DNA of 64,000 nucleotides, taken from positions 1-64,000 of the IMG/VR virus record IMGVR_UViG_3300017917_001562; one strand, written 5' to 3'. Of this stretch, positions 1 through 64,000 are shown in pieces (the first letter of the stretch is position 1; each line of letters begins with the position of its first letter). This DNA is from a virus. Below the pieces are notes generated by a model. The model saw nothing but the letters and a program-made list of their open reading frames with translations. It was not told the origin of the DNA and ran no database searches. A program made the position numbers and the translations under genes.

Positions 1-4
1 AAGT

Positions 5-3000
5 ATGGCCAATACCACACGACAAAGTAATCTTTTAGTCAATCAAGACTGGACAAAAATTTACGAAAGTTTTAAAAACGCGGACTTTCAAAGCTACGAT
101 TTTCAGACATTGCGTAAAGCAATGATTGATTATCTTCGTTTATATTATCCCGAAGATTTTAATGACTATACAGAAAGCAGCGAATATATTGCGCTAATTG
201 ATCTTATTGCGTTTTTAGGACAAAATTTAGCTTTTAGAAATGATCTAAACACAAGAGAAAACTTTTTAGCCACAGCTGAACGCCGTGACAGTGTTTTAAA
301 ATTAGCAAGATTAGTCAGTTATAATCCCAGCAGAAACATTGCTGCTGCGGGTTTTTTAAAGTTTGACAGTGTACAAACTACAGAAACTATTATTGACAGC
401 AACGGTAATGATTTGTCTAATCAAATCATCAAATGGAATGACAGCACTAATATAAACTGGTTTGAACAATTCGTTACAGTATTAAATGCTAGTTTTCCTA
501 GCAGTCAAAATTATGGTAAACCAGGAAATAGTCAATCCATAGCAGGTATTAAAAACGATGAATATGGAATTAATATAGCACCGGGCTCTCCAACTGCATT
601 GTCATTCCAGTCTACAATTAACGGCACAATTTTTGGATTTGAAGCTGTTAGTGCTACTAGTGTAAATCAAAACTATATTTACGAAGTCGGTCCTGCTCCT
701 GGCAGCTTGTTTAATATATTATATAGAAATGATAATAGAGGTAATGCCAGCAATAACACGGGGTTTTTCTTTTACTTTAAACAAGGTTCACTACAGTCAC
801 AGCAATTTACGGTTAACGAAAAAATTCCTAATAATGTTATCAGCATTAACTATGATAATATTAATAATACTGATGTTTGGTTATACCAATTAAACAATGT
901 TGGTACAATCAGTCAGCAATGGTCTAGTATACCTAGCGTGTCTGGCTATAATGTAATTTATAATAACGGCGCACCTAAGACCAGCTATCAAGTTAACAGT
1001 CGCGCTAACGATCAAATTGACTTAGTGTTTGGTGATGGAACTTTTGCTGATATGCCTTTTGGTAACTTCAGAAGTTATTTTAGAGTTAGTGCAGGACTAA
1101 CTTATAAAATTACCCCCGACGAAATGCAAAATATTCAGATAACGATTCCATATATTAGCCGTCGCGGTAAATTAGAAAATCTATTAGTTTCTGCTAGTTT
1201 AAAAACTACAGTTATTAATGCATCGGCTCGCGAAAATATTAACGAAATTAAGAGCAAAGCACCTCAGCAATATTATGCTCAGAATAGAATGATTACTGGT
1301 GAAGACTATAATACATTTCCCTATAGTCAATTTAGTAGTTTAAGCAAAGTAAAAGCAGTGAATAGAGTCAGCAGTGGTACTAGTAGATATCTAGATGTAG
1401 TTGATAACACTGGTAGATACAGCAGTACAAACATCTATTGTGATGACGGTATTTTGTATAAAGAATCCGCTGATACTACAAGAACTTTTACATGGTCTAC
1501 AACCAGTGATATTAATAAAGTAATACAAAATGAAATTTTACCTATTATTAGAGGCAAACCATTATTACAATTTTATTATGAATATTTTAACAGATTTTCA
1601 CTGAGTGATTTGTATTGGACCAGGAGTACAGTTGGCTCAGGAAGTTGTACGGGATATTTTGTAAACAGTGCAGGTGATTCACAGCAAATTGGCGCCAATG
1701 TCACTGGTAACAATGTTTACATGAACCAAGACAGTATTGTTATTTTTAGTCCAGGTACTGGCAATTATTTTGATAGCAGTAACGATATTCAGCCTATTCC
1801 TACATCAGGTATAATACCTGCCAACGGTAATCAATATTTGTATGTAGCAATTACTAGTTTAGTTGGTAATGGTAGCCAAGGTGTATTGTCTACTGGTCTT
1901 GGTCCAGTCTCACTTAGTGACAATGTTCCACCAGATGCTCAAGCTATTACAGTTATTCCAGCTTTTAGCAACAACTTTACTAATAGTTTTCAATCACAGT
2001 TAATTTCTTTGATATCCAGTTATACTGAGTTTGGTATTAGATACGATCAATTTTTAAGGACCTGGAAAGTTATTACAGCACAAGATATAGACTTAACAAG
2101 TGCTTTTAGTCAAACAAATCAAGGAGATACTTCAGGTCTAAACAGAGACAGCAGTTGGTTATTAAGTTTTACACTAAGTGGCACAGTTTATACTGTACAG
2201 TCTAGAGGTTTGGGTTATGTATTCCAAAGTGTTGACGAAACAAAGTTTTATTTTGACGGTTCTACTAAGATTTTTGATCCAGTGACAGGTAAGACTGTAA
2301 ATGATTTTGTAAACATATTACGAGTTAACGGAGATCCGGACACAGGCGTGCCATTGGCTAATAACATTTATTGGTATATCTACGATCAAATAGCAGAAGC
2401 TGACGGATATGTAGACAACAGCAAAGTTCAAGTAACTTACAGTGACAGTAATGATGACGGTGTACCTGATAATCCTGACATATTTAACACCGTCGTTCAG
2501 CCAGATATTGCACCTACAACCAAATATGTATTTTTTGTGAAAACTTACGGTTACAACAGTTTCATTACTTACACACCTATTCCAGGATCAGATGTAGTCA
2601 CAACTTATGCAACCAAAGTTGCATTGTTGCCTAATATCAACAACTATCCGTCAGGACAAATTTTTTATACAACTACGGATGAAAAATTTTATATTTCTAC
2701 TGTCACTTCAACTAGTAGTTCAGTTACCGAAAGCACAGATTACATTGCAAGAGTAGGAAGAGAATCATTAGACTTTCAATATAGACACAATGCACCCGGT
2801 AATAGTAGAATAGATCCAAGTCCAAATAATTTAATTGACCTATATCTATTAACTAAGAACTATGAAGATGCATACAGAGCTTGGGCATTAGATGCAACTG
2901 GTACTGTTGAATATCCACAAAAACCTAATAGTGAAGAACTCAGATTGGCTTATCAAAGTTTAGAAAATTATAAAAGTGTCAGTGACGCAATTATTTACAG

Positions 3001-3409
3001 TAGTGCAACATTTAAACCTTTATTTGGAGCCAAGGCTAGCCCAGAACTTCAAGCAACATTTAAGGTAGTAAAAAATAGTAATGTTACGGTAACTGATAGC
3101 GAAATAAGAAGTAGAATTCTTAGTTATATTAATCAATTCTTTGCAACATCCAATTGGGACTTTGGCGAAACATTTTATTTTACTGAATTAGCAACTTATA
3201 TTCAACAAAGCATGGCTCCTTATGTTAGTAGTATAATTATTGTTCCTAATAGCACTAATCAAGTCTATGGAAGTCTTCAACAAATTACAAGTTTGCCCAA
3301 TGAAATTTTAATCAGTGCTGCTACAGTAGATAATATTGAAATTATAAGTGCAATTACCGCAGCTCAATTAAACCTACAAAATTCATTGGTAAATACTATT
3401 ATTACTTGA
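5..3409 (+). CDS. Baseplate wedge protein, T4 gp6-like
   Basis: This 1134-residue protein is most likely the baseplate wedge subunit corresponding to T4 gp6 (gpJ-like), which forms the ring joining the wedges around the tail hub. The N-terminus has the usual features of the family: a short helical stretch with YLRLYYPEDFND, then a segment rich in L/I and A (ALIDLIAFLGQNLAFRND) and the SYNPSRNIAAAG motif near residues 105-115. It is longer than T4 gp6 (about 660 residues), as is common in marine T4-like phages. The start at base 5 is the first ATG in the window, so its ribosome site is outside. The next gene follows after 10 bases. Assignment by remembered family pattern; confident for baseplate, less for exact gp number. 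Confidence 0.8.
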   Translation: MANTTRQSNLLVNQDWTKIYESFKNADFQSYDFQTLRKAMIDYLRLYYPEDFNDYTESSEYIALIDLIAFLGQNLAFRNDLNTRENFLATAERRDSVLKLARLVSYNPSRNIAAAGFLKFDSVQTTETIIDSNGNDLSNQIIKWNDSTNINWFEQFVTVLNASFPSSQNYGKPGNSQSIAGIKNDEYGINIAPGSPTALSFQSTINGTIFGFEAVSATSVNQNYIYEVGPAPGSLFNILYRNDNRGNASNNTGFFFYFKQGSLQSQQFTVNEKIPNNVISINYDNINNTDVWLYQLNNVGTISQQWSSIPSVSGYNVIYNNGAPKTSYQVNSRANDQIDLVFGDGTFADMPFGNFRSYFRVSAGLTYKITPDEMQNIQITIPYISRRGKLENLLVSASLKTTVINASARENINEIKSKAPQQYYAQNRMITGEDYNTFPYSQFSSLSKVKAVNRVSSGTSRYLDVVDNTGRYSSTNIYCDDGILYKESADTTRTFTWSTTSDINKVIQNEILPIIRGKPLLQFYYEYFNRFSLSDLYWTRSTVGSGSCTGYFVNSAGDSQQIGANVTGNNVYMNQDSIVIFSPGTGNYFDSSNDIQPIPTSGIIPANGNQYLYVAITSLVGNGSQGVLSTGLGPVSLSDNVPPDAQAITVIPAFSNNFTNSFQSQLISLISSYTEFGIRYDQFLRTWKVITAQDIDLTSAFSQTNQGDTSGLNRDSSWLLSFTLSGTVYTVQSRGLGYVFQSVDETKFYFDGSTKIFDPVTGKTVNDFVNILRVNGDPDTGVPLANNIYWYIYDQIAEADGYVDNSKVQVTYSDSNDDGVPDNPDIFNTVVQPDIAPTTKYVFFVKTYGYNSFITYTPIPGSDVVTTYATKVALLPNINNYPSGQIFYTTTDEKFYISTVTSTSSSVTESTDYIARVGRESLDFQYRHNAPGNSRIDPSPNNLIDLYLLTKNYEDAYRAWALDATGTVEYPQKPNSEELRLAYQSLENYKSVSDAIIYSSATFKPLFGAKASPELQATFKVVKNSNVTVTDSEIRSRILSYINQFFATSNWDFGETFYFTELATYIQQSMAPYVSSIIIVPNSTNQVYGSLQQITSLPNEILISAATVDNIEIISAITAAQLNLQNSLVNTIIT

Positions 3410-3419
3410 TAAAAAAACA

Positions 3420-6400
3420 ATGCCGGTAACTAAAACTTATCCTTTTCTTCCTACACAGTTTCAAAGCGAAGCTAACAAAAAATTTCTTAATGCAACTTTA
3501 GATCAGCTGGTTACTGAGCCAAGTCTGCAACCTATTAGTGGGTATGTAGGCAGAAAGTTCTCACCAGGGAACAACGATATTAACAGTTTTATTAGAGAAC
3601 CTAGTACAAGTAGAGCAAATTATCAACTTGAGCCTGGCATTGTATATAAAAATCAAAATACCAGTGAAGTAGAATTTGCTGTAAACTATCCTGAATTTTT
3701 GCAGCAATTAAATTATTTTAACGCTAATATTTCGAATCCCAATAAATTGTTTAGCGAAGATTATTATTCGTATTCACCTTATATTGACCCTGATAAGTTT
3801 GTAAATTTTGGCGAATATTATTGGTTACCCAATGGGCCCGCTGCAGTTAATATTATATCTAACATTAATAATCCAAATACAAATTATTATGTAAGTTTAA
3901 ATCCTGATAGAAATATTGTTTACTTTAATCAAACTCCAGTAAAAAATCCTTTAATAACATTAGTACGAGGAAATTCTTATCAATTCATAGTTAATCAATC
4001 AGCCTTCCCATTTTGGATACAAACTGATCCCGGTATTACTGGTGTTCAAACAAATAACAACAATTTATCTAGTAGACAAATTTTAGGTGTTACTAACAAC
4101 GGTGATGATGTTGGTACAGTTACCTTTACAGTGCCGCTACAGACAGCGCAAGATGAATTTATTTCGATGCCAATCTTCCAAAATGTTAATTTGGCAACCA
4201 ACTTAACTTATAGTCAAATCCAAGGTCAGTTAGTAAATGATGTTGTTGACAATTATGGCGGCATTGACGGACAGCGAAATAATTTAGACGGCAAGTATTT
4301 AATTTTTACAAGTAACAGTCCTAATGATGCAGATTGGACCGCTAACGCCGTAACTGTGCCGGCCAATCAACGATACGGCATTTGGCGTATTAATATATCT
4401 GTAGTGGGGTTAGATTCTTACTTTAATTTAACTTTTGAAGATGCATTACCTGTTAACAATAAAGTTTTGATTACATCTGGTGTTAACTATGGTAACACAC
4501 AATGGTACACAAATGCTAGCTATCAAATTACTCAAATACCTGTTATTACTGCAAATTTAGATACATTATATTATCAAATTGGCGATTTAGAAAATGCGTT
4601 TGGTATAATCAAAGTTGTAGATGCAGGTAGCAATATTATTGACATTGATACTGAAATTTTAGGAAAACTTCAGTACCAAAGCCCCAATGGTGTTGTATTT
4701 TCAAACGGACTTAAAGTTAAATTTGATTCTTCAGTGGTTCCTGTCAGCTATCAAAATAAAGAATTTTATGTTGAAGGAGTTGGAACAGCAATTACTCTAG
4801 TAGCAGTAGATAATTTAGTTTTTAATCCAACACAAGTTAGTAGCACTTACATCCCTACTGCTAGTTTTACTGACAGTGCTACAGCAACTATAAGTGCAGG
4901 TAAAGATCAACTTACTATTAATAGTAATGTTAATCCTATTTTAACAGAAATAGGTACATTTCCTAACATTAATAATACAAATAATTTAATAGTACAGGAC
5001 TTGGAAGTTGTTTATCCTTATAGGGGAGGACAAACTACACAAGGAGATCATGCTAGCATTGCTTATGAGACCGGTCCAATTGGCATGACATTAGTTGGCA
5101 TTCCTATATTTGGCACTGTTAACGGTTGGACCATTCCTGGTTTAAATGGAACAAGTTGGAATTTAATCTCGTCAGAAGCAACAGTAAACGGTGAAGACCA
5201 ATACGGCGGAACCGTTGATACCAACGGCTTATATCACTATGTAAATAGTGATTTTATTACAGCAAATGCATGGGGCAATGTTTCTGGCTTTACTGGCGGA
5301 AGTTATACACAAACCGACGGCCACAGTAAAATTATAGGTTTTGCTGCAGACGGATACCCTATATATGGTCCGTTTGGATACTTAAATCCTGAAGACAGTT
5401 CTAGCCCAGTAACTAGAATGACTAGCTCATATCAAAGCTCTAATACCAGTGATAATAGACCTGCAGCTGTAACAGTAAATGTTACTGCAAATACAACAGC
5501 TAACAGTTACATTACTGTAGCCAGTACTTTTGGTTTAAATCCTGGAATGAGAGCCACTGTAAATACCGCAGGTTTGACACCTCAACAGTATTGGATTGAA
5601 AATGTTGGCCTTGCTACAGCAACTGGACCTGTACCATTCCCTGGTGGAACTAATCAAATTCAATTAAATGCCAATGTTACTATAACAAAAGATACCACTA
5701 TTACTTTTGAATTTTTGGCAGGTGTATTTGTAGAAGACTGGACTTATGTTCAATCTTCAGGTTTATTAGATCAATACAATGGTAGATTTTGTGTAACTCC
5801 AGAGTTTCCTAATGGAACTTATGCGTATTTTTGTACTCAGGATACAAGTAATTCTCCTGTATATCCTTATTTTGTAGGAAGATCATTTTACGGAAGTACT
5901 ACAGTTGATCCTATTACAGCATTAGAAGATCCTGATTATATAACCATTAACAGAAGTAGCATTGATTTAAATGCATGGAGTCGTAGAAACAGATGGTTCC
6001 ATAAAGATATCATTGCAGCTACAGAAATTTATAATGGAATTGATTATAGTATTAGTGCAGATAGTAAAGCTCGCAGACCTATTATAGAATTTGATCCCGA
6101 TTTGCAACTTTATGATTTTGGTACTGTTGCAAAACAACCAGTAGATATATTTGATACTGTAACTACAGATCCGTTTTTAACAGTTGAAGGTGCTGGGGGC
6201 GTTTATTTAGATCAAACTTTTTTAGCAGAAGGTATGCGAGTTGTTTTTTCAGCTGCGGCAGATGCAGCAGTAAAAAATAAAATATGGGAAGTAACTCTAA
6301 TAGATCAAGATGCTAATGTTTTAACTCCAAAAATTATTCACTTAGTGGCAGCTAGTGATGCTGATGTGTCTACTAATCAAACTGTTGCTGTATTTGGTGG

Positions 6401-9400
6401 AGTTAATAATCAAAATAAAACATTTTATTTCGATGGTGTAGATTGGCAAGAAGGTCAAGCAAAGACAACTATAAATCAAGCGCCTTTATTTGATGTATTT
6501 GATTCTACTGGTACTAGTTTAGGGGACAGGACTAAGTACCCGATAAATGATAGCACTACAGCTTTTAACGGTACTAAAATATTTTCTTATGTGGAAGGTA
6601 TAGGTGCTGATGATGCAATTTTAGGATTTCCTTTAAGTTATCAAAATTTAAATAATATCGGTGATATTAAATTTGAAAATAATTTTGCTACAGACACATT
6701 TACATACACAATTGATAGAATTAATTACACTAATCTAATCAATATAGGATACTTACACAAAAACACTTCACTGTCTGACTATTCAATACTTAATACTTGG
6801 ACAACCGCAGATGAATCTAGCAAACAATTTCAGTTGTATAGTTATATCTATGATGGCATAGATAATTTGTTTAACATAGATGTTGCGCCAGAAGCAAACA
6901 CTGTAGGTCAAAATCTTTTTGTGTTTGCAAATTTCAAACAGATTCCTTCAGATAGATATTCATATTATAATATACCTAATAACAAAATACAAATAGCAAT
7001 TGATCCAACTGCTATAAAAGAAAACGATAGAATTACTATTAGAGTTTATAGCAATGCTACAAGTGCTGGTACACTAGCTTTTTATGAAGTCCCTGATAAT
7101 TTAAATAACAATTTATTGAATTCTAACTTCACATATGGTACTTTGGGTGATTTACGAAATCATTTTAAAGCAGGAACATTAGATAATTTAGATTTTGTGG
7201 GGCAGTTTCCTGGTAGCAGTAATTTAAGAGATTTGAACATTACAGTTAATAACGGTATGATTTTGCAACACGCCGCACCGTTAAGCTATGCAATGATGTT
7301 TACTACAAATGAACAGTATAACTTTTTTACTGCTGTAACATTTGCAGAACAAGAATATACAAAATTTAAGAATAAATTTTTATCGTTGGCTGAAACCGGA
7401 AGCAAAGTTGCAACCTGGACACCAGTGCAAGCAGTTGATTCTATTTTAACTAAAATTAATGAATTTAAAACTAAAGAGTTTCCATATTTTTATAGCGGCA
7501 TGGTTCCTTATGGACAGAATAAAAATACTATAAGCTATACAATTTTTGATACCGCAAAGACAAATTATCAAATTTCGTCAATTTATGATCCTACAGCATT
7601 AACTAACACTGCGGTGCTAGTTTACTTAAATGGCAGTCAGTTGTTATACGGGCATGATTATTCTTTTAGTACAACTATTCCTGCTATTACACTAAATGAT
7701 AGTCTTACTAGAGCAGTTGATGATGTATTAGAAATTTTTGAATACCGGGACACAGATGGTTGCTGTATTCCCGAAACTCCTACCAAGTTGGGTTTATATC
7801 CAAAGTTTGATCCTGAAATCGTTACAGATACAACATATACCATACCTCAACAATTCATTCGCGGCCACGACGGTAGCTTAACTCCAGTGTATAATGACTT
7901 TCGCGATGACTTATTGTTAGAACTTGAACGAAGAATTTATAACAATATTAAAGTTACTTTTGATAACAAGGTAATTAACATTTATAAAGCAAAGCCTGGT
8001 AAATTTAGAACTGACGATTTTACTTTAGCTGATTACAACAGACAAGTAGCAGAAAATTATTTGCCTTGGGTAGGTTTCAATAGATTAAACTACACAGACA
8101 ATACCATATATGATGTCACAAATCCGTTTACTTACAATTACAGTAATTGTCCAGACACAGTAGACGGTGAATTGTTACCTGGTTCATGGCGTGCATGTTA
8201 TGAATATTATTATGATACACAAAATCCTGCCAATACTCCTTGGGAGATGTTGGGATTTAGCGAAGAACCATCGTGGTGGCAAGATACTTATGGTCCTGCA
8301 CCTTACACAGCAGGTAACGAAATTTTATGGAACGACTTAGAAGCAGGTTACATTGCTGCTGGGCCAAGACAAGGGTATGACACAAGATTTGCAAGACCAG
8401 GCCTTGTAAATTATATTCCTGTAGATGTTAACGGAAATTTAAAACCTCCATTAGGACTTATGACTGTAAATTATAGCAGTCAAAAATTTAATGCAAACTG
8501 GACTATCGGCCAATATAGTCCAGTGGAAACAGCATGGAGAAACAGTAGTAGTTATCCATATGCAGTACAAATAATGATGGCATTAACTGACACAGCACAT
8601 TATTTTGCTGAGGGAGCTAGTGTTAATAAAGTAGTATACGATTCTACTTTAGATCAATTTATTAATCGTGACACAAATCAAAGACTAGTTCAATCAGATG
8701 TTGTTGTAAATGGTTATAATTATACAACAAAAACAGTAGATAGGAGTGCCAGTTACATTAATTGGATAGCTGAATATCAAACCAGTCAGGGCGTAGTAGA
8801 TCATCAAGATCTTCAAGAATTCGTTCAACATTATGATGTAAATTTAATTTACAGAATGGCCGGCTTCACTGATAAAAATACTTTAAAGGTATTAGCTGAA
8901 CAAAATAGTCCTAACAGTATCAATGATTCCATTATTATTCCTGACAGCGATTTTAATTTAATCCTTAATAAATCAACACCGATTGCGTCTATTAGATACA
9001 GTGCTGTTATTATTGAGCGTATAAGCAGCGGATTTAAAATTAGCGGATACGACAATGAGAGCCCATACTTTAACATTATTTTACCTGAAACAACCAACAG
9101 TCAAAATGCAAAAGATTTAGTGTCTGGAACTTATGCTATAAAATGGTATCAAAAATTTAAATCAGTTAGAGCTAGTATTCCTTACGGTACTATTCTGTCA
9201 GACTTACAGCAAGTTGCTAACTTTTTAACAGGTTACGAACAATACTTAAAATTACAAGGTTTTGTTTTTGAAACTTTTGATGAAACACTAAATCAAATCC
9301 GTGACTGGGAATTAAGTGCAAGAGAATTTTTATTCTGGGTAAGACAAAGCTGGGCAGCAGGCAGTGTTATTATTTTAAGCCCAATTTCTTCTAACATCAC

Positions 9401-12400
9401 TTATTTTAATCCTAGTGCAGTTGTAGATGCGTTGTCTAATACATTTACTGGTAGTAAAGTTCAAACACAAAATTGGAAGATACTTGACACTAGAGACTAT
9501 ACTGTACGCAGAGATACTCAGAACGGAAATTTATTCCAGTTGAGTCTTAACAATAGTCAAGACTTAATTGCAGCAATTAATTTTGATATTGTTCAGTATG
9601 AACATGCAATGGTGTTTAACAATGTAACTCAGTTCAATGATGTAATTTTCTCTCCACAATCTGGTCAGCGACAGTATAAATTAAAATTAGTTGGAACAAA
9701 AACTAAAGAATGGCGCGGCGCATTAAATCCACCGGGCTATATCTATGCTGATCCTAATATACCAGCCTGGAATCAAAATACTGATTATTTAAGAAGTGAT
9801 CTAGTAGAATATAAAGGATTCTATTATACTGCACTACAGGATATTGCTGGCAGCGAATCTTTTGATTTTACAAAATGGATGCCTGAACCTATTAGTAATA
9901 TTAGGTCTGGTCTATTAGAAAACTATGCTACAAAAGCTCAAAACAGTTTAGATTATTACAATGTAGAAAAAGTTAATTTAGAATTAGATACAAATACTCA
10001 AGCATTTGATTTAATCGGTTACAAAAACAGAAATTATTTAGTAGATCTTGGGATCACTGATACAAGCCAGATTAAATTTTACCAAGGCTTTATAAAAGAA
10101 AAAGGCACTAACAAAGCAATTAATGCTTTTGGAAATATTGTACTTAACAATGAAACAACCGGGGTCGAAATCAGTGAAGATTGGGCATTTAGGGTTGGTG
10201 CATATGGTGCAACTGACATTAATAGGTATGTAGAATTAGTGTTGCCTGAAGAATATCTTTTAAATAATCCAAATAGTTTAGAAGTAGCAACTAATAACAG
10301 TGTTATATACAATTCGTTGATTGCAAACAATGAAGGATTATATGATTATAGCACAACTACTTTTAGCAGCCCGTTTTTGTTAAACAGAACTGCTGAGTCT
10401 ACTAGAACCGACGATATAAAAACAGCAGGTTATGTTAACATAGATGATATTGATTTTACAATTTTTGATTTGACTGATATTTCTACACTTAATGGTGATA
10501 TCAGCAATATTAATGTAGGATCTATAATTTGGTGTGCAAAAAATTACAATAACGATTGGGATGTTTTTAAAATCAGCAACAATGCTGTTGAAATCTTAGG
10601 TGTTAAAAATAATTTAAATCAAAACATTACAGTAAAAACTGCTACCCCGCACAACTATACAGTTGACAATATTGTAATCATAACAAATACACGACAGTTT
10701 GATGGATTCCATAGAGTAGTTAGTGTTATTGATGCATTTAATTTTAACATTACTGTTACTAATAATTTAACTGGATTTACAAGTTTAAATTATACACAAC
10801 CTGCTAGTTCTTACTTATTAGAAAGTCAACGAGTAAATTACGCAAGCCAAATTTATGATATGGCTGCACCAAACAGTTGGACACCTAATAATAAAGTTTG
10901 GGTTAATTACGGCACAAACTCTCAGTGGTCTGTTTATGAAAAATCTGAACCGTGGACTGCTAATGTACAATTACCTAAAGGTCAATTTACTGCTAATGGT
11001 AATTTTGGTCAAAGTTTAAAATTAAGCAGCGACAATAACTTTGCACTTGTGGGGGAACCGGGTGCTAGTAGTGGTGTCGGTTCTATTACTAACTATGTAT
11101 TAGGTTTTGATAATAGTTTCATTGAAGATATAACAGTTAGTCCTAGCGCAGCAAATTCTTCTGCATTTGGCTATAGTGTAGATACTGGAGACGAATATAT
11201 AGTAGTTGGGGCTCCTGACAGTAGTTCTGGCGTGGGTTATGCTTACATATACCAACGAAACTTTTTAGGCACAATATCAGAATCGCAAATTATTGCTCCT
11301 CCTAGTGCAGCTGTAGAAGGATTTGGTACTAGTGTTATTATCAGTAATGACGATGCATGGATTTATGTAGGTGCTGCTAATGCAGCTAATGTTTATGCTT
11401 ATGGTTACTATGATGCTGACAGTTTTTCAAATACTATTGTAACAAGTTCAGGCACACCCAATTACTCATTGAGTTTTACTCCTGTTTCTACAGAACTAAT
11501 TACTGTACGAGGAACAACATATTCATATGTGCCGTTTGTAGACTACACTGTGACTGGTAGTACAATTACATTTACAAATCCTGTTACAGACACTGTTGTT
11601 GTAAGACAAACTCCTGGTTATGTATATGTTGATACTATTTCTTTTGCTAATGCATCTAGTTTATTTGGCGCAACAATAGCAGGTACCACTGACGGTAGAC
11701 AGATAGCTGTTGGCGCCTCTGCAGACAATACCAGTTCAGGCACTGTTACTCTTTATGACAGAAGTGTAGAAAATTATATTAGTATTGCAGACCAAACACT
11801 GTTTGGTGGAGTAAGGACATTGGGCCTTGTACACAAAGTACGAGTAAATAATGAATTACAAACACAAGGTACCGATTATGTGATAGTAGCCGGCAATTGG
11901 GTTCAATTAACCACTGCACCGGAAGCAGGTTCAATTGTACAAATCGAAACAAATGAATTTAATAAAATTCAAACAGTTAATGCTTCGACTATTCAAAATA
12001 ATAGTCAATTTGGTTTTGATGCTGATATTTGTCCTTATAACTGTAGTCTATATATAGGTGCTCCTTATTACACTGAAGGCACAAATTATAATGTTGGCAC
12101 CGTTTACAGATTTGTAAATCAAGGTAGAGTTTACGGTACAATTACTGGTACGGTACAAAATCCTACAGTAACAGCAGGTAATAGTATCAGGCTAAATGAT
12201 TACGAAGTTGAATTTAGTGGAACTAGTCTAGACAGTGTTGTAACAACAATTAATGCCGCCAACATACCAGGAATTACCGCTGAAAATGTCAATGGATATT
12301 TGCAAATTAATTCCGACAGTGTTATTGCTGCTAATAAACTAACAGTTCTACCAGGCATTGGTAATACTATTGCACAACTTGGTTTGTTGGTATTTAAGCA

Positions 12401-15400
12401 AACAGAACAAATTAAAAATCCTACAAATAACTCTTACGATTTATTCGGATATAGTTTGAAGATTGATAGCACTAGTACTATACTAGCAGTTGGCGGCCCA
12501 ACAGCTAGAACATTAGTTTCAACTACCTTTGATGTTTATGCAACACTTCTAACAAACGCAGATACATTATTTGGAACTCCTTATGTAACTAATCCTCGAG
12601 GATTGGTCAGTGAAGAACCTACAACTTTTGACGGCGCATCAACTAAGTTTGTTGATAAGATTAAGAGTGGCGCAGTTTGGATGTTGAATTATCTGCCAGA
12701 TAGCAGACAAGAAATTGCATACCCTGGCAAGTTTGCTTATGTTCAACAGTTAAACCCAAATAGTTTAAGCGTGGCTTTAACACCTAATGTTTCTTTTGGC
12801 GTTAGTGTTGATATTAGTAATTACGAAATGTTAGTAGGTGCATCCACAGACAGCTTGTTTGCACGAGATGGCGGCATTGTTTATAAGTTCAGTGATACTG
12901 AAAGATTAGGCGGCTGGGATATAATTAGATCCTACGATGATAAAGTTGATATTGATGGTATCATTAAAGGTTATATTTACAACAGCGACACTCAAATTAT
13001 TTTAGATAACATGGATTACATTGATCCTGTTAAAGGTAAAATTTTAGGTCAAGCAGAACAAGAAATTACTTACAAAGTAGATTACGATCCTGCTACTTAT
13101 AATAACAGTTCAACAGCATCATTGAAAACTAGTTCTACACTGTACTGGGGACAGCAGCAAGTTGGCCAAGTGTGGTGGGATTTAAGTACTGTAAGATACA
13201 TTGAATATGAACAAGATAGTATCAAATATAGAACTACAAACTGGGGGCGTGCTTTCCCTGAAAGTAGTATTGATGTATATGAATGGGTTAAGAGTTTATA
13301 CCCACCAAGTCAGTATGTTGCTACTGGTGGTAATGGTATTCCTAAGTATGTAAATGATTCTGCTTATGTAACAGAAAGTTATGTAGATCCTGTTACTAAC
13401 ATTCCGGTAGTATATTATTATTATTGGGTACAAAATAAAACATCTACTCCTATAGATGTACCTAATAGAAATATTCCAATTACTGTAATTGCAGATTATA
13501 TAAGAGATCCAAAAAATTCTGGTATCAAGTATTTTGCAGCTATTAAAGATAATGCATTGGCATTATATAATGTTAATACTGATACAGTAGGAGATAGTGT
13601 AGTATTCCATTTAGATTATGCTAAACAAATTAACAGCAGCATCATTCACAGCGAATATGCATTGCTAAGTGAAAATGCAGCCAATAGCGATGCTATTCCT
13701 CCAGTCATTTATACAAAACTAGTAGATAGTGTATCTGGAATTGACGATATTGGCAATGTAGTTCCAGACCCAACTTTACCTTTAGCTAAACGATATGGCA
13801 TAGAGTTTAGACCTCGTCAAAGCATGTATATTGATAGAAATGCCGCGGTAGAGCAAATGGTTACATTTGTAAATAATGTTTTCAAGACTGTTACATTTGC
13901 ACAAGGGTTTGATTTAACAACATTAAGTGCAGCTGAACCGTTGCCTCCCGCTGATAGTGGTTACTACGATATAAGTGTTAATACCATTAGTGAATTGAGC
14001 TATGTTGATATTGCTAGTAAGCCAGTTGGCTATAAAGTGCTAGTTATTAGCAACAGTGATATCGACAATTTATGGACAATTTATGTTAAAGACACAGAAG
14101 TAATTATTTGGGAACCTAATACTGATTATATAAGAGGACAAATCGTTTCTTATTTAGATACAGCATATACAGTAACTGAAGATTTTACTAGTGGTGCAAC
14201 ATTTACTACAACATATTTACAAGCTTATACCATTACAAATACTTGGTTCTTAACGCAAGTTCAAACTTATAAAACAACTGATTATTGGACTACTGTTGAC
14301 TGGTACGCATCGTACTACGATCAAACAAAACAACCTGCGTTTACATTTAATACAACAGCGGATATGATTAATACCAGATTTAAAACTGGTGATATTGTTA
14401 AGATTCTGAACAATGGTCAAGGTAAGTGGATGTTGTTACAAATTTTTGCCAATACAACTGTAATGGTAGGTTTGGAGGATGGTACGATTGAACTTAATAG
14501 CAGTTTATACGATACTACAACAAACGGCATGGGATTTGGTAACGACAATTTTGATACAAAACGATTTGATCAAAACCCAAGCATTGAACTTAGAAAAATA
14601 GTTGATGCATTAAAAACTGAACTGTTTATTAATCAATACAGTCATGAATTTGTTAATTTATTCTTTGCCTTAATAAGATATGTTCTCGAAGAACAAAAAT
14701 CTGTTGACTGGGTATTTAAAACTAGTTTTATTGATGTATTACATAAAATTAGAGGATTATCACAACCTCAAATCTATTACAAAGAAAACCAATCTTACTT
14801 TCAACAATATATCGAAGAAGTTAAACCATTCCACTCTACTATTAGAGAGTATGTAAGTGATTATCTAGGGTCAGACAATTATAATGGTTATACAACAGAC
14901 TTTGATGTTCCTGCTTACTTCGACCCTGTATTGCAAGTATACAGAAGTCCAAGTGGAGAGTATGCTCAAGATGTTACAGCATTGCAGCAACCACAATACG
15001 CAGACTATGTTAATAACAATTGGTACGAAATAGCAGACATTGTTATAGCCGATGGCGGCAGTGGATATACTGTTGCACCTACTGTTATTGTAACTGGTAG
15101 TACTATAGGTGATAACGCCGTGGCTAGAGCTGTTATTAGTAACGGTCAAATTGTTCAAGTGCAAGTATTATATCCAGGAAGTTATTACACAACTCAACCA
15201 ACAATTACTTTAAGTAATAGTAACGGCGCTGGTGCCCGACTTTACGCAAGATTAAGTAACACAACTATTCGTAAGGTCAAAACGACAATGACTTACGATA
15301 GAATTACATATTCTACTACAGTTATCGAATGGACTCCAAATACAGCATATACAGCAGGCTCTATTATCACTTATAATAATGTTGCTTATGTTGTCAACAG

Positions 15401-16811
15401 TGACTTTACTAGCGGTGCAACTTTCAATGGTAATTACTTGACGGTGTATGAAGCTGCTAATTTTACTACAGCCAATGATAGAATTACAGCATATTACGCA
15501 CCCACAACAGGCATGCCTGGAAAAGACCCTGCACTATTACAATCTGGAATAAGTTATCCCGGTGTAACTGTTGAAGGAGCATTGTTTATAGATGCTGGCG
15601 GCTTTGATGTTGCAGCTTTTGATACTGACTATTTTGATGCACTTACACTCGACAGTGACGGTACTTATGTAATCAGTGATTTGATTTTAGATGCTAAAAT
15701 TGAAAGCGAATTTACAGATTCAAGTTTAGGTCTAAGACCTGAAGATATTATCATTGACGGTGGGGAGTATGTTGATACTTACAGCAGCCATGCGCCAGAA
15801 GAACTTGTGCCTGGCAGAGTATATGATACTTTAGATTTAACAGTTTCTACATTTACAACTTTAGAAGATGCTGCATACACTTCGTGGTTGAGTAGTACAG
15901 CATTTTATATTGATGAAATTATTGTTTTAGATGGGGGATCGGGTTATAGTTCTAATGCTGTAGTAACTATTGCAGGCAATACTGGAACAGGAGCTGTGGC
16001 TAATATTGTTGTTAATGCCAATGGGGTAGTAACAAGTGTAAATATCGTTTCGTCCGGCTCACAATTTACTACTATTCCAAACATTTCTATTAATGCAAAT
16101 ACTGGTGCAAATGCTAATTTAACATTTAGTACCGCATCATTTACAGCTAGATTAGCTCAAAGTACTTACAACACATTCAGTTATAGAATGTTTAAAGACA
16201 TGAATGATAACTGGACATATTTGCGTGAAGATCCTGCTGCTACAACAACACTGGCCAGCAATTTAAGCCTAACCAGCAACACCATTGTAGTGGCTAACAG
16301 TGCTGTATTGTTTACACCTGATCCAACTACGAATATGCCGGGTGTTGTTTATATTAATGGTGAAAGAATTACTTATTACACCAAGAATGACGGAACTAAT
16401 ACCCTAGGACAGTTGCGCCGCGGTACATTGGGAACAGGCGCTAATGTTCATTATGCTGGTGATACAGTAATGAGTGGAAGTATTAATCAAACAGTGCCCG
16501 ACAGTTACCATATGGCCAACACATTTACAACAAATACCAGTTTGCAAATGACCAACGGTATCTTCCGTGACTTCTATGCTGGCCAAACTTACATTCAAGC
16601 AAACTTGTGGTTAAATCAGGGTTACGGCCCGGCTGATTTAGTAACTGAATTTGACTTAGCTGCCAATGTAACATTTGATTACTATACTACAGAATCGAAT
16701 GTAGGAATAACAACAGAAACAGGTACAAATCCAGTCCCAACAGATGGAACAGGTTTATACGGAAGTACCAGAATTCAAGCACTTTTTGTTAAGAAGCAAG
16801 TAGGGGCATAA
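3420..16811 (+). CDS. Giant multidomain baseplate/tail fibre protein (4463 aa)
   Basis: A single uninterrupted frame of 4463 residues, directly after the gp6-like gene, so probably a very large baseplate wedge or fibre component in the place of gp7. Segments that can be seen: a YHYH-like region around residues 545-690 (GLYHYVNS, then FAADGYPIYGPFGY); seven FG-GAP-like repeats at about residues 2528-3150 with cores such as VVGAPDSS and YIGAPYYT, enough for one seven-bladed beta-propeller; three W-x-x-N-T-x-Y-x-x-x-x-x-V motifs near 2114, 3564 and 3971 that look like CBM5/12 carbohydrate-binding modules; and two GGSGY beta repeats near 3880 and 4173. No signal peptide or transmembrane segment was seen. 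There is no clear Shine-Dalgarno before the ATG, only an A-rich stretch. Structural role is inferred from position and composition. Confidence 0.75.
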   Translation: MPVTKTYPFLPTQFQSEANKKFLNATLDQLVTEPSLQPISGYVGRKFSPGNNDINSFIREPSTSRANYQLEPGIVYKNQNTSEVEFAVNYPEFLQQLNYFNANISNPNKLFSEDYYSYSPYIDPDKFVNFGEYYWLPNGPAAVNIISNINNPNTNYYVSLNPDRNIVYFNQTPVKNPLITLVRGNSYQFIVNQSAFPFWIQTDPGITGVQTNNNNLSSRQILGVTNNGDDVGTVTFTVPLQTAQDEFISMPIFQNVNLATNLTYSQIQGQLVNDVVDNYGGIDGQRNNLDGKYLIFTSNSPNDADWTANAVTVPANQRYGIWRINISVVGLDSYFNLTFEDALPVNNKVLITSGVNYGNTQWYTNASYQITQIPVITANLDTLYYQIGDLENAFGIIKVVDAGSNIIDIDTEILGKLQYQSPNGVVFSNGLKVKFDSSVVPVSYQNKEFYVEGVGTAITLVAVDNLVFNPTQVSSTYIPTASFTDSATATISAGKDQLTINSNVNPILTEIGTFPNINNTNNLIVQDLEVVYPYRGGQTTQGDHASIAYETGPIGMTLVGIPIFGTVNGWTIPGLNGTSWNLISSEATVNGEDQYGGTVDTNGLYHYVNSDFITANAWGNVSGFTGGSYTQTDGHSKIIGFAADGYPIYGPFGYLNPEDSSSPVTRMTSSYQSSNTSDNRPAAVTVNVTANTTANSYITVASTFGLNPGMRATVNTAGLTPQQYWIENVGLATATGPVPFPGGTNQIQLNANVTITKDTTITFEFLAGVFVEDWTYVQSSGLLDQYNGRFCVTPEFPNGTYAYFCTQDTSNSPVYPYFVGRSFYGSTTVDPITALEDPDYITINRSSIDLNAWSRRNRWFHKDIIAATEIYNGIDYSISADSKARRPIIEFDPDLQLYDFGTVAKQPVDIFDTVTTDPFLTVEGAGGVYLDQTFLAEGMRVVFSAAADAAVKNKIWEVTLIDQDANVLTPKIIHLVAASDADVSTNQTVAVFGGVNNQNKTFYFDGVDWQEGQAKTTINQAPLFDVFDSTGTSLGDRTKYPINDSTTAFNGTKIFSYVEGIGADDAILGFPLSYQNLNNIGDIKFENNFATDTFTYTIDRINYTNLINIGYLHKNTSLSDYSILNTWTTADESSKQFQLYSYIYDGIDNLFNIDVAPEANTVGQNLFVFANFKQIPSDRYSYYNIPNNKIQIAIDPTAIKENDRITIRVYSNATSAGTLAFYEVPDNLNNNLLNSNFTYGTLGDLRNHFKAGTLDNLDFVGQFPGSSNLRDLNITVNNGMILQHAAPLSYAMMFTTNEQYNFFTAVTFAEQEYTKFKNKFLSLAETGSKVATWTPVQAVDSILTKINEFKTKEFPYFYSGMVPYGQNKNTISYTIFDTAKTNYQISSIYDPTALTNTAVLVYLNGSQLLYGHDYSFSTTIPAITLNDSLTRAVDDVLEIFEYRDTDGCCIPETPTKLGLYPKFDPEIVTDTTYTIPQQFIRGHDGSLTPVYNDFRDDLLLELERRIYNNIKVTFDNKVINIYKAKPGKFRTDDFTLADYNRQVAENYLPWVGFNRLNYTDNTIYDVTNPFTYNYSNCPDTVDGELLPGSWRACYEYYYDTQNPANTPWEMLGFSEEPSWWQDTYGPAPYTAGNEILWNDLEAGYIAAGPRQGYDTRFARPGLVNYIPVDVNGNLKPPLGLMTVNYSSQKFNANWTIGQYSPVETAWRNSSSYPYAVQIMMALTDTAHYFAEGASVNKVVYDSTLDQFINRDTNQRLVQSDVVVNGYNYTTKTVDRSASYINWIAEYQTSQGVVDHQDLQEFVQHYDVNLIYRMAGFTDKNTLKVLAEQNSPNSINDSIIIPDSDFNLILNKSTPIASIRYSAVIIERISSGFKISGYDNESPYFNIILPETTNSQNAKDLVSGTYAIKWYQKFKSVRASIPYGTILSDLQQVANFLTGYEQYLKLQGFVFETFDETLNQIRDWELSAREFLFWVRQSWAAGSVIILSPISSNITYFNPSAVVDALSNTFTGSKVQTQNWKILDTRDYTVRRDTQNGNLFQLSLNNSQDLIAAINFDIVQYEHAMVFNNVTQFNDVIFSPQSGQRQYKLKLVGTKTKEWRGALNPPGYIYADPNIPAWNQNTDYLRSDLVEYKGFYYTALQDIAGSESFDFTKWMPEPISNIRSGLLENYATKAQNSLDYYNVEKVNLELDTNTQAFDLIGYKNRNYLVDLGITDTSQIKFYQGFIKEKGTNKAINAFGNIVLNNETTGVEISEDWAFRVGAYGATDINRYVELVLPEEYLLNNPNSLEVATNNSVIYNSLIANNEGLYDYSTTTFSSPFLLNRTAESTRTDDIKTAGYVNIDDIDFTIFDLTDISTLNGDISNINVGSIIWCAKNYNNDWDVFKISNNAVEILGVKNNLNQNITVKTATPHNYTVDNIVIITNTRQFDGFHRVVSVIDAFNFNITVTNNLTGFTSLNYTQPASSYLLESQRVNYASQIYDMAAPNSWTPNNKVWVNYGTNSQWSVYEKSEPWTANVQLPKGQFTANGNFGQSLKLSSDNNFALVGEPGASSGVGSITNYVLGFDNSFIEDITVSPSAANSSAFGYSVDTGDEYIVVGAPDSSSGVGYAYIYQRNFLGTISESQIIAPPSAAVEGFGTSVIISNDDAWIYVGAANAANVYAYGYYDADSFSNTIVTSSGTPNYSLSFTPVSTELITVRGTTYSYVPFVDYTVTGSTITFTNPVTDTVVVRQTPGYVYVDTISFANASSLFGATIAGTTDGRQIAVGASADNTSSGTVTLYDRSVENYISIADQTLFGGVRTLGLVHKVRVNNELQTQGTDYVIVAGNWVQLTTAPEAGSIVQIETNEFNKIQTVNASTIQNNSQFGFDADICPYNCSLYIGAPYYTEGTNYNVGTVYRFVNQGRVYGTITGTVQNPTVTAGNSIRLNDYEVEFSGTSLDSVVTTINAANIPGITAENVNGYLQINSDSVIAANKLTVLPGIGNTIAQLGLLVFKQTEQIKNPTNNSYDLFGYSLKIDSTSTILAVGGPTARTLVSTTFDVYATLLTNADTLFGTPYVTNPRGLVSEEPTTFDGASTKFVDKIKSGAVWMLNYLPDSRQEIAYPGKFAYVQQLNPNSLSVALTPNVSFGVSVDISNYEMLVGASTDSLFARDGGIVYKFSDTERLGGWDIIRSYDDKVDIDGIIKGYIYNSDTQIILDNMDYIDPVKGKILGQAEQEITYKVDYDPATYNNSSTASLKTSSTLYWGQQQVGQVWWDLSTVRYIEYEQDSIKYRTTNWGRAFPESSIDVYEWVKSLYPPSQYVATGGNGIPKYVNDSAYVTESYVDPVTNIPVVYYYYWVQNKTSTPIDVPNRNIPITVIADYIRDPKNSGIKYFAAIKDNALALYNVNTDTVGDSVVFHLDYAKQINSSIIHSEYALLSENAANSDAIPPVIYTKLVDSVSGIDDIGNVVPDPTLPLAKRYGIEFRPRQSMYIDRNAAVEQMVTFVNNVFKTVTFAQGFDLTTLSAAEPLPPADSGYYDISVNTISELSYVDIASKPVGYKVLVISNSDIDNLWTIYVKDTEVIIWEPNTDYIRGQIVSYLDTAYTVTEDFTSGATFTTTYLQAYTITNTWFLTQVQTYKTTDYWTTVDWYASYYDQTKQPAFTFNTTADMINTRFKTGDIVKILNNGQGKWMLLQIFANTTVMVGLEDGTIELNSSLYDTTTNGMGFGNDNFDTKRFDQNPSIELRKIVDALKTELFINQYSHEFVNLFFALIRYVLEEQKSVDWVFKTSFIDVLHKIRGLSQPQIYYKENQSYFQQYIEEVKPFHSTIREYVSDYLGSDNYNGYTTDFDVPAYFDPVLQVYRSPSGEYAQDVTALQQPQYADYVNNNWYEIADIVIADGGSGYTVAPTVIVTGSTIGDNAVARAVISNGQIVQVQVLYPGSYYTTQPTITLSNSNGAGARLYARLSNTTIRKVKTTMTYDRITYSTTVIEWTPNTAYTAGSIITYNNVAYVVNSDFTSGATFNGNYLTVYEAANFTTANDRITAYYAPTTGMPGKDPALLQSGISYPGVTVEGALFIDAGGFDVAAFDTDYFDALTLDSDGTYVISDLILDAKIESEFTDSSLGLRPEDIIIDGGEYVDTYSSHAPEELVPGRVYDTLDLTVSTFTTLEDAAYTSWLSSTAFYIDEIIVLDGGSGYSSNAVVTIAGNTGTGAVANIVVNANGVVTSVNIVSSGSQFTTIPNISINANTGANANLTFSTASFTARLAQSTYNTFSYRMFKDMNDNWTYLREDPAATTTLASNLSLTSNTIVVANSAVLFTPDPTTNMPGVVYINGERITYYTKNDGTNTLGQLRRGTLGTGANVHYAGDTVMSGSINQTVPDSYHMANTFTTNTSLQMTNGIFRDFYAGQTYIQANLWLNQGYGPADLVTEFDLAANVTFDYYTTESNVGITTETGTNPVPTDGTGLYGSTRIQALFVKKQVGA

Positions 16812-16821
16812 TTTTATAGTA

Positions 16822-16828
16822 ATAAATA
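16822..16828 (+). promoter_or_regulatory. Candidate T4-type late promoter (ATAAATA)
   Basis: ATAAATA lies in the short gap between the giant protein and the next fibre gene, about 20 bases before its ATG. T4 late promoters have the core TATAAATA and need no -35 box. The motif is short and AT-rich sequence makes chance hits common. Confidence 0.35.
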
Positions 16829-16848
16829 TCATATAGTTAGGTTAACAC

Positions 16849-18378
16849 ATGTCGTATATTAAGATCAGTCAACTGCCCAGTTTAACATCAGCTAATTTAA
16901 TTAGCTCGGGCCTTTCTATTGTTCCGGTAGTAGCAAACATATCTGGCAATAATGTCAGTTATCAAACCACAGTAGCCAATGTTAAAACTTATGTAGAAAC
17001 TGGAAACTTGTCAGTTACTGGCAATTTAAGCACAGGTGGTGCAGTAACGGTTGGATCTAATTTAACTGTTGCAGGTAATTTAACAGTCAGCGGAAATACT
17101 GTTATTATTGGTTCTAATAACTATGCAACAACCGATAACATTATCGAATTACATCTAGCAAATTTAGCAAATACTAGTCAACCTTGGACCTCAGATGATG
17201 GTAAAGATATTGGTATTCGTATGCATTATTATGACGGTACCAATAAAGATGCTGCTTTAGTCTTTGCTAGAGATACAAATTATTTAGAGTGGTATGTTAA
17301 TGGCGCTGAAGGAAATGTAACTTTTGGCGGTAATGTCTACGGCGGATTTAAGCCGGGAAGTATTATATTAGCTAACACCACAGACAGTACTAGTTTAACC
17401 ACAGGAACTATTGTTAGTAACGGTGGCGCTGCACTTGCTGGTAACTTAAGAACTGGCGGAAACATTGTTGTTGGCGGGTATGCCAATATTGTTGGAGTTA
17501 CTACTACAACTGCTAACATTTCTACTAGCGCAGCATTGATTGGTGATAGACTAATTGCTAACAGTGCATTTTATACAAATAGCTATGTTTATGCCGGATA
17601 TGTTCAAACTAACAATTCGGGCACCTTTGGTACTACATTAAATGTTCAAGGAACTGCAACTGTTAATGCGTTAACATCAAATGGTGCTGTATCGGGCACT
17701 ACCGGCACATTTGGATCTGGTGTTATAACTAGCACACTAAACGCCAATAGCACAGCAACTGTAAATGCATTGACCAGTAATGGAGCTGTCACTGGTACAA
17801 CATTTACTACCGACACAATTTTACCCAGTGCGAACAATATCAGTAATATTGGTAATACCACCGCTTATTACAGTAATGTTTTTGCTAATACATACAATGT
17901 TGGCTCAGGCGGCATAGTCAATTTAGGTGCTAATGCCACAGGTAATATTGGATCAAGTACTAGTTATTTTAATACAGTATTTGCTCAATCTACATCTGCA
18001 CTTTACGCTGACTTGGCTGAAGTTTATCAGTCTGATACTCATTATAACCCAGGGACGGTTGTTGTTTTTGGTGGAACCGCAGAAGTAACTGTAACTGACA
18101 CAGAATCAGATACAAGGGTCGCAGGCGCAGTCAGTACTGATCCTGCTTATTTAATGAATGCATCAACAAACGGTGTTGCTGTAGCCCTGCGTGGTAAGAT
18201 TCCATTAAATGTTGTAGGTGCAGTAACTAAAGGCGATTTGTTGGTTACCAGTACAACGCCAGGATATGCTACCAGCGTTAAAAATTTAATCAATTACGAT
18301 ACAAATGCGGTGTTTGCTAAGAGTTTAGAAACGGACAGCAGCATTGGCACAAGAACAATTTGGGCTGTGATTTTATGA
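16849..18378 (+). CDS. Tail fibre-like protein with C-terminal cleavage/chaperone-type domain
   Basis: A 509-residue protein rich in G, N, S, T and V with tandem beta repeats (VTGNLSTGGAVTVGSNLTVAGNL; ATVNALTSNGAV occurs twice near residues 270 and 305), typical of trimeric phage fibres. The last 130 residues, from LYADLAEVYQSD onward, match the C-terminus of the 520-residue protein at 19176-20738 and resemble the peptidase-G2/intramolecular-chaperone type domains that end many phage fibres. The N-terminus MSYIKISQLPSLTSA is a typical baseplate-attachment start in such phages. The stop overlaps the ATG of the following 52-codon ORF. Fibre role is a strong inference; autoproteolysis is only suggested by domain resemblance. 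Confidence 0.7.
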   Translation: MSYIKISQLPSLTSANLISSGLSIVPVVANISGNNVSYQTTVANVKTYVETGNLSVTGNLSTGGAVTVGSNLTVAGNLTVSGNTVIIGSNNYATTDNIIELHLANLANTSQPWTSDDGKDIGIRMHYYDGTNKDAALVFARDTNYLEWYVNGAEGNVTFGGNVYGGFKPGSIILANTTDSTSLTTGTIVSNGGAALAGNLRTGGNIVVGGYANIVGVTTTTANISTSAALIGDRLIANSAFYTNSYVYAGYVQTNNSGTFGTTLNVQGTATVNALTSNGAVSGTTGTFGSGVITSTLNANSTATVNALTSNGAVTGTTFTTDTILPSANNISNIGNTTAYYSNVFANTYNVGSGGIVNLGANATGNIGSSTSYFNTVFAQSTSALYADLAEVYQSDTHYNPGTVVVFGGTAEVTVTDTESDTRVAGAVSTDPAYLMNASTNGVAVALRGKIPLNVVGAVTKGDLLVTSTTPGYATSVKNLINYDTNAVFAKSLETDSSIGTRTIWAVIL

Positions 18379-18533
18379 TAAATAACAACATGGATTCTAA
18401 TAAAGAAGAAATTGATGAGCAACAATTACCAAAACCTGCTCGTCCCAACGAATCTACAGGAATTTATGTTCGCGGTTTTGTAAAAATTTCCGACCCCGAA
18501 TCTGGTGAAGTGATAGTAGAAACAGCTAATTAA
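18375..18533 (+). CDS. Small 52-aa protein related to the N-terminus of the next gene
   Basis: Frame of 52 codons starting in an ATGA overlap with the preceding fibre gene. It ends in GIYVRGFVKISDPESGEVI, which has the same pattern as MIQGHIKIFDPVTGEVL in the following 197-residue protein: G-x-[VI]-K-I-x-D-P-x-[ST]-G-E-V. An internal ATG (codon 6) is an alternative start. The shared motif and the tight overlap argue for a real gene, perhaps a truncated duplicate or a small adaptor of the same structural element. No known function. Confidence 0.6.
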   Translation: MINNNMDSNKEEIDEQQLPKPARPNESTGIYVRGFVKISDPESGEVIVETAN

Positions 18534-18543
18534 TGGATAACTT

Positions 18544-19137
18544 ATGTTTGATAAAAACGGTGTAATGATTCAAGGACATATTAAAATATTTGACCCAGTA
18601 ACTGGTGAAGTATTACAGGACAAATCTAATGCTATCCATTATGAAAATATGAGCGAAGCATTAGCTCAAAGTATTGCTAACAAAGGCACAGGCGTTATTG
18701 AAAGCATGGCATTTGGTAACGGTGCTACAGCAGTAGATACAACTGGCATTATTACATATTTGCCACCCAATACTACCGGACAAAACGCAGAACTGTACAA
18801 TGAAACTTACAGTAAAATCGTAGATAATACCAATGTTCTAAACACAGATCCTGCAAGAAATTATATAGAAGTTAGACATACACCTGGTACAATTTACACA
18901 GATTTGTTTATTAGTTGTTTGTTAGATTACGCTGAACCCACTGGCCAGCAAAGTTTTGATAATAGCTCAACAATGCAAGGCGATTATGTGTTTGACGAGC
19001 TAGGACTAATAAGCAGCAGTGGAAAACTATTAACTCATGTAGTATTTCACCCAGTGCAGAAATCCTTGAATAGATTAATCCAAATTGATTACACTATAAG
19101 GATTCAAACTTTAACGAATTTAAGCAGTAATCTGTAA
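18544..19137 (+). CDS. Baseplate/tail-associated protein
   Basis: A 197-residue protein opening with GHIKIFDPVTGEVLQDKSNAIHYENMSEALAQSIAN, a start seen in structural proteins of T4-like aquatic phages that sit between fibre genes. No enzyme motif, signal peptide or membrane segment is visible. It lies between two fibres sharing a C-terminal domain, and the motif at residues 7-25 recurs in the upstream 52-residue ORF. There is only weak ribosome-site sequence before the ATG. Structural role inferred from position and recurrent family pattern; exact role unknown. Confidence 0.6.
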   Translation: MFDKNGVMIQGHIKIFDPVTGEVLQDKSNAIHYENMSEALAQSIANKGTGVIESMAFGNGATAVDTTGIITYLPPNTTGQNAELYNETYSKIVDNTNVLNTDPARNYIEVRHTPGTIYTDLFISCLLDYAEPTGQQSFDNSSTMQGDYVFDELGLISSSGKLLTHVVFHPVQKSLNRLIQIDYTIRIQTLTNLSSNL

Positions 19138-19149
19138 GGATACGCTAAC

Positions 19150-19156
19150 ATAAATA
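19150..19156 (+). promoter_or_regulatory. Candidate late promoter (ATAAATACAGT context)
   Basis: ATAAATA followed by CAGT lies in the 38-base gap upstream of the fibre gene at 19176, about 20 bases before its ATG. The spacing and core match T4 late promoters (TATAAATA). It is the best such match in the structural block, but only one strong hexamer supports it. Confidence 0.45.
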
Positions 19157-19175
19157 CAGTAAATGGATACATAAG

Positions 19176-20738
19176 ATGGCATATACAATTAATCTTACCA
19201 ACGGTACAACACTAACAACAATAGCAGACGGTACTGTTAACCAAACTAGTACAAGTTTAACCTTAATTGGTAAAAACTATGCTGGTTATGGAACATTCTT
19301 GAACGATAACTTTGTTCATTTACTAGAAAATGCTAGTAACGACACTGCTCCGACAGCACCATTAACAGGCCAACTTTGGTGGGACACCGCAGGTAATCTA
19401 AAAGTTTATACTGGCAGTGCATTTAAGACGCTGGCTGCTATTACATCTAGCACCAGTCAACCCAGTGGAGCTGTTACAGGAAACCAATGGTGGGACAGCG
19501 CCAACCAACAATTAAATGTTTATAATGGTTCGGGTTGGACACTGATCGGACCGGCGTTTACCAGTAACACAGGAACTTCTGGTACTATCGTTGGTACAAT
19601 TATTGACAGTGGAAATACTAGCCATGTTGCAGTTAATGTTTATGTTAGCAATACATTAATTGGCATCTATAGTAAAGACAGTGCATATACACCAGGTACA
19701 GCTATTACAGGTTTTACAACAATTAAACCAGGCTTTAACTTAGTTAGTACAGGTGCAGTTAGCGGTGTTGCTATGTGGGGTACTGCTAGCGACGCTAGTG
19801 GACTGGGTAATGTTGCAGCTGCAAATTATGCCAGAACTGATTCAGGCGCAGTAACTACAACATTCAACTTGCCAGTTTATATTAACTCAGACACTGGTAT
19901 TACTGTTGGTACAAGTAATACTGCGGCATTGAGTGTAAGCTCAAGCAGAGTAAATTTTGATAATAAAATTAACAACGGCGATATTGCTATTCGTGCTAAT
20001 ATCGGCGGTACAGTGGCCAACGCAATTGCTATTACAGGTTCAAGTGGCTTAGTAACTATTCCCAATGTTCTTGCAGCGTCGGGTAATGTAACTACTAGTG
20101 CATTCTTAATTACAACATCCAGTGCTACTGCATCAAACACCTCAACTGGTGCGTTAAGGGTTACTGGTGGTGCAGGTATTGGCGGTAACATTTGGGTAGG
20201 CGGATATGCTAATATTGCAGGTAATATTACCAGCTTAAACATTAATAGCACTGTTGGTACATATAGTGGTAATGTAAACGCAGGAAACTTCTATACAACA
20301 GGAAATGTGTCTGGAGCCTACTTTAATGGTATTGCTATTAACAGTTGGTACGCTGACATTGCAGAACGATTTGCCAGTGATCAAGTTTATGCTCCGGGTA
20401 CAGTAGTAAGTTTAGGCGGCATAGAAGAAATTACCATGGCTGCTGAAGATTTATCTGACTCAGTATTTGGCGTCATAAGTACAAAACCAGCACACTTAAT
20501 GAATAGCTATGCTGGTGATGACCAAACTCACCCAGCAGTGGCTATCAGTGGTCGCGTACCAGTTAATGTAATTGGTCCTGTACGCAAAGGTGATCGTTTG
20601 GTTAGTGCAGGTAATGGCTTAGCCCGAGCTGGTAAAAAGTCTGAAATAAATCAATTTAATGTCATCGGAAGAGCATTAGAGGATAAATTAGATAACGGTC
20701 AAGGTCAAGTCTTAGCTGTTGTTAAATTAAATAGCTAA
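19176..20738 (+). CDS. Tail fibre-like protein with shared C-terminal domain
   Basis: A 520-residue protein. The N-terminal 130 residues contain two W-W-D-[TS]-A repeats (GQLWWDTAGNLKVYTG, NQWWDSANQQLNVYNG), as found in phage fibres; the centre is beta-repeat sequence rich in G/N/T; the last 130 residues, from WYADIAERFASDQVYAPGTVV, match the end of the fibre at 16849-18378 (DLAE/DIAE, Y-x-PGTVV, PAHLMN/PAYLMN, GDRLV/GDLLV). The shared end suggests a common folding, cleavage or trimerisation module. The ATG is preceded by an ATAAATA late-type motif. Structural role well supported by composition; receptor unknown. Confidence 0.7.
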   Translation: MAYTINLTNGTTLTTIADGTVNQTSTSLTLIGKNYAGYGTFLNDNFVHLLENASNDTAPTAPLTGQLWWDTAGNLKVYTGSAFKTLAAITSSTSQPSGAVTGNQWWDSANQQLNVYNGSGWTLIGPAFTSNTGTSGTIVGTIIDSGNTSHVAVNVYVSNTLIGIYSKDSAYTPGTAITGFTTIKPGFNLVSTGAVSGVAMWGTASDASGLGNVAAANYARTDSGAVTTTFNLPVYINSDTGITVGTSNTAALSVSSSRVNFDNKINNGDIAIRANIGGTVANAIAITGSSGLVTIPNVLAASGNVTTSAFLITTSSATASNTSTGALRVTGGAGIGGNIWVGGYANIAGNITSLNINSTVGTYSGNVNAGNFYTTGNVSGAYFNGIAINSWYADIAERFASDQVYAPGTVVSLGGIEEITMAAEDLSDSVFGVISTKPAHLMNSYAGDDQTHPAVAISGRVPVNVIGPVRKGDRLVSAGNGLARAGKKSEINQFNVIGRALEDKLDNGQGQVLAVVKLNS

Positions 20739-20749
20739 AGGAATTTTTA

Positions 20750-21688
20750 ATGACTTATACATCCGGTAATCTTGTTCAAGCAACAGATTATAATTCGTTT
20801 GCTGGTGGAAACATTGCGAATGTTTCTGGACAACTAAATTCTATTTTGGGGTCAGGTAAAGGTAATGCCGGGTACGGGCAGAGTGCCGTTTCAAATGTCT
20901 CAGCTCAAAGTGATTTAATTACAGCTGCACAGTGGACAACTTTAGTAAATGGTGTTAACAAAGTAAGAAAACACCAAAGCGGCGCAGGATTTACTAATCT
21001 AAGCACATATACAGCGGCCACAATTGTAAATGCTAACAATGATATTTCTTCTAATTTAACAACAGGTTACACTAATAGATTAATTTTTAGTGCTAACGGA
21101 ACTACAGTTACTGGCAGTACTTTCAGCCCTAACTTTACAGCACCTAACGATAATAATCCAGCTACATTTAATATTTCCAGAACAGCAACATTTGCCAGTG
21201 CTGATCAAGCAAGGTATTTCTTCAACGCTGGCGGCCAAATTAATTTTGTAATTACTGGAGTCACTAACACAGGAGCCACTTTACGAGGCGAAAGTTTAGC
21301 TAATTTAGCAGCTACAAATTTTGCAAGTTTAAATTTTTTAGCTGGAAATAACGGGGGTAGGACTGGTACAGGCGGAACAGTAACAAGCAGCAATACTAGC
21401 ATAGGTTATTATGATGCAACTACATCTAATACTTCTGCAATATTATTGACTAGTACAACCAGTAGCTATACTAGCGATACTTGTAATGTAGTTATTAAAA
21501 CTAACGGAACCCAAGGTTCTAACAATGATAACGGTACAACAATGACTATAAGTATGATTTTGTACAGTGAAGCACAAGTTCCTGCTATTGACGATAGTAT
21601 TGATATTACTGTAAATCATAGAGTCGATGTTACTTATCCTAGTACTACTTTCCTAGCAAACACTTGGGGTAGCGTAACTATCAGTTAA
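20750..21688 (+). CDS. Virion structural protein, tandem copy 1 (312 aa)
   Basis: This 312-residue G/N/T/S-rich protein begins MTYTSGNLVQATDYNSFAGG and is a close relative of the next gene: both have YNSFxGGN near the start, VRKHQ near residue 75, SADQARYFFNAGGQ in the middle, and VNHRVDVxYP...ANTWGxVTIS at the end. An AAAGGAA ribosome site precedes the ATG. It contains no enzyme motif and looks like a fibre tip, decoration or adhesin component. The function is inferred from composition and from its place at the end of the structural block. Confidence 0.65.
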   Translation: MTYTSGNLVQATDYNSFAGGNIANVSGQLNSILGSGKGNAGYGQSAVSNVSAQSDLITAAQWTTLVNGVNKVRKHQSGAGFTNLSTYTAATIVNANNDISSNLTTGYTNRLIFSANGTTVTGSTFSPNFTAPNDNNPATFNISRTATFASADQARYFFNAGGQINFVITGVTNTGATLRGESLANLAATNFASLNFLAGNNGGRTGTGGTVTSSNTSIGYYDATTSNTSAILLTSTTSSYTSDTCNVVIKTNGTQGSNNDNGTTMTISMILYSEAQVPAIDDSIDITVNHRVDVTYPSTTFLANTWGSVTIS

Positions 21689-21709
21689 CTGTATTAAAGG
21701 TTTCAATTA

Positions 21710-22651
21710 ATGACATATTCAGCAGGTAGTACAATCGTAGCAACAGACTACAACAGTTTTGTAGGTGGAAATTTAGGCGCCAATGTCAGCGGCGAACTTA
21801 ATACTGTTTGGGGCGGCGGCCGCGGAAATGCCGGATATGGTCAAGTTAGGGTTAACAATGTAACCGCAGTTACAGATACCGTCACTGCAACACAATGGAC
21901 AACTTTTGTAAATGCGTTAAACGCTGTAAGAAAACATCAAGATGGTGCTGGTTTTACAAATATCGGTACACTAACAGCAGGTGCAACTATAAACGCAAAT
22001 GTAAGTTTTAGTTCAAATTTAACTTCAGCATATACAAATAGATTGAATTTTGCTGCCACCGGCACTACTACAACCGGTTCAACATTTAGTAATACCTTTA
22101 CTGCCCCCAATGATACTAACGCTCAAACCTTTAATATAACCAGAACAGCAACATTTGCCAGTGCTGACCAAGCAAGATATTTCTTCAACGCCGGTGGGCA
22201 ATTGAGATTTGTTGTGATAAGTGTAACCAATAATGATTCGAGTTTGCGAAGCAACAGTTTAGTTACTTTAGCCAATGTAAATTTTGCTAATTGTACTGTA
22301 AGATCAGCTAACAATAGTGGCCGACAAGGAACTGGTGGAACTCTTAATACAAATAACACTGCTTTAGGATATTGGTCTGCCACAACTTCAAACGCCAATA
22401 TAGTTTCGATTACTAGCACCACTTCATCATATACAACCGATCAACTAGGATTTAGCTATAAAACAAACGGAGTTCAAGGTTCATATGCAGATAACGGTAC
22501 TACAATGAATTTGAATGTATTGCTTTATGCAGGTGCTCAAAGTCCTGCGTTTAATGATACCATTAATGTAACCGTTAATCACAGAGTTGATGTAATTTAT
22601 CCAGTTACTACTTATCTTGCCAATACTTGGGGCGCGGTAACAATAAGTTAA
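21710..22651 (+). CDS. Virion structural protein, tandem copy 2 (313 aa)
   Basis: Tandem paralogue of the 312-residue protein just upstream, the same length to within one residue and alignable throughout. The RTATFASADQARYFFNAGGQ stretch is nearly invariant, while residues 170-250 differ strongly (for example ESLANLAATNF against NSLVTLANVNF), suggesting one conserved scaffold and a diverging surface. The ATG is preceded by TTAAAGG. It is the last structural gene before the promoter-led cassette. Probably a fibre or decoration protein; binding target unknown. Confidence 0.65.
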   Translation: MTYSAGSTIVATDYNSFVGGNLGANVSGELNTVWGGGRGNAGYGQVRVNNVTAVTDTVTATQWTTFVNALNAVRKHQDGAGFTNIGTLTAGATINANVSFSSNLTSAYTNRLNFAATGTTTTGSTFSNTFTAPNDTNAQTFNITRTATFASADQARYFFNAGGQLRFVVISVTNNDSSLRSNSLVTLANVNFANCTVRSANNSGRQGTGGTLNTNNTALGYWSATTSNANIVSITSTTSSYTTDQLGFSYKTNGVQGSYADNGTTMNLNVLLYAGAQSPAFNDTINVTVNHRVDVIYPVTTYLANTWGAVTIS

Positions 22652-22661
22652 CATGCTGCCA

Positions 22662-22690
22662 TTGACAAATCAATTTGTCTAACATATAAT
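22662..22690 (+). promoter_or_regulatory. Perfect sigma70 promoter before the transferase/radical SAM cassette
   Basis: TTGACA at 22662-22667 and TATAAT at 22685-22690 are separated by exactly 17 bases. This is the full consensus for the bacterial housekeeping sigma factor. It sits in the only gap between the fibre genes and the 105-residue gene, so it probably starts a separate transcript through the cassette to about 39 kb. A Shine-Dalgarno (AAAAGG) follows before the ATG at 22710. Confidence 0.85.
22664..22679. repeat. Palindrome overlapping the -35 box (possible operator)
   Basis: GACAAAT at 22664-22670 is the exact reverse complement of ATTTGTC at 22673-22679, with a two-base spacer. 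The palindrome covers most of the -35 box and the upstream spacer of the promoter, a place where a repressor would block RNA polymerase. It is too short and lacks a U-tract for a convincing terminator. Operator function is inference. Confidence 0.45.
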
Positions 22691-22709
22691 ATTCTTTAAA
22701 AGGTTATAT

Positions 22710-23027
22710 ATGTCCGAATCTATCAATGATTTGGTAAAGTCTGTGCGTTTGGCAACAGACTACCAAAAGAATAAACGAATACTCAAAGAAAAAATTATCG
22801 CAGATCTACACATGCCTTACAACAATGGCTTGTTTAAGATTACACCAGAACTGCTGGCATTTGTTGCTACTTGGCCTGATGATATTTTATATATTGAAGA
22901 TACTTACGAAAATCCAATCGAAATTAATCGCAATGAATTTTTACCCAAAGCAAGACAGCACTATCAAGCAGCAATGAATGAATGGCATCAACAACATGAA
23001 GAACTTAAACGGATTAGAAGAGTCTAA
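22710..23027 (+). CDS. Conserved phage protein, first gene of cassette
   Basis: A 105-residue, charged, probably helical protein (MSESINDLVKSVRLATDYQKNKRILKEKI...). It is the first gene behind the perfect sigma70 promoter, with an AAAAGG ribosome site. The C-terminal 50 residues are rich in E, H, Q, R and overlap the start of the next gene. I do not recognise a function. No membrane segment or enzyme motif is visible. Confidence 0.6.
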   Translation: MSESINDLVKSVRLATDYQKNKRILKEKIIADLHMPYNNGLFKITPELLAFVATWPDDILYIEDTYENPIEINRNEFLPKARQHYQAAMNEWHQQHEELKRIRRV

Positions 23028-23820
23028 AGGTTGCTTATTATTTGCTTACAACACAAAAGAAGTTGATTATGTTAGTATAGCAGACGCCAACGCAAAACTA
23101 ATTACAAAAAATCTAAACCTGCCAGTTACACTAGTTACAGATTTAGAAACAGTTCCTAAGTTTAATTACGATAAAATAATTAGAGTAGAAAATGCACTGG
23201 ATAATTTCAGAACTTATGGGCAAACAAAACAAACATGGCGTAACGGTGGCAGAAGCCAAGCATATGATCTTAGTCTATATGATTTGACTCTAGTGCTTGA
23301 CAGTGACTATCTCATATTAGATAAATCCTTAACAAAATTATTTGATCAAGATTTTAATTATAGGTTACAGTATAATTCATACAGTGACGCTGGCTTACTT
23401 TATAACACAATGGGCACTGGTTATAGTTTGCCTTTTGTTTGGGCCACTTGTGTGCTATTTAGAAAAACAGCACAAACAAAATTATATTTTGATTTAATTA
23501 AACGAATAGAACGCAACTACGCATACTATAAAACCTTGTTCCATGCCCAGGGAACATTCAGAAATGATTATGTGTTTGCCATGGCTGACATTATCTTAAA
23601 CGGGTACGCAGTTAATCAACAGCAAGGCAATCCTTTACGGATGTTTACCGTTGAGCGAGATATAGAATCAATTGAAATAAAAAACAATTTTATGATTATC
23701 AAACATAGTGATAATGCTGTAGTGTCTCCTATACAAAATATGCATATTATGGACAAAAAATATCTACAAACTGAAAACTTCCAACAGTTAATACAAGGAT
23801 TGTGTGATGGCTTGGTATAA
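22996..23820 (+). CDS. GT-A-like glycosyltransferase (putative)
   Basis: A protein of about 274 residues. It starts its fold with GCLLFAYNTKEVDYVSIADANAKLI and carries LTLVLDSDYLILDKSL near residue 100, a DxD-type motif that in GT-A glycosyltransferases binds metal and nucleotide sugar. The opening resembles the next gene (FVSFAQNTDTVDYLRLAYLQALSI), so the two are diverged paralogues. ATG codons at 22978 and 22996 are both possible; I prefer 22996 because it lies closest to the conserved fold. It overlaps the 105-residue gene. Sugar and acceptor are unknown; transferase activity is an inference from fold pattern. Confidence 0.5.
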   Translation: MKNLNGLEESKGCLLFAYNTKEVDYVSIADANAKLITKNLNLPVTLVTDLETVPKFNYDKIIRVENALDNFRTYGQTKQTWRNGGRSQAYDLSLYDLTLVLDSDYLILDKSLTKLFDQDFNYRLQYNSYSDAGLLYNTMGTGYSLPFVWATCVLFRKTAQTKLYFDLIKRIERNYAYYKTLFHAQGTFRNDYVFAMADIILNGYAVNQQQGNPLRMFTVERDIESIEIKNNFMIIKHSDNAVVSPIQNMHIMDKKYLQTENFQQLIQGLCDGLV

Positions 23821-24649
23821 AGAACCTCAAGGCTTTGTAAGTTTTGCACAAAATACAGATACGGTAGACTATCTTAGATTAGCATACTTACAGGCTTTAA
23901 GCATTAAGGCCACACAAAAAGTTAAAAGCTATGCTGTAATTGTAGATGCAAAAACTTATAAACAGGTCAATGCTAAACACTTGTCTGTGTTTGATTATGT
24001 AATAGAATTACCCCAAGACAATAACACCCAAGAACACAGATTTGCCAACGAAATACAAGTTTTTAGATTATCACCATTCAATGAAACTATAAAAGTAGAA
24101 AGTGATTTGTTGTTTACTAACAGCATAGACCATTGGTGGTCTGCATTTAGAAAAAAAGACATAGTATTGAGTCATGGTTGTTTGAATTGGCAACAACAAC
24201 CATCTGCCAGCCGAGCTTATAGAAAGTTTTTTGATGACAACTATTTGCCTGATGTTTATAATGGATTGATGTATTTTAGACACAGCCAAGCAGCCAATGA
24301 TTTTTTCAGTTTGGCCAAACAAATACAAGATAATTGGGCTGATATTAAGAACACAGCATTAGTTAACTGTCGTGAAGATAATCCCAGTACTGATGTGCTT
24401 TATGCAGTAACAGCAGATTTATTTGGCCGAGAGAACTGTACTATGCCAACTATGGATTTTATAAAATTTGTGCATATGAAACCTGCTATTAATGGTTGGT
24501 TAGACGGCTGGACTGATGCAGTAATTTCTGAAGTAGATGATACAATTCTAAGAATTAACAACTTGAATCAGTATGCACCTGTACACTATCAAACAAAAGA
24601 ATTTGTTACAGATGAATTAATTGAGCACTATGAACGAATCGTTAAATAA
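23807..24649 (+). CDS. GT-A-like transferase, paralogue of upstream gene (putative)
   Basis: A 280-residue protein overlapping the preceding gene by 14 bases. The first 30 residues (GFVSFAQNTDTVDYLRLAYLQAL) have the same pattern as the upstream putative glycosyltransferase, and ETIKVESDLLFTNSIDHWW near residue 95 sits where the DSD metal site would be, with ESD in place of DSD. It contains YNGLMYFRHS and a later REDNPSTDVLYA. The start is ATG at 23807. Probably acts with its neighbours on the same substrate; no substrate can be named. Confidence 0.45.
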   Translation: MAWYKEPQGFVSFAQNTDTVDYLRLAYLQALSIKATQKVKSYAVIVDAKTYKQVNAKHLSVFDYVIELPQDNNTQEHRFANEIQVFRLSPFNETIKVESDLLFTNSIDHWWSAFRKKDIVLSHGCLNWQQQPSASRAYRKFFDDNYLPDVYNGLMYFRHSQAANDFFSLAKQIQDNWADIKNTALVNCREDNPSTDVLYAVTADLFGRENCTMPTMDFIKFVHMKPAINGWLDGWTDAVISEVDDTILRINNLNQYAPVHYQTKEFVTDELIEHYERIVK

Positions 24650-24986
24650 TTTATTAATTGCCTTAAGTCAATTAGAAGTCACCCCAGATCCCATACCAGA
24701 ATATAGATTTTATTATAATGAATTTGGTGTCATTGTTAGTTGTAGCCAATTTGATCATCCTGACGCAGGCGATTATTTGGTAGTAACAAAGCAGCAATAT
24801 GACAATTACACACAGTATGAAGTAAAAAACGGAAAGTTAGTTACCAGGCCTGACACTAATAGAATACTAAGTGGTTTGATAAAAGCAGACTCTGGATATG
24901 CAACTGTAAAAGGTCATTCTGCTTTATTAATAGAAGCTAACGAACAATACGAAACAATAGAATATTATGCACCAAGAAATCGTTGA
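24630..24986 (+). CDS. Hypothetical cassette protein (118 aa)
   Basis: This protein starts at ATG 24630, inside the end of the upstream gene, and runs 118 codons, ending 20 bases into the next gene. It contains PEYRFYYNEFGVIVSCSQFDHPDAGDYLVVTKQQYDNYTQYEVKNGKLV, a beta-rich stretch. The same kind of small protein often sits beside transferase and radical SAM genes in aquatic phages, but I cannot name a function. Overlaps on both sides suggest translational coupling. Confidence 0.5.
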   Translation: MNESLNNLLIALSQLEVTPDPIPEYRFYYNEFGVIVSCSQFDHPDAGDYLVVTKQQYDNYTQYEVKNGKLVTRPDTNRILSGLIKADSGYATVKGHSALLIEANEQYETIEYYAPRNR

Positions 24987-25893
24987 TGTAGCAGATTTAG
25001 ATGTCATATTTTTAACTTATGACGAACCTAAAAAAGAAGAGTTTTGGATCAAAATTCAAAACATGATTCCCTGGGCCAAGCGTGTTGACCGCGTTAAAGG
25101 CAGTGATGCTGCACACAAAGCAGCTGCACAGGCCAGTGATACAGATAGATTTATTCTAATAGACGGGGACAATATCCCCGATCCTGAGTTTTTTAATCTA
25201 CAATTAAAACTTACAGAACAAAATAAAGATTGTGTGTTTCGTTGGAAAGCAAGAAATCATATTAATGGATTAATGTATGGCAATGGTGGTATCAGTTGTT
25301 GGACTAAAGACTTTGTCAACAATATGCGTACACACGAAAACACCGACGGCACCGACGAAACTGCCGTTGAGTTTTGTTTTAACCCCAGATACATAGCAAT
25401 GCATGATTGTTACAGCACAACTTATCCTAACGGTACAGCATTCCAAGCATGGAGAGCAGGATTCCGTGAAGGTGTTAAGATGTGTTTGAATCGCGGTACT
25501 AAACCTAGTTTAACTGATTTTGAAAAACAAGTTCATGCCAGAAACTATGATCATTTGTGTATTTGGCAAAGTGTAGGTATGGATGTTGAAAATGGTTTTT
25601 GGGCTATATATGGCGCAAGACTGGGCACTTACTTTACCATGTTGCGAGAATGGGATTACAAGCAAGTACAGGATTTTGATCATCTTGAATACTTATGGAG
25701 TAGTTTTAGCAGAGACACAGAACAAACTTGCATGGCATTGGGTGAGACACTAAGAACCAGATTATCACTGCCCATAGTTGATATGACCGCTGAACAAAGC
25801 AAGTTTTTTAAACATCATTACAAACACGGATACAAAAACATAGGCACTACTGTAAGTGAAATGGATGTTATTAGAAAAACGGAAGGTTGGTAA
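24967..25893 (+). CDS. Glycosyltransferase-like protein with DGDN motif
   Basis: A 308-residue protein: LDVIFLTYDEPKKEEFW at the N-terminus, HKAAAQASDTDRFILIDGDNIPDPEF near residues 50-70, then HINGLMYGNGGISCWTKDF. The DGDN element fits a GT-A metal/nucleotide-sugar site. The whole protein aligns by eye with the C-terminal third (from about residue 310) of the 546-residue protein at 37367: E-P-x-x-x-[ED]-[FY]-W, VKGxxAxxKAAAxxS, NGLxYG, W-R-[AT]-[AG]-F-R-E. Two relatives thus bracket the radical SAM cluster. Activity inferred; substrate unknown. Stop and next start overlap in TAATG. Confidence 0.55.
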   Translation: MHQEIVDVADLDVIFLTYDEPKKEEFWIKIQNMIPWAKRVDRVKGSDAAHKAAAQASDTDRFILIDGDNIPDPEFFNLQLKLTEQNKDCVFRWKARNHINGLMYGNGGISCWTKDFVNNMRTHENTDGTDETAVEFCFNPRYIAMHDCYSTTYPNGTAFQAWRAGFREGVKMCLNRGTKPSLTDFEKQVHARNYDHLCIWQSVGMDVENGFWAIYGARLGTYFTMLREWDYKQVQDFDHLEYLWSSFSRDTEQTCMALGETLRTRLSLPIVDMTAEQSKFFKHHYKHGYKNIGTTVSEMDVIRKTEGW

Positions 25894-27287
25894 TGACTAA
25901 AAGTGTATTTTTAACATCAGCTGAAGACGCCAAAGTTAAACTCGGTTCAGGCCTATGCCTTGCTAAATGGAAACAAGTAAGTCTGCACTTGCCTACTGGA
26001 TTGAATAACAGTTGTTATCATCCGCCATTGCACGAAATTGACGCAGAGTTATTGCAAGGCAATCCTTCTGCATTACATAACACACAGCACAAAAAAGCAC
26101 AGCGTAAAATTATGTTACGCAATGAGCGTCCCGAAGAATGTAGCTATTGCTGGACTCAAGAAAATTTGGGTAATCTAAGTGATAGACATTATCGCAGTGG
26201 CGAACCTTGGGCCGCCAAAGACTTTGATACTATTAGAAATAGTACCGGTGATGAAGATGTAGTGCCTAGTTATGTTGAGGTTAATTTCAATCATGCCTGT
26301 AATCTTAAATGCAGTTATTGCAGTCCGCAGTTTAGTAGTTCGTGGGGAGATGAAGTTGCAAGATTAGGAGCATATCCTACATCGGTACCACATAATGCTC
26401 CTGAGCACTTTACTGGTCGTCGTAGACCTATACCTGCTCGAGAACATAATCCTTATGTAGAAGCATTTTGGTCTTGGTGGCCCAAACTGTATCCTGAACT
26501 AGAACATTTTCGCATGACAGGTGGTGAGCCTTTATTGGACCGAAACACCTACAGAGTGTTTGACTATGTGCTGGCCAATCCTAGTCCTCGATTACATTTA
26601 AATGTTACCAGCAACTTCAGTGTTGAGCCTGAGTTATTTGAACGATATCTAAATTATGTAAAACGACTAACCAGTAATGAACCCAAGTATCTAGAACACT
26701 TCATGCAGTATGTCAGTCTAGACGCTATGTTTTTCAAAGCCGAATATGCAAGATATGGTTTAAACTTTGAACGGCTGTGGGAAAATGTTAACAGATTTTT
26801 AAATGAAGTGCCAAATAGAAGTAGCCTTACATTTATCATTACTATGAACGCATTAAATGTAACAGGTGTACAAGAACTAATCAACGGTATATTGGGTTTG
26901 AGATCGATTTACAGTAAAACTTATCAGCGTGTTTGGTTTGATACTCCTATACTTAGAAAGCCGGAATGGCAAGACATAAGAATACTGCCCGAAAGTTATG
27001 CAGACAAATTAGAAGAAGCGTGGGCATTTATGATGAAACACATTAATACAAATAAAGAAAACGAGCACCATGGTTTCAAAGATTACGAACTGCATAGACT
27101 TCAGCGTGTAATTGATTATATGCAGGAAGGTTGCAAATTAGACAAAGAATATGTTAAAATGCAACAAGCCGATTTTTATCGTTTCTTTAACGAGCACGAT
27201 CAAAGAAGAAACACAGGATTTATAAGAACATTTCCAGAAATGTACGACTTTTGGAAACAGTGCGAATACTATGCCAAAGCAAAATAA
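25893..27287 (+). CDS. Radical SAM protein 1 of 5
   Basis: A 464-residue radical SAM enzyme. The cluster motif C-N-L-K-C-S-Y-C (CX3CX2C) is near residues 135-142, preceded by VEVNFNHA, and followed by FRMTGGEPLLD, the S-adenosylmethionine-binding GGEP motif. An N-terminal domain of about 110 residues has CYHPP and, after a basic stretch, CSYCW, typical of phage N-terminal 'twitch' radical SAM proteins and probably holding an auxiliary metal or cluster. It starts in a TAATG overlap with the transferase and overlaps radical SAM gene 2 by 17 bases. Reductive SAM cleavage is established for the family; substrate not known. Confidence 0.8.
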   Translation: MTKSVFLTSAEDAKVKLGSGLCLAKWKQVSLHLPTGLNNSCYHPPLHEIDAELLQGNPSALHNTQHKKAQRKIMLRNERPEECSYCWTQENLGNLSDRHYRSGEPWAAKDFDTIRNSTGDEDVVPSYVEVNFNHACNLKCSYCSPQFSSSWGDEVARLGAYPTSVPHNAPEHFTGRRRPIPAREHNPYVEAFWSWWPKLYPELEHFRMTGGEPLLDRNTYRVFDYVLANPSPRLHLNVTSNFSVEPELFERYLNYVKRLTSNEPKYLEHFMQYVSLDAMFFKAEYARYGLNFERLWENVNRFLNEVPNRSSLTFIITMNALNVTGVQELINGILGLRSIYSKTYQRVWFDTPILRKPEWQDIRILPESYADKLEEAWAFMMKHINTNKENEHHGFKDYELHRLQRVIDYMQEGCKLDKEYVKMQQADFYRFFNEHDQRRNTGFIRTFPEMYDFWKQCEYYAKAK

Positions 27288-28620
27288 CGAAACAGATTTA
27301 GAATATAAACGCCGAGTGATTGATATTAAAAGCGAAAGTTTCTGCGGCGCAAAATGGTATAATGCTACCATATGGTTGGGTTCAGGCATGACTACCAGTT
27401 GCCATCATCCACCTGCACATAAAGTGGATATCAACGAAGTTATACAAAATCCCAAAGCACTGCACAACACCGATAAAAAGAAAATAGACCGTGCCATGAT
27501 GAAGGAAGGCGTGAGACCTCCGGGCTGCGAATACTGTTGGAAAATAGAAGACATGGGTCGAGATGCTGTCAGTGATCGTGTCTACAAAACAGTTATATAT
27601 GATGATAAGGATTTAAATGATGCATTCAATTCAGACACGATTCAAGACTTTGATCTTAGGACTTTGGAAATTGCTTTTGATCGTACTTGCCAGTTTGCTT
27701 GTAGCTACTGTAACCCTGCTTTCAGTAGTACATGGGTCAAAGACATTAGAACTAACGGGCCGTATGACGGGCTTCGAAGTGACGGTCGTGGTCATTTCAC
27801 TCATGACCATGGTGCTAGTCAACTTTTTAAGTATGGTGAAACTAATCCGTATGTGGAAGCATTTCATAAATGGTGGGAATCAGACTTACACAGAACGCTA
27901 ACTGAACTGCGTATCACCGGCGGAGAACCTTTAATGTCTGCAGAGACTTGGAGACTGATTGAATGGTTCAAAACCAACAAAGGCAAAAGTAAAACTAGAC
28001 TAGCAATTAACAGCAACTTAGGCACCCAAGTAGACATTGACAGACTATTGGCTGTTGTAGATGGAGTCAAAGTTGACTTATACACCAGCAACGAGTCAAT
28101 GAGCCTGCAAGCAGAGTATATTAGGGACGGACTCGTATTTGACGATTGGGCTAACAATGTAGAAAGACTGTTGGATAGTGGCAAGTTTCGTGGCCTGCAT
28201 GTCATGTGTACCATTAATGCATTATGCTTGGATAGTTTAGATAGCTTTTTAGAAATGGTCGCTAACTGGAAAATTGAATATGGTCGAGATGCTATAAATT
28301 TTAGCCTTAATATTCTTCGCTTTCCTAGTTTCCAAAGTGCATTAGTACTGCCCGACGATATTAGAACAAAATACAGAGATCAATTGGCTCAATTTATGGT
28401 CAATCATAAAGGCTACAGCTATATACATGAATACGAGTGGAATCAACTGCAACGATTAGTTGATTATTTAGATGTAGTTAAAACTCCACATAGCGAAGCA
28501 TTTGATTTGCCCACACTACGCAGTGATTTTAAAAAGTTTTATCAACAATATGATCTGCGTAGGAATAAAGACTTTATCACTGCATTTCCTGCATTGAAAA
28601 CATGGTATGAAAATCTATGA
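27271..28620 (+). CDS. Radical SAM protein 2 of 5
   Basis: A 449-residue paralogue of the preceding protein: N-terminal TSCHHPPAHKVDINEV and CEYCWKIEDMG, the radical SAM motif C-Q-F-A-C-S-Y-C around residue 138, LRITGGEPLMS around residue 210, and a similar C-terminus (RRNKDFITAFPALKTWYENL against RRNTGFIRTFPEMYDFWKQC). The pair therefore arose by duplication. It overlaps both neighbours (17 bases upstream, ATGA downstream), consistent with a single operon. Substrate unknown; possibly both act on one target or as a heterodimer. Confidence 0.8.
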   Translation: MPKQNNETDLEYKRRVIDIKSESFCGAKWYNATIWLGSGMTTSCHHPPAHKVDINEVIQNPKALHNTDKKKIDRAMMKEGVRPPGCEYCWKIEDMGRDAVSDRVYKTVIYDDKDLNDAFNSDTIQDFDLRTLEIAFDRTCQFACSYCNPAFSSTWVKDIRTNGPYDGLRSDGRGHFTHDHGASQLFKYGETNPYVEAFHKWWESDLHRTLTELRITGGEPLMSAETWRLIEWFKTNKGKSKTRLAINSNLGTQVDIDRLLAVVDGVKVDLYTSNESMSLQAEYIRDGLVFDDWANNVERLLDSGKFRGLHVMCTINALCLDSLDSFLEMVANWKIEYGRDAINFSLNILRFPSFQSALVLPDDIRTKYRDQLAQFMVNHKGYSYIHEYEWNQLQRLVDYLDVVKTPHSEAFDLPTLRSDFKKFYQQYDLRRNKDFITAFPALKTWYENL

Positions 28621-29930
28621 CAAAAGATTTCTATAAAAATTACAATTATACTGCTCGTGCCCCTTATTTTATTAAGAGAGACGAATTAACAGAGCAACAA
28701 TGGCAAAGACTTACTGAAAGCAAAACTTTCTGTATGTTACCCTGGGTTCATATGCATGCCTTTCCGGACGGCCGTGCATATCCTTGCTGTTTAAGTGAAT
28801 ATTGGCATCCTGTAGGTGATCTTCGTAAGCATACTATGAAAGAAGTATGGAATCAAGACGCATACAAAACAATGCGTAAAAATATGTTGGAAGACAAGCC
28901 CTGCAAAGAATGTACTAAGTGTTACGAACAAGAACAACACGGCGCATTCAGTATGCGTTACGATGCAAATAGAAATTACGGACATCACATAGCAGAAGTA
29001 GATCAAACACTACCAGATGGTACTAACCCTGAATTTAAAATTAGATATTGGGATGTGCGTTTTAGCAACTTATGTAATTTCCGTTGTCGCAGTTGCGGTC
29101 CTATTTTTAGTAGTAATTGGTACAATGATCATGTTAAGTTATATAACCGTGTACCGGATGTTCTTAATCGCCCAATGGAGCGAGTAGAATATACCACCGG
29201 AGACGAAGATGGAATGATTGCTCAAATGGAAGAACATATTCCATATCTCGAGCAAGTATATTTTGCTGGTGGCGAACCCTTAATAATGAAAGAACATTAT
29301 TATTTGTTAGAAAAACTTATTGAGTATGGAAAGACAGATATTCGTATTCAATACAACACAAACTTTAGTGAACTAAAATACAAAGACAAACATGTTTTTG
29401 AATATTGGAAACATTTTAAAAATGTCAGCGTAGGAGCAAGTTTAGATGCCAGTGGAGCCAGAGCAGAATTGATGCGAAAAGGCACAGATTGGAATCAAAC
29501 AGTAAGAAATCGTGAGCTAATGATAGAACAAGTTCCTCATGTAGATTTTTATGTCAGCAGTACAGTCAGTTCAATGAATGTGCTACATGTATTAGACTTC
29601 CATAAAGAATGGACTGAACTAGGATTAATCAAAGCTAAAGATTGGAATGTGAATATTTGTCAAGGCCCAGACTGGTACCGCGCTGACATTTTTCCAGACT
29701 GGTTTAAAGCAGGTTTTATTAAACCTGCTTATGAAAATCATATAGAATGGTTAGAACCACAAGACAATTTAACTAGAGCTACAAATGGATTTAAAAGTAT
29801 GCTTAGTTTTATTATAAACAACAACGGCACACAGCATTGGAATAGATTTGTAGAAGAAACTAACAAATTAGATCGAGTGCGTAATGAAAACTTCTGGGGC
29901 ACCTTTACTGAATTAAAAGGAATGCAATGA
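28617..29930 (+). CDS. Radical SAM protein 3 of 5 (N-terminal twitch type)
   Basis: A 437-residue enzyme with the standard N-terminal twitch domain: FCMLPWVHMHAFPDGRAYPCCL near residue 38, then CKECTKCYEQE near residue 100. The core motif C-N-F-R-C-R-S-C is near residue 152, followed by YFAGGEPLIM. It matches the phage and bacterial 'twitch domain-containing radical SAM' group rather than genes 1 and 2, which have shorter HPP-type N-termini. Starts in an ATGA overlap and ends in another. Substrate cannot be deduced; the group often sits beside sugar genes. Confidence 0.8.
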   Translation: MTKDFYKNYNYTARAPYFIKRDELTEQQWQRLTESKTFCMLPWVHMHAFPDGRAYPCCLSEYWHPVGDLRKHTMKEVWNQDAYKTMRKNMLEDKPCKECTKCYEQEQHGAFSMRYDANRNYGHHIAEVDQTLPDGTNPEFKIRYWDVRFSNLCNFRCRSCGPIFSSNWYNDHVKLYNRVPDVLNRPMERVEYTTGDEDGMIAQMEEHIPYLEQVYFAGGEPLIMKEHYYLLEKLIEYGKTDIRIQYNTNFSELKYKDKHVFEYWKHFKNVSVGASLDASGARAELMRKGTDWNQTVRNRELMIEQVPHVDFYVSSTVSSMNVLHVLDFHKEWTELGLIKAKDWNVNICQGPDWYRADIFPDWFKAGFIKPAYENHIEWLEPQDNLTRATNGFKSMLSFIINNNGTQHWNRFVEETNKLDRVRNENFWGTFTELKGMQ

Positions 29931-31129
29931 ACTTGCCTAATTCAATTTGTATGTTACCTTGGATCAGTATAGAAACTAGTCCAATGGGTACAGCTAGGCC
30001 TTGCTGTTTAGCCAGGGAAGAAATTATTGGTATTGATCTTAGACAACATACATTGCAAGACGCATATAAAAGTGAATATATGCAAAAGATGCGTCAACAG
30101 ATGCGAGCGGGAGAAAAACCTGCAACTTGTAAACTTTGTTGGGATGAAGAAGCAGCCGGCCGGGATAGTAAGCGCATTCACAGTCGTATAAGACTTAAAC
30201 ATTTATATAATAAAGTTGATTGGACCAATGATACCCCGAATCAACTTTGGTTCTTAGATTTAAAACTGGGTAACATTTGTAATTTGAAATGTAGAATATG
30301 CGGCAGTTGGAGCAGTAGTAAGTGGGCTGCAGAAGAATTAGATTATATGCCTAAAGAGTTTGATAAAAAAACTCATACTGCTTATCAATGGCTCAAGCAG
30401 GGCAAGTGGGTGCAAGAAAGTCCTAACTTCTGGGACAACTTAAAATCTCTGTTGCCTAATATCAAGTACTTTGAGTTCACTGGTGGTGAACCGTGGTTAA
30501 TTGAAGAACATTGGGACTTGCTAAAATATGCAGTAAGCACTGGTGAAAGTAAACATATAGATATTCATTACAATACTAATGCCACTGTAGATGCGTTGGG
30601 ATTTGAAAAGTCTTTTTTGTGGACCCATTTTGGGCGTGTTGACATTGCATTCAGTGTAGACAATGTTGGTAAAAGATTTGAATATGAGCGTTACGGTGCA
30701 GACTGGGACGAAGCAAACAAAATTATTGATGGTATACATTTTGCTAGGGATACTGATACAACAAATATTACTACACAACTTTGTTTTACTATTAATATTC
30801 AAAACGTTTACTACTTAGACGAATTGCTAGAATGGGCAGATACTAAAGGGTTTGGTAGTATATACTTTAATATGTTACACAGTCCTGATCATATTAGCAT
30901 ACAGTATATGACGCCAGAAGCAAAAGATTTGGTACTAAACAAACTAAAGACTACTTTTTGGAAATCAACGAAATATCAACAAGAAATAGATAATGTTATT
31001 GCATTTATCGAAAACGGTCCTGGTAGTGACGGCAAAGAGTTTTTATTTAAAATGCAACGCACTGATGCTTACCGTAAACAAAACTTTATGGACACACATC
31101 CTGAGATAGCAAAGGCCATGGGATATTAA
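29927..31129 (+). CDS. Radical SAM protein 4 of 5 (N-terminal twitch type)
   Basis: A 400-residue enzyme: ICMLPWISIETSPMGTARPCCLA at residues 6-28, CKLCWDEEAAGRDS near residue 65, core motif C-N-L-K-C-R-I-C near residue 117, and FEFTGGEPWLIEEHW near residue 185. Related to genes 3 and 5 of the series. ATGA overlap with gene 3; only 7 bases precede the next gene. It is complete at both ends, so nothing suggests a pseudogene. Confidence 0.8.
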   Translation: MNLPNSICMLPWISIETSPMGTARPCCLAREEIIGIDLRQHTLQDAYKSEYMQKMRQQMRAGEKPATCKLCWDEEAAGRDSKRIHSRIRLKHLYNKVDWTNDTPNQLWFLDLKLGNICNLKCRICGSWSSSKWAAEELDYMPKEFDKKTHTAYQWLKQGKWVQESPNFWDNLKSLLPNIKYFEFTGGEPWLIEEHWDLLKYAVSTGESKHIDIHYNTNATVDALGFEKSFLWTHFGRVDIAFSVDNVGKRFEYERYGADWDEANKIIDGIHFARDTDTTNITTQLCFTINIQNVYYLDELLEWADTKGFGSIYFNMLHSPDHISIQYMTPEAKDLVLNKLKTTFWKSTKYQQEIDNVIAFIENGPGSDGKEFLFKMQRTDAYRKQNFMDTHPEIAKAMGY

Positions 31130-31136
31130 AAATCTT

Positions 31137-31922
31137 ATGCTAATATATGTTAAATTTAAAACATATCCTGAACTTGTGTTGAGTATCAATGATTCTGATA
31201 TTGGCAACAGCTATGTTTCATTAATAAAAGAAAATTATAATAGTGGGTTTCCTATATTTCGTGATAGACCTAAATACACGGTAGAATATATGTTGCAACT
31301 TGCCAAAGAAGCAAACAATAAATTGGGTTGGGAATGGAGTTATGACGATTACGATATATCTACTACTGCATTGTTGCATAAAGATATAGAGAAATTAGTT
31401 GGTCAAGGATTTGACTCAGTGCCGGAAGAATTAGACAATTTAATCCACGAACTACACTATTGTTTACATATTATTCAAGACGGAGTCAAACAAAAGAAAA
31501 GAGACGCATGGTTACAAATTGAATGGTACAACGATAATGGGTTTCAATTGGACGGCACGGACCTATTTACAATGGAATTAAAGTTCGGTGATATTAAATT
31601 ACAAAATCCATTTGTTGGCCACGGCCCGTTGCAAATATATTTAGAAAAAGATTTTACAAATTTACAACAAACTTGTAAGTTTCATGACTTTGTAAAACCT
31701 GGAATTAATATAGCTATTGTTGATTTTCCTGTTATCAATAAGTTAGATGTGCTTAATGAATTTAAAAAACAAAACATATCTTTTGTAAATTTACAAACTG
31801 AAGAAAAGGTACTATCATATACAGGGTATCCTGTAATTGGAAAAATTAAAAATTTAGATGATCTTCAGACAGTTGTTAATGCTCCAGTCCTAGAATTAGA
31901 ATATATTAAATTTGATGAATAA
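31137..31922 (+). CDS. Putative partner protein of radical SAM enzymes (261 aa)
   Basis: Unrecognised 261-residue protein lying between radical SAM genes 4 and 5. Visible patterns: LGWEWSYDDYDISTTALLHKDIEKLVGQG, then LDNLIHELHYCLHIIQDG, and FGDIKLQNPFVGHGPLQIYLEKD. The L-N/D-x-L-H-x-x-[FL] helix and the G-x-x-H-x-P/W element also occur, in the same order, in the 361-residue protein at 33218. The pair alternates with radical SAM genes, which suggests a scaffold, substrate carrier or regulator rather than an independent enzyme. That role is inference only. Confidence 0.5.
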   Translation: MLIYVKFKTYPELVLSINDSDIGNSYVSLIKENYNSGFPIFRDRPKYTVEYMLQLAKEANNKLGWEWSYDDYDISTTALLHKDIEKLVGQGFDSVPEELDNLIHELHYCLHIIQDGVKQKKRDAWLQIEWYNDNGFQLDGTDLFTMELKFGDIKLQNPFVGHGPLQIYLEKDFTNLQQTCKFHDFVKPGINIAIVDFPVINKLDVLNEFKKQNISFVNLQTEEKVLSYTGYPVIGKIKNLDDLQTVVNAPVLELEYIKFDE

Positions 31923-33228
31923 ACCCAACACACTTTGCTTGGCACCCTGGACGCACACATACCTAAGCCCGCAAACTGAGCGCAGGATGTGCTGTGCTAG
32001 CCGAGAACCTGCACAGAACTTTGAGCAGTATATAGATACCAGTGCTGGCACCGGGAAATACATTCCACTAACCTTAGACCAGCATTGGAATTCAGAACAC
32101 ATGAAAAGCGTTCGTCGTCGTATGATGGCTGGAGAGACATTACTCGAATGTGAAGTATGTAACGACAAACTTTTAAATACAGCCGTTTACCGTAGTTATT
32201 TTGATCACCTCTTCGGTCATAAATATTTTGAAGCAATGCAGGCAACTGATGCTACAGGTTATACTACAATGAAGCCTGTTAGTTGGGATTACAGATTTAG
32301 TAATCTTTGCAATTTCAAATGCCGCATGTGTGGAGACATGTTAAGCAGTGCTTGGGAAAGCGAGCAACGCCAACACAACATGATCAATTGGCATGATCCA
32401 AAGAATAATTGGATGCAGCCTGAGATCAAACAACAAGTTGAACAATTTCAAGAAGGTCAAATAGAAGCCGAATTTTCGAAGGCAGTTGAAGAACACAGAG
32501 TTGAAGAAGTGTACTGGGTTGGCGGCGAGCCTCTTATGTACGAGCAACACTGGCGTTACATGACTCGCATAATTGAATTAGGAGATGGACCAAATGTTTA
32601 TGCTAGGTATAACACAAATCTCAGCAGAATTGATTACAAAGGTATTAATCTGTATAGGGATATTCTTACTAGGATTAGGGATTGGCAGGTATGTGCAAGC
32701 CTCGATGGCACAGGCGCGATTGGTGAATACATTAGAACAGGCCTTAACTACAATCAGTGGCTTGAGAACTTCCGTACAGGAAATTCGTTCAGGCGTTACA
32801 GTCGTCAGCAGAGAATTGACTTTACGCTCACTCTGCCGGGAATGTTTGAAGTTACAAAAATTGCAGAACTCGCTAGACAGGAAGAAGCTGAAGTCCTTGC
32901 CAAAGTAATTTTTAGTTTTAGCCCGGACATAGTTATGTCACCTTTAGCCCTACCCAGGGAAATATTACATCCTTGGATAGACGAAATATTGAATGACTCT
33001 CTTGACGGTACCCATCGTCTAACCGGTCCTCTAAAGGATATCCTTGTCCAGCTAAAAACTAGACCTACTTTTGCGGAACAATGGCCAAATGAACATCGCG
33101 CAGCTATTGCAAAAGGCAAAGCTCGCGTGTTAAAATTAGAGCAAATCCGTACGCAATCGATTACCATGACTGATATTTTATCTAAGCGTCCGGAAGTACT
33201 AAAATGGTGGATGCAAATTGAAACTTGA
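31915..33228 (+). CDS. Radical SAM protein 5 of 5 (N-terminal twitch type)
   Basis: A 437-residue enzyme from ATG 31915, overlapping the preceding stop. N-terminal LCLAPWTHTYLSPQTERRMCCAS and CEVCNDKLLN form the twitch-like domain; the core C-N-F-K-C-R-M-C lies near residue 131 and YWVGGEPLMYEQHW near residue 205. Its G+C seems slightly higher than the neighbouring genes, by eye. It ends overlapping the TTG start of the 361-residue protein. Family chemistry is established; target unknown. Confidence 0.8.
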   Translation: MNKPNTLCLAPWTHTYLSPQTERRMCCASREPAQNFEQYIDTSAGTGKYIPLTLDQHWNSEHMKSVRRRMMAGETLLECEVCNDKLLNTAVYRSYFDHLFGHKYFEAMQATDATGYTTMKPVSWDYRFSNLCNFKCRMCGDMLSSAWESEQRQHNMINWHDPKNNWMQPEIKQQVEQFQEGQIEAEFSKAVEEHRVEEVYWVGGEPLMYEQHWRYMTRIIELGDGPNVYARYNTNLSRIDYKGINLYRDILTRIRDWQVCASLDGTGAIGEYIRTGLNYNQWLENFRTGNSFRRYSRQQRIDFTLTLPGMFEVTKIAELARQEEAEVLAKVIFSFSPDIVMSPLALPREILHPWIDEILNDSLDGTHRLTGPLKDILVQLKTRPTFAEQWPNEHRAAIAKGKARVLKLEQIRTQSITMTDILSKRPEVLKWWMQIET

Positions 33229-34303
33229 TGAAATAGAAATAGTGTTAACAGGTGAAAACCAAGACCCGTTAACAATTTACATAGATGTCTATGACAGCAG
33301 TCTGAGTCGAAAATGGCTTGCAGCTTTAAATGATCTAATAGCTAATAACTATCATTTAGAAAAAAATTACTGCTTTCACGGCTTTGTGGGAAACAAGCGC
33401 AATGGTTGGTACATACTAGATCAAGTTAACAAATCTATTGCCAAAATTAACGCAGCTAATTTAAATTATTATATTGATGATTATTTCACTATGGAAAATT
33501 GTATTACTGACGAAAATGTTAGTGACAAAATCGGTGTTCACACAAAAGGTAGGAATATTATTCAAAATAGATTAAATAGTCTGCACAGATATTTTGAAGA
33601 TCTGCAAGGAGTAAGCGGAAAAATGTCTCCTTACTATTTGCAATCAACTAAAGAAATTAAATGGCATATTAGACAACTTAACTTATTGTGTCACGAATTT
33701 GAAACATGGGCTATGAGCTATCGTAAAGAAATTGAAGCTCCAGAATGGATTAGACCTAGTCAATTAATGTGTTGGTTAAATGCTCCTAGATTTAAGTTAG
33801 ATGAAGCAGATTATGAACTTTTTGGAATTGATACTATTAGTAGACCCACAGGCGGTGTATTTGTTGGTGTAAACAAAGCCATCGGCAAACATCATTGGGA
33901 AGTTTTTCAAGATGAAGGTAGAGATAGTAGGATAAATGAACTAGTCACTTCTGCATTAAGATCACAAACAGAAGCTTCTGGCGATTTTGACATTGAGTGG
34001 GGGAAAGATCCTTCAAATTTTGAATGGCAAAAGAAAAAACTTGCCGCTTTCAAAGAATGGCTAGTAATTAATAATTTCAATCCTAACGATAAAAGTTTAA
34101 CAATTGGGCACCCTCAAGTAGGACAAGTTGATTTACAAAGAAGCTTTAGTACAGACAATGTGCCCAAACTTTGGTATGCTTTAACTCCCAGACTTAATGT
34201 CGCAAGTATAAAAACATCTAACTATTTCGCAGAATATCCTTATTCATGGGAAGATGCAGATTATGCACAAACTCAAATTAACTGTTTATGGCCACATAAA
34301 TAA
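33218..34303 (+). CDS. Putative partner protein of radical SAM enzymes (361 aa), TTG start
   Basis: Unrecognised 361-residue protein. Its frame is closed upstream by TAA, so the likely start is TTG at 33218, six bases after GGTGGA, which lies inside the end of radical SAM gene 5; a later GTG is the only nearby alternative. Features: YCFHGFVGNKRNGWYILDQVN, IQNRLNSLHRYFEDLQG near residue 110, and GVFVGVNKAIGKHHWEVFQDE near residue 205. The middle helix pattern resembles the 261-residue protein upstream. Similar phage proteins accompany radical SAM genes, but no function is known to me. Confidence 0.5.
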   Translation: MKLDEIEIVLTGENQDPLTIYIDVYDSSLSRKWLAALNDLIANNYHLEKNYCFHGFVGNKRNGWYILDQVNKSIAKINAANLNYYIDDYFTMENCITDENVSDKIGVHTKGRNIIQNRLNSLHRYFEDLQGVSGKMSPYYLQSTKEIKWHIRQLNLLCHEFETWAMSYRKEIEAPEWIRPSQLMCWLNAPRFKLDEADYELFGIDTISRPTGGVFVGVNKAIGKHHWEVFQDEGRDSRINELVTSALRSQTEASGDFDIEWGKDPSNFEWQKKKLAAFKEWLVINNFNPNDKSLTIGHPQVGQVDLQRSFSTDNVPKLWYALTPRLNVASIKTSNYFAEYPYSWEDADYAQTQINCLWPHK

Positions 34304-34328
34304 TTAATATTTGTGAAAGAGCTAGTCA

Positions 34329-34430
34329 ATGAATTGGATTAGAAGTCTTATTTCCAGAATTCGTTTAGAAATAAAATATCGTAAAAAACTTAAAGAATTG
34401 AGAAAACGCGATCCTTTTATCTATAAGTAA
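34329..34430 (+). CDS. Very small basic protein (33 aa)
   Basis: A 33-codon frame, MNWIRSLISRIRLEIKYRKK followed by a charged tail ending DPFIYK, immediately before the carbamoyltransferase: its TAA is followed directly by that gene's ATG. It has a hydrophobic/basic amphipathic N-terminus and a lysine/arginine-rich middle. I recall very similar small frames next to carbamoyltransferases in other aquatic phages, which supports a real gene. Function unknown; a membrane or RNA/DNA contact is conceivable from the charge. Confidence 0.6.
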   Translation: MNWIRSLISRIRLEIKYRKKLKELRKRDPFIYK

Positions 34431-35906
34431 ATGAATATTCTAGGTATCAGCGCAGGATTTCACGATGCGGCCGCAGCTGTGATAAATGACAACGGCGATA
34501 TTTTATTTGCCGCACACAGCGAAAGATACAGCAAATATAAACACGACAGACACATCAATCAGGGATTAATTGATGATGTACTGCGCTTCAATCCTAAAGT
34601 TGTTGCATACTACGAAAATCCTTTGCAAAAACAATTAAGACAACTATACGCAGGACAAGGATTTGACCTACACAATTGGCGTCTAAGTCAGGTACTTACA
34701 AATGAAACTGGTGGCTGGTTTAAAGGTTTAAAAACCCGCAGTTACAATCATCATCTTAGTCATGCAGCTGCAGGATTTCAAACTAGTCCATTTGACCGCG
34801 CTACAGTAGTAGTAATAGACGCAATAGGTGAATGGGACACTATTAGTATTTGGGCCGCAGAATATAAAAATGGTCGTGCCAAATATCGTAAATTATGGAG
34901 TCAGCGTTATCCACACAGCATAGGTTTATTTTATACAGCAATGACTAAACGAGTTGGTCTTAAACCCTTAGATGAAGAATATATTTTAATGGGAATGGCC
35001 GCATTAGGTAAAGATATAGATAGAAATTTAATGCAAAGTGTTTTAGTAGAAGACGAATACAAAATTAAATTTAGAAACAATTTGCATTTGGGCGTAGACG
35101 AAACTTTTCTAAGAGCAGCCGATCCAATGGACATTGCAGCTAGCACACAAAGTCTTACTGAAGACTTAATACTTAATGTTATTAAAAGAGCGCAAGACTT
35201 TAAATACAGTTCAAATCTGGTGTACATGGGCGGTGTAGCTCTTAATTGTACAGCAAATAGATTGTTAGGAAATTATTTTGATGACATATGGATTATGCCT
35301 AATCCTGGTGATGCTGGAAGTAGTCTTGGCGCTGCAGCTTTGGCTTATGGGGGTAGAATTAACTTTAACACTGCTTTTCTTGGGCACTGTATTAGTGGTC
35401 CTTACCCTGTTGCTAATCTTCTTGATGAGTTACTGGATAATAAAATCGTTGGAGTCGCTTCGGGACGAGCAGAGTTCGGTCCCAGGGCCCTCGGAAACAG
35501 AAGTCTTTTGGCAGACCCTCGAGGATACGAAATCAAAGATAGAGTTAATGGGATTAAGCGTAGACAGATGTTTAGGCCGTTTGCGCCAATTATTCTCGAA
35601 GAACTAGTTAACGACTATTTCGAAATGCCACCAGGCTGGCACAACAGTCGCTACATGCAAGTTGTGGCAAAATGCCGAAGACCAGATTTATTTCCTGCTA
35701 TCGTTCACGCAGACGGAACCAGCAGAGTCCAAACAGTGCCTAATAACGGTTCAGGTATTCGAAAGCTATTAGAACAATGGCTAATAATGACAGACTGTCC
35801 TATGTTACTCAATACTAGTTTGAATATTCGTGGTGAACCAATGGTAAATGACAGGGCAGACGCTGATAGATTCGAAAAGCTATACAAAGTCAAAGTTTGC
35901 TCATGA
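34431..35906 (+). CDS. Carbamoyltransferase (NodU/CmcH/TobZ type)
   Basis: A 491-residue carbamoyltransferase. The N-terminal Kae1-like part has GISAGFHDAAAAVINDNGDI, HHLSHAAAGFQTSPF and VVVIDAIGEWDT; the middle has YMGGVALNCTANRLL and PNPGDAGSSLGAA; the C-terminal YrdC-like part has GRAEFGPRALGNRSLLADPR. These enzymes move a carbamoyl group from carbamoyl phosphate via carbamoyl-AMP to a hydroxyl, usually of a sugar. Length is slightly short of the bacterial NodU types but like phage versions. ATGA overlap with the DUF2061 gene downstream. Acceptor unknown; the context suggests a sugar made by the same cassette. Confidence 0.85.
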   Translation: MNILGISAGFHDAAAAVINDNGDILFAAHSERYSKYKHDRHINQGLIDDVLRFNPKVVAYYENPLQKQLRQLYAGQGFDLHNWRLSQVLTNETGGWFKGLKTRSYNHHLSHAAAGFQTSPFDRATVVVIDAIGEWDTISIWAAEYKNGRAKYRKLWSQRYPHSIGLFYTAMTKRVGLKPLDEEYILMGMAALGKDIDRNLMQSVLVEDEYKIKFRNNLHLGVDETFLRAADPMDIAASTQSLTEDLILNVIKRAQDFKYSSNLVYMGGVALNCTANRLLGNYFDDIWIMPNPGDAGSSLGAAALAYGGRINFNTAFLGHCISGPYPVANLLDELLDNKIVGVASGRAEFGPRALGNRSLLADPRGYEIKDRVNGIKRRQMFRPFAPIILEELVNDYFEMPPGWHNSRYMQVVAKCRRPDLFPAIVHADGTSRVQTVPNNGSGIRKLLEQWLIMTDCPMLLNTSLNIRGEPMVNDRADADRFEKLYKVKVCS

Positions 35907-36106
35907 CCGAATCAAATAAAAGAAGTTTAATTAAAACGATAAGTTGGCGCTTGACAGGATCCAGTGCAACCTTTATAATAACATATTTAATAGCTGGCGA
36001 TTTTGCAATCGCTGGCACTGTTGCTGTGATACAAATTATAGCTAATACTTTGCTTTATTATGTACACGAACGACTATGGAATAAAATCAATTGGGGCAGA
36101 AAGTGA
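35903..36106 (+). CDS. DUF2061 family small membrane protein
   Basis: A 67-residue protein from ATG 35903. KTISWRLTGSSATFIITYLI and two predicted membrane segments, then YYVHERLWNKINWGR, are the signature of DUF2061. In bacteria and phages such genes often sit beside APS kinase or carbamoyltransferase genes, as here. Probably an inner-membrane protein; role unknown. Its stop overlaps the GTG start of the next gene. Confidence 0.8.
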   Translation: MTESNKRSLIKTISWRLTGSSATFIITYLIAGDFAIAGTVAVIQIIANTLLYYVHERLWNKINWGRK

Positions 36107-36540
36107 TTAAAAAAATATTAATTATGGGACTACCAGGTAGTGGTAAAAGTACACTAGCAGAACCTTTTGCTAAAGCAATTAACGGCGTTTGGCTCAATGC
36201 CGACAAAGTTAGAACAGAATACGATGATTGGGATTTTAGTCCTGAGGGACGAATTCGTCAGGCACTGCGTATGAAATATTTGGCAGATGGTGTTGTTAAA
36301 GCGGGAAAGATTGCTGTAGCTGATTTTGTTTGCCCTACAGAAAAAGCTCGCCAAGAATTTGCCGCAGACTATGTAGTATGGATGGATACTATTAAAGAAG
36401 GAAGATTTGAAGATACAAACAAGATGTTTGAACCTCCTAGCCACTGTGATTATCATGTAAGCGAATGGTTTAATGATACTCATGATCAACTTTTAAACAT
36501 GCTGATTGCTTACCATAAACTGAAAATTAAAAATGTTTGA
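36103..36540 (+). CDS. APS-kinase-like P-loop kinase
   Basis: A protein of 145 residues starting at GTG 36103 (GTGA overlap with the preceding stop; GGGG six bases ahead). GLPGSGKST near residue 10 is a Walker A loop, and WLNADKVRTEYDDWDFSPEGRIRQALRMKYLAD closely resembles the adenylylsulfate kinase pattern. APS kinase phosphorylates APS to PAPS, the sulfate donor. Phage versions may instead phosphorylate other nucleotides or sugars. No ATP sulfurylase gene is visible in the window. P-loop kinase is secure, APS as substrate only likely. Confidence 0.7.
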   Translation: MIKKILIMGLPGSGKSTLAEPFAKAINGVWLNADKVRTEYDDWDFSPEGRIRQALRMKYLADGVVKAGKIAVADFVCPTEKARQEFAADYVVWMDTIKEGRFEDTNKMFEPPSHCDYHVSEWFNDTHDQLLNMLIAYHKLKIKNV

Positions 36541-36943
36541 TACTAAAAAACCAACAACACAGCTATTAGGCCGTTGGCAACCATGGCACCCAGGCCATAC
36601 AGCACTATTCAAAAAAGCACTGTTAGAAACAGGACAAGTTTGTATTATGGTGCGTGATGTTGGCGGTATTGTTGGATCAGATGCTGGCGCAGGAAGAACT
36701 GTTGCTCAAGACGATAATCCTTTTGACAGTGACACTGTAAGAAATAACATCATTGAAGCACTAAGTAAAGAAGGTTTTATGTACAATCATGATTATATAA
36801 TTATGTTTGTACCTAACATTGTAGACATCAGTTATGGCCGCGGGGTTGGGTATACATTTACGCAACATGACTTAGGCGAAGAAATACACAGCATTAGTGC
36901 TACTCAAATTAGAGCAAAGCTGAGAGCCGAAGGTAAACTGTGA
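36533..36943 (+). CDS. HxGH nucleotidyltransferase-like protein
   Basis: A 136-residue protein with LGRWQPWHPGHTALFKKAL near residue 10, the HxGH nucleotide-binding motif (here HPGH) of cytidylyl/adenylyltransferases, and HSISATQIRAKLRAEGKL at the end, the I-S-x-T-x-[IV]-R motif. It would join a nucleotide to a phosphate-bearing sugar, amine or nicotinamide mononucleotide. Between the P-loop kinase (8-base overlap) and dCMP deaminase (GTGA overlap). Substrate unassigned; family confident. Confidence 0.7.
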   Translation: MFDTKKPTTQLLGRWQPWHPGHTALFKKALLETGQVCIMVRDVGGIVGSDAGAGRTVAQDDNPFDSDTVRNNIIEALSKEGFMYNHDYIIMFVPNIVDISYGRGVGYTFTQHDLGEEIHSISATQIRAKLRAEGKL

Positions 36944-37374
36944 AACAAAAATTTCTAAAAGCATTTATGCAGACAGCAAAAACTTTTGCTGAACTTAGTC
37001 ATGCTCGCAGACTGCATGTGGGTGCTATTGTTGTTAAGGATGATAGAATTATCAGTATCGGTTATAATGGCATGCCTGCAGGGTGGGATAACGATTGCGA
37101 GAATCTAGTAGGATACGATCGTGGTGAGCCAGTACTGAAAACTAAACAAGAAGTTCTTCACGCCGAAACAAACGCCATCAGCAAATTAGCCCGTAGTAGT
37201 GAAAGCGGAGAAGGTGCTACTATGTTCATCACGCATAGTCCCTGCATAGAATGTGCTAAACTAATTTACCAAAGTGGTATTAGCAAAGTATACTACGGAC
37301 AACAATACCGTGATGATCAAGGTGTAAAGTTTTTAGAAAAATGCAACATTGAAATTCAACAATTAGATGTTTGA
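36940..37374 (+). CDS. dCMP deaminase
   Basis: A 144-residue zinc deaminase with GTG start in a GTGA overlap and GAAGG ahead. HAE at residues 74-76 carries the zinc histidine and catalytic glutamate; P-C-I-E-C at 101-105 supplies the other zinc cysteines. HVGAIVVKDDRIISIGYNGMPAG fits the T4 Cd/ComE deoxycytidylate deaminase group, which turns dCMP into dUMP for thymidylate synthase. A thyA gene lies at 41993 on the other strand, so both steps are encoded. Confidence 0.85.
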   Translation: MKQKFLKAFMQTAKTFAELSHARRLHVGAIVVKDDRIISIGYNGMPAGWDNDCENLVGYDRGEPVLKTKQEVLHAETNAISKLARSSESGEGATMFITHSPCIECAKLIYQSGISKVYYGQQYRDDQGVKFLEKCNIEIQQLDV

Positions 37375-39007
37375 TGTATTTTATACAGGCCCTAAGCCTA
37401 ATCTATTTGCCTTTGAAAAACCAGTAGCTGATATCGATGCTGCTAAAGCACAGGCACGAACAGAATATTTTTGGTTAATAGACGGCAACAACGACTACAC
37501 TGATTTTGATTGGTCATGGCGCCCTTTGCCCTACGAGCAAGATCATACTCATGTGTGGCCCAGTCAATGGCAGGAAAATGGGGGGACTTGTTTTGTACCT
37601 ACTAACTGTAGCGAATACAAATGGCACTGGCGAGACGATGTTGGTGTTGTTAATAAAAAACAAAGTGCGCCCATTTATTACATAGACTTTAATAATCAAG
37701 AAAGCCAACCTCAACTTAAGACTTTAAAGTCAAAGTGGACTGTGGCCAATTCAACAAGATATGTTGACAGTCACTTAAATGTCATAAAGCGTATTGTAAA
37801 CACTGCTGACAGTGAATATGTGTGGATTACTAGCAGCATCTGTGACTATTCAACCTTTGATTTTACTTGGCATCCTGCACAATGGCAAGAACAAATGATT
37901 CATTGCTTTGGCGGCAATATTCAACCAAGGGGTGATACATTTTATATACATGTTGAATCTTTCAAACAGCAGATGTATGACTTAGAAATATTAGATTGGT
38001 TTAATGTCATAAACTATGTAGAACTCATACATGTAACTAGATTTGACTGGCCTACTCACTACTACACGGGTGATAATCTAGTAGAAGAAATAAAAAACTA
38101 TAAATTTACTACACCTTATGCTGTCTTTACTAATCAGCAAGATTGTTATCCTTATACTAACACTTGTTTATGGTCAGAAAAAGACAGAGTAGTAGAATCT
38201 TTTGCGTCTAGCAATGCAATCTGTGTGATACCTCGTGATGCTAAATCATATATAAAGACACAAGTCTATGATTATCCTTACATTAATACTACTCAAAGAT
38301 TGTATTTTGGAGAACAACCATTGGATATAGTTTATATTAGTAACGGTGAACCTAATGAACAAGACTATTGGGATTACTTAAATTATAAGACTAGTGCTAA
38401 TTTTTACACAGGACAAATACATTGGGTTAAAGGTGTAAATGGCAGAGACGCTGCGTATAAGGCTGCAGCAGAAACAAGTACTACACCTTGGTTCTTTGCG
38501 GTGTTTGCAAAACTGCGTGTAACTCCTAACTTTGACTTTAAATGGCAACCTGATTATTTTCAAGAACCCAAACATTATATCTTTCATGCTCATAATCCCC
38601 TTAATGGATTAGAGTATGGACATCAAGCAATGATTGCTTATAATAAAAATCTTGTGCTGACTACAGAAGAAACAGGGTTAGATTTTACACTTAGTGCGCC
38701 TCATGAAGTGGTGCCTATATTAAGTGGTATAGCTGAATTTAATCAAGATGCTTGGATGACTTGGCGCACTGCGTTTAGAGAAGTTATCAAGCTAAAACAT
38801 TTTTCTAACACAGCACCAACTGTAGAAAACGAATACAGACTGAAAAAGTGGTTAACAGTTGCTCAAGGACAGTATGCTGGGTATTGTTTAGCCGGCGCCC
38901 GAGATGCCGTTGAATATTATGATTCAGTTAACGGAGATTTTGATAAGTTGAAATTAACTTACGAATGGGCTTGGTTGCGAGAATATTTTAATAGTAGAAA
39001 TCTTTAA
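37367..39007 (+). CDS. Modular glycosyltransferase-like protein (546 aa, three repeats)
   Basis: A 546-residue protein built of three related segments, each with W-x-[IL]-x-[DS]-x-x-x-D-Y-[ST]-x-F-D-[FW]-[ST]-W or similar and a downstream F-D-F-x-W-x-P-x-x-[WF]-Q-E pattern: about residues 1-90, 105-230 and 315-546. The third segment matches the 308-residue protein at 24967 (VKGVNGRDAAYKAAAETS, NGLEYGHQAM, AFREVIK), but its metal site is altered (VFAKLRV in place of DGDN). It ends the plus-strand cassette and overlaps the opposite-strand aminotransferase by 20 bases. Probably a glycosyltransferase relative, partly non-catalytic; function inferred. Confidence 0.5.
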   Translation: MFDVFYTGPKPNLFAFEKPVADIDAAKAQARTEYFWLIDGNNDYTDFDWSWRPLPYEQDHTHVWPSQWQENGGTCFVPTNCSEYKWHWRDDVGVVNKKQSAPIYYIDFNNQESQPQLKTLKSKWTVANSTRYVDSHLNVIKRIVNTADSEYVWITSSICDYSTFDFTWHPAQWQEQMIHCFGGNIQPRGDTFYIHVESFKQQMYDLEILDWFNVINYVELIHVTRFDWPTHYYTGDNLVEEIKNYKFTTPYAVFTNQQDCYPYTNTCLWSEKDRVVESFASSNAICVIPRDAKSYIKTQVYDYPYINTTQRLYFGEQPLDIVYISNGEPNEQDYWDYLNYKTSANFYTGQIHWVKGVNGRDAAYKAAAETSTTPWFFAVFAKLRVTPNFDFKWQPDYFQEPKHYIFHAHNPLNGLEYGHQAMIAYNKNLVLTTEETGLDFTLSAPHEVVPILSGIAEFNQDAWMTWRTAFREVIKLKHFSNTAPTVENEYRLKKWLTVAQGQYAGYCLAGARDAVEYYDSVNGDFDKLKLTYEWAWLREYFNSRNL

Positions 39008-40097
39008 CAGCTTCTACTATAGTTTCAACTTCACTGTCAGTTAATTCAGGATATATTGGCAAACTTAAACATTCTGTGCAAAAAGCACTTGCTTGTCTGT
39101 ATAATTCACTGGCATAGTTGATATAAGGATAACCAACAGCATATTCATACAACGGCCTATCATAGTGTACTTTGCTTTCAATACCTGCTCGGCTTAAATG
39201 TAAACGCAGGGCTGACCTATCATTGCATTTGATCACATACTTACTCCACGCATGAACAGTGCCATTTGTAGTCAATGGCACATCTACATATAATTTTAAT
39301 GTTTCGTTATAATAGTCAGCAATTTGTTGTCTACGAGCTTGCCATTTGTTAAAGTATTTTAACTTAACTAACATTTGGGCACAGTCACTTTCGCTCATCT
39401 TGCTGTTAGTACCAGGATTTTCATGGTCTAAAGATTTGCCATTGTCTCTAAGATCTCGTAACAGTTTAGCATCTGCTAAGTTATCTACTAAGACCATACC
39501 ACCGGAACCGTAATTGTTTAAGTTCTTGGTAGGATCAAAACTTAATACACTGACTGTACCCAAGCTACCACTAGGTTGATCTCTATAGCTAGCCCCAAAG
39601 CTCTGTGCCGCATCTTCAATTATTTTAATGTTGTTATTAAAAAATTCAGTTAATAATTTAAATCTATCGTAGTCTACAGTGTTACCAAATAAGTTAGCGT
39701 ACATAATGCCACCTACCCCTGCACCTTTTAATGCATAGTCCATGCTTTCTAAATCTATTAATGCTTGGTCATCTACATCACATAACACAGGTTCGTTACC
39801 GTTTAGCAAAACGGAATTAATTGTAGCTACAAAACTGACAGTGGGTATTAATATCTTTGTGTTTTCAGCAAATAAGAGTTGTTGTGCAAAGATAAGGCCT
39901 TGGGTACAACTGTTAACAGCCACAGCATATCTACGACCGCATCTTAGTGCTATTTGTCTTTCGAATTCTTCAGTGAAATGGCCATCTAGCACTTGTCCAC
40001 TGGCATACACACGATCTGTTGCATCTAACAGTTCGTCTCGTAGATTTTGATATTGTCGCTTAATACCAAAAAAAGGAATTATAATTTTTTCTGCCAA
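38988..40097 (-). CDS. DegT/DnrJ/EryC1 family sugar aminotransferase
   Basis: A 369-residue PLP enzyme. IPFFGIKRQYQNLRDEL begins the typical DegT start, NSCTQGLIFAQQ follows, EDAAQSFGASYRD is near residue 161 and SFDPTKNLNNYGSGGMV holds the expected PLP lysine at residue 191. Members transaminate 3- or 4-keto sugar nucleotides. It overlaps the NAD-dependent epimerase upstream by 19 bases, so the two probably act in one dideoxy- or amino-sugar pathway. It runs convergent with the plus-strand cassette, overlapping its last codons. Confidence 0.8.
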   Translation of the reverse strand: MAEKIIIPFFGIKRQYQNLRDELLDATDRVYASGQVLDGHFTEEFERQIALRCGRRYAVAVNSCTQGLIFAQQLLFAENTKILIPTVSFVATINSVLLNGNEPVLCDVDDQALIDLESMDYALKGAGVGGIMYANLFGNTVDYDRFKLLTEFFNNNIKIIEDAAQSFGASYRDQPSGSLGTVSVLSFDPTKNLNNYGSGGMVLVDNLADAKLLRDLRDNGKSLDHENPGTNSKMSESDCAQMLVKLKYFNKWQARRQQIADYYNETLKLYVDVPLTTNGTVHAWSKYVIKCNDRSALRLHLSRAGIESKVHYDRPLYEYAVGYPYINYASELYRQASAFCTECLSLPIYPELTDSEVETIVEAVKDFYY

Positions 40098-41041
40098 TAT
40101 GTACTCGATTTAAACCAATTATAATATCTTTCAAATCCTTCGTCAACATCTACTTTAGGATCATATCCAAAGTCATGACGAGCAGCAGTGATGTTTAATG
40201 CACCGCGGCTTGGGAAATCTTGATCTTTATCGCGAACTTCAATGGTACCTTGTCCGGCAATTTTAACTGCTAGCTTGGCAGCATCTAACAATGTATAACT
40301 ATGGCTTTTGGTTATATTGTAAGTTTTGTTAACTGCTCGATCACTTAAAGTTGCTTGTGCTATACCGCGGGCCGCATCTTCTACATAAGTAAAATCTAAA
40401 GATTCGTTTGCACCATTTACTTTAAGCACACCACCACGCATAGCAGTTAGCATAAACTTGGATACTACGCGATCCTCAACATCATACTCACCATAAACAG
40501 CACTGGGACGAATGATTACATGATCAAAACATCCTCGTCTGGTATAATCTTTAGTTAGCCATTCTCCGGCTAACTTCATAATACCATATTGTCCCTGCGG
40601 GTTACAATTTGCTTGTTCAGATACATCGTCAGTAAAGTCACCGTAGACCATACTACTGCTGATATAAACAAACTTTTTTATTTTATGTATGCGTCCTGCT
40701 TCTAATAAGTTAATTAATCCAGTGGTCATTACTTCACTAGCTAAACTAGGATTGCTGTTAACTACTTTTTGTCTAGGAAAGCTAGCAAGATGAATTACTA
40801 CTTGCGGATGAAATGTCATAAACATATTTTCGACGCTGGTACGATTCGTAATGTCTACAGCATGTATGCTGGCGTTTATTCTACGCTTACGCTCTTGTTT
40901 TAGATAATCTAATTCGTCTTTGGGAATAAATCCGTAGTTAGTAAAAGTATCAATGACATAGCATTGATGCCCCTGTTGTTCTAAAAATCTAACAACATTG
41001 TGTCCAATAAAGCCACCGCCGCCTGTTATGAGTATTCTCAT
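40079..41041 (-). CDS. NAD-dependent sugar epimerase/dehydratase
   Basis: A 320-residue extended short-chain dehydrogenase: ITGGGGFIGHNVVRFL at the N-terminus binds NAD; YISSSMVYG near residues 126-134 and YGIMK at 152-156 hold the catalytic Ser-Tyr-Lys set; HAVDITN precedes. These enzymes convert sugar nucleotides (epimerases, 4,6-dehydratases). Paired with the aminotransferase downstream. A small LKW-type gene lies directly upstream with one base between. Exact sugar unknown. Confidence 0.8.
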   Translation of the reverse strand: MRILITGGGGFIGHNVVRFLEQQGHQCYVIDTFTNYGFIPKDELDYLKQERKRRINASIHAVDITNRTSVENMFMTFHPQVVIHLASFPRQKVVNSNPSLASEVMTTGLINLLEAGRIHKIKKFVYISSSMVYGDFTDDVSEQANCNPQGQYGIMKLAGEWLTKDYTRRGCFDHVIIRPSAVYGEYDVEDRVVSKFMLTAMRGGVLKVNGANESLDFTYVEDAARGIAQATLSDRAVNKTYNITKSHSYTLLDAAKLAVKIAGQGTIEVRDKDQDFPSRGALNITAARHDFGYDPKVDVDEGFERYYNWFKSSTYWQKKL

Positions 41042-41042
41042 A

Positions 41043-41384
41043 TTATCCCCATTTTAATTTGAAATAAGTAATATCTTCTGCTCGAAGTTTAGCACTTATG
41101 GCAAATTGGTATCCAAATGTTACGAGATCAGCATGTTTGTGCCAGACTGGAGGTTCTATAGCATGTTCCATGATCCATTTACCTGCTTCACTTTGTTGCC
41201 ATTGCCATAACGGTTCTCCTGCGTACAATACAGGATCTTCGACATCGCTCATTTGAAATTTGTGAACTACAATTTCTTTAATTTCTTGTATTTTAACTTG
41301 ACCGTCGACCGTTACTTCGCGGAAACTGTGCTCCAACTTGTAAGGTTCACTAATTAAATCATATTGGTTTTTAGTGTAAGCCAT
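41043..41384 (-). CDS. LRW-family small protein, isolated member (ends LKWG)
   Basis: A 113-residue protein from ATG 41384 (MAYTKNQYDLISEP). It ends ISAKLRAEDITYFKLKWG, the same [D/E]-x-x-x-F-x-L-[RK]-W end as the array at 45.8-52.7 kb, though it sits 4.5 kb away and is followed by an epimerase gene. Earlier it has HKFQMSDVEDPVLYAGEPLWQWQQSEAGKWIMEHA, which contains the W-x-x-E-x-x array-type segment. A longer in-frame extension upstream exists but lies over the HNH gene end and is unlikely. Function unknown. Confidence 0.6.
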   Translation of the reverse strand: MAYTKNQYDLISEPYKLEHSFREVTVDGQVKIQEIKEIVVHKFQMSDVEDPVLYAGEPLWQWQQSEAGKWIMEHAIEPPVWHKHADLVTFGYQFAISAKLRAEDITYFKLKWG

Positions 41385-41385
41385 A

Positions 41386-41958
41386 TTATATTTCTTTAAT
41401 TTGAAACCCTTTAAAAACACCGCGAGACGGTATTTTCCCATTTCTCATTCTGTTAATAGTTGCATGGGTGTTAGGGATACTAACATTGAATTCTTTTGCA
41501 ATTTCTTTTAATCCCGCCACTATTTTAGTGGAGCCATTAGGATAATAAATTATATATTTTTTTGTATAGGAAAGTAACGATGGATCTATATTTTTAATCC
41601 AACTATTTTCTCCACTGTGCGCTTCTCTATTTTTTTGTATAGTTTCTTGTTTATGAGTTTTACCGAAGAATCCGTTTTTATCACCTGTCCTTGATTTAGC
41701 AGATTCTGACAATCTTCTTTTACCTTCGGGAGTCCAATTTTTTGGTCCTAATAATTTCATATAATTTGCTTCTTCGACGCCTATTTGTTTAGATAACGCC
41801 AAGTAAGCAATATGATCAAATTTATTGCCATATTGTTCATATAATTTTTTATGTGCTTCTGCGTGTTCTTCTATTGTTAGTTTAACTAAATTTTCGGGAT
41901 TATCTAAACCACCCATATGTTTAGGTACAATATGATGTATATGATAAATGGGCTTCAT
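41386..41958 (-). CDS. HNH homing endonuclease with NUMOD3 motif
   Basis: A 190-residue protein. YHIHHIVPKHMGGLDNPENLVKLTIEEHAEAH is an HNH nuclease core; KNGFFGKTHKQETIQKNREAHSG near residue 95 is a NUMOD3-type DNA-binding repeat; the last 50 residues (GLKEIAKEFNVSIPNTHATINRM...) look like a NUMOD1-type helix-turn-helix. It is a free-standing homing endonuclease inserted between thyA and the LKWG gene. CTAAATAC ends four bases before the ATG, too close to be its own promoter. Family secure. Confidence 0.85.
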   Translation of the reverse strand: MKPIYHIHHIVPKHMGGLDNPENLVKLTIEEHAEAHKKLYEQYGNKFDHIAYLALSKQIGVEEANYMKLLGPKNWTPEGKRRLSESAKSRTGDKNGFFGKTHKQETIQKNREAHSGENSWIKNIDPSLLSYTKKYIIYYPNGSTKIVAGLKEIAKEFNVSIPNTHATINRMRNGKIPSRGVFKGFQIKEI

Positions 41959-41992
41959 ATTGTATTTAGTCTTTTAGGTGTACCTTTTAATA

Positions 41993-42895
41993 TTAAATAG
42001 CCATTGGTGCTTTAATTGCTTCATGGGATTTATAATCGATCAATTTGATATCTTCCATAGTAAACATAAAAATGTCTTTTATCTCATGATTTAACCATAG
42101 TTTCGGGAGATCAAGAGGTTCTCTGGACAGTTGTTCTTTTACTTGTTCTATATGATTAAGATATATATGTGCGTCTCCTAATACATGTACAAATTCGCCT
42201 ACATCTAATCCGCACACCTGTGCAATCATGTGTGTAAGCAGAGAGTATGATGCAATATTAAATGGAACACCAAGGAAAAGATCTGCACTACGCTGGTACA
42301 TTTGGCAACTCAGCTTATTATCTGCAACATAAAACTGACTGAATACATGACAGGGAGGCAGTGCCATATCGTTTAATTCGCCTGGATTCCAAGCTGTTAA
42401 AATATGCCTACGACCACTGGGATCAGCTTTAATACCCTTAATTAACTCAGTTAATTGATCGACTTCTTTGTTTACTAATTGACTGTGTCCTATTAGTTCT
42501 TTGTCTTTGGTCTGCCAGTGACGCCATTGTACGCCATATACACGACCTAAGTCGCCAGGGTATTGCGGACCTTTGGGAGGAAATTCTTTGTACTTATTAG
42601 TCCAATAAGGTGCTGTGGCATTGGCAGTCCAGATAGTGCTCTTTTCAGAGTTCCTGCTACCATGTAATATCTCTCGCAGGCGTAGTTCATCTCCCGAACC
42701 TTCAATGAACCACAGCAACTCTGACACCACTGATTTCCACGCTAGTTTTTTAGTTGTAACTGCGGGAAAGCCTTTACTTAGATCGTACCGTTGTTGCATA
42801 CCAAAACAACTAATAGTACCTACGCCCGTGCGATCTGTTTTAGTCGTGCCATTATCTAGCACAAATCTTAATGCATTTAAATATTGAGTTTCCAT
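41993..42895 (-). CDS. thyA: Thymidylate synthase
   Basis: A 300-residue ThyA. The catalytic cysteine is C182 in MALPPCHVFSQFYV; RTGVGTISCFGMQQRYDL at the N-terminus binds phosphate/folate and QRSADLFLGVPFNIASYS is the substrate region. It methylates dUMP with methylene-tetrahydrofolate to dTMP. Next to folA, which regenerates the folate, and on the opposite strand from dCMP deaminase. The gap before the start contains CTAAAATAAAC. Length and motifs are normal; there is no intron. Confidence 0.95.
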   Translation of the reverse strand: METQYLNALRFVLDNGTTKTDRTGVGTISCFGMQQRYDLSKGFPAVTTKKLAWKSVVSELLWFIEGSGDELRLREILHGSRNSEKSTIWTANATAPYWTNKYKEFPPKGPQYPGDLGRVYGVQWRHWQTKDKELIGHSQLVNKEVDQLTELIKGIKADPSGRRHILTAWNPGELNDMALPPCHVFSQFYVADNKLSCQMYQRSADLFLGVPFNIASYSLLTHMIAQVCGLDVGEFVHVLGDAHIYLNHIEQVKEQLSREPLDLPKLWLNHEIKDIFMFTMEDIKLIDYKSHEAIKAPMAI

Positions 42896-42904
42896 GTGTT
42901 TATT

Positions 42905-43414
42905 TTAGACTAAAGGTCTAAAGATGTCAATGTTTTTATACACTGTCCAATTACATTTTTTATCTAAACTTGGGCAAGCACTGCGAGCTTGAAATAAACT
43001 AAGATATCGCCTCAAATCAATTTGAACATCTGTTCTATATTGGCCTTTGAAATGAGTAATATGCGCTTCGTCTACTAAGTCTTTAGTGTCTAATAGCAGT
43101 TGTGGACCACCTACGATCCATACTGTCTTATCAGGATTGTCTTGGCTTATTTTTTTAATAGCAGCCGAAACATCGCCTCTGATGGTTTTAACACCTGCAT
43201 ACCCAAACAAAGGTCTTGAAGTCACAACATAAGTTGTTCGTCCTGGTAATGGTTTAGGCATTTGAGGATCATCCCAAGTACGCCTACCCATTATAACAAT
43301 TTGGCCTTGTGTTTGTTCTTTAAAATATACTAGATCTTCTTTATGGTGCCATGGCAAGGATCCGTTAAGACCCATGCCGCCCCAATGGTCTACTGCAAAT
43401 ATACTTTTAATCAT
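42905..43414 (-). CDS. folA: Dihydrofolate reductase
   Basis: A 169-residue DHFR: FAVDHWGGMGLNGSLPWHHKEDLVYFKEQTQGQIVIMGRRTWDD, with the conserved W-H and DL...F positions, then VWIVGGPQLL, the NADPH-binding GG near residue 98. It reduces dihydrofolate produced by ThyA. Nine bases from thyA; ATGA overlap with the upstream gene. No fusion to thyA as seen in some organisms. Confidence 0.9.
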   Translation of the reverse strand: MIKSIFAVDHWGGMGLNGSLPWHHKEDLVYFKEQTQGQIVIMGRRTWDDPQMPKPLPGRTTYVVTSRPLFGYAGVKTIRGDVSAAIKKISQDNPDKTVWIVGGPQLLLDTKDLVDEAHITHFKGQYRTDVQIDLRRYLSLFQARSACPSLDKKCNWTVYKNIDIFRPLV

Positions 43415-43749
43415 AGTTTATTTAACAAGCGATCTGTTTCAGGTTGAACAGTTTTTTCTACCATGTCCAAGTCTACGAAAAAATCTACATTTTCAATATA
43501 CATGTCAAGTTCTTCTAGTCTTGTATTAACATGAGCTTCGAGTTCTTCGTGATCGACACCTTCGGCCAGTAACTTTTTTATATCTACTACTACGATGGTG
43601 CCGTCTTTGAGATTTACATTCAGTTTCTCTAATACTTGAATAGGAACTTCTTTTTTATCGACTTGTTTTAATATATCACGCCAGGCTGTTTTATTATTAA
43701 GATTCAGCTTTTTGGGTTTTGGCTTTTTTGGGTTTTGTTGTTGTGCCAT
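43411..43749 (-). CDS. Conserved phage protein (112 aa)
   Basis: A 112-residue charged protein: a lysine/proline-rich start (MAQQQNPKKPKPKKLNLNN), WRDILKQVDKKEVPIQVLEKLNV, and a C-terminal acidic helix. It overlaps the following upstream gene by about 50 bases and folA by four. I recognise the pattern from T4-like aquatic phages but know no function. No domain can be named. Confidence 0.6.
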   Translation of the reverse strand: MAQQQNPKKPKPKKLNLNNKTAWRDILKQVDKKEVPIQVLEKLNVNLKDGTIVVVDIKKLLAEGVDHEELEAHVNTRLEELDMYIENVDFFVDLDMVEKTVQPETDRLLNKL

Positions 43750-44383
43750 TGTTGTCAGTCGGTGTACTAGATAAGCCTTGTGCTTCTTTTTGTAATCTTT
43801 CTGCTTCAGCTAACAATTGTTTAGCTTCTGCAATCATCTTTGCCGCTTGTACTTGACGCTGAGTAGCAAGCTGCTCATCTGTCAATACATCATTAATACT
43901 TATCGTATTTACTGCCTCTGCGGGTTGACTACGACTGTTTTTAGGAGCTCTTAGTTCATTGACTGCAACATTATTACGCTTGCCTGTTAGACCACTGTTC
44001 TTGTCTAAGTCAGCAAGTTCTTTAATTGCTTCTTCACCCATGGCCATTTTATCTAAAATAGCATTTAATTCATCTAAACGAACTGTGCTTTTGACATCAG
44101 GCGTGACAATAACTTGATTGGTAGGTACTTTTTTAATCATACCTTCTTTATGTAGTGTTTGTAGTGCATTGTTACCGTCAGCAAAAGTATAACGGAACAA
44201 ATAATCACTAAACTCTTTTGCTTGTTGTCCAGACTCGCTTTCCAATGCATCCATTAATCCATCATGAATGTGACGGGGCATGGTATCGGGGTAGCAGATA
44301 AGACACATATGATCCTCGCCGGGGACCTTGCGATATAAAATAACTACCTTACGGCTGCTATGTTTTCCAACATGTTTAATCAT
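43697..44383 (-). CDS. Conserved T4-like phage protein with coiled-coil C-terminus
   Basis: A 228-residue protein from ATG 44383 (MIKHVGKHSSRKVVILYRKV). HMCLICYPDTMPRHIHDGLM and FRYTFADGNNALQTLHKEGMIKKVPT are conserved in cyanophage homologues, which have no assigned function to my knowledge. The C-terminal third (QVQAAKMIAEAKQLLAEAE...LQKEA) is a heptad-rich helix, then a basic KPKKAKTQK tail. An upstream in-frame extension lies over the next gene and was dropped. Structural or DNA-binding role possible. Confidence 0.65.
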   Translation of the reverse strand: MIKHVGKHSSRKVVILYRKVPGEDHMCLICYPDTMPRHIHDGLMDALESESGQQAKEFSDYLFRYTFADGNNALQTLHKEGMIKKVPTNQVIVTPDVKSTVRLDELNAILDKMAMGEEAIKELADLDKNSGLTGKRNNVAVNELRAPKNSRSQPAEAVNTISINDVLTDEQLATQRQVQAAKMIAEAKQLLAEAERLQKEAQGLSSTPTDNNGTTTKPKKAKTQKAES

Positions 44384-44606
44384 TTTGATTTCCTTGGGTT
44401 TGAGCCTCTGTAGGTTGAGGCTGTTGAATGGCACCGCTTGCTTGTAAAAAAGCAAACATGCGTTCATATATTCCACCAATAAGGGTGAATTCTTCTGGTC
44501 TAAAAGCACCGCGAGTGGATGCTAGATTTAAAATCTCTAAAGTTCTTACAAGGTCTTCTAATTGCAGTGTTACTTGAGATTGTGCTGGGCTTGTGTCGTC
44601 AGACAT
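44376..44606 (-). CDS. Conserved phage protein (76 aa)
   Basis: A 76-residue protein with VTLQLEDLVRTLEILNLASTRGAFRPEEFTLIGGIYERMFAFL followed by a Q/N/T-rich tail. The pattern is common in T4-like cyanophages immediately before the 228-residue type protein, as here. A CGGAG ribosome site lies ahead of the ATG. No function known. Confidence 0.7.
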   Translation of the reverse strand: MSDDTSPAQSQVTLQLEDLVRTLEILNLASTRGAFRPEEFTLIGGIYERMFAFLQASGAIQQPQPTEAQTQGNQND

Positions 44607-44623
44607 TTATTCTCCGAATAATG

Positions 44624-44643
44624 TACAGTTATTTAATACTGTA
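44624..44643. repeat. Inverted repeat in intergenic gap, with late-type motif
   Basis: TACAGT at 44624-44629 and ACTGTA at 44638-44643 are reverse complements with an eight-base spacer. On the minus strand the loop reads ATTAAATA, one base off the T4 late core. The repeat lies in the 60-base gap upstream of the 76-residue gene, so it may be an operator or late promoter; weak evidence. Confidence 0.3.
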
Positions 44644-44666
44644 ATTGTTCGAAGAAATATTTTTTC

Positions 44667-44963
44667 TTAGCTTAAATTGTTTTCCCAAGTATTCAATTTG
44701 TCCAAAATCAGCGCAAAATGACTGGCTTCGCCGGGAATTTCAAAAGCCACACACTGTTGCATAGCGATGTGTTTATTTTCTGGATTTTCAACATAAGCAT
44801 CTCCAGCAAAAAATCTTCCGTCGCAGTTTTCATTGACCCAGTCTGTAATTTTTTTAACATTGCATCTGAGATCAAATTGAACTTTAGTAAAATGTGGCGG
44901 GCAATGATCTAGCTGTCTAAGCCCAAACACATTTAAAGGATTAACTTCACCGTACTTTAACAT
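44667..44963 (-). CDS. Small protein, divergent relative of LRW family
   Basis: A 98-residue protein with KITDWVNENCDGRFFAGDAYVENP and the later VAFEIPGEASHFALILDKLNTWENNLS. W-x-x-[ED]-N-x-x-G and the F-x-[IV]-P-x-[ED]-A-x-x-F-x-L order are those of the array proteins, but the final L-[RK]-W is replaced by L-D-K-L. It overlaps a 36-codon frame upstream. Family membership is suggested rather than shown; function unknown. Confidence 0.5.
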   Translation of the reverse strand: MLKYGEVNPLNVFGLRQLDHCPPHFTKVQFDLRCNVKKITDWVNENCDGRFFAGDAYVENPENKHIAMQQCVAFEIPGEASHFALILDKLNTWENNLS

Positions 44964-45057
44964 ATTTGATTTTATTCTTAAGTTGTTGCATATACCATTT
45001 TACATAGGCCCAACGCTCGGGACCAAGTTTCAAAAATTTTTTAATATCAAATTTCAT
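44947..45057 (-). CDS. Very small basic protein (36 aa)
   Basis: A 36-codon frame beginning MKFDIKKFLKLGPERWAYVK, with a lysine-rich tail. Its ATG lies inside the last codons of the 156-residue gene upstream and its end overlaps the start of the downstream gene by 17 bases, filling an otherwise empty gap, which favours translation by coupling. No family recognised; could still be chance. Confidence 0.4.
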   Translation of the reverse strand: MKFDIKKFLKLGPERWAYVKWYMQQLKNKIKYVKVR

Positions 45058-45517
45058 CTTGTTTCTTGCAAAGTTCGCAAACAGTTAAAAATTGTTCGTA
45101 GGCATTACGAACTGCGGGATGAGTCATCAGCTTATCTGCTTCTTGTTCTAACGCCTTAATACCAGCTTCGGCAATATCACGGATGCTGTTGTAATGTACA
45201 TAACGACCTCGTTCGCCCATTACTTTCTTAAAGTGTTCCCATGCGTCATATTGTTCGTTAGTTAGTACTCTATTATTTTCTTCATCACGCTTCATGTCTG
45301 AAGCATCACCTATTGCCTTACACATTTTATCAGCTGCAACACGACCTGCGGCAATCATGGCTGCATAGTTTGGATTAATGTTGTAGAAGGTGCTTTGCCC
45401 ACCCGGATAACTCACGATCAAATGTGTACCTTTTGGAAGGGCATCCATTAGTGTTTGATCATATTCTGAAACAGGCTTATACCGTCGACCTACTTTTTCA
45501 TAGAATATCTTCTTCAT
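45047..45517 (-). CDS. Conserved phage protein (156 aa)
   Basis: A 156-residue soluble protein: MKKIFYEKVGRRYKPVSEYDQTLMDALPKG, then LIVSYPGGQSTFYNINPNYAAMIAAGRVA and a helical acidic middle with LTNEQYDAWEHFKKVMGERGRY. This belongs to conserved proteins of T4-like aquatic phages, without known function. The first codons overlap the Cys-rich 98-residue gene upstream by 20 bases. Confidence 0.6.
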   Translation of the reverse strand: MKKIFYEKVGRRYKPVSEYDQTLMDALPKGTHLIVSYPGGQSTFYNINPNYAAMIAAGRVAADKMCKAIGDASDMKRDEENNRVLTNEQYDAWEHFKKVMGERGRYVHYNSIRDIAEAGIKALEQEADKLMTHPAVRNAYEQFLTVCELCKKQDEI

Positions 45518-45794
45518 TGTCTTTACCGTTGCTGTGAGTGTTACGATGGTTGTCTATGTCTTGAAACAGTTTCTTTTCTTGGGCTGTTGGTTCTTTAAAT
45601 GTTTTTCTGGGATTACTACACATTACACATTTAGGATCTCCACAGTTCATAGCGTGGTGTTTGGCAAATCTGTGTCCTTGATGTTGATGTTCAGGTGCAC
45701 CATGCGACTTGGCAATTTTTTGTTGTTTATGAATAGCAGTTTCTTCTTGATGTAGTCGCTTGCTGTGTTTGAACTTGTCGTTGGGATCACTCAT
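45498..45794 (-). CDS. Small Cys/His-rich conserved phage protein
   Basis: A 98-residue protein rich in H, K and Q, with HRFAKHHAMNCGDPKCVMCSNPRKTFKEPT. C-G-x-x-x-C-x-x-C near residues 51-59 with nearby histidines looks like a small zinc site. Homologues with the same HAMNCG...C...C...NPR pattern occur in many T4-like phages. It is the first gene after the perfect sigma70 promoter at 45812-45840. Function unknown, nucleic-acid binding possible. Confidence 0.65.
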   Translation of the reverse strand: MSDPNDKFKHSKRLHQEETAIHKQQKIAKSHGAPEHQHQGHRFAKHHAMNCGDPKCVMCSNPRKTFKEPTAQEKKLFQDIDNHRNTHSNGKDNEEDIL

Positions 45795-45811
45795 ATTTTG
45801 TCCTTGTATTA

Positions 45812-45840
45812 ATTATATAGCCAAAACGGTTTTATGTCAA
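45812..45840 (-). promoter_or_regulatory. Perfect sigma70 promoter (minus strand)
   Basis: TTGACA at 45835-45840 and TATAAT at 45812-45817 (read on the minus strand) are 17 bases apart. The spacer holds the small palindrome AAAAC-C-GTTTT. It sits in the 48-base gap between the end of the LRW array and the Cys-rich gene, so it likely starts the transcript through folA/thyA. An AAGGA site follows. Confidence 0.85.
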
Positions 45841-45842
45841 TG

Positions 45843-46130
45843 TTACATCCATTTTAATCTAAACCAATTGGCATCTTCTGGAGATTCAAAAGCTATTTTT
45901 ACGCCTTGAATTTTATATTCACTTTGGCAATTTTCTTTTAACCAATCTCTTTTTTGTTGACATAAATTATCTGTGACCATATGATTGGTAACATGAACAA
46001 CATATCCGGACCCAAGAGCATTGTTTACCAATGTCCACCCCGATACTTCTACCCAAACACTAAAGTCTATTTCGTATTGAACCTGCTCAGCTAGTTGATT
46101 TAGAATGTGTTCTTGTATATTATTGTTCAT
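45843..46130 (-). CDS. LRW-family small protein (last array gene, ends LKWM)
   Basis: A 95-residue protein from ATG 46130, six bases after GGAG in the end of the upstream gene. CQQKRDWLKENCQSEYKIQGVKIAFESPEDANWFRLKWM shows the complete family end: D-W-L-x-E-N-C, then F-E-S-x-E-D-A-x-W-F-x-L-K-W. It is the downstream-most member, followed by a promoter rather than another coupled gene, and uses K (AAA) not R (AGG) before W, so no ribosome site is formed there. Function unknown. Confidence 0.7.
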   Translation of the reverse strand: MNNNIQEHILNQLAEQVQYEIDFSVWVEVSGWTLVNNALGSGYVVHVTNHMVTDNLCQQKRDWLKENCQSEYKIQGVKIAFESPEDANWFRLKWM

Positions 46131-46132
46131 TG

Positions 46133-46354
46133 TTAACTCCATCTAAGACAAAAAGCTGTCAGTGTCGGTTTATCGGGCAACACCACAGTCATACCTTGGA
46201 CCTTACTTTTATTTTGTTTACACCACACTTGTAGATCATCGTAGTGTATATTCCAGTATGCTATGTCTGACAGCACAATCAACAATTCGCCGCCTGTTAC
46301 TAGCGTATCAGGAATAATGAATCTTCGTCGGTGACCGTTGTCAAGTAAACTCAT
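46133..46354 (-). CDS. LRW-family small protein (ends LRWS)
   Basis: A 73-residue protein from ATG 46354 (MSLLDNGHRRRF), in an ATGA overlap with the upstream stop; a longer TTG-led form is unlikely. YDDLQVWCKQNKSKVQGMTVVLPDKPTLTAFCLRWS shows the W-C-[KR]-[QE]-N and F-x-L-R-W-S pattern. Its last codons (AGA TGG AGT) give the TGGAG ribosome site of the next gene. Confidence 0.65.
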   Translation of the reverse strand: MSLLDNGHRRRFIIPDTLVTGGELLIVLSDIAYWNIHYDDLQVWCKQNKSKVQGMTVVLPDKPTLTAFCLRWS

Positions 46355-46710
46355 CTTACTAAGTTTAACATGGTTTGATATTGTTGCCAAAGATCTTGAA
46401 GTCCGGGATGTTGATGTCTAAGCCTAGTTTCTTCTTCTTGCTTATATACAATTTCTTGAATATCTCGCTTTAGGTCTACTGCATGTTGCTTTTCTTCCAA
46501 CCATTGATCGTGTTCCATTAAAGCACGAAAACGATCTTCAGGCATGTGAATTTCTACACAAGTAAGATCCTCATATGGATTATTGTTATAAATGTTTGGA
46601 TCACTGGCCCATATTTTATAATCAACTCGTCTTACTCGTCTATGCATTTTTGTACTAGGCACTACATAAGCATCATATTTGTAACAAAACTCTGTAAAAT
46701 CTTTTGTCAT
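46351..46710 (-). CDS. Unrelated 119-aa protein within the array
   Basis: A 119-residue protein lacking the LRW ending. It has MTKDFTEFCYKYDAYVVPSTKMHRRVRRVDYKIW, a PEDRFRALMEHDQWLEEKQHAVDLKRDIQEI helix and many charged residues. It begins after TGGAGTTAAA in the upstream gene's end and ends ATGA-overlapping the next. No family recognised; it may be an unrelated gene caught in the array. Confidence 0.55.
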   Translation of the reverse strand: MTKDFTEFCYKYDAYVVPSTKMHRRVRRVDYKIWASDPNIYNNNPYEDLTCVEIHMPEDRFRALMEHDQWLEEKQHAVDLKRDIQEIVYKQEEETRLRHQHPGLQDLWQQYQTMLNLVR

Positions 46711-46711
46711 T

Positions 46712-46996
46712 TTAACTCCATTTTAATAACCATAAAGCTATATCGTCTTTATGTGTAAATCCCCACCATTCTTGTTGATTATGAAAGTCGGAACTGTAAG
46801 ACAGAATTTGGCCGCGGCAATGCAAATTACACCAAGTCCAGTATTCGTTGGAAAATTTAACAGGTTTAACACAAACAAACCATTTACTGGGCTTGTGCGG
46901 TTTAACTTGTTCTGGCACCCAAAGTCCACTATCATCGTCACCAAGTCCTGGGCGAATATCGTTCCAAAATTCTTTGAACTGCTTTCGATTTATCAT
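46712..46996 (-). CDS. LRW-family small protein (ends LKWS)
   Basis: A 94-residue protein from ATG 46996 (MINRKQFKEFWNDI), overlapping the upstream stop as ATGA. FSNEYWTWCNLHCRGQILSY gives the W-x-W-C segment and WWGFTHKDDIALWLLKWS the end: D-D-I-A-x-W-L-L-K-W-S. The downstream end encodes TGG AGT TAA, serving the 119-residue gene. An in-frame extension upstream is a shadow of the neighbour. Confidence 0.7.
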   Translation of the reverse strand: MINRKQFKEFWNDIRPGLGDDDSGLWVPEQVKPHKPSKWFVCVKPVKFSNEYWTWCNLHCRGQILSYSSDFHNQQEWWGFTHKDDIALWLLKWS

Positions 46997-47205
46997 GACC
47001 ACTTCAACAATGTTAACAAGGCTTTTTTCTCGTCTGCGAAATGCCAAGTAGTACCATAAGTGGGGCTCCTTAGATTCATATCATATGTACGCCACCAGTC
47101 TTGTTTAAACTCACCTACATAAGTTTCTAACCACTCATTAAATGATACATCTGGTACTAATGAACGATGAAGACCCTTGAGTTGACTTTGATGTATTTTA
47201 TTCAT
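46993..47205 (-). CDS. LRW-family small protein (ends LKWS)
   Basis: A 70-residue protein from ATG 47205 (MNKIHQSQLKGLH). It includes FNEWLETYVGEFKQDWWRTYDM and ends FADEKKALLTLLKWS, with TTG AAG TGG TCA TGA as the coupling junction. D-E-K-K-A-x-x-x-L-L-K-W-S fits the common end. Function unknown. Confidence 0.65.
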   Translation of the reverse strand: MNKIHQSQLKGLHRSLVPDVSFNEWLETYVGEFKQDWWRTYDMNLRSPTYGTTWHFADEKKALLTLLKWS

Positions 47206-47207
47206 AC

Positions 47208-47438
47208 TTACGCCCATCGCAGTTTCCATATTACATATAGTTCTGGAGTCAAGTATAAAGCAGTATTACTGTCGGGATCATCTCGCATTGGTCGCCATAA
47301 ATCAGGATCTTGCACTCGGATCCACTCAAACATACCCTCGGGGGTCCTAAATCCTTCAAAGCTTGGATCATCAAAACAATATGTTTTGTATCCGTGTGTA
47401 AAAAGTTCGTAACGACCGTTGCGTGGCAAATGACTCAT
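47208..47438 (-). CDS. LRW-family small protein (ends LRWA)
   Basis: A 76-residue protein from ATG 47438 (MSHLPRNGRYELFTHG), ATGA overlap, with AAAGGAAA in the upstream gene end. MFEWIRVQDPDLWRPM is the family W-x-[RK] segment and the end is LTPELYVIWKLRWA. CGA is used for R, so no AGG-type ribosome site forms; the next ATG follows GGGCGTAAGT. Confidence 0.65.
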   Translation of the reverse strand: MSHLPRNGRYELFTHGYKTYCFDDPSFEGFRTPEGMFEWIRVQDPDLWRPMRDDPDSNTALYLTPELYVIWKLRWA

Positions 47439-47647
47439 CGGTTTCCTTTTAAAATAAACCACACAGCATCCTGCTCACGCTCAAACCACACTGTTCGACT
47501 ACCGTAGTAGAGATAGAACTTACCAGGCGAATCCATTAACTGCAATTCACGCTTGAGTTGGGCATAGTTCCAATTTAGGTTGATTGTGCGTAGAACAGGA
47601 TGCCAGTGCTGTTGCCGAACCTTTTTATCTTTGTTCCAATATTTCAT
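47435..47647 (-). CDS. LRW-family small protein, altered end (LKGNR)
   Basis: A 70-residue protein from ATG 47647 in a junction of the usual AGGTGGTCATGA type. FEREQDAVWFILKGNR follows the family ending through F-I-L-K, but W-S is replaced by G-N-R; the replaced codons (AAA GGA AAC CGA) create an AAAGGAAA site for the next gene. This suggests the ribosome site was kept while the peptide changed. Confidence 0.6.
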   Translation of the reverse strand: MKYWNKDKKVRQQHWHPVLRTINLNWNYAQLKRELQLMDSPGKFYLYYGSRTVWFEREQDAVWFILKGNR

Positions 47648-47871
47648 GACCACCTTAATATAAACCAACTCATATCTTTACGAGCATCCGGATAATCTAA
47701 AAAATAAAAATTAATTAAATCGTGTGTAATAGTATTACCATCACTGTGATATTGATTAGTAATGTAATGTGGACAGTTTTTCTTTGCCCATTGAATAGCA
47801 CTATACAAATCAAGTTTACTACGGTCTACTGTTATGTAGTTATCAGTAATCTTCATATGCCAGTTGTCCAT
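47644..47871 (-). CDS. LRW-family small protein (ends LRWS)
   Basis: A 75-residue protein from ATG 47871 sharing its A with the upstream TGA (TGATG). AIQWAKKNCPHYITNQYHSDG has the W-x-x-x-N-C element and FYFLDYPDARKDMSWFILRWS the ending. Junction with the next gene is TTA AGG TGG TCA TGA. Confidence 0.7.
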   Translation of the reverse strand: MDNWHMKITDNYITVDRSKLDLYSAIQWAKKNCPHYITNQYHSDGNTITHDLINFYFLDYPDARKDMSWFILRWS

Positions 47872-48083
47872 CAACTCCACCTTAACAAAAATGCTGTATA
47901 ATCTTCTTCATGCTCAAATACCGCAGTAACAAACTTGTTGTCTTTGTCCTCGACCATTTTGCAGCCAAACTCCTGTAACCATTTTTTTCGGCTTTCTTCT
48001 AGTCCCAACGACTGAACACCAAGTGTTTCACGCCACGCACGACGAAACATTGAATGATGCTTTTTTAAATCTACTTCAATCAT
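47871..48083 (-). CDS. LRW-family small protein (ends LRWS)
   Basis: A 70-residue protein from ATG 48083, ATGA overlap with the remains of the split upstream gene. KKWLQEFGCKMVEDKDNKFVTAVFEHEEDYTAFLLRWS has the W-L-Q-E-x-G-C and F-E-H-E-E-D-x-x-x-F-L-L-R-W-S features. The upstream AGGTGG ribosome site survives although the gene that carried it is broken. Confidence 0.7.
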   Translation of the reverse strand: MIEVDLKKHHSMFRRAWRETLGVQSLGLEESRKKWLQEFGCKMVEDKDNKFVTAVFEHEEDYTAFLLRWS

Positions 48084-48121
48084 GACCACCTCAATGCTAG
48101 CATTGTAGCATGATTTGCATA
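48080..48121 (-). pseudogene. 3' relic of an array member split by an endonuclease gene
   Basis: In frame on the minus strand, 48121-48080 reads Y-A-N-H-A-T-M-L-A-L-R-W-S-stop, very close to the KDATMFALRWS ending of the member at 49836. Upstream the frame is closed by TGA. It lies just beyond the GIY-YIG gene, and the matching 5' part of a gene lies on its other side, so this is read as the cut-off C-terminus. Confidence 0.65.
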
Positions 48122-48138
48122 TTTTCGTCTAACAAATT

Positions 48139-48146
48139 GATAAATA
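48139..48146 (+). promoter_or_regulatory. Late-type motif before the GIY-YIG gene
   Basis: GATAAATA on the plus strand, 62 bases before the ATG at 48209 and outside the minus-strand operon. It resembles a T4 late promoter core with one mismatch. An AAAGGAA ribosome site follows closer to the gene. Tentative. Confidence 0.3.
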
Positions 48147-48208
48147 AAAATGCGAGTCGCGATGCGTCAACATCCACCCGCCCTAACAGTTGAAAAGGAA
48201 CTATCAGC

Positions 48209-48583
48209 ATGAATATTTATTCCCCGGCACGACCCCCATCTGGGTATTATGTTTACGCATATATAAGATCAAAAGATTCGAAAACAGGTAAAGCAGGGAC
48301 TCCGTATTACATTGGTAAAGGCAAGGGCAATCGAGCCACTCGACGTCACGGAAAAAACCCTATTCCAGATTTTGATTTCATAGCAATATGTGAAGAAAAT
48401 TTAACTGAAATTGGTGCATTAGCGATTGAACGATTCCTTATACGTGTTTGGGGGAGAAAAGATATCGGTACCGGAATTTTGTTAAACAGAACAGACGGCG
48501 GGGATGGGACATCGGGTAGATCAGCAGAGTCAATCTGCACCCAAACTGCGCCACCAAGGTCTACCCATCTTGGATCATTATGA
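48209..48583 (+). CDS. GIY-YIG homing endonuclease, probably truncated
   Basis: A 124-residue protein on the strand opposite the array. [37 protein letters not shown] is the GIY-YIG core with the Y-Y-V-Y-A-Y and Y-Y-I-G-K-G elements; [16 protein letters not shown] supplies the catalytic glutamate region, followed by [13 protein letters not shown]. After this, about base 48520, the frame runs into sequence that is antisense coding for the split array gene, so residues 104-124 are not original. The usual C-terminal DNA-binding part is missing. It may be a decaying or minimal element. Confidence 0.8.
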
Positions 48584-48732
48584 TCTACAATTAAAGGGCC
48601 CACAGGCCACCTTACTTTGATAACAACACCAGGAACAAACCTCCACCAAAGTTTTTGCCAAATGTTTAATCCGCAAGGCAAATATCTGCCAGACGGCAAT
48701 TGAAATAAACTTTTAATTTCCCACTTAGCCAT
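48523..48732 (-). pseudogene. 5' part of an array gene interrupted by the GIY-YIG insertion
   Basis: Starting in a TAATG overlap with the upstream member, the frame encodes about 70 plausible residues (MAKWEIKSLFQLPSGRYLPC..., ...[15 protein letters not shown]), then enters the antisense of the endonuclease and ends without an LRW motif. The nominal open frame to 48346 is therefore chimeric. Together with the C-terminal relic at 48080-48121 it represents one disrupted gene. Confidence 0.6.
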
Positions 48733-49133
48733 TATGAATATTTCAATGCTATCATTACGGCATCTTGCTCATTGTTAGTTGCTACAAACACTTTATCCTC
48801 ACCGCCTAGTTCGTTTACTGTCCATTCCCAATCAGTAGAAGGCTCACACATAACACGATGAAACTCCCAAACAGCATTTTCACCTAAAGCACGAGCAGGC
48901 CAAAAATAATGTTTTGTATCTTCTCGCACGGTCCACCCAAACGGTTGTTCTAAGTTAAAAAACTTGTTAGGATCAACGATAACAATATGTTTAAAATTTC
49001 TAAAAATATCTTTGATACGAGTAGCACGGACATTAACGGTTTGTTCATACCATGCCTTATACTCACGCTCTGCTTTTGTATAACCAGTTGTGCGAGTAAG
49101 ATACCAATCTTTGATATTGTCGAATAAAATCAT
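48732..49133 (-). CDS. LRW-family protein, longer member (ends LKYS)
   Basis: A 133-residue protein, the longest array member. An N-terminal addition (MILFDNIKDWYLTRTTGYTKAEREYKAWYEQTVN) precedes IVDPNKFFNLEQPFGWTVRED and the ending VFVATNNEQDAVMIALKYS, with Y for W. N-E-Q-D-A-V-M-I-A-L-K-Y-S clearly parallels the K-D-A-T-M-F-A-L-R-W-S type. Stop overlaps the next (now broken) gene as TAATG. Confidence 0.65.
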   Translation of the reverse strand: MILFDNIKDWYLTRTTGYTKAEREYKAWYEQTVNVRATRIKDIFRNFKHIVIVDPNKFFNLEQPFGWTVREDTKHYFWPARALGENAVWEFHRVMCEPSTDWEWTVNELGGEDKVFVATNNEQDAVMIALKYS

Positions 49134-49136
49134 GGT

Positions 49137-49376
49137 TTATTCTGCTAATACTTCAAACAGTTCAGCATACTGTGTTTCGGGTTCATCAACGAATCCAGTA
49201 TAGACCCATACTCTGCGACAATAAACTTTTTTAAGCCACACCCAACGGTTGTTAATAGTTTTATGCGGCAACAACACAAATGTTTCAACCCAGTCGTGTT
49301 CTACCGCGGTTATGTCGCCTATGTTTGGGATAAACATTGCTCCTCTAACTATTTCTTTAAATAGGGAAAAACTCAT
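49137..49376 (-). CDS. 79-aa array gene without LRW end
   Basis: A 79-residue protein from ATG 49376 in the usual AGGTGGGCATGA junction. It has MSFSLFKEIVRGAMFIPNIGDITAVEHDWVETFVLLPHK and ends EPETQYAELFEVLAE, lacking L-R-W. It may be a member with a changed C-terminus or an unrelated passenger. Function unknown. Confidence 0.5.
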   Translation of the reverse strand: MSFSLFKEIVRGAMFIPNIGDITAVEHDWVETFVLLPHKTINNRWVWLKKVYCRRVWVYTGFVDEPETQYAELFEVLAE

Positions 49377-49594
49377 GCCCACCTTAACGCTAATAAAATG
49401 TAAATTTTTTCATGAACATCAAATACATTATAGTTGATATGCCATTTTTCGTCAATGTTTTGAAACCATTGTTTATCTTCCTGCTCACAGAAAGATGTTC
49501 TTAACCAAATACTAACTTCTTTTTTACAAGATATAGTATACCAAGATTCATTATTAACTATAGCCTTAGTCCTTACTTTGAAGTTAGATTTCAT
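49373..49594 (-). CDS. LRW-family small protein (ends LRWA)
   Basis: A 73-residue protein from ATG 49594 (MKSNFKVRTKAIV). Family features: SIWLRTSFCEQEDKQWFQN and the ending FDVHEKIYILLALRWA. Start overlaps the upstream stop (ATGA); the end encodes AGG TGG GCA TGA for the next start. Confidence 0.7.
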   Translation of the reverse strand: MKSNFKVRTKAIVNNESWYTISCKKEVSIWLRTSFCEQEDKQWFQNIDEKWHINYNVFDVHEKIYILLALRWA

Positions 49595-49839
49595 ACCCAC
49601 CTCAACGCAAACATAGTATATTTTTTCTCATCTACCACTGCAACCTGCACAACTTCGTATCCGTGCCTACCATATATATCTTGTTTAGGACATAGATCTA
49701 ATCTGAGCCCGGCTGTTTGTTCAATATGATACTTAAACCCAAGCATACGGTCCTCTCCAGAACTGGGCCAATCTGGGTCATATTCCATATAACATTTGTT
49801 TAGCAAACGATTTACGGATTTTGTATCTATAAATCTCAT
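49591..49839 (-). CDS. LRW-family small protein (ends LRWV)
   Basis: An 82-residue protein from ATG 49839 (MRFIDTKSVNRLLNKC). The middle DPDWPSSGEDRMLGFKYHIEQ is unlike its neighbours, while VVQVAVVDEKKYTMFALRWV matches the common end closely. AGG TGG GTA TGA forms the junction with the next gene. Confidence 0.7.
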   Translation of the reverse strand: MRFIDTKSVNRLLNKCYMEYDPDWPSSGEDRMLGFKYHIEQTAGLRLDLCPKQDIYGRHGYEVVQVAVVDEKKYTMFALRWV

Positions 49840-50048
49840 GAGCTCCACCTCAATGCAAACATAGTTGCATCCTTGCTATTGCGGAAGTAATAATCCACAC
49901 CCTTCATTGAGGGCACTCGATTCCAGCGACCTTTAAACGGGCCCATGTTTTCGCCTAGCCATTCCTCAATCTTGTAATGCCCGGCGTGATCCATGGGCAT
50001 AGAGATAGGAATCTTTGCTGGCCAAATTTCTTTCTTTAGTTGTCTCAT
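49836..50048 (-). CDS. LRW-family small protein (ends LRWSS)
   Basis: A 70-residue protein from ATG 50048. HYKIEEWLGENMGPFKGRWNR is a clear E-W-L-x-E-N-x-G segment and YYFRNSKDATMFALRWSS the end, one residue longer than the rest. The junction reads AGG TGG AGC TCA TGA. Best single match to the split gene's relic. Confidence 0.7.
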   Translation of the reverse strand: MRQLKKEIWPAKIPISMPMDHAGHYKIEEWLGENMGPFKGRWNRVPSMKGVDYYFRNSKDATMFALRWSS

Positions 50049-50335
50049 GACCACCTCAACTCTAAGAATGTTACCATTTCCGGAGGAACTAAGAATACAC
50101 TTTCAAACCATAGGTACCATGTGAACTTTTCTCGTGAGAAATGTTCGTTCATCCACACAACCTCTGGACCTAATACATCTACGCAAACATAATCTTCATA
50201 TCCCATGGGAGGGGCACGGCCAGTATCAACACGCGGCGGAATCAGGAATGTTGATTCATATTCGGCCAACCATTTAGCGTGAGCGGCTAGTTCGTTATCC
50301 GGTATCAGAGCAACACTTTGGAAATTTACTTTCAC
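50045..50335 (-). CDS. LRW-family protein with GTG start (ends LRWS)
   Basis: A 96-residue protein starting at GTG 50335 (GTGA overlap, AGGTGGTC ahead). KWLAEYESTFLIPPRV near residue 22 and WYLWFESVFLVPPEMVTFLELRWS near the end look like two related half-repeats (E-S-x-F-L-[IV]-P-P). The ending is L-E-L-R-W-S. Confidence 0.65.
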   Translation of the reverse strand: MKVNFQSVALIPDNELAAHAKWLAEYESTFLIPPRVDTGRAPPMGYEDYVCVDVLGPEVVWMNEHFSREKFTWYLWFESVFLVPPEMVTFLELRWS

Positions 50336-50565
50336 GACCACCTCAACATAAACCAAGTATACGCTTGTTCATCATAAAAGTCAATATACCTATCACCGTA
50401 ACCGCTTAACGGATTTATGGGTTTGGCTATCCAAAAGTTTGCCGACCAGTCCATGAGAGCATGATTGATTTCTTCCTCGCCAAAACTATCTGGTAAAAAG
50501 TTATACCACCATCTTGGGATTTCAGATGGATGGCGATCTTCTTCAAATATCTTTATTCTAATCAT
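50332..50565 (-). CDS. LRW-family small protein (ends LRWS)
   Basis: A 77-residue protein from ATG 50565 (MIRIKIFEEDRHPSEIPRWW). NHALMDWSANFWIAKPINPLSG is its central W-containing segment; YIDFYDEQAYTWFMLRWS ends it. Junction AGG TGG TCG TGA leads to the GTG-started neighbour, the only GTG of this exact type. Confidence 0.7.
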   Translation of the reverse strand: MIRIKIFEEDRHPSEIPRWWYNFLPDSFGEEEINHALMDWSANFWIAKPINPLSGYGDRYIDFYDEQAYTWFMLRWS

Positions 50566-50771
50566 GACCACCTCAACACAAACATCATATAATCATCTAC
50601 ACGGCGAAATTCAAATACACCTTCACTAACATAACGCCAGTTCTGTTCCTTGAATCGTCCTCTACACCATTCCATCGCAGGCAACCAGCCCCAGTGCTCA
50701 TACTCCTTGTGTGCAGGTTGAGGCACACTTGCAATAATCCAACTGTTGATAGGATTTCTTGGCAATTTCAT
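50562..50771 (-). CDS. LRW-family small protein (ends LRWS)
   Basis: A 69-residue protein from ATG 50771 (MKLPRNPINSWIIASV). MEWCRGRFKEQNWRYVSEGVFEFRRVDDYMMFVLRWS is one of the most typical members: E-W-C-R-G-x-[FN], F-E-F-x-x-x-x-D-x-x-M-F-x-L-R-W-S. Confidence 0.7.
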   Translation of the reverse strand: MKLPRNPINSWIIASVPQPAHKEYEHWGWLPAMEWCRGRFKEQNWRYVSEGVFEFRRVDDYMMFVLRWS

Positions 50772-51022
50772 GACCACCTCAGAATAAACATACTAGCGTC
50801 TTTTTCTTTTTCAAACATCCAGATGCTACCTCGACCTTGATGGTTACCTTGTAAGTTTTCTCTGCACCATTTTTTGATTTCGTATATCTGCGTCTCGTGC
50901 ATCCTTGCGGGCCACTTTATCTCAACCTTTGTATAGCCTAGTTTAATCATCATGTCGCACATGATTTCCCAGTCTGTTTCTTCCTGGAGGGTTTTTGCAA
51001 GGTCTTGTTTTATTATTGTCAT
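50768..51022 (-). CDS. LRW-family small protein (ends LRWS)
   Basis: An 84-residue protein from ATG 51022 (MTIIKQDLAKTLQEE). IYEIKKWCRENLQGNHQGRGSIWMFEKEKDASMFILRWS shows the clearest K-W-C-R-E-N-L-x-G segment of the array, then F-E-K-E-K-D-A-S-M-F-I-L-R-W-S. Confidence 0.75.
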   Translation of the reverse strand: MTIIKQDLAKTLQEETDWEIMCDMMIKLGYTKVEIKWPARMHETQIYEIKKWCRENLQGNHQGRGSIWMFEKEKDASMFILRWS

Positions 51023-51240
51023 GACCACCTCAACATAAACAAAGTAGCATGTGCGGGATCAGAAAACCACATTACATATCCAGAGCCGGGTTCTAGTCGC
51101 CAGTAGTGTTCGCTAGCTGGTTTTCCATATTGACAGTTATTAGGACTACCAAAAGTTTTTAAACACCATGCCCACCAAACAGGCAGGCCTTGTTGATTAT
51201 ATACATGTCTATGTTTCATGGGTACAATTACAATATTCAT
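51019..51240 (-). CDS. LRW-family small protein (ends LRWS)
   Basis: A 73-residue protein from ATG 51240 (MNIVIVPMKHRHVYNQQG). PVWWAWCLKTFGSPNN is the W-C segment; YVMWFSDPAHATLFMLRWS the end, with A-H-A-T-L-F-M-L-R-W-S. Junctions on both sides are the standard TGAGGTGGTCATG type. Confidence 0.7.
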   Translation of the reverse strand: MNIVIVPMKHRHVYNQQGLPVWWAWCLKTFGSPNNCQYGKPASEHYWRLEPGSGYVMWFSDPAHATLFMLRWS

Positions 51241-51482
51241 GACCACCTCAACGCAAATAACATAGCCTTTTTTTCGTCTACGATAGAGATCATAGTATCA
51301 CCTAACCTTGCGCTATACACTCCCCACTCATCGCCCGCTTCAGGCTCAATATCAATGCCGTCAGGCCAACTATTTTTTAACCAACGGCCACCGGGTCCTA
51401 CATTGTTGTATAACCAATGTTCTAACTCTACAAACTGTATCCGGTGTTTGCTCATAATGGTAGTAGCATCAAAGTTAATCAT
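51237..51482 (-). CDS. LRW-family small protein (ends LRWS)
   Basis: An 81-residue protein from ATG 51482 (MINFDATTIMSKHRIQF). FVELEHWLYNNVGPGGRWLKNSWPDG gives the W-L-x-x-N-x-G segment; ISIVDEKKAMLFALRWS the end, like the D-E-K-K ending at 49591 and 46993. Those three share a V-D-E-K-K / A-D-E-K-K variant of the motif. Confidence 0.7.
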   Translation of the reverse strand: MINFDATTIMSKHRIQFVELEHWLYNNVGPGGRWLKNSWPDGIDIEPEAGDEWGVYSARLGDTMISIVDEKKAMLFALRWS

Positions 51483-51727
51483 GACCACCTCAGCGTTGTA
51501 AGCATCATGTCTTGCTCAAATTCAAAATAAAATCGGCCGGTTGATTCACAAAAACTATATCGGCCATGGCTGGGATAATTGTTACACCAGTTTACAATAG
51601 CTGCTTCTTTAACGAGCCATTCTAAAGTACCAGTATCGTAACTATCGAACTCTTCCTTATTCCAAAAGTTAGTAGAGTCTACAACATATTTGAAATTTTC
51701 TATGTCTAAGTTGGCTATTTTCTTCAC
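51479..51727 (-). CDS. LRW-family small protein, GTG start (ends LRWS)
   Basis: An 82-residue protein starting at GTG 51727 (GTGA overlap with the LRWV stop upstream). EWLVKEAAIVNWCNNYPSHGRYSFCESTGRFYFEFEQDMMLTTLRWS carries the W-C-N-N segment and F-E-F-E-Q-D-x-M-L-x-x-L-R-W-S. The D-M-M order differs from the usual D-A-x-M. Confidence 0.65.
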   Translation of the reverse strand: MKKIANLDIENFKYVVDSTNFWNKEEFDSYDTGTLEWLVKEAAIVNWCNNYPSHGRYSFCESTGRFYFEFEQDMMLTTLRWS

Positions 51728-51936
51728 ACCCACCTCAACAGTGCAAACATTCTATCTTTTTCATTTGTAATATACCACAAGTCAACACCATTAAGTGTGC
51801 CCTGGTATTCTGTTTCTATAGAATTTTTTTCACACCACTTATGAAAGTTTATTCTTTGCTGTGAGCTAACAGTAAAGCCCCGCGGATCACCTACTAATTT
51901 TACTCTGCCCTTTTCTGCAAAAACTTTAGTGGTCAT
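51724..51936 (-). CDS. LRW-family small protein (ends LRWV)
   Basis: A 70-residue protein from ATG 51936 (MTTKVFAEKGRVKLVG). INFHKWCEKNSIETEYQGTLNGVDLWYITNEKDRMFALLRWV has K-W-C-E-K-N and N-E-K-D-R-M-F-A-L-L-R-W-V. The end TTG AGG TGG GTG TGA provides the next GTG start. Confidence 0.7.
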   Translation of the reverse strand: MTTKVFAEKGRVKLVGDPRGFTVSSQQRINFHKWCEKNSIETEYQGTLNGVDLWYITNEKDRMFALLRWV

Positions 51937-52151
51937 GCCCACCTCAGTGCAAACCACTCTTTGTTTTCTCTAACTTGAAATATGTATCCGTTAGAGCCTG
52001 AACTTAGAAGAAAGTATTCTACTTTGTTTTCGCGCATCCAACCGTAGATGTCAAGCCACTCCTGAAATGTGCGAACAAGGTAAGTAGGGTAACCTGCCCA
52101 ACCTGGGTAGCTAGTAGATTCGACTTTCATATTCATTGTGTTATCAATCAT
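51933..52151 (-). CDS. LRW-family small protein (ends LRWA)
   Basis: A 72-residue protein; ATG 52151 lies in the end of the lipoprotein gene (8-base overlap), while internal ATGs at codons 6 and 8 are possible because no Shine-Dalgarno is evident. FQEWLDIYGWMRENKVEYFLLSSGSNGYIFQVRENKEWFALRWA holds the W-M-R-E-N segment and the ending. AGG TGG GCA TGA junction. Confidence 0.65.
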   Translation of the reverse strand: MIDNTMNMKVESTSYPGWAGYPTYLVRTFQEWLDIYGWMRENKVEYFLLSSGSNGYIFQVRENKEWFALRWA

Positions 52152-52482
52152 GAAAATCGTAATCGTAGCAGTGTCTAATTTCGTGTCCTAAATTTGAAGT
52201 GCTGGTGTTGGTACCTGTAATTACAGTACACTGATCACCTCGCCAAACAGCACAACCAACAATTCTATTTTTACCAAATCTACCATTGGTGCTTTTATCA
52301 CAGATTTGTTGCAGCTCTTGGTCAGACACTTGACGCCAAGTAATAGTTCTTACTCTTGTTTGTGATTTAGCAGTACTGATGTGTTCGGCGTTGTATTCCC
52401 ATGCCTTAACGGGGTTGACAGGTTGAGCACTACAACCAGATACTGCTGCAACAATCGCAAAAACTAAAGACATTTTTTTCAT
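52144..52482 (-). CDS. Putative lipoprotein with HExRHC motif
   Basis: A 112-residue protein with a signal peptide (MKKMSLVFAIVAAVSGCSA) whose V-S-G-C is a lipobox, so the mature protein would be lipid-anchored. It ends STSNLGHEIRHCYDYDFHD; H-E-I-R-H resembles the HExxH zinc site of metallopeptidases and is followed by H and D. C60, C79 and C86 may form disulfides. It is the only exported protein inside the array. The ATG uses a ribosome site from the LRWN codons upstream (AGG TGG AAT TAA). Possibly acts at the host envelope; activity unproven. Confidence 0.65.
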   Translation of the reverse strand: MKKMSLVFAIVAAVSGCSAQPVNPVKAWEYNAEHISTAKSQTRVRTITWRQVSDQELQQICDKSTNGRFGKNRIVGCAVWRGDQCTVITGTNTSTSNLGHEIRHCYDYDFHD

Positions 52483-52483
52483 G

Positions 52484-52708
52484 TTAATTCCACCTTAACA
52501 AAAACATTGTCAAATCTTTTTGATTTTTAAATTCAAACATATCGTAGGCAATCCTGTAACCACAATGATTTTCCCTGCACCATTCTACCATTTCAGCTAT
52601 AGGATAGCCTAAATAATGACCTTCTTGATCAAGTATAAATTCATCCACCGAAATTTTTACAGCAAGCCTAAGCCTTGGATCTGGTTCAATGGCGTAGGCT
52701 TTGCTCAT
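52484..52708 (-). CDS. LRW-family small protein, first array gene (ends LRWN)
   Basis: A 74-residue protein, the promoter-proximal member. ATG 52708 shares its A with the TAA of the VWA gene (TAATG). PIAEMVEWCRENHCGYRIAYDMFEFKNQKDLTMFLLRWN is highly typical: E-W-C-R-E-N-x-C-G and F-E-F-x-N-x-K-D-x-x-M-F-L-L-R-W. The array thus continues the VWA operon. Confidence 0.75.
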   Translation of the reverse strand: MSKAYAIEPDPRLRLAVKISVDEFILDQEGHYLGYPIAEMVEWCRENHCGYRIAYDMFEFKNQKDLTMFLLRWN

Positions 52709-53985
52709 TATGCTTTGGCCAATTCCTTGGCTCGTTCATAAATTGCCCAAACACCAAAGGGAGGTTCTGCTTGCTCGTTGCCTTTGATAATGAATACAGT
52801 ATCGCAGTATTCGCTGTCACCCCACTCACCAAAAGGCATACCGTCAGTGAACATGATAAACTTCTTAGGTTGAATATCATTTTCCTTCATGTATTCCCAA
52901 TTAGCCATAAAGTCAGTACCACCACCACCTTGGGGCTCATAGGTAAGAATGTCCTCTAGTGATTCTGAACTGTAAACTTGGTGATTATACACTGCGGTGT
53001 CAAAACTCCACACTTGAATCTTGTACTCGTCATAGGCTTCCATAATGCCTTTGATCTCAGCCATAAAAGCCTTGATGTCTTCCTCGCCAATAGAACCCGA
53101 AGTGTCAATGGCAATACAAACATCAATCTGTTGACCCGGGATCATACCAGGCATAACAGCATCCAAGTGCCAGCTACGGCGTGAAGGGCGCAACCAAGTA
53201 AAGTCGTTTTTAACGGTGCTTTGGATTTGTTGTTCCAACAGCTCACGCCAGTTAACTACAGGCCTAGTCAAGTCTTTGATCAGACGCTTAACACCTGACG
53301 GCAAATTGCTGGCGCCTGTGGCCTGTGCGGCCTGTAGCAGTGCTTCGCGGATTTCGTCTTTGATGGCCTGTCGTTCTTCTTTGCTGAGACGGGGACGACC
53401 TTTGCCTTCTTTCTCGTCACCATCTTCGTCGCTACTGCCGTTGTCACCATCACCGTCCAAGTGCTCGTCTAACAGTTGATCCATCAAATCGCTGATGTCA
53501 ATTTTTTCTGCATTTTCATAAAGGTCGTCGTAGACTTCTTCAGCACTCCAACCTTTGTATTTGACATCATACAGGCAAGGGGTAATTTTGTCACCAATCC
53601 GTTGCTCAATCAAATCACTGTTAACACAATAGTCAGCGGCACAATTAAACAAACGGCGATCGCGGTCGCCATTACGACCCATATGGTCATAGACATTGTG
53701 CAGAACTTCGTGGCCAAACAAGAACTCAAGTTCTTTGGGTTTCAGTTTATTAACGAACTCAGTGTTGTAATAAAATTTACGACCATCGGTTGCAGCAGTA
53801 CCAAGCCAACTGTCTGCATTAACCAATTGCAGTCTGGTAGCAAGGTTACCAAAGAATGGTGCCTTAAGCAAGAGACCGATACGAGCAGTAGTCAATTTTT
53901 CACGCACTGCACGATCCAAAGCAGGATCGGTATTGTCAGTGAGACGACCTGCGATGTCTTTTTGTTTACTGTCTGATGTAGCCAT
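52708..53985 (-). CDS. VWA-domain putative metallopeptidase (DUF2201-like)
   Basis: A 425-residue protein. HEVLH at residues 92-96 is an HExxH zinc motif in a DUF2201-type N-terminal domain; an acidic low-complexity linker (DGDGDNGSSDEDGDEKEGKG) occupies about 178-198; the VWA domain starts VCIAIDTSGSIG, with the MIDAS D-T-S-G-S at 294-298. Such proteins pair with MoxR ATPases, here encoded just upstream at 54410. Together they may remodel or cleave a target. Starts after an AGGAGCAG ribosome site behind a near-consensus promoter. Confidence 0.85.
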   Translation of the reverse strand: MATSDSKQKDIAGRLTDNTDPALDRAVREKLTTARIGLLLKAPFFGNLATRLQLVNADSWLGTAATDGRKFYYNTEFVNKLKPKELEFLFGHEVLHNVYDHMGRNGDRDRRLFNCAADYCVNSDLIEQRIGDKITPCLYDVKYKGWSAEEVYDDLYENAEKIDISDLMDQLLDEHLDGDGDNGSSDEDGDEKEGKGRPRLSKEERQAIKDEIREALLQAAQATGASNLPSGVKRLIKDLTRPVVNWRELLEQQIQSTVKNDFTWLRPSRRSWHLDAVMPGMIPGQQIDVCIAIDTSGSIGEEDIKAFMAEIKGIMEAYDEYKIQVWSFDTAVYNHQVYSSESLEDILTYEPQGGGGTDFMANWEYMKENDIQPKKFIMFTDGMPFGEWGDSEYCDTVFIIKGNEQAEPPFGVWAIYERAKELAKA

Positions 53986-54010
53986 TTATCTGCTCCTTGT
54001 TAATGTATAT

Positions 54011-54039
54011 ATTATAACACACTTGCGAATTTTTGTCAT
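54011..54039 (-). promoter_or_regulatory. Sigma70-like promoter before VWA gene and array
   Basis: On the minus strand ATGACA (54034-54039) and TATAAT (54011-54016) are 17 bases apart; the -35 differs from TTGACA in one base. The spacer contains AATTCGCAA, shared in part with the MoxR promoter. It sits in the gap before the VWA gene and may drive the whole array. Confidence 0.75.
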
Positions 54040-54052
54040 TAATACCAAAGTA

Positions 54053-54346
54053 TTACAACCATTTAAGTGTAAACAGTTCTAGTTCTTGATTTGTTTTAAG
54101 ATAAATTAATGGAGTATCGTATTTAATATCCTCTAATCTATAAGACCAAGATTGGTTCCTAGTAAATTTTGCATGACTTAAATGAAGGTTGAGTTGGACA
54201 CCCATACCCCATATTTCATTGCACCAATGACACCATTCTACAAATTTAGGAATTCTAGAGTCAAAGGGTTCGTGCAGTTCAATCCTGTATGCAAAATGCC
54301 CATATCCTCCATGACGGCGATCTAATTTTACAACCTTGGCGGGCAT
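54053..54346 (-). CDS. LRW-family small protein between MoxR and VWA genes (ends LKWL)
   Basis: A 97-residue protein: KFVEWCHWCNEIWGMGVQLNLHLSHAKF with the E-W-C segment, and LIYLKTNQELELFTLKWL at the end. It is a clear relative of the array members but stands alone, followed by a promoter, not by a coupled gene, and uses K-W without a downstream ribosome site. Its place between MoxR and VWA genes hints at a link to that pair. Confidence 0.65.
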   Translation of the reverse strand: MPAKVVKLDRRHGGYGHFAYRIELHEPFDSRIPKFVEWCHWCNEIWGMGVQLNLHLSHAKFTRNQSWSYRLEDIKYDTPLIYLKTNQELELFTLKWL

Positions 54347-54365
54347 GATTGTTACTAGTAATTGG

Positions 54366-54409
54366 GGACTTACGGGAGAAAGGAGTTGGAAAGCCCTGCC
54401 CCGTAGTCC
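54366..54409 (-). terminator. Imperfect hairpin just after the MoxR stop
   Basis: GGACTTACGGG (54366-54376, plus strand) pairs with CCCGTAGTCC (54400-54409) with one bulged base. The stem begins two bases past the MoxR stop codon. There is no U-tract, so it is either an attenuating or RNA-protecting structure, or a weak terminator, between MoxR and the LKWL gene. Confidence 0.4.
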
Positions 54410-55519
54410 TTACTTGCTGTTGGCGGCTACAATGTATTTGCCAAATCGCTTATGGAACTCGTCGAAATGTTTCAACTTGCCAGGAATGAAAGGCAGATTG
54501 TAGGTAGTCAGTGCAACACGAGCACCCATAACAGTCAATTCGGTAGTGAAATTGTCCATCATGTAACGGAAGAAGAAATCTGCCATACTGTTAAATTTCT
54601 CGTCAGGCTTGCCGTTATTTTTTAGCACATGATCCTGAAGTTCATAGCAGAGGTTCACAGTTAGTGAGTACATGGCTGAAATTTCTTTGACCTTAAGATC
54701 AGTGACTTTGCCGTCAAGAATGTCAATAGGCTTAGGCAACTGACCTGCAACCTTGCGGTGCGCCATAAACTTAACTGCAACACCTTCGCCCACAGCACCT
54801 GAAATCAAGTCAGTAAGTTCGCTGTCAGTGCAGTCATTGTCCTCCAACAGTTCACTGACAAAAGTCCACGAACGAGGAGTAGCGAACGCACGGCTTGAAC
54901 TACGGGGGTCAAAGTCGTAAAGGTCTTGTTTAGCAAAACCAATATAACCAATCACATCTGAACTGATGCGGTTAATGGTAGCCCATTGCTCCCACGATTC
55001 GTGATCAACTCGCATCTCCAAGTGAACGAAGCGGTTAGCCAACGGAGCAGGCATACGATAAGTAACGCCTTTATCAGTTTCACGGTTACCTGCGGCAATC
55101 ACAACCACATTGTCAGGCAGTGTATACTTGCCAATACGGCGGTTCAAAACCAGCTGATAAGCTGCGGCCTGGATGCTGGGTGCAGCACTGTTCATTTCAT
55201 CAAGGAACAAAACAACCACAGGATACTGTTTGGCCAGTTCTTCACTGGGCAAGTCGATTGGGGGAGCCCAATCCATCAAACCATTGTCTTTGTTGTAATA
55301 AGGAATACCACGCAGGTCAGTGGGTTCCATCTGTGCCAAACGAAGGTCAATCATAAGACCGCCCATTTCTTCAGCAATACTAGCAACCAGTTCGGACTTG
55401 CCGATGCCTGGAGGACCCCACAGGAACAGGGGTCGTTTTTTCTTAAAACACTTGGTAATGGCACGACGAGCGGTCAGTGCGGTTACAGTGCGATTTTCAG
55501 TAATTGAGTCTTTCGACAT
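54410..55519 (-). CDS. MoxR-type AAA+ ATPase
   Basis: A 369-residue ATPase: Walker A GPPGIGKS at residues 35-42, Walker B VVLFLDEMNSA near 100, the sensor GNRET near 145, and RFVHLEM with the arginine finger near 160. MoxR ATPases act as chaperones with VWA proteins, matching the metallopeptidase-VWA gene downstream. Start follows AAAGGAGAA. Substrate unknown. Confidence 0.85.
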   Translation of the reverse strand: MSKDSITENRTVTALTARRAITKCFKKKRPLFLWGPPGIGKSELVASIAEEMGGLMIDLRLAQMEPTDLRGIPYYNKDNGLMDWAPPIDLPSEELAKQYPVVVLFLDEMNSAAPSIQAAAYQLVLNRRIGKYTLPDNVVVIAAGNRETDKGVTYRMPAPLANRFVHLEMRVDHESWEQWATINRISSDVIGYIGFAKQDLYDFDPRSSSRAFATPRSWTFVSELLEDNDCTDSELTDLISGAVGEGVAVKFMAHRKVAGQLPKPIDILDGKVTDLKVKEISAMYSLTVNLCYELQDHVLKNNGKPDEKFNSMADFFFRYMMDNFTTELTVMGARVALTTYNLPFIPGKLKHFDEFHKRFGKYIVAANSK

Positions 55520-55546
55520 CGTCTTCTCCTTTGCTTTAAAAAGTAT

Positions 55547-55575
55547 ATTATACCTAATCTGCGAATTATTGTCTG
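55547..55575 (-). promoter_or_regulatory. Sigma70-like promoter before MoxR gene
   Basis: CAGACA (55570-55575) and TATAAT (55547-55552), 17 bases apart on the minus strand. The spacer has AATTCGCA as in the VWA promoter. The -35 matches four of six. Placed just after the stop of the upstream gene. Confidence 0.65.
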
Positions 55576-55581
55576 TAGTTA

Positions 55582-55854
55582 TTATACCACAGTCAACATA
55601 TTAGCAGGAACTCGCCACAGACCTGCCACAGTGCGAACAGTGACATATTTCTGTGCAATTTTGACCACTGTACCAGTGTAATCACGGCCTTGTTTGGAAT
55701 TGTGAAAGTTAACATTGTCGCCCAACATCAAACTGGCTTTGGTTCGCTTGGTCAGCTGAGCCCTAGCATATTTTAAAGCTTCTGTAATTTTACTAAGGTC
55801 TTCGTTGGTAAAATTACCGGCCACCAATTCACGGACGATATCGTTTGTGTTCAT
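55582..55854 (-). CDS. Conserved phage protein, SH3/KOW-like C-terminus
   Basis: A 90-residue protein. The N-terminal half is helical (DIVRELVAGNFTNEDLSKITEALKYARAQL); the second half, MLGDNVNFHNSKQGRDYTGTVVKIAQKYVTVRTVAGLWRVPANML, reads like a small beta barrel of the KOW/SH3 kind (G-D-x-V...G-x-V-x-x-I). CAGGAG precedes the ATG. Probably binds nucleic acid or protein; function unknown. Confidence 0.6.
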   Translation of the reverse strand: MNTNDIVRELVAGNFTNEDLSKITEALKYARAQLTKRTKASLMLGDNVNFHNSKQGRDYTGTVVKIAQKYVTVRTVAGLWRVPANMLTVV

Positions 55855-55890
55855 GTTAGTTCAACTCCTGTTTTGTTACTGTATGCCATT

Positions 55891-55919
55891 ATTATAGCAA
55901 AATTGGGAATTTCGGACAA
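55891..55919 (-). promoter_or_regulatory. Sigma70-like promoter with GAAATTCC spacer
   Basis: TTGTCC (55914-55919) and TATAAT (55891-55896), 17 bases apart. The spacer GAAATTCCC...TTTTGC and flank ATGGCAT are nearly identical to the promoter at 56585-56613. It leads the 90-residue gene. Confidence 0.65.
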
Positions 55920-55933
55920 GTACTACTTGAGTA

Positions 55934-56359
55934 TTACTTTTCTAGGGCGTAGGGTTTGTCCCAACGGCCAATGTTGACATCAATATACCAACCCACATCA
56001 AAATAGTCAGTCATTGCATCGCTATTGTCGTGATTGCCGTTATTCATTGCAGGAATAACTTCCTTCAAAAAGTTAAGGGCCCGGCCACTGAAATGCTCTT
56101 TGTACCAATAAGGATTAACATCCAGGCTACGGTTCTTGCGGATGTAGTCAATTTGATCTTGACCCATCTTTTTACCAGACAGACCATTGGTGTCAGTTTC
56201 AATGAAATTTTCAATGAAGTCAATGCGACCCTGCTTGATGTTCAGAACCAAGGTGCTGTGATTGCGAACTGCAATACTGGCCTTGACACCATACTTCTTG
56301 CAGATTGCTTTGATGGCAGGTGCCAGCATAGCCTTCTTTTCTTGCGACATATAAGCCAT
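55934..56359 (-). CDS. Conserved phage protein (141 aa)
   Basis: A 141-residue protein, MAYMSQEKKAMLAPAIKAICKKYGVKASIAVRNHSTLVLNIKQG..., then WYIDVNIGRWDKPYALEK. Homologues with the MSQEKKAxLAPAIKAVCKKYGVKxSxxVRNHSTLVLNI pattern are widespread in phages and mobile elements; function not known to me. AGGAG lies eight bases before the ATG at 56359, which settles the start. Confidence 0.65.
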   Translation of the reverse strand: MAYMSQEKKAMLAPAIKAICKKYGVKASIAVRNHSTLVLNIKQGRIDFIENFIETDTNGLSGKKMGQDQIDYIRKNRSLDVNPYWYKEHFSGRALNFLKEVIPAMNNGNHDNSDAMTDYFDVGWYIDVNIGRWDKPYALEK

Positions 56360-56372
56360 TTTTATCTCCTAA

Positions 56373-56552
56373 TTAAACAGCAAGCGCGAACAGTTTCGCC
56401 ATATTAGAAAACACCACACGATAAGCACGGACTTCACGATCCGTCAAGTCTTCTATGCTGTCTTGCATTTCTTCAAGAGTTTCCAGCAGGCCCGGAAGAG
56501 CCCAGTTTTGCTGATAATCTTGGACAATTTCCATGGCTTGTTCAAAGTTCAT
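56373..56552 (-). CDS. Small conserved-looking protein (59 aa)
   Basis: A 59-codon frame: MNFEQAMEIVQDYQQNWALP and a helical continuation LLETLEEMQDSIEDLTDREVRAYRVV, ending LFALAV. CAGGAG precedes the ATG at 56552, 13 bases separate its stop from the next start and a promoter lies upstream, so it is likely real. Helical acidic protein; function unknown. Confidence 0.7.
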   Translation of the reverse strand: MNFEQAMEIVQDYQQNWALPGLLETLEEMQDSIEDLTDREVRAYRVVFSNMAKLFALAV

Positions 56553-56584
56553 TTCAAACTCCTGTTTTGTTAACCTATGCCATA

Positions 56585-56613
56585 ATTATAGCAAATTCAG
56601 GAATTTCGAGCAA
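56585..56613 (-). promoter_or_regulatory. Sigma70-like promoter with GAAATTCC spacer
   Basis: TTGCTC (56608-56613) and TATAAT (56585-56590), 17 bases apart on the minus strand. GAAATTCCTG...TTTGC in the spacer and ATGGCAT after the -10 match the promoter at 55891. Drives the 59-residue gene. Confidence 0.65.
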
Positions 56614-56629
56614 CCAAAAAAATGTATAC

Positions 56630-57001
56630 TTAGGTATTACTTTCTAAGTTGTCTAAGTAAGTGGCAAGGTCTCCGCCCATTAATTGCAACCAACTAGCAT
56701 CCTGCTCATCTAAGACAATAAATTTTGCAGTACGGCTCCAATAGTAATATGGACCAGGAAACAATCTTTCAAGTTGCAGTAAGTTCTTGTTGGTCAAGGG
56801 CTTGGGCAATTCAAAAGAGAAAATTTCTAATTTTAATTCTTTGACTACAAACTGATAACCAGTCATGCTTAATCTAATGCTGGCATCGTCAGTATGGTTG
56901 TGCCACATAAATTTCAAATCAGCTGTGGGCCTGCCAACTTGATGTGCAAATATTTTTGTAAGTTGGCTTTGTGTAAATCGCTTAAGGGAAGATTTGATCA
57001 C
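56630..57001 (-). CDS. Conserved phage protein (123 aa)
   Basis: A 123-residue protein ending in PYYYWSRTAKFIVLDEQDASWLQLMGGDLATYLDNL, a pattern I know from T4-like cyanophage small proteins of unknown function. The F-I-V-x-D-E-Q-D-A-x-W-L-x-L portion recalls the array motif, but a 20-residue extension follows. It overlaps the upstream gene by 20 bases. Confidence 0.6.
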   Translation of the reverse strand: MIKSSLKRFTQSQLTKIFAHQVGRPTADLKFMWHNHTDDASIRLSMTGYQFVVKELKLEIFSFELPKPLTNKNLLQLERLFPGPYYYWSRTAKFIVLDEQDASWLQLMGGDLATYLDNLESNT

Positions 57002-57269
57002 CGCTTTTCAACAGTACTACAGTGAACTTGTCGGTCTTGAACAGTGTGTTTAACTTTTTGCAAAGATTAATAGCATGTCCTGGATTGCTGAAACTGGTCT
57101 TTTTATATTTAGGTCCAGGATAGTTGACCAACATATTGTGGCTTTTTAAATTGATTGGTTGATTATCGTAGAACACTGCCCAGATGCCTTCACTGCTGAG
57201 AATCTGTTCTGTTTTGTAAGTCTGTTTGTCGACATAATCGATTAAGACTGTGGGCTTGGGTCTACTCAT
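56982..57269 (-). CDS. Conserved phage protein (95 aa)
   Basis: A 95-residue protein: KPTVLIDYVDKQTYKTEQILSSEGIWAVFYDNQPINL and YPGPKYKKTSFSNPGHAINLCKKLNTLFKTDKFTVVLL. No known function, but the pattern (IYAVFYQGKPINLR..; FSNPGHAxNLAxRLN) is common in phages. Preceded by ATAAATATACAGT, a late-type motif. Confidence 0.6.
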   Translation of the reverse strand: MSRPKPTVLIDYVDKQTYKTEQILSSEGIWAVFYDNQPINLKSHNMLVNYPGPKYKKTSFSNPGHAINLCKKLNTLFKTDKFTVVLLKSGDQIFP

Positions 57270-57288
57270 AATATTTGATCTTACTGTA

Positions 57289-57295
57289 TATTTAT
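57289..57295 (-). promoter_or_regulatory. Candidate late promoter (ATAAATA)
   Basis: Minus-strand ATAAATA, about 20 bases before the ATG at 57269, in a 42-base gap. The following ACAGT resembles the motif at 19150. No -35 box is seen. Tentative. Confidence 0.4.
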
Positions 57296-57311
57296 GCCTT
57301 AATATACGCAG

Positions 57312-57533
57312 TTAAAAAGTACCACCATCCATGTTTACAGTAACATCACTACTTTGACCAGTGGTGGATAATTTCCTAGTCAAAACTGCACAAAAATTAA
57401 GTATTTCAAACAATTCTGCTTGAATATCTCGTGCTTCTTGAGCCGAAAGGATCAGTTGTTTACTGTTGCTTTGATTCATGACTTTTACTTTGTCATTGAA
57501 CATTTTTAAGTGCAGACTAAGATTATTCTCCAT
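57312..57533 (-). CDS. Small phage protein (73 aa)
   Basis: A 73-residue protein from ATG 57533 (MENNLSLHLKMFNDKVKVMNQ), overlapping the upstream gene by 11 bases. SKQLILSAQEARDIQAELFEILNFCAVL is helical, then a T/S/D-rich tail. Looks like a small coiled-coil structural or assembly factor; no family named. Confidence 0.55.
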   Translation of the reverse strand: MENNLSLHLKMFNDKVKVMNQSNSKQLILSAQEARDIQAELFEILNFCAVLTRKLSTTGQSSDVTVNMDGGTF

Positions 57534-57999
57534 TTGCTGCCTTAAGTGCTTCACTCATTTCTTCTTTGGTCATAAAAGGACCTTGAAATGGATATCTGTT
57601 TAATGTGATTAATTTTGGGCAAAAACTTTTGACCCAACCATTGTTGAATTTAATTATGTAATGGCCAGCACAATAATAGCTTTTGCTTTTACTGGTCTTA
57701 GTATAAACACCAAACTGATGTTTAACATCCCATAGAATATTCCAAGGCTTATTGGTTACTGGATATCCATATACTAAATGTTCAGGCGCCGGCTTAGTTT
57801 TGGCTTTTGAATCTTTGTCAAAAGTAATATTGTATTCTTTAGACAATAACTTAATTGTTGGAAATTTAGTTCTGCTGTTAGTGTCTGCGTAGACAAACCC
57901 CCCATTGTCTACAGCTTGGATCGTAGCAACTTGATTGCCATGATCTTCTACTACCCAGAATTTATTCTTTAGAATCGGTTTGGCTATCAGTTCCGTCAT
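57523..57999 (-). CDS. Conserved T4-like phage protein (158 aa)
   Basis: A 158-residue protein from ATG 57999 (MTELIAKPILKNKFWVVEDHG). KFPTIKLLSKEYNITFD, VYGYPVTNKPWNILWDVKHQFGVYTKTSKSKSYYCAGHYIIKF and FCPKLITLNRYPFQGPF are strongly conserved in cyanophage relatives, without assigned function. The longer in-frame extension is a shadow over the 64-residue gene. Confidence 0.7.
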   Translation of the reverse strand: MTELIAKPILKNKFWVVEDHGNQVATIQAVDNGGFVYADTNSRTKFPTIKLLSKEYNITFDKDSKAKTKPAPEHLVYGYPVTNKPWNILWDVKHQFGVYTKTSKSKSYYCAGHYIIKFNNGWVKSFCPKLITLNRYPFQGPFMTKEEMSEALKAANGE

Positions 58000-58156
58000 T
58001 GTTTTTTTGACCTTTCGTATATTGCTCATTGAGCCACTCGTGATACCGTTCGTAGTATTCTGCAGCATCATACATTGGCATTTGTTTATACCACTCAAAA
58101 TATTCATCGCAGTGGCTTTGCCACATTTCATATAACCAGTGTTGAAATTTTAACAT
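57962..58156 (-). CDS. Small conserved phage protein (64 aa)
   Basis: A 64-residue protein: MLKFQHWLYEMWQSHCDEYFEWYKQMPMYDAAEYYERYHEWLNEQY, rich in W, Y and E, then a charged tail. This W-L-x-E-M-W-x-x-H start is common in small T4-like phage proteins. It overlaps the start of the 158-residue gene. Function unknown. Confidence 0.6.
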   Translation of the reverse strand: MLKFQHWLYEMWQSHCDEYFEWYKQMPMYDAAEYYERYHEWLNEQYTKGQKNNDGTDSQTDSKE

Positions 58157-58166
58157 AATAATTCTG

Positions 58167-58409
58167 TTATTCGTTTTGTAAACTTAATTTTTCCCACATA
58201 AGTTCTTTATCATAGACATACGCCACAGGTTTTAGCCAACCTTGGTTAATGCATTCAGCAATAATTTCTTTGTAGTTACTAGGACACCCAGATGAAATTT
58301 CAAACCCTGCTCGGGGAGTTATGGTATATCCATTGGTAATCATAAAGTCGTCGTCGCGATGACGAACTGTACGAATACAAGCAGTGAATTTTTCGTTATT
58401 AATAAACAT
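58167..58409 (-). CDS. Small conserved phage protein (80 aa)
   Basis: An 80-residue protein with DDFMITNGYTITPRAGFEISSGCPSNYKEIIAECINQGWLKPVAYV. The pattern is seen repeatedly in T4-like phages beside the 5'-exonuclease gene. No motif gives a function. Overlaps its upstream neighbour by 11 bases. Confidence 0.6.
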   Translation of the reverse strand: MFINNEKFTACIRTVRHRDDDFMITNGYTITPRAGFEISSGCPSNYKEIIAECINQGWLKPVAYVYDKELMWEKLSLQNE

Positions 58410-58632
58410 CGAATTTTTGTTTAATTTGTTTTACAATTCGCTCTTTGACACCGCGAGCAAAGTCAGCTTGATAAGTAGTCATGACCATGTCTTGCAACTG
58501 TGCATTTTCAACAAGGCCTATACAGTATTTAACAATCTCTCGTGCAAAATGTTCTTGCTGTTCGGGATTGATGCCAGGATAATGGCTTCCGCCTGCTTGT
58601 AATTGAAATTCTTTAAGTAGTTCTTTGTTCAT
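58399..58632 (-). CDS. Small conserved phage protein (77 aa)
   Basis: A 77-residue protein: MNKELLKEFQLQAGGSHYPGINPEQQEHFAREIVKYCIGLVENAQ, then a helical basic end. F-A-R-E-I-V-x-x-C-I-x-x-V is a pattern recurrent in phage small proteins. It follows the exonuclease gene by three bases. Function unknown. Confidence 0.6.
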   Translation of the reverse strand: MNKELLKEFQLQAGGSHYPGINPEQQEHFAREIVKYCIGLVENAQLQDMVMTTYQADFARGVKERIVKQIKQKFDVY

Positions 58633-58635
58633 AGT

Positions 58636-59607
58636 TTAATCCGGATAACTTGCAGATAAAAATTCTGCAAAACTGGTATTGCTTTCGCTTAGTTTAATAA
58701 GGTCGTACTTGCCGCAAAATTTAAGAAACTGTGCGCCAATCATTGGTTTGTTTTTCTGAACAGCATTTTCCTGAATAGTCTCAATGATTTTAAGTTTGAT
58801 ATCGTCAGGCTGTGCAGACAAATCAACTAGTACACGATTACGATTATAATCGTCTAGGACTTTGTGCTCAATATCATTGTGATCGGTCCAACGCTGTAGC
58901 ATTAAATTATTCCAAGCAAAGCCTTTGTTGTCTCTGTCATTGTATGCTTCTAGGAGTTTTGTTTTACGAACGCCAGGATAAGCACTAAACACATTGTCAG
59001 TGGGATCACCACGGATGCATTTTTCAAACAAGATCCATTCTGGGTCGGGGATAGTCTTAGGCTCTTTGGTTTTCTTATCAATTACAGGCCGACCTTTTTT
59101 ATCAAAGATACCTTCAATGGTATGAAGCTCGTCTGCAATGCCATTGTACTGATTAACATTTTCAGCCAACAGTTGATGAAAGTCAGTGTCTGAGCTTACG
59201 ATTGTGTGGTGATCTTCAGGGTGACTTTGAATCCATCCTGCCACCAAGTCATCTGCTTCCAAGCAGTCGTGCCGGAGAACAGTACAATTTGTCTTGTCGA
59301 TGAGATATGTTTTGAGTGCGTCAAAAGTCTCCCAAAATAGTCGATCTTCTTCTTGTTCGGCTTCTGTCTGCGCTGATCTTGCGACTGCACGGTTTTTCTT
59401 GTAGGGTTCATAGTAATCTTTGCGCCACGAACGGCCCTCTAAACAAAATACTACATGGTCTGCTTTTTGATCTCGCCATGCTTTATTAACGCTGCCTAGC
59501 GTAACATGCATGGCAAAACCTAGTCGATCCCAAGTATCGGCTTGACGATGTGCTGCGTGGCGAGCACGGAAGAATGTATTGGCTGTGTCAACAATAAGAT
59601 ATCGCAT
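58636..59607 (-). CDS. RNase H / 5'-3' exonuclease (T4 Rnh type)
   Basis: A 323-residue FEN-family nuclease: MRYLIVDTANTFFRARHAA, VVFCLEGRSWRKDYYEPYKKNR, CLEADDLVAGWIQ with the metal-binding aspartates near residues 118-120, TIVSSDTDFHQLL, and KCIRGDPTDNVFSAYPGVRKTK, the helix-hairpin-helix region. It likely removes RNA primers and trims 5' flaps during phage DNA replication, like T4 Rnh. Preceded by a TTGACT-N17-TATTAT promoter. Confidence 0.85.
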   Translation of the reverse strand: MRYLIVDTANTFFRARHAAHRQADTWDRLGFAMHVTLGSVNKAWRDQKADHVVFCLEGRSWRKDYYEPYKKNRAVARSAQTEAEQEEDRLFWETFDALKTYLIDKTNCTVLRHDCLEADDLVAGWIQSHPEDHHTIVSSDTDFHQLLAENVNQYNGIADELHTIEGIFDKKGRPVIDKKTKEPKTIPDPEWILFEKCIRGDPTDNVFSAYPGVRKTKLLEAYNDRDNKGFAWNNLMLQRWTDHNDIEHKVLDDYNRNRVLVDLSAQPDDIKLKIIETIQENAVQKNKPMIGAQFLKFCGKYDLIKLSESNTSFAEFLSASYPD

Positions 59608-59613
59608 AGGATT

Positions 59614-59642
59614 ATAATAGCATATTATTCATTTGTAGTCAA
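59614..59642 (-). promoter_or_regulatory. Sigma70-like promoter before exonuclease
   Basis: TTGACT (59637-59642) and TATTAT (59614-59619), 17 bases apart on the minus strand; five of six bases match in each box. The -35 lies inside the end of the upstream gene. Confidence 0.65.
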
Positions 59643-60275
59643 TATGCTTTTAACTTTTGGTAAAATGAAATCTGCCCAAGCTAGATGTGCCTCTGCACCA
59701 TAATGATAATATTTTGGATTAGCAGGTTTAAATCCTGCATTTTCCAACCAAAAATAATAGGTAAAATTTTTGTCGTAAGGGTCGATGTAACTTTTACCCC
59801 AATCATATTTAGATTTATTTTGTCTTATTGTATAAAAGAAATGACTATAGCAGTTAAAAAACAAGTGAGGAATATGTTTTATTTTTTGATGAAATTCCCA
59901 AATTTTATCGTGTGCTGTAAATTCATTGAGCCATTGTTGTTCAGGAACACTTTGGTCAATTACCCATTGTTTATACTTGTATTGTAATTCTAAAGGAACA
60001 GTATCATACCCACTAGCAGTAATATTGTAAGCCTCATCGTTCCAATACCAAGTTTCTCGCTCCCAAGTGCTCCACCCAATGATTAGAAAATCTGGTGTGT
60101 TGGATTCTAAATAACTTAAAGTTCTTTGTATAATGCTGTCATTGCTACAGCCTTGAACAGCTGCACACACATATTCATAACCTAATGCATCTGCTATGTG
60201 TTTACCATAGGCAAAATTTGGACCACCGGCATCATGCCCTGCACTGTGGCTGTCACCGTCTACATATAGTTTCAT
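59625..60275 (-). CDS. SGNH-hydrolase-like protein
   Basis: A 216-residue protein: MKLYVDGDSHSAGHDAGG has the G-D-S-H-S block I of SGNH esterases, VQGCSNDSIIQRTL has the S/N region, and PKYYHYGAEAHLAWADFI fits the C-terminal block with histidine (H192 or so). Similar proteins are common in cyanophages. Activity might be removal of acyl groups from glycans; inferred only. ATGA overlap with its downstream neighbour. Confidence 0.7.
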   Translation of the reverse strand: MKLYVDGDSHSAGHDAGGPNFAYGKHIADALGYEYVCAAVQGCSNDSIIQRTLSYLESNTPDFLIIGWSTWERETWYWNDEAYNITASGYDTVPLELQYKYKQWVIDQSVPEQQWLNEFTAHDKIWEFHQKIKHIPHLFFNCYSHFFYTIRQNKSKYDWGKSYIDPYDKNFTYYFWLENAGFKPANPKYYHYGAEAHLAWADFILPKVKSILTTNE

Positions 60276-60502
60276 ACATATTTCAGTGTTATAAATGAAG
60301 CAAGACTTTCGTCGTCTAGACTTATATTAATATTGCCGCTATAAAAGCCACGATCAATGGCCCAATGCTTGCCACCTACCCTAGAGTGTAAATAGTAAGT
60401 TCTTACACCAACATTTTGTTCTAAATAACATTGAACTTCGCGTTCGTGCTTTGACGGAATAGTAAATGTTACTTTGAATTTTTGTTCAAGTACACTAGGC
60501 AT
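60272..60502 (-). CDS. Small protein, possible LRW relative (ends LKYV)
   Basis: A 76-residue protein: FTIPSKHEREVQCYLEQNVGVRTYYLHSRVGGKHWAIDRG, then ISLDDESLASFITLKYV. The end D-D-E-S-x-x-x-F-I-x-L-K-Y is the array pattern with Y for W, as in the 48732 member. It lies 8 kb from the array. TAATG overlap upstream, ATGA overlap downstream. Function unknown. Confidence 0.5.
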   Translation of the reverse strand: MPSVLEQKFKVTFTIPSKHEREVQCYLEQNVGVRTYYLHSRVGGKHWAIDRGFYSGNINISLDDESLASFITLKYV

Positions 60503-60864
60503 TAACTTACCTCTGTGCGGCCGCCACCCAAATCAGTTTTCTTCACACCACTGGTCGGCCTAGGATTGTTTGCTTCATATTGTTCAAATGTTTCAAGCAC
60601 AACATTACGACAAACATCTTGGAACCAACGGTCCACAATGTCTGCATCTGTTTTGCCTTGGTATCCTGCACGAAGTAGTTTGGTAATGAATTGATCATTC
60701 CAATCAAGCTCAAACGCACCTTGCCCTACATTTTCGGGATCTAAATCAATGCTGAGAATATTAACATAAGGCTCATTACGCTTGGTTGCTTCTGCCTTGG
60801 GATCTTTTACTTTTACTGTTAATTTACCTGCTGTCTTTTTAGCAGGAGTCTTTGCTGTTGCCAT
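60502..60864 (-). CDS. Conserved phage protein (120 aa)
   Basis: A 120-residue protein from ATG 60864, with AAAAGGAA eight bases ahead; the earlier ATG at 60888 is less likely. A basic K/P/A-rich start (MATAKTPAKKTAGKLTVKVK) leads to YVNILSIDLDPENVGQGAFELDWNDQFITKLLRAGYQGKTDADIVDRWFQDVCRN. This core is strongly conserved in T4-like aquatic phages. Function unknown. Confidence 0.7.
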   Translation of the reverse strand: MATAKTPAKKTAGKLTVKVKDPKAEATKRNEPYVNILSIDLDPENVGQGAFELDWNDQFITKLLRAGYQGKTDADIVDRWFQDVCRNVVLETFEQYEANNPRPTSGVKKTDLGGGRTEVS

Positions 60865-61112
60865 TAATGATTCCTTTTTAACTGCCATATTATGTATTCG
60901 GTCTTTTCAATCCAGTAGTGTTTTACTATTGGTTCACCTGGACCGGTAATCCATCTTTCGCCATGGTACGCATACTTACCCCACAATGGTTTTCCTGTTA
61001 AATAACACCGCTGTGGACGCCAACATAGTTTTAAATCCCAGTATCCTGCTTGTTTCAATCCCCAGTCTTCACTAGGTGGTGATGCTTGTGGACTCATATC
61101 TAACATACGCAT
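60864..61112 (-). CDS. Conserved phage protein (82 aa)
   Basis: An 82-residue protein from ATG 61112 after TGGAG. SPPSEDWGLKQAGYWDLKLCWRPQRCYLTGKPLWGKYAYHGERWITGPGEPIVKHYWIEKTEYIIWQLKRNH is a highly conserved T4-like phage protein by pattern (W-D-L-K-x-C-W...C-x-L-[ST]-G-K; GERWITGPGEP). C33 and C39 may bind a metal. No function is known to me. Confidence 0.75.
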   Translation of the reverse strand: MRMLDMSPQASPPSEDWGLKQAGYWDLKLCWRPQRCYLTGKPLWGKYAYHGERWITGPGEPIVKHYWIEKTEYIIWQLKRNH

Positions 61113-61120
61113 AATCTCCA

Positions 61121-61996
61121 TTAAGCTAAACTGGCATATAAATGTTGTTGCAAGTTCAATCGCAACCCATGTTGAATACAGTATTGTCCTGTGTACTCAT
61201 GATTGGCTTGATTGTCTCGCAAGTTCAACAAACCTGGTTCCCAAAAACTAATAACTTCATCTACTGTACTGCGTTCAGCCATTGTGATTTGACCTTTTTC
61301 TGCGCGAAGTAATTTAATCTTTTGTGGGAAACTATTATAGACATTCATTGGACTGCAATAAATTTCTTTGTCTGGATTATTCCGTTTCCATTCTAGTGCC
61401 CAGTCTGGAATACTGTTATATGGACTGTCTGGGTCTGCACTCATAACAAACTTTAAACAGTCTGCACGGTCTAGAATAGTTTTACTTGGTGCTAGATATT
61501 TAACAGCTCTGCCGTTCTTTTCCATACACTTAGGACTGCATACAAGAGTAACGCCATCCGGTACATGAGTATCAGGAATGCCATTGCTTTCAACTTGTAC
61601 TGCCTTAAAATGGTTCAACTGCCTAGCCATCCATGGTGTAATGTTATCCTGTAGCAGTGGTTCTCCACCGGTCATTACCAACACAACGCCCGGATAATCA
61701 TTGCGGCCACGAACTGCCCACGCAGGAACTTCTTGTCCTTGGCTGACCCAAAAGTCACGAATAGTATCATACATCTTTGCTTCAATGTCAGCAAAGGTCA
61801 ACCAATCACCGTCATCAAAGAAAGTGTCACAGAAACTACAATCTAAATTACACTTGGCTAATCTAATAAAGAACGCAGGCATACCAGCATAAGGACCTTC
61901 ACCCTGTAGCGTAAAAAACATACTGGTTACAAATAATTGATTTTCTGGTGCGTCTTTAAAGTATTTCTTACCAATGATAGCGTTAGTTCCAAACAT
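61121..61996 (-). CDS. queE: 7-carboxy-7-deazaguanine synthase
   Basis: A 291-residue radical SAM enzyme: FTLQGEGPYAGMPAFFIRLAKCNLDCSFCDTFFDDG contains the C49-x3-C53-x2-C56 cluster site and the QueE-specific LQGEGP; VLVMTGGEPLLQDN is the GGEP motif. QueE makes 7-carboxy-7-deazaguanine from 6-carboxytetrahydropterin, used for queuosine or for deazaguanine DNA modification in phages. No other pathway gene (queC, queD, folE) is in the window, so they may lie beyond the edges or in the host. Confidence 0.85.
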   Translation of the reverse strand: MFGTNAIIGKKYFKDAPENQLFVTSMFFTLQGEGPYAGMPAFFIRLAKCNLDCSFCDTFFDDGDWLTFADIEAKMYDTIRDFWVSQGQEVPAWAVRGRNDYPGVVLVMTGGEPLLQDNITPWMARQLNHFKAVQVESNGIPDTHVPDGVTLVCSPKCMEKNGRAVKYLAPSKTILDRADCLKFVMSADPDSPYNSIPDWALEWKRNNPDKEIYCSPMNVYNSFPQKIKLLRAEKGQITMAERSTVDEVISFWEPGLLNLRDNQANHEYTGQYCIQHGLRLNLQQHLYASLA

Positions 61997-62022
61997 TTTA
62001 TTCCTTGCTGATAATTTTTATT

Positions 62023-62871
62023 TTATGATCCGCAGTTATTAACACATACAGGATGTGTTAAATCTAACTCATTATAAAGTAATTCTGCGACATTGTCAAC
62101 ATCATCTATTGTTGATTTGTAACAGCATGTGCTAAATTTGCCGTTAGCAGCCAAATAGATGCCGGGCTGAGTCAAATGCATACAATTTTCTGTCAAAACC
62201 TTTTTGTTATTTAGATTAAATTTTATAAGAGGTAAAATAGTTTTTGGTGGAAATAACTTATAATCATTTCCTGTGCGATAATGTTTTACATTTTCTATAT
62301 TTCTTGACGATTTTACAAGTTTAAATTTTTTAAAACCTAATTTTTGACTTAGCTTTAAGCAATCTTTAATTTGATGTTCGTTGTGTTCAAAAGGAATAAA
62401 TTGCCATGTAGCTGTACCACCCGATTGTATAAATGCTGTTGCGTTATTAATGATTTTTTCATATGAAGTGCCTTGACGATATATTTCATGAATTTTTTCT
62501 AATCCATCAATGCCAAACCATACATCGTGTTCGATATCAGATAATTGTTTAGCGAAATCAGACCACCACTTAACAGACCTTAAACTACCATTGGTATGGA
62601 TTTGTATTTTTTTAACATACTTTTTTGCAATATCTATAAATTGGTTTATTTTACTTGCAGCAATAGGATCTCCAAAATTTCCACACAGTTGAATTGCATA
62701 AAGATTTTTAAGTTGTTGTAAAGTGTCTTCAAAGATCTTTGTATCTAAATCTTGTTCAGTAATAAAATCAGAAAGACCAAAACCGTTATTGTTTCTGGGG
62801 CATTGTGGACACCATGCATTACATTTACTTGTTGGTTCTACATGCAACCATTTTACATCATTGAGAGTCAT
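62023..62871 (-). CDS. Radical SAM protein with SPASM-like C-terminus
   Basis: A 282-residue enzyme: HVEPTSKCNAWCPQCPRNNNG (C17, C21, C24), QLCGNFGDPIAASKI in place of the usual GGEP, and a C-terminal CMHLTQPGIYLAANGKFSTCCYKS...C...CGS that would bind an auxiliary cluster. It is separate from the five-gene cluster on the other strand. Its promoter, TTGACA-N17-TATAAT, lies inside the upstream gene. Substrate unknown. Confidence 0.75.
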   Translation of the reverse strand: MTLNDVKWLHVEPTSKCNAWCPQCPRNNNGFGLSDFITEQDLDTKIFEDTLQQLKNLYAIQLCGNFGDPIAASKINQFIDIAKKYVKKIQIHTNGSLRSVKWWSDFAKQLSDIEHDVWFGIDGLEKIHEIYRQGTSYEKIINNATAFIQSGGTATWQFIPFEHNEHQIKDCLKLSQKLGFKKFKLVKSSRNIENVKHYRTGNDYKLFPPKTILPLIKFNLNNKKVLTENCMHLTQPGIYLAANGKFSTCCYKSTIDDVDNVAELLYNELDLTHPVCVNNCGS

Positions 62872-63139
62872 TATACAAATTTGACCAAACTTTTAGTTTT
62901 TCAATCTTATTATACTTTGCTTTATTTAGGTTGTCAAGGTCAAGTATGCCTTTTTCTATTAAGATATCAACTAAGGCCAACATGTCACCAATTTCCAATT
63001 CTAGCATTTCTTTGTGCAGCTGACCTGTTTTATAGTGTTTGGTATCTAAACCAAATCGTCGTATCTTACTGACTTCCACAATAACTTCAGCACATTCTTC
63101 TTGCAGAATGCCCAATGCTTCTTCGACTTGTTTGTTCAT
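62858..63139 (-). CDS. MazG-like nucleotide pyrophosphohydrolase
   Basis: A 93-residue all-helical protein: LGILQEECAEVIVEVSKIRRFG and LELEIGDMLALVDILIEKG give the E-E-x-x-E...E-x-x-D metal motif of MazG-type NTP pyrophosphatases. Such phage enzymes may lower nucleotide or ppGpp levels. Its coding sequence also holds the promoter for the radical SAM gene. ATGA overlap upstream. Confidence 0.75.
   Translation of the reverse strand: MNKQVEEALGILQEECAEVIVEVSKIRRFGLDTKHYKTGQLHKEMLELEIGDMLALVDILIEKGILDLDNLNKAKYNKIEKLKVWSNLYNDSQ
62909..62937 (-). promoter_or_regulatory. Perfect sigma70 promoter inside the MazG-like gene
   Basis: TTGACA (62932-62937) and TATAAT (62909-62914) on the minus strand, spacer 17. 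The bases also encode L-D-N-L-N-K-A-K-Y-N-K, so coding and promoter overlap. Transcription would begin about 30 bases before the radical SAM start at 62871. Confidence 0.8.
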
Positions 63140-63756
63140 TTTTTAACTTTACAATTATCTAAATGCCATCTAACCATAGCGCCTTTCGGACCTTGTTTGC
63201 CACAATGTGGACAAATGACAGGAGGCATACTATTCATATGAGTTGTGCGAGCATAAGGATTTGATTTTCCTTTATTCCACGGCTCTCTGCCTTTACAAGA
63301 TTCGCTTATTTTTTTGCCCCATGTGATTTCTCTCCCTTTTAATCTATTAGAAATTTTCTGACGAATTTCGGGAAGTTTGGCATAGTTACTATCCCCAACA
63401 TATCTATTAGGTTCTTGTTCGTAACCAAATCTATTGCCGTGTGTTTTGCGGTGACTAGCCGGGCCCGCACCGCCCTGGCCGTCTTCTGGAACTAAATTAG
63501 CAAAATCTTTGCTCTCTACTATATTCCATTTTTCACTGTAATGCAATCCGAGTGTTCTTGCTTCTTCTATCGTTGCACATTTTGCAATTATTTCTGTAGT
63601 TATGTCATCACCATATTTTTCTAAATGGCTTGTCCAATATACCCCGCTACCTTTATATCTATAGCAAGAATCTTCGTATTCAGTAATATGACGACATAGA
63701 TACTTTAGACCTGTTTTATTGTGAGTTTTTAATAATAAATATATTTTTTTGTCCAT
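63136..63756 (-). CDS. GIY-YIG homing endonuclease with NUMOD3-like motif
   Basis: A 206-residue protein from ATG 63756, after GGGGG. Y-L-L-L-K-T-H-N-K-T-G-L-K-Y-L and KGSGVYWTSHLEKYGD form the Seg/GIY-YIG-like core with the YKGSG element, RTLGLHYSEKWNIV supplies the E region, KISESCKGREPWNKGKSNP is a NUMOD3 repeat and CPHCGKQGPKGAMVRWHLDNC is a C-terminal zinc finger. Free-standing homing endonuclease. CTAAATAC lies 17 bases before the ATG. Longer upstream frame overlaps the GMP reductase end. Confidence 0.8.
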   Translation of the reverse strand: MDKKIYLLLKTHNKTGLKYLCRHITEYEDSCYRYKGSGVYWTSHLEKYGDDITTEIIAKCATIEEARTLGLHYSEKWNIVESKDFANLVPEDGQGGAGPASHRKTHGNRFGYEQEPNRYVGDSNYAKLPEIRQKISNRLKGREITWGKKISESCKGREPWNKGKSNPYARTTHMNSMPPVICPHCGKQGPKGAMVRWHLDNCKVKK

Positions 63757-63772
63757 CAAGTATACCCCCAAT

Positions 63773-63780
63773 GTATTTAG
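63773..63780 (-). promoter_or_regulatory. Candidate late promoter (CTAAATAC)
   Basis: CTAAATAC on the minus strand, 17 bases from the endonuclease ATG. This octamer is like late promoter cores in T4-like cyanophages and also occurs beside the HNH gene at 41962-41969. Tentative. Confidence 0.4.
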
Positions 63781-63802
63781 CTTTTGGCGGTATATTTGCT
63801 GG

Positions 63803-64000
63803 TTATTTACTGATAGTATCTCGCTCATGAATGGTATTATATTGAGTGTTAACGCGAACAAATGTGGTGCATTTTGGCAATTGTTTAAGGGTTTCGGCGC
63901 CTACATACGAGCAGGTACTCCGAATGCCACCTAAAATATTTTGAACTACAGTACCTACGTCTCCTTTATGGGGGATACTAACTGTTCGGCCTTCGCTCGA
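63803..64000 (-). CDS. guaC: GMP reductase, C-terminal part (runs off window)
   Basis: A 65-codon fragment open at the window edge on the minus strand: EGRTVSIPHKGDVGTVVQNI, LGGIRSTCSYVGAETLKQLPK, then TTFVRVNTQYNTIHER. L-G-G-[IL]-R-S-[TA]-C-[ST]-Y-V-G-A and the TTF-[IV]-R-V end are typical of GuaC, which reduces GMP to IMP; IMP dehydrogenase normally has G-G-L-R-S-G-M-G-Y. The catalytic residues lie outside the window. Confidence 0.75.
   Translation of the reverse strand, partial: SSEGRTVSIPHKGDVGTVVQNILGGIRSTCSYVGAETLKQLPKCTTFVRVNTQYNTIHERDTISK

Follow-up and report, generated by a model that had tools for sequence, protein, structure and literature searches.

Among the described systems closest to this locus are bacterial sensors of phage proteins. 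Avs1–4 are known to sense the terminase and the portal (PMC12931631), and sensing of the major capsid protein is reported for CapRel and Thoeris (PMC9712102, PMC12578639). Lit/Gol is likewise known as a capsid-sensing system. The triggers of Avs (AVAST), CapRel and Thoeris, terminase and capsid, are among the proteins of which pieces are found in the gene array described here, but these systems are host-side sensors whereas the array is phage-side. The Gol region, described as the part of gp23 with the highest conservation, binds EF-Tu (PMC3014915). Capsid fragment A of the array proteins aligns to gp23 residues 71–126, in the first quarter of gp23 where Gol also lies; a likeness to Lit/Gol exclusion is offered as a lead only. 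In about 20 array proteins the N-terminal part shows homology to the Gp23-type capsid protein (PF07068/PHROG_138), in three of its segments, but these proteins carry pieces of 25–60 residues together with an unrelated C-terminal domain, and are not capsid proteins. The pieces cover for example profile columns 2–55, 134–198 and 301–354, never the full HK97-fold length or domain order, and a full-length Gp23 is encoded elsewhere in genomes G001–G004 and G006 and in phage Phosso. The anti-CRISPR protein AcrIIC5 (PDB 8jb9 and 8hj4) gave the sole PDB sequences found with the family profile, at a non-significant E of 0.37–0.38 and with partial coverage.

Organization of the array

The window is a stretch of 64,000 nucleotides from a viral record of 108,581 bp (IMGVR_UViG_3300017917_001562), and 22 ORFs on its minus strand share the C-terminal profile FxF-x-[DN]-E-x-D-A-x-[WLM]-F-x-L-[RK]-W, hereafter the LRW family. 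The initial annotation had listed about 22 small paralogous genes, and all of them are found with the low coordinates and the endings that it reported; the scale of the family was undercounted, as the large relatives that were fetched carry 38–43 copies. A profile of 25 residues, made from loci other than the window, matches 20 of the 22 ORFs at E<0.02, the best being 49836 (E 1.6e-9). The reading as one paralogous family with a conserved C-terminus and variable N-terminal halves is borne out. Member 48732 is matched at E 0.28, and 50045, which is not among the profile matches listed at E<0.5, is counted as a member because of its exact LRW ending and its seam. The profile adds two weak ORFs elsewhere in the window. 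Reversed window ORFs, used as a control, gave no match better than E 0.17, and the 44.6 kb of the record that lie beyond the window gave none at E<0.5. Three ORFs inside the array (52144–52482, 49137–49382 and 46351–46710) are non-members. The features are as follows:

54053–54346, minus strand: outlying weak member, E 0.043; ends LKWL, orthologues end LRW
52484–52708, minus strand: member 1, first gene, E 1.8e-8; ends LRWN, next gene not overlapping
51933–52136, minus strand: member 2, by profile and predicted structure; probable start ATG 52136 or 52130; orthologue in another phage 66% identical
51724–51936, minus strand: member 3, by profile; overlaps member 2 by 4 bases
51479–51727, minus strand: member 4, by profile; GTG start within the 4-base overlap
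51237–51482, minus strand: member 5, by profile; ATGA overlap, seam GAGGTGGTCATGA
51019–51240, minus strand: member 6, by profile; ATGA overlap; orthologue 65% identical
50768–51022, minus strand: member 7, by profile and predicted structure
50562–50771, minus strand: member 8, by profile; ATGA overlap
50332–50565, minus strand: member 9, by profile; ATGA overlap; orthologue in locus L009 90% identical
50045–50335, minus strand: member 10, by its ending LELRWS and seam; GTG start in the overlap; weakest to the profile
49836–50048, minus strand: member 11, E 1.6e-9, best profile score of the window
49591–49839, minus strand: member 12, by profile; ATGA overlap
49373–49594, minus strand: member 13, by profile; orthologues in other loci
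49137–49382, minus strand: non-member, ORF of 81 aa without the LRW domain, in translational overlap with member 13
48732–49133, minus strand: member 14, long form of 133 aa, weak (E 0.28); ends LKYS
48083–48732, minus strand: split member, 5' part and 3' remnant around the endonuclease-like ORF
48209–48583, plus strand: putative GIY-YIG-type endonuclease ORF, by sequence motifs, inside the split member
47871–48083, minus strand: member 15, E 2.2e-8
47644–47871, minus strand: member 16, by profile; TGATG junction; orthologue in locus L009 87% identical
47435–47647, minus strand: member 17, E 3.5e-7; altered end LKGNR
47208–47438, minus strand: member 18, E 0.019; has orthologues
46993–47217, minus strand: member 19, E 9e-6
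46712–46996, minus strand: member 20, E 0.0069; ends LKWS (AAA codon), next gene not overlapping; orthologue in locus L109 59% identical
46133–46354, minus strand: member 21, E 0.0063; orthologue in locus L109 53% identical
45843–46130, minus strand: member 22, last gene, E 1.4e-6; ends LKWM, no gene seam
41043–41441, minus strand: outlying weak member, E 0.027; ends FKLKWG

Member 14 is by eye similar to L047:3742-4209, the end of which is LRW.

Gene seams and translational starts

In the seam TTG-AGG-TGG-TCA-TGA the codons for L-R-W-S and the stop share their DNA with a Shine-Dalgarno sequence (GAGGTGG) and with the next gene's ATG. Since the end of each gene thus doubles as ribosome-binding site and start of its successor, translational coupling of the array genes is very likely. 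Where a member's stop overlaps the next ATG or directly adjoins it, the AGG codon is found in 337 of 467 cases, against 42 of the 127 other members, and a final codon whose last base is A also tracks gene overlap. The altered end LKGNR of 47435 is explained by the Shine-Dalgarno sequence of its next gene, which is AAAAGG instead of GAGGTGG. GTG starts that would give N-termini with MVM are located within the ribosome-binding site and were rejected; the real starts are likely the ATG (or GTG) of the 4-base ATGA overlap, and the gene lengths, first given as 69–133 codons, become 67–133 codons. Predicted promoters are at chance level.

The shared C-terminal domain

The strong shared end that had been noted is partly this DNA-level seam, and partly a genuine conservation of a protein domain. 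L[RK]W is present, with other codons, in members without an overlapping next gene, and together with a dN/dS of about 0.25 and a common predicted core this indicates that the LRW domain is a real protein family. Conservation reaches about 15 residues upstream of L[RK]W (F-x-F...E-x-D-A-x-x-F) and includes a W-C-x-E-N element. AlphaFold2 predicts for 51933 the strands (E) and helices (H) E4-6, E16-19, H22-34, E38-45, E48-55 and H57-64 (pLDDT 93.1), and for 50768 H3-27, E31-34, H43-56, E61-64, E67-70 and H73-83 (pLDDT 85.8, pTM 0.70). The two modelled members come from subfamilies of about 20% identity and share one predicted fold, as a fold check proposed at the outset had asked, with a beta-alpha-beta-beta-alpha core in both (n=2) and a last helix of the C-terminal domain that ends L-R/K-W in the two models.

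The view that no described family has this signature holds, HMM searches of Pfam, PHROG, NCBIfam and the PDB having given no family match. The members of the window show scattered single-member matches in the first three (best 0.031, 0.01 and 0.0073 respectively), and a PADLOC scan of 148 family members from all loci likewise gave single-member matches only, with a best value of 4.9e-4. Foldseek found no match in the PDB at E≤0.001 for either model. It matches only uncharacterized proteins of uncultured Caudovirales phages and of Atu_ph07 (BFVD), the best four with E 2e-6 to 3e-4 and TM about 0.6–0.8, and the Atu_ph07 protein A0A2L0UZW8 with E 0.015 and probability 1.0; these are probably unrecognized members of the same family.

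Distribution and selection

With one narrow DNA pattern containing the seam as the query, 768 distinct members were found in 121 loci, and three large relatives carry 38–43 copies each. The carriers are a group of jumbo phages in which proteins of about 60–150 aa are encoded in runs of overlapping genes, and this large, unnamed family makes up a sizeable share of the small genes in the giant-phage clade. Cultured representatives exist in Sinorhizobium phage Phosso (about 44 copies), Paride/PA5oct (3) and Atu_ph07 (4); phages SCTP-2 and RaK2 are without the family. In 257 Gb of genomes from bacteria and archaea the seam pattern is very rare, with 18 stretches of which the only one with an array is a phage-like contig of 6.4 kb. 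A single-protein search of IMG/VR found no relative, and tblastn with natural members gave no match in 50,697 records of cultured phages. Consensus queries matched only PA5oct-group phages and Phosso among the cultured phage records, and the E-values of the second consensus query are circular because it was tuned on these matches.

Between orthologues dN/dS is 0.28 for the N-terminal and 0.24 for the C-terminal half (31 pairs), so both halves are under purifying selection, which argues against the rapid diversification first suggested, at least by fast point mutation. The family owes its diversity to a large number of old lineages and to the exchange of pieces at the N-terminus.

N-terminal pieces of phage core proteins

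In about 40 of 899 family members the N-terminal part includes short stretches of core proteins of the phages themselves, namely segments of the major capsid protein, the Walker-A region of helicase/terminase, the active-site motif NLCxEI of ribonucleotide reductase, DxxSMYP of family-B DNA polymerase and GRGxxQxTG of GH19 endolysin, while about 95% of the N-terminal parts have no recognizable source. The capsid is by far the commonest identifiable source: PF07068 matches reach E 1.2e-14, 9.3e-12 and 1.2e-11, and a capsid profile of the clade matches 19 members, with E down to 2.6e-15, in three separate places that correspond on T4 gp23 to residues of about 71–126, 254–307 and a third near the C-terminus. 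A helicase profile matches five members, every time at Walker A (donors identified by Pfam). Motif counts were compared with the mean of 100 shuffles and with 5006 other small ORFs from the same phages, and the values are, in that order, 8 members, 0.02 and 1 for NLCxE[IV]; 10, 0.12 and 2 for R[QRG]xGK[ST]; 3, 0.01 and 0 for DxxS[ML]YP; 2, 0 and 0 for GRGxxQxTG; 11, 0.23 and 0 for VQ[PHT]M; and 4, 0 and 0 for Y[ACT]PY[IV]P. The reductase piece NLC[KQ]E[IV] keeps N, C and E, and a derived K/Q beside the cysteine is common to the pieces.

Similar C-terminal domains are joined to different pieces in different phages. Member 13 of the window is without the N-terminal DIET and Walker-A piece that is added in its orthologues L102:1007-1342 and L093:694-1038, and in L116:935-1321 the endolysin piece GRGTIQITG runs directly into GRQTGKS. 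The window itself has only two faint capsid-like cases, the N-terminal helices of 50768 and 45843. That of 50768 aligns in register with a major-capsid helix (E 3.5e-4, probability 37%), which is suggestive only, and in 45843 the N-terminal EID helix is of the capsid-helix type. The capsid pieces show a graded decay, from 79% identity down to a likeness that can hardly be seen. Capture of domains at random, whatever the gene, is not supported, as the capsid recurs far above other sources and the controls are scattered. Homing-site DNA decoys are unlikely, most capsid pieces being only about 30–55% identical to their donors at the protein level. No precedent was found for recurrent fusion of core-protein signature segments to one carrier domain.

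Possible functions of the array

In our main reading, to which we assign a probability of roughly 0.3, the arrays would serve as a library of mimics or decoys directed against cellular sensors of conserved phage components. The constant C-terminal domain would act as a stable carrier or as a module for docking, and a recognition surface would be presented by the variable N-terminal part. The decoys would engage, and hence blunt, cellular proteins that recognize such components. Members without a recognizable piece could be older, diverged ones or binders of other targets, and identical seams would turn the genes into cassettes, open to gain, loss and re-ordering. Slightly more doubtful is a form in which the roughly 40 coupled mini-proteins display, on a common small domain, signature peptides of the phages' own core proteins, as protein-level decoys against intracellular sensing or competing phages. 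Against decoys it counts that about 95% of the N-terminal parts lack a recognizable source, that the window has only the two faint capsid-like helices, and that known sensors read folded proteins; to our knowledge none of the helicase, reductase, polymerase and endolysin pieces is a sensor epitope. A mimic could also activate a sensor instead of blocking it, and the pieces may be no more than relics left by recombination, which would remain visible because the motifs are conserved. If mimicry is true, the arrays would show where on the core proteins of phages the sensing by bacteria takes place; if false, they are still a model of new phage genes built from fragments.

A plausible reading, though short of even odds, is that of an ordinary hypervariable host-takeover array, in which each protein binds a different host protein by its own N-terminal surface and the core pieces are incidental building material for new N-termini, with no part in mimicry. 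Large lytic phages often carry clusters of small host-takeover genes, and the 95% of N-termini without recognizable pieces, the many members that fall into distinct, old lineages of orthologues, each with a conserved N-terminus of its own, and the purifying selection on the N-terminal halves (dN/dS 0.28) agree with it; however, it leaves unexplained why the same three capsid segments, Walker A and NLC[KQ]E[IV] recur across phages, and why the reductase piece has kept N, C and E with a common derived K/Q. The arrays might instead be a by-product of recombination, where core genes are broken, perhaps by homing endonucleases favouring conserved motifs, and the fragments set free are joined into the array at the repeated seams, some of the proteins becoming useful. 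The endonuclease-like ORF within the array, the identical seams, the fragment junctions within conserved motifs (e.g. L116:935-1321) and the graded decay of the capsid piece point that way, but the pieces are kept across distant phages with open frames and both halves are under purifying selection, and we regard such an origin as unlikely.

Subunits or accessory proteins of one assembly, for example capsid-associated or injected internal proteins, targeted by their capsid-derived pieces, would fit the predominance of three different major-capsid segments among the identifiable pieces. This is improbable, as the helicase, reductase, polymerase and endolysin pieces are ill-suited to a role in the virion, copy numbers of 3 in Paride/PA5oct versus about 44 in Phosso would be odd, and the PA5oct member EST35_0274 is, unlike some of its neighbours, not flagged as detected by mass spectrometry. 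Least credible is a mainly nucleic-acid feature, with the shared end a ribosome-binding seam and the proteins of little matter, which the GAGGTGG and next start held in the L-R-W-S codons and the tracking of overlap by AGG and the final-A codon would suit, but the upstream conservation, the W-C-x-E-N element, the predicted fold, the L[RK]W kept in other codons without an overlapping gene and the dN/dS speak against it. As a pure RNA or DNA signal the C-terminal conservation was rejected, on the non-overlapping members, the codon variety and dN/dS.

The split member

One gene had been annotated as split, and it is indeed an array member broken by the plus-strand ORF 48209–48583. This ORF reads as a GIY-YIG-type endonuclease by its motif YYVYAYI...YYIGKGKG, and an Rfam search of the array gave no intron RNA match. 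The 5' part of the broken gene (MAKWEIK...) runs down from 48732 and the 3' remnant, RRKYANHATMLALRWS, ends near 48083. Other loci have intact relatives of the split member, at L069:345-743 and L074:3214-3612.

The array and its ending

The initial annotation had described about 22 small genes with a common ending, and 22 ORFs are confirmed, all on the minus strand between 52708 and 45843. Most of the junctions are 4-base overlaps, and TTGAGGTGGTCATGA, which recurs at them, comprises L-R-W-S-stop, a Shine-Dalgarno sequence (GAGGTGG) and the ATG of the next gene. A C-terminal profile made solely from contigs other than that of the window found 20 of the 22 members among the window ORFs at E<0.02 and one more at 0.28, reversed-protein controls gave 0.17 or worse, and the remainder of the 108,581-bp record had no match below 0.5; the array therefore exceeds chance.

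Of 594 members ending in [LMI][RK]W, 467 have a stop that overlaps or adjoins the following ATG, and 337 of these use AGG for R; among the other 127 only 42 do. The final residue of members is mostly one with a possible A-ending codon, as an ATGA overlap requires. Since both features go with the overlap, the LRWS ending is in part a ribosome-binding site written into the protein. It is not a seam alone: genes lacking a following gene retain L[RK]W written with other codons, conservation extends upstream (F at -11 in 72% and at -2 in 85%, plus E/D positions), and the dN/dS of orthologous pairs is 0.24 over the last 26 residues and 0.28 over the remainder of the protein (31 pairs, not all independent). 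Purifying selection acts on the array proteins.

Domain and predicted fold

The family-wide consensus begins with a variable N-terminus, followed by one strand, a helix that bears W-[CL]-x-E-N, two strands and lastly E-x-D-A-x-x-F-x-L-R-W. The structure prediction proposed in the initial annotation gave one fold common to two diverged members. AlphaFold2, with alignments of sequences from the window and the fetched loci, modelled 50768 as H3-27 E31-34 H43-56 E61-64 E67-70 H73-83 (pLDDT 85.8, pTM 0.70) and 51933 as E4-6 E16-19 H22-34 E38-45 E48-55 H57-64 (pLDDT 93.1, pTM 0.79). These members, about 20% identical, are predicted to have the same beta-alpha-beta-beta-alpha core, two subfamilies being matched by order of elements. 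Neither model had a PDB match at E<=0.001, and the BFVD matches were uncharacterised phage proteins only, one of them from Atu_ph07.

Extent of the family

The DNA pattern F-x-L-R-W-S-stop-ATG occurs in more than 120 IMG/VR stretches among the matches listed, and in 18 stretches across 257 Gb of genomes from bacteria and archaea, of which a single one holds an array. Profiles run around the viral matches listed gave at least 825 members, at least 768 of them distinct, in 121 loci. Short loci have as many as 20 members each, and large fetched records, at a looser cut-off, 38 (364 kb), 39 (374 kb), 43 (240 kb), 21 (333 kb) and 14 (338 kb). In Phosso, a cultured phage of Sinorhizobium, 390 kb contain 44 such ORFs, a few of them being alternative starts or overlapping frames; a second profile at E<=0.01 counts 23–24 members in Phosso, 3 in PA5oct/Paride, 4 in Atu_ph07 and none in SCTP-2 and RaK2.

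As the initial annotation had supposed, profile searches place the members in no named family of Pfam, PHROGs, NCBIfam or PDB. The only PDB sequence matches of the family profile are chains 8jb9 and 8hj4, both of AcrIIC5 type and not significant (E 0.37–0.38). A PADLOC scan of 148 members drawn from all loci gave single-member matches only. Two longer proteins in fetched loci, L044:2866-3738 (290 aa) and L123:4681-5463 (260 aa), have the LRW domain at the C-terminus and no N-terminal domain that is recognised. A search of open-licence papers gave no report of such a family, and an architecture in which numerous small genes share one domain and combine signature pieces from core phage proteins falls, to our knowledge, outside the kinds of system known.

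N-terminal pieces of core phage proteins

When 148 diverse long members were compared with PHROGs and Pfam, the Gp23 major capsid protein was the sole recurrent known family (7 members), and the matches shown individually fall within the N-terminal part, with E from 1.2e-14 to 1.4e-8. A scan of 899 N-terminal parts with 123 core-protein profiles from seven phages of the same clade, which is free of motif selection, gave 37 matches at E<=0.05. The capsid accounts for 19 of these, at three distinct places (profile 48-108, 151-213 and 322-357), and helicase for five, every one at Walker A; equal numbers of shuffled N-termini and of other small ORFs gave 8 and 12 matches, never more than two per family. 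Donors by Pfam are terminase, DnaB helicase, GH19, family-B polymerase, ribonucleotide reductase and Gp23. Six exact motifs are far more frequent in members than in shuffles or in 5006 other small ORFs, counts that measure enrichment and are no blind test, as the motifs were picked after inspection of the sequences.

Similar C-terminal halves bear different N-terminal pieces in different phages, and pieces are also combined: Walker A or its relic followed by NLC[KQ]EI in five phages, NLCKEI followed by YAPYIP in another, and an endolysin motif continuing into GRQTGKS in one more. In every chimera with the reductase piece the motif is NLC[KQ]E[IV], whereas the enzyme of the phages themselves has NLC[CTV]EI; this shared derived state points to old capture and retention. 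A 226-aa Phosso protein (locus L153, Phosso 182280-182546 plus flanks) has capsid fragment A (RVMPQIMAHNIVGVSPMAAPKGNIF) and a collagen-like stretch without the LRW domain, and is a capsid-piece fusion outside the family.

The evidence for these pieces comes from the relatives, since the window shows just two capsid-helix likenesses, in register and weak, in the helices at the N-termini of 50768 and 45843. Window member 49373 has no added piece; its orthologues elsewhere carry a DIET plus Walker-A extension.

Possible function

The genes form an overlapping array whose products have a constant predicted fold and variable, partly chimeric N-termini. The constant domain would carry or dock, and the variable part would recognise. 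We tentatively give as main explanation that the proteins are decoys or mimics (probability about 0.3), because no other reading explains why the pieces recur. It is favoured by the nature of the sources that could be identified, which are conserved components of phages and include two established triggers of bacterial sensing, terminase (PMC12931631) and the capsid (PMC9712102, PMC12578639), and by the position of the commonest capsid piece, which aligns to gp23 71-126, in the first quarter, where the EF-Tu-binding Gol region also lies (PMC3014915).

An ordinary host-takeover array is close to a tie with the decoy or mimic reading and, if anything, slightly the more probable; most N-termini have no recognisable source, which favours it, and the recurrent pieces are what it leaves unexplained. 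What weight remains is divided among a recombination nursery, roles in the virion and unknowns.

Surroundings of the array

25887-33228, plus strand: run of several radical-SAM-like genes (CxxxC-type clusters), unknown genes lying between them
34431-35906, after the radical-SAM-like run: carbamoyltransferase-like gene
38988-40097, after the same run: aminotransferase-like gene
40079-41041, after the same run: epimerase-like gene
41386-41958, minus strand: HNH-like mobile-endonuclease-like ORF (sequence motifs)
45812-45840, minus strand: perfect sigma-70 consensus promoter (TTGACA-17-TATAAT), just past the last array gene
48209-48583, plus strand: GIY-YIG-type endonuclease ORF (sequence motifs), inserted in and splitting an array gene
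52144-52482, minus strand: small predicted lipoprotein (signal ending SGCS), between array members 1 and 2
52708-55519, minus strand: VWA-like and MoxR-type ATPase pair, immediately upstream of the array
61121-61996, minus strand: radical-SAM gene, QueE-like by resemblance (7-deazaguanine pathway)
63136-63861, minus strand: GIY-YIG-like mobile-endonuclease-like ORF (sequence motifs)

The array gene split by the 48209-48583 ORF has intact relatives in other loci. The lipoprotein has the motif GHEIRHC, similar to a zinc-peptidase site, and the nearest relative of the MoxR-type ATPase (51%) is in PA5oct-group phages. The promoter match reads into 45794 and beyond, promoter-like matches across the region being at chance level. 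The genes of 25887-41041 would constitute a modification cluster, unusual for a phage, and the resemblance of 61121-61996 to QueE suggests that the phage DNA may be modified.
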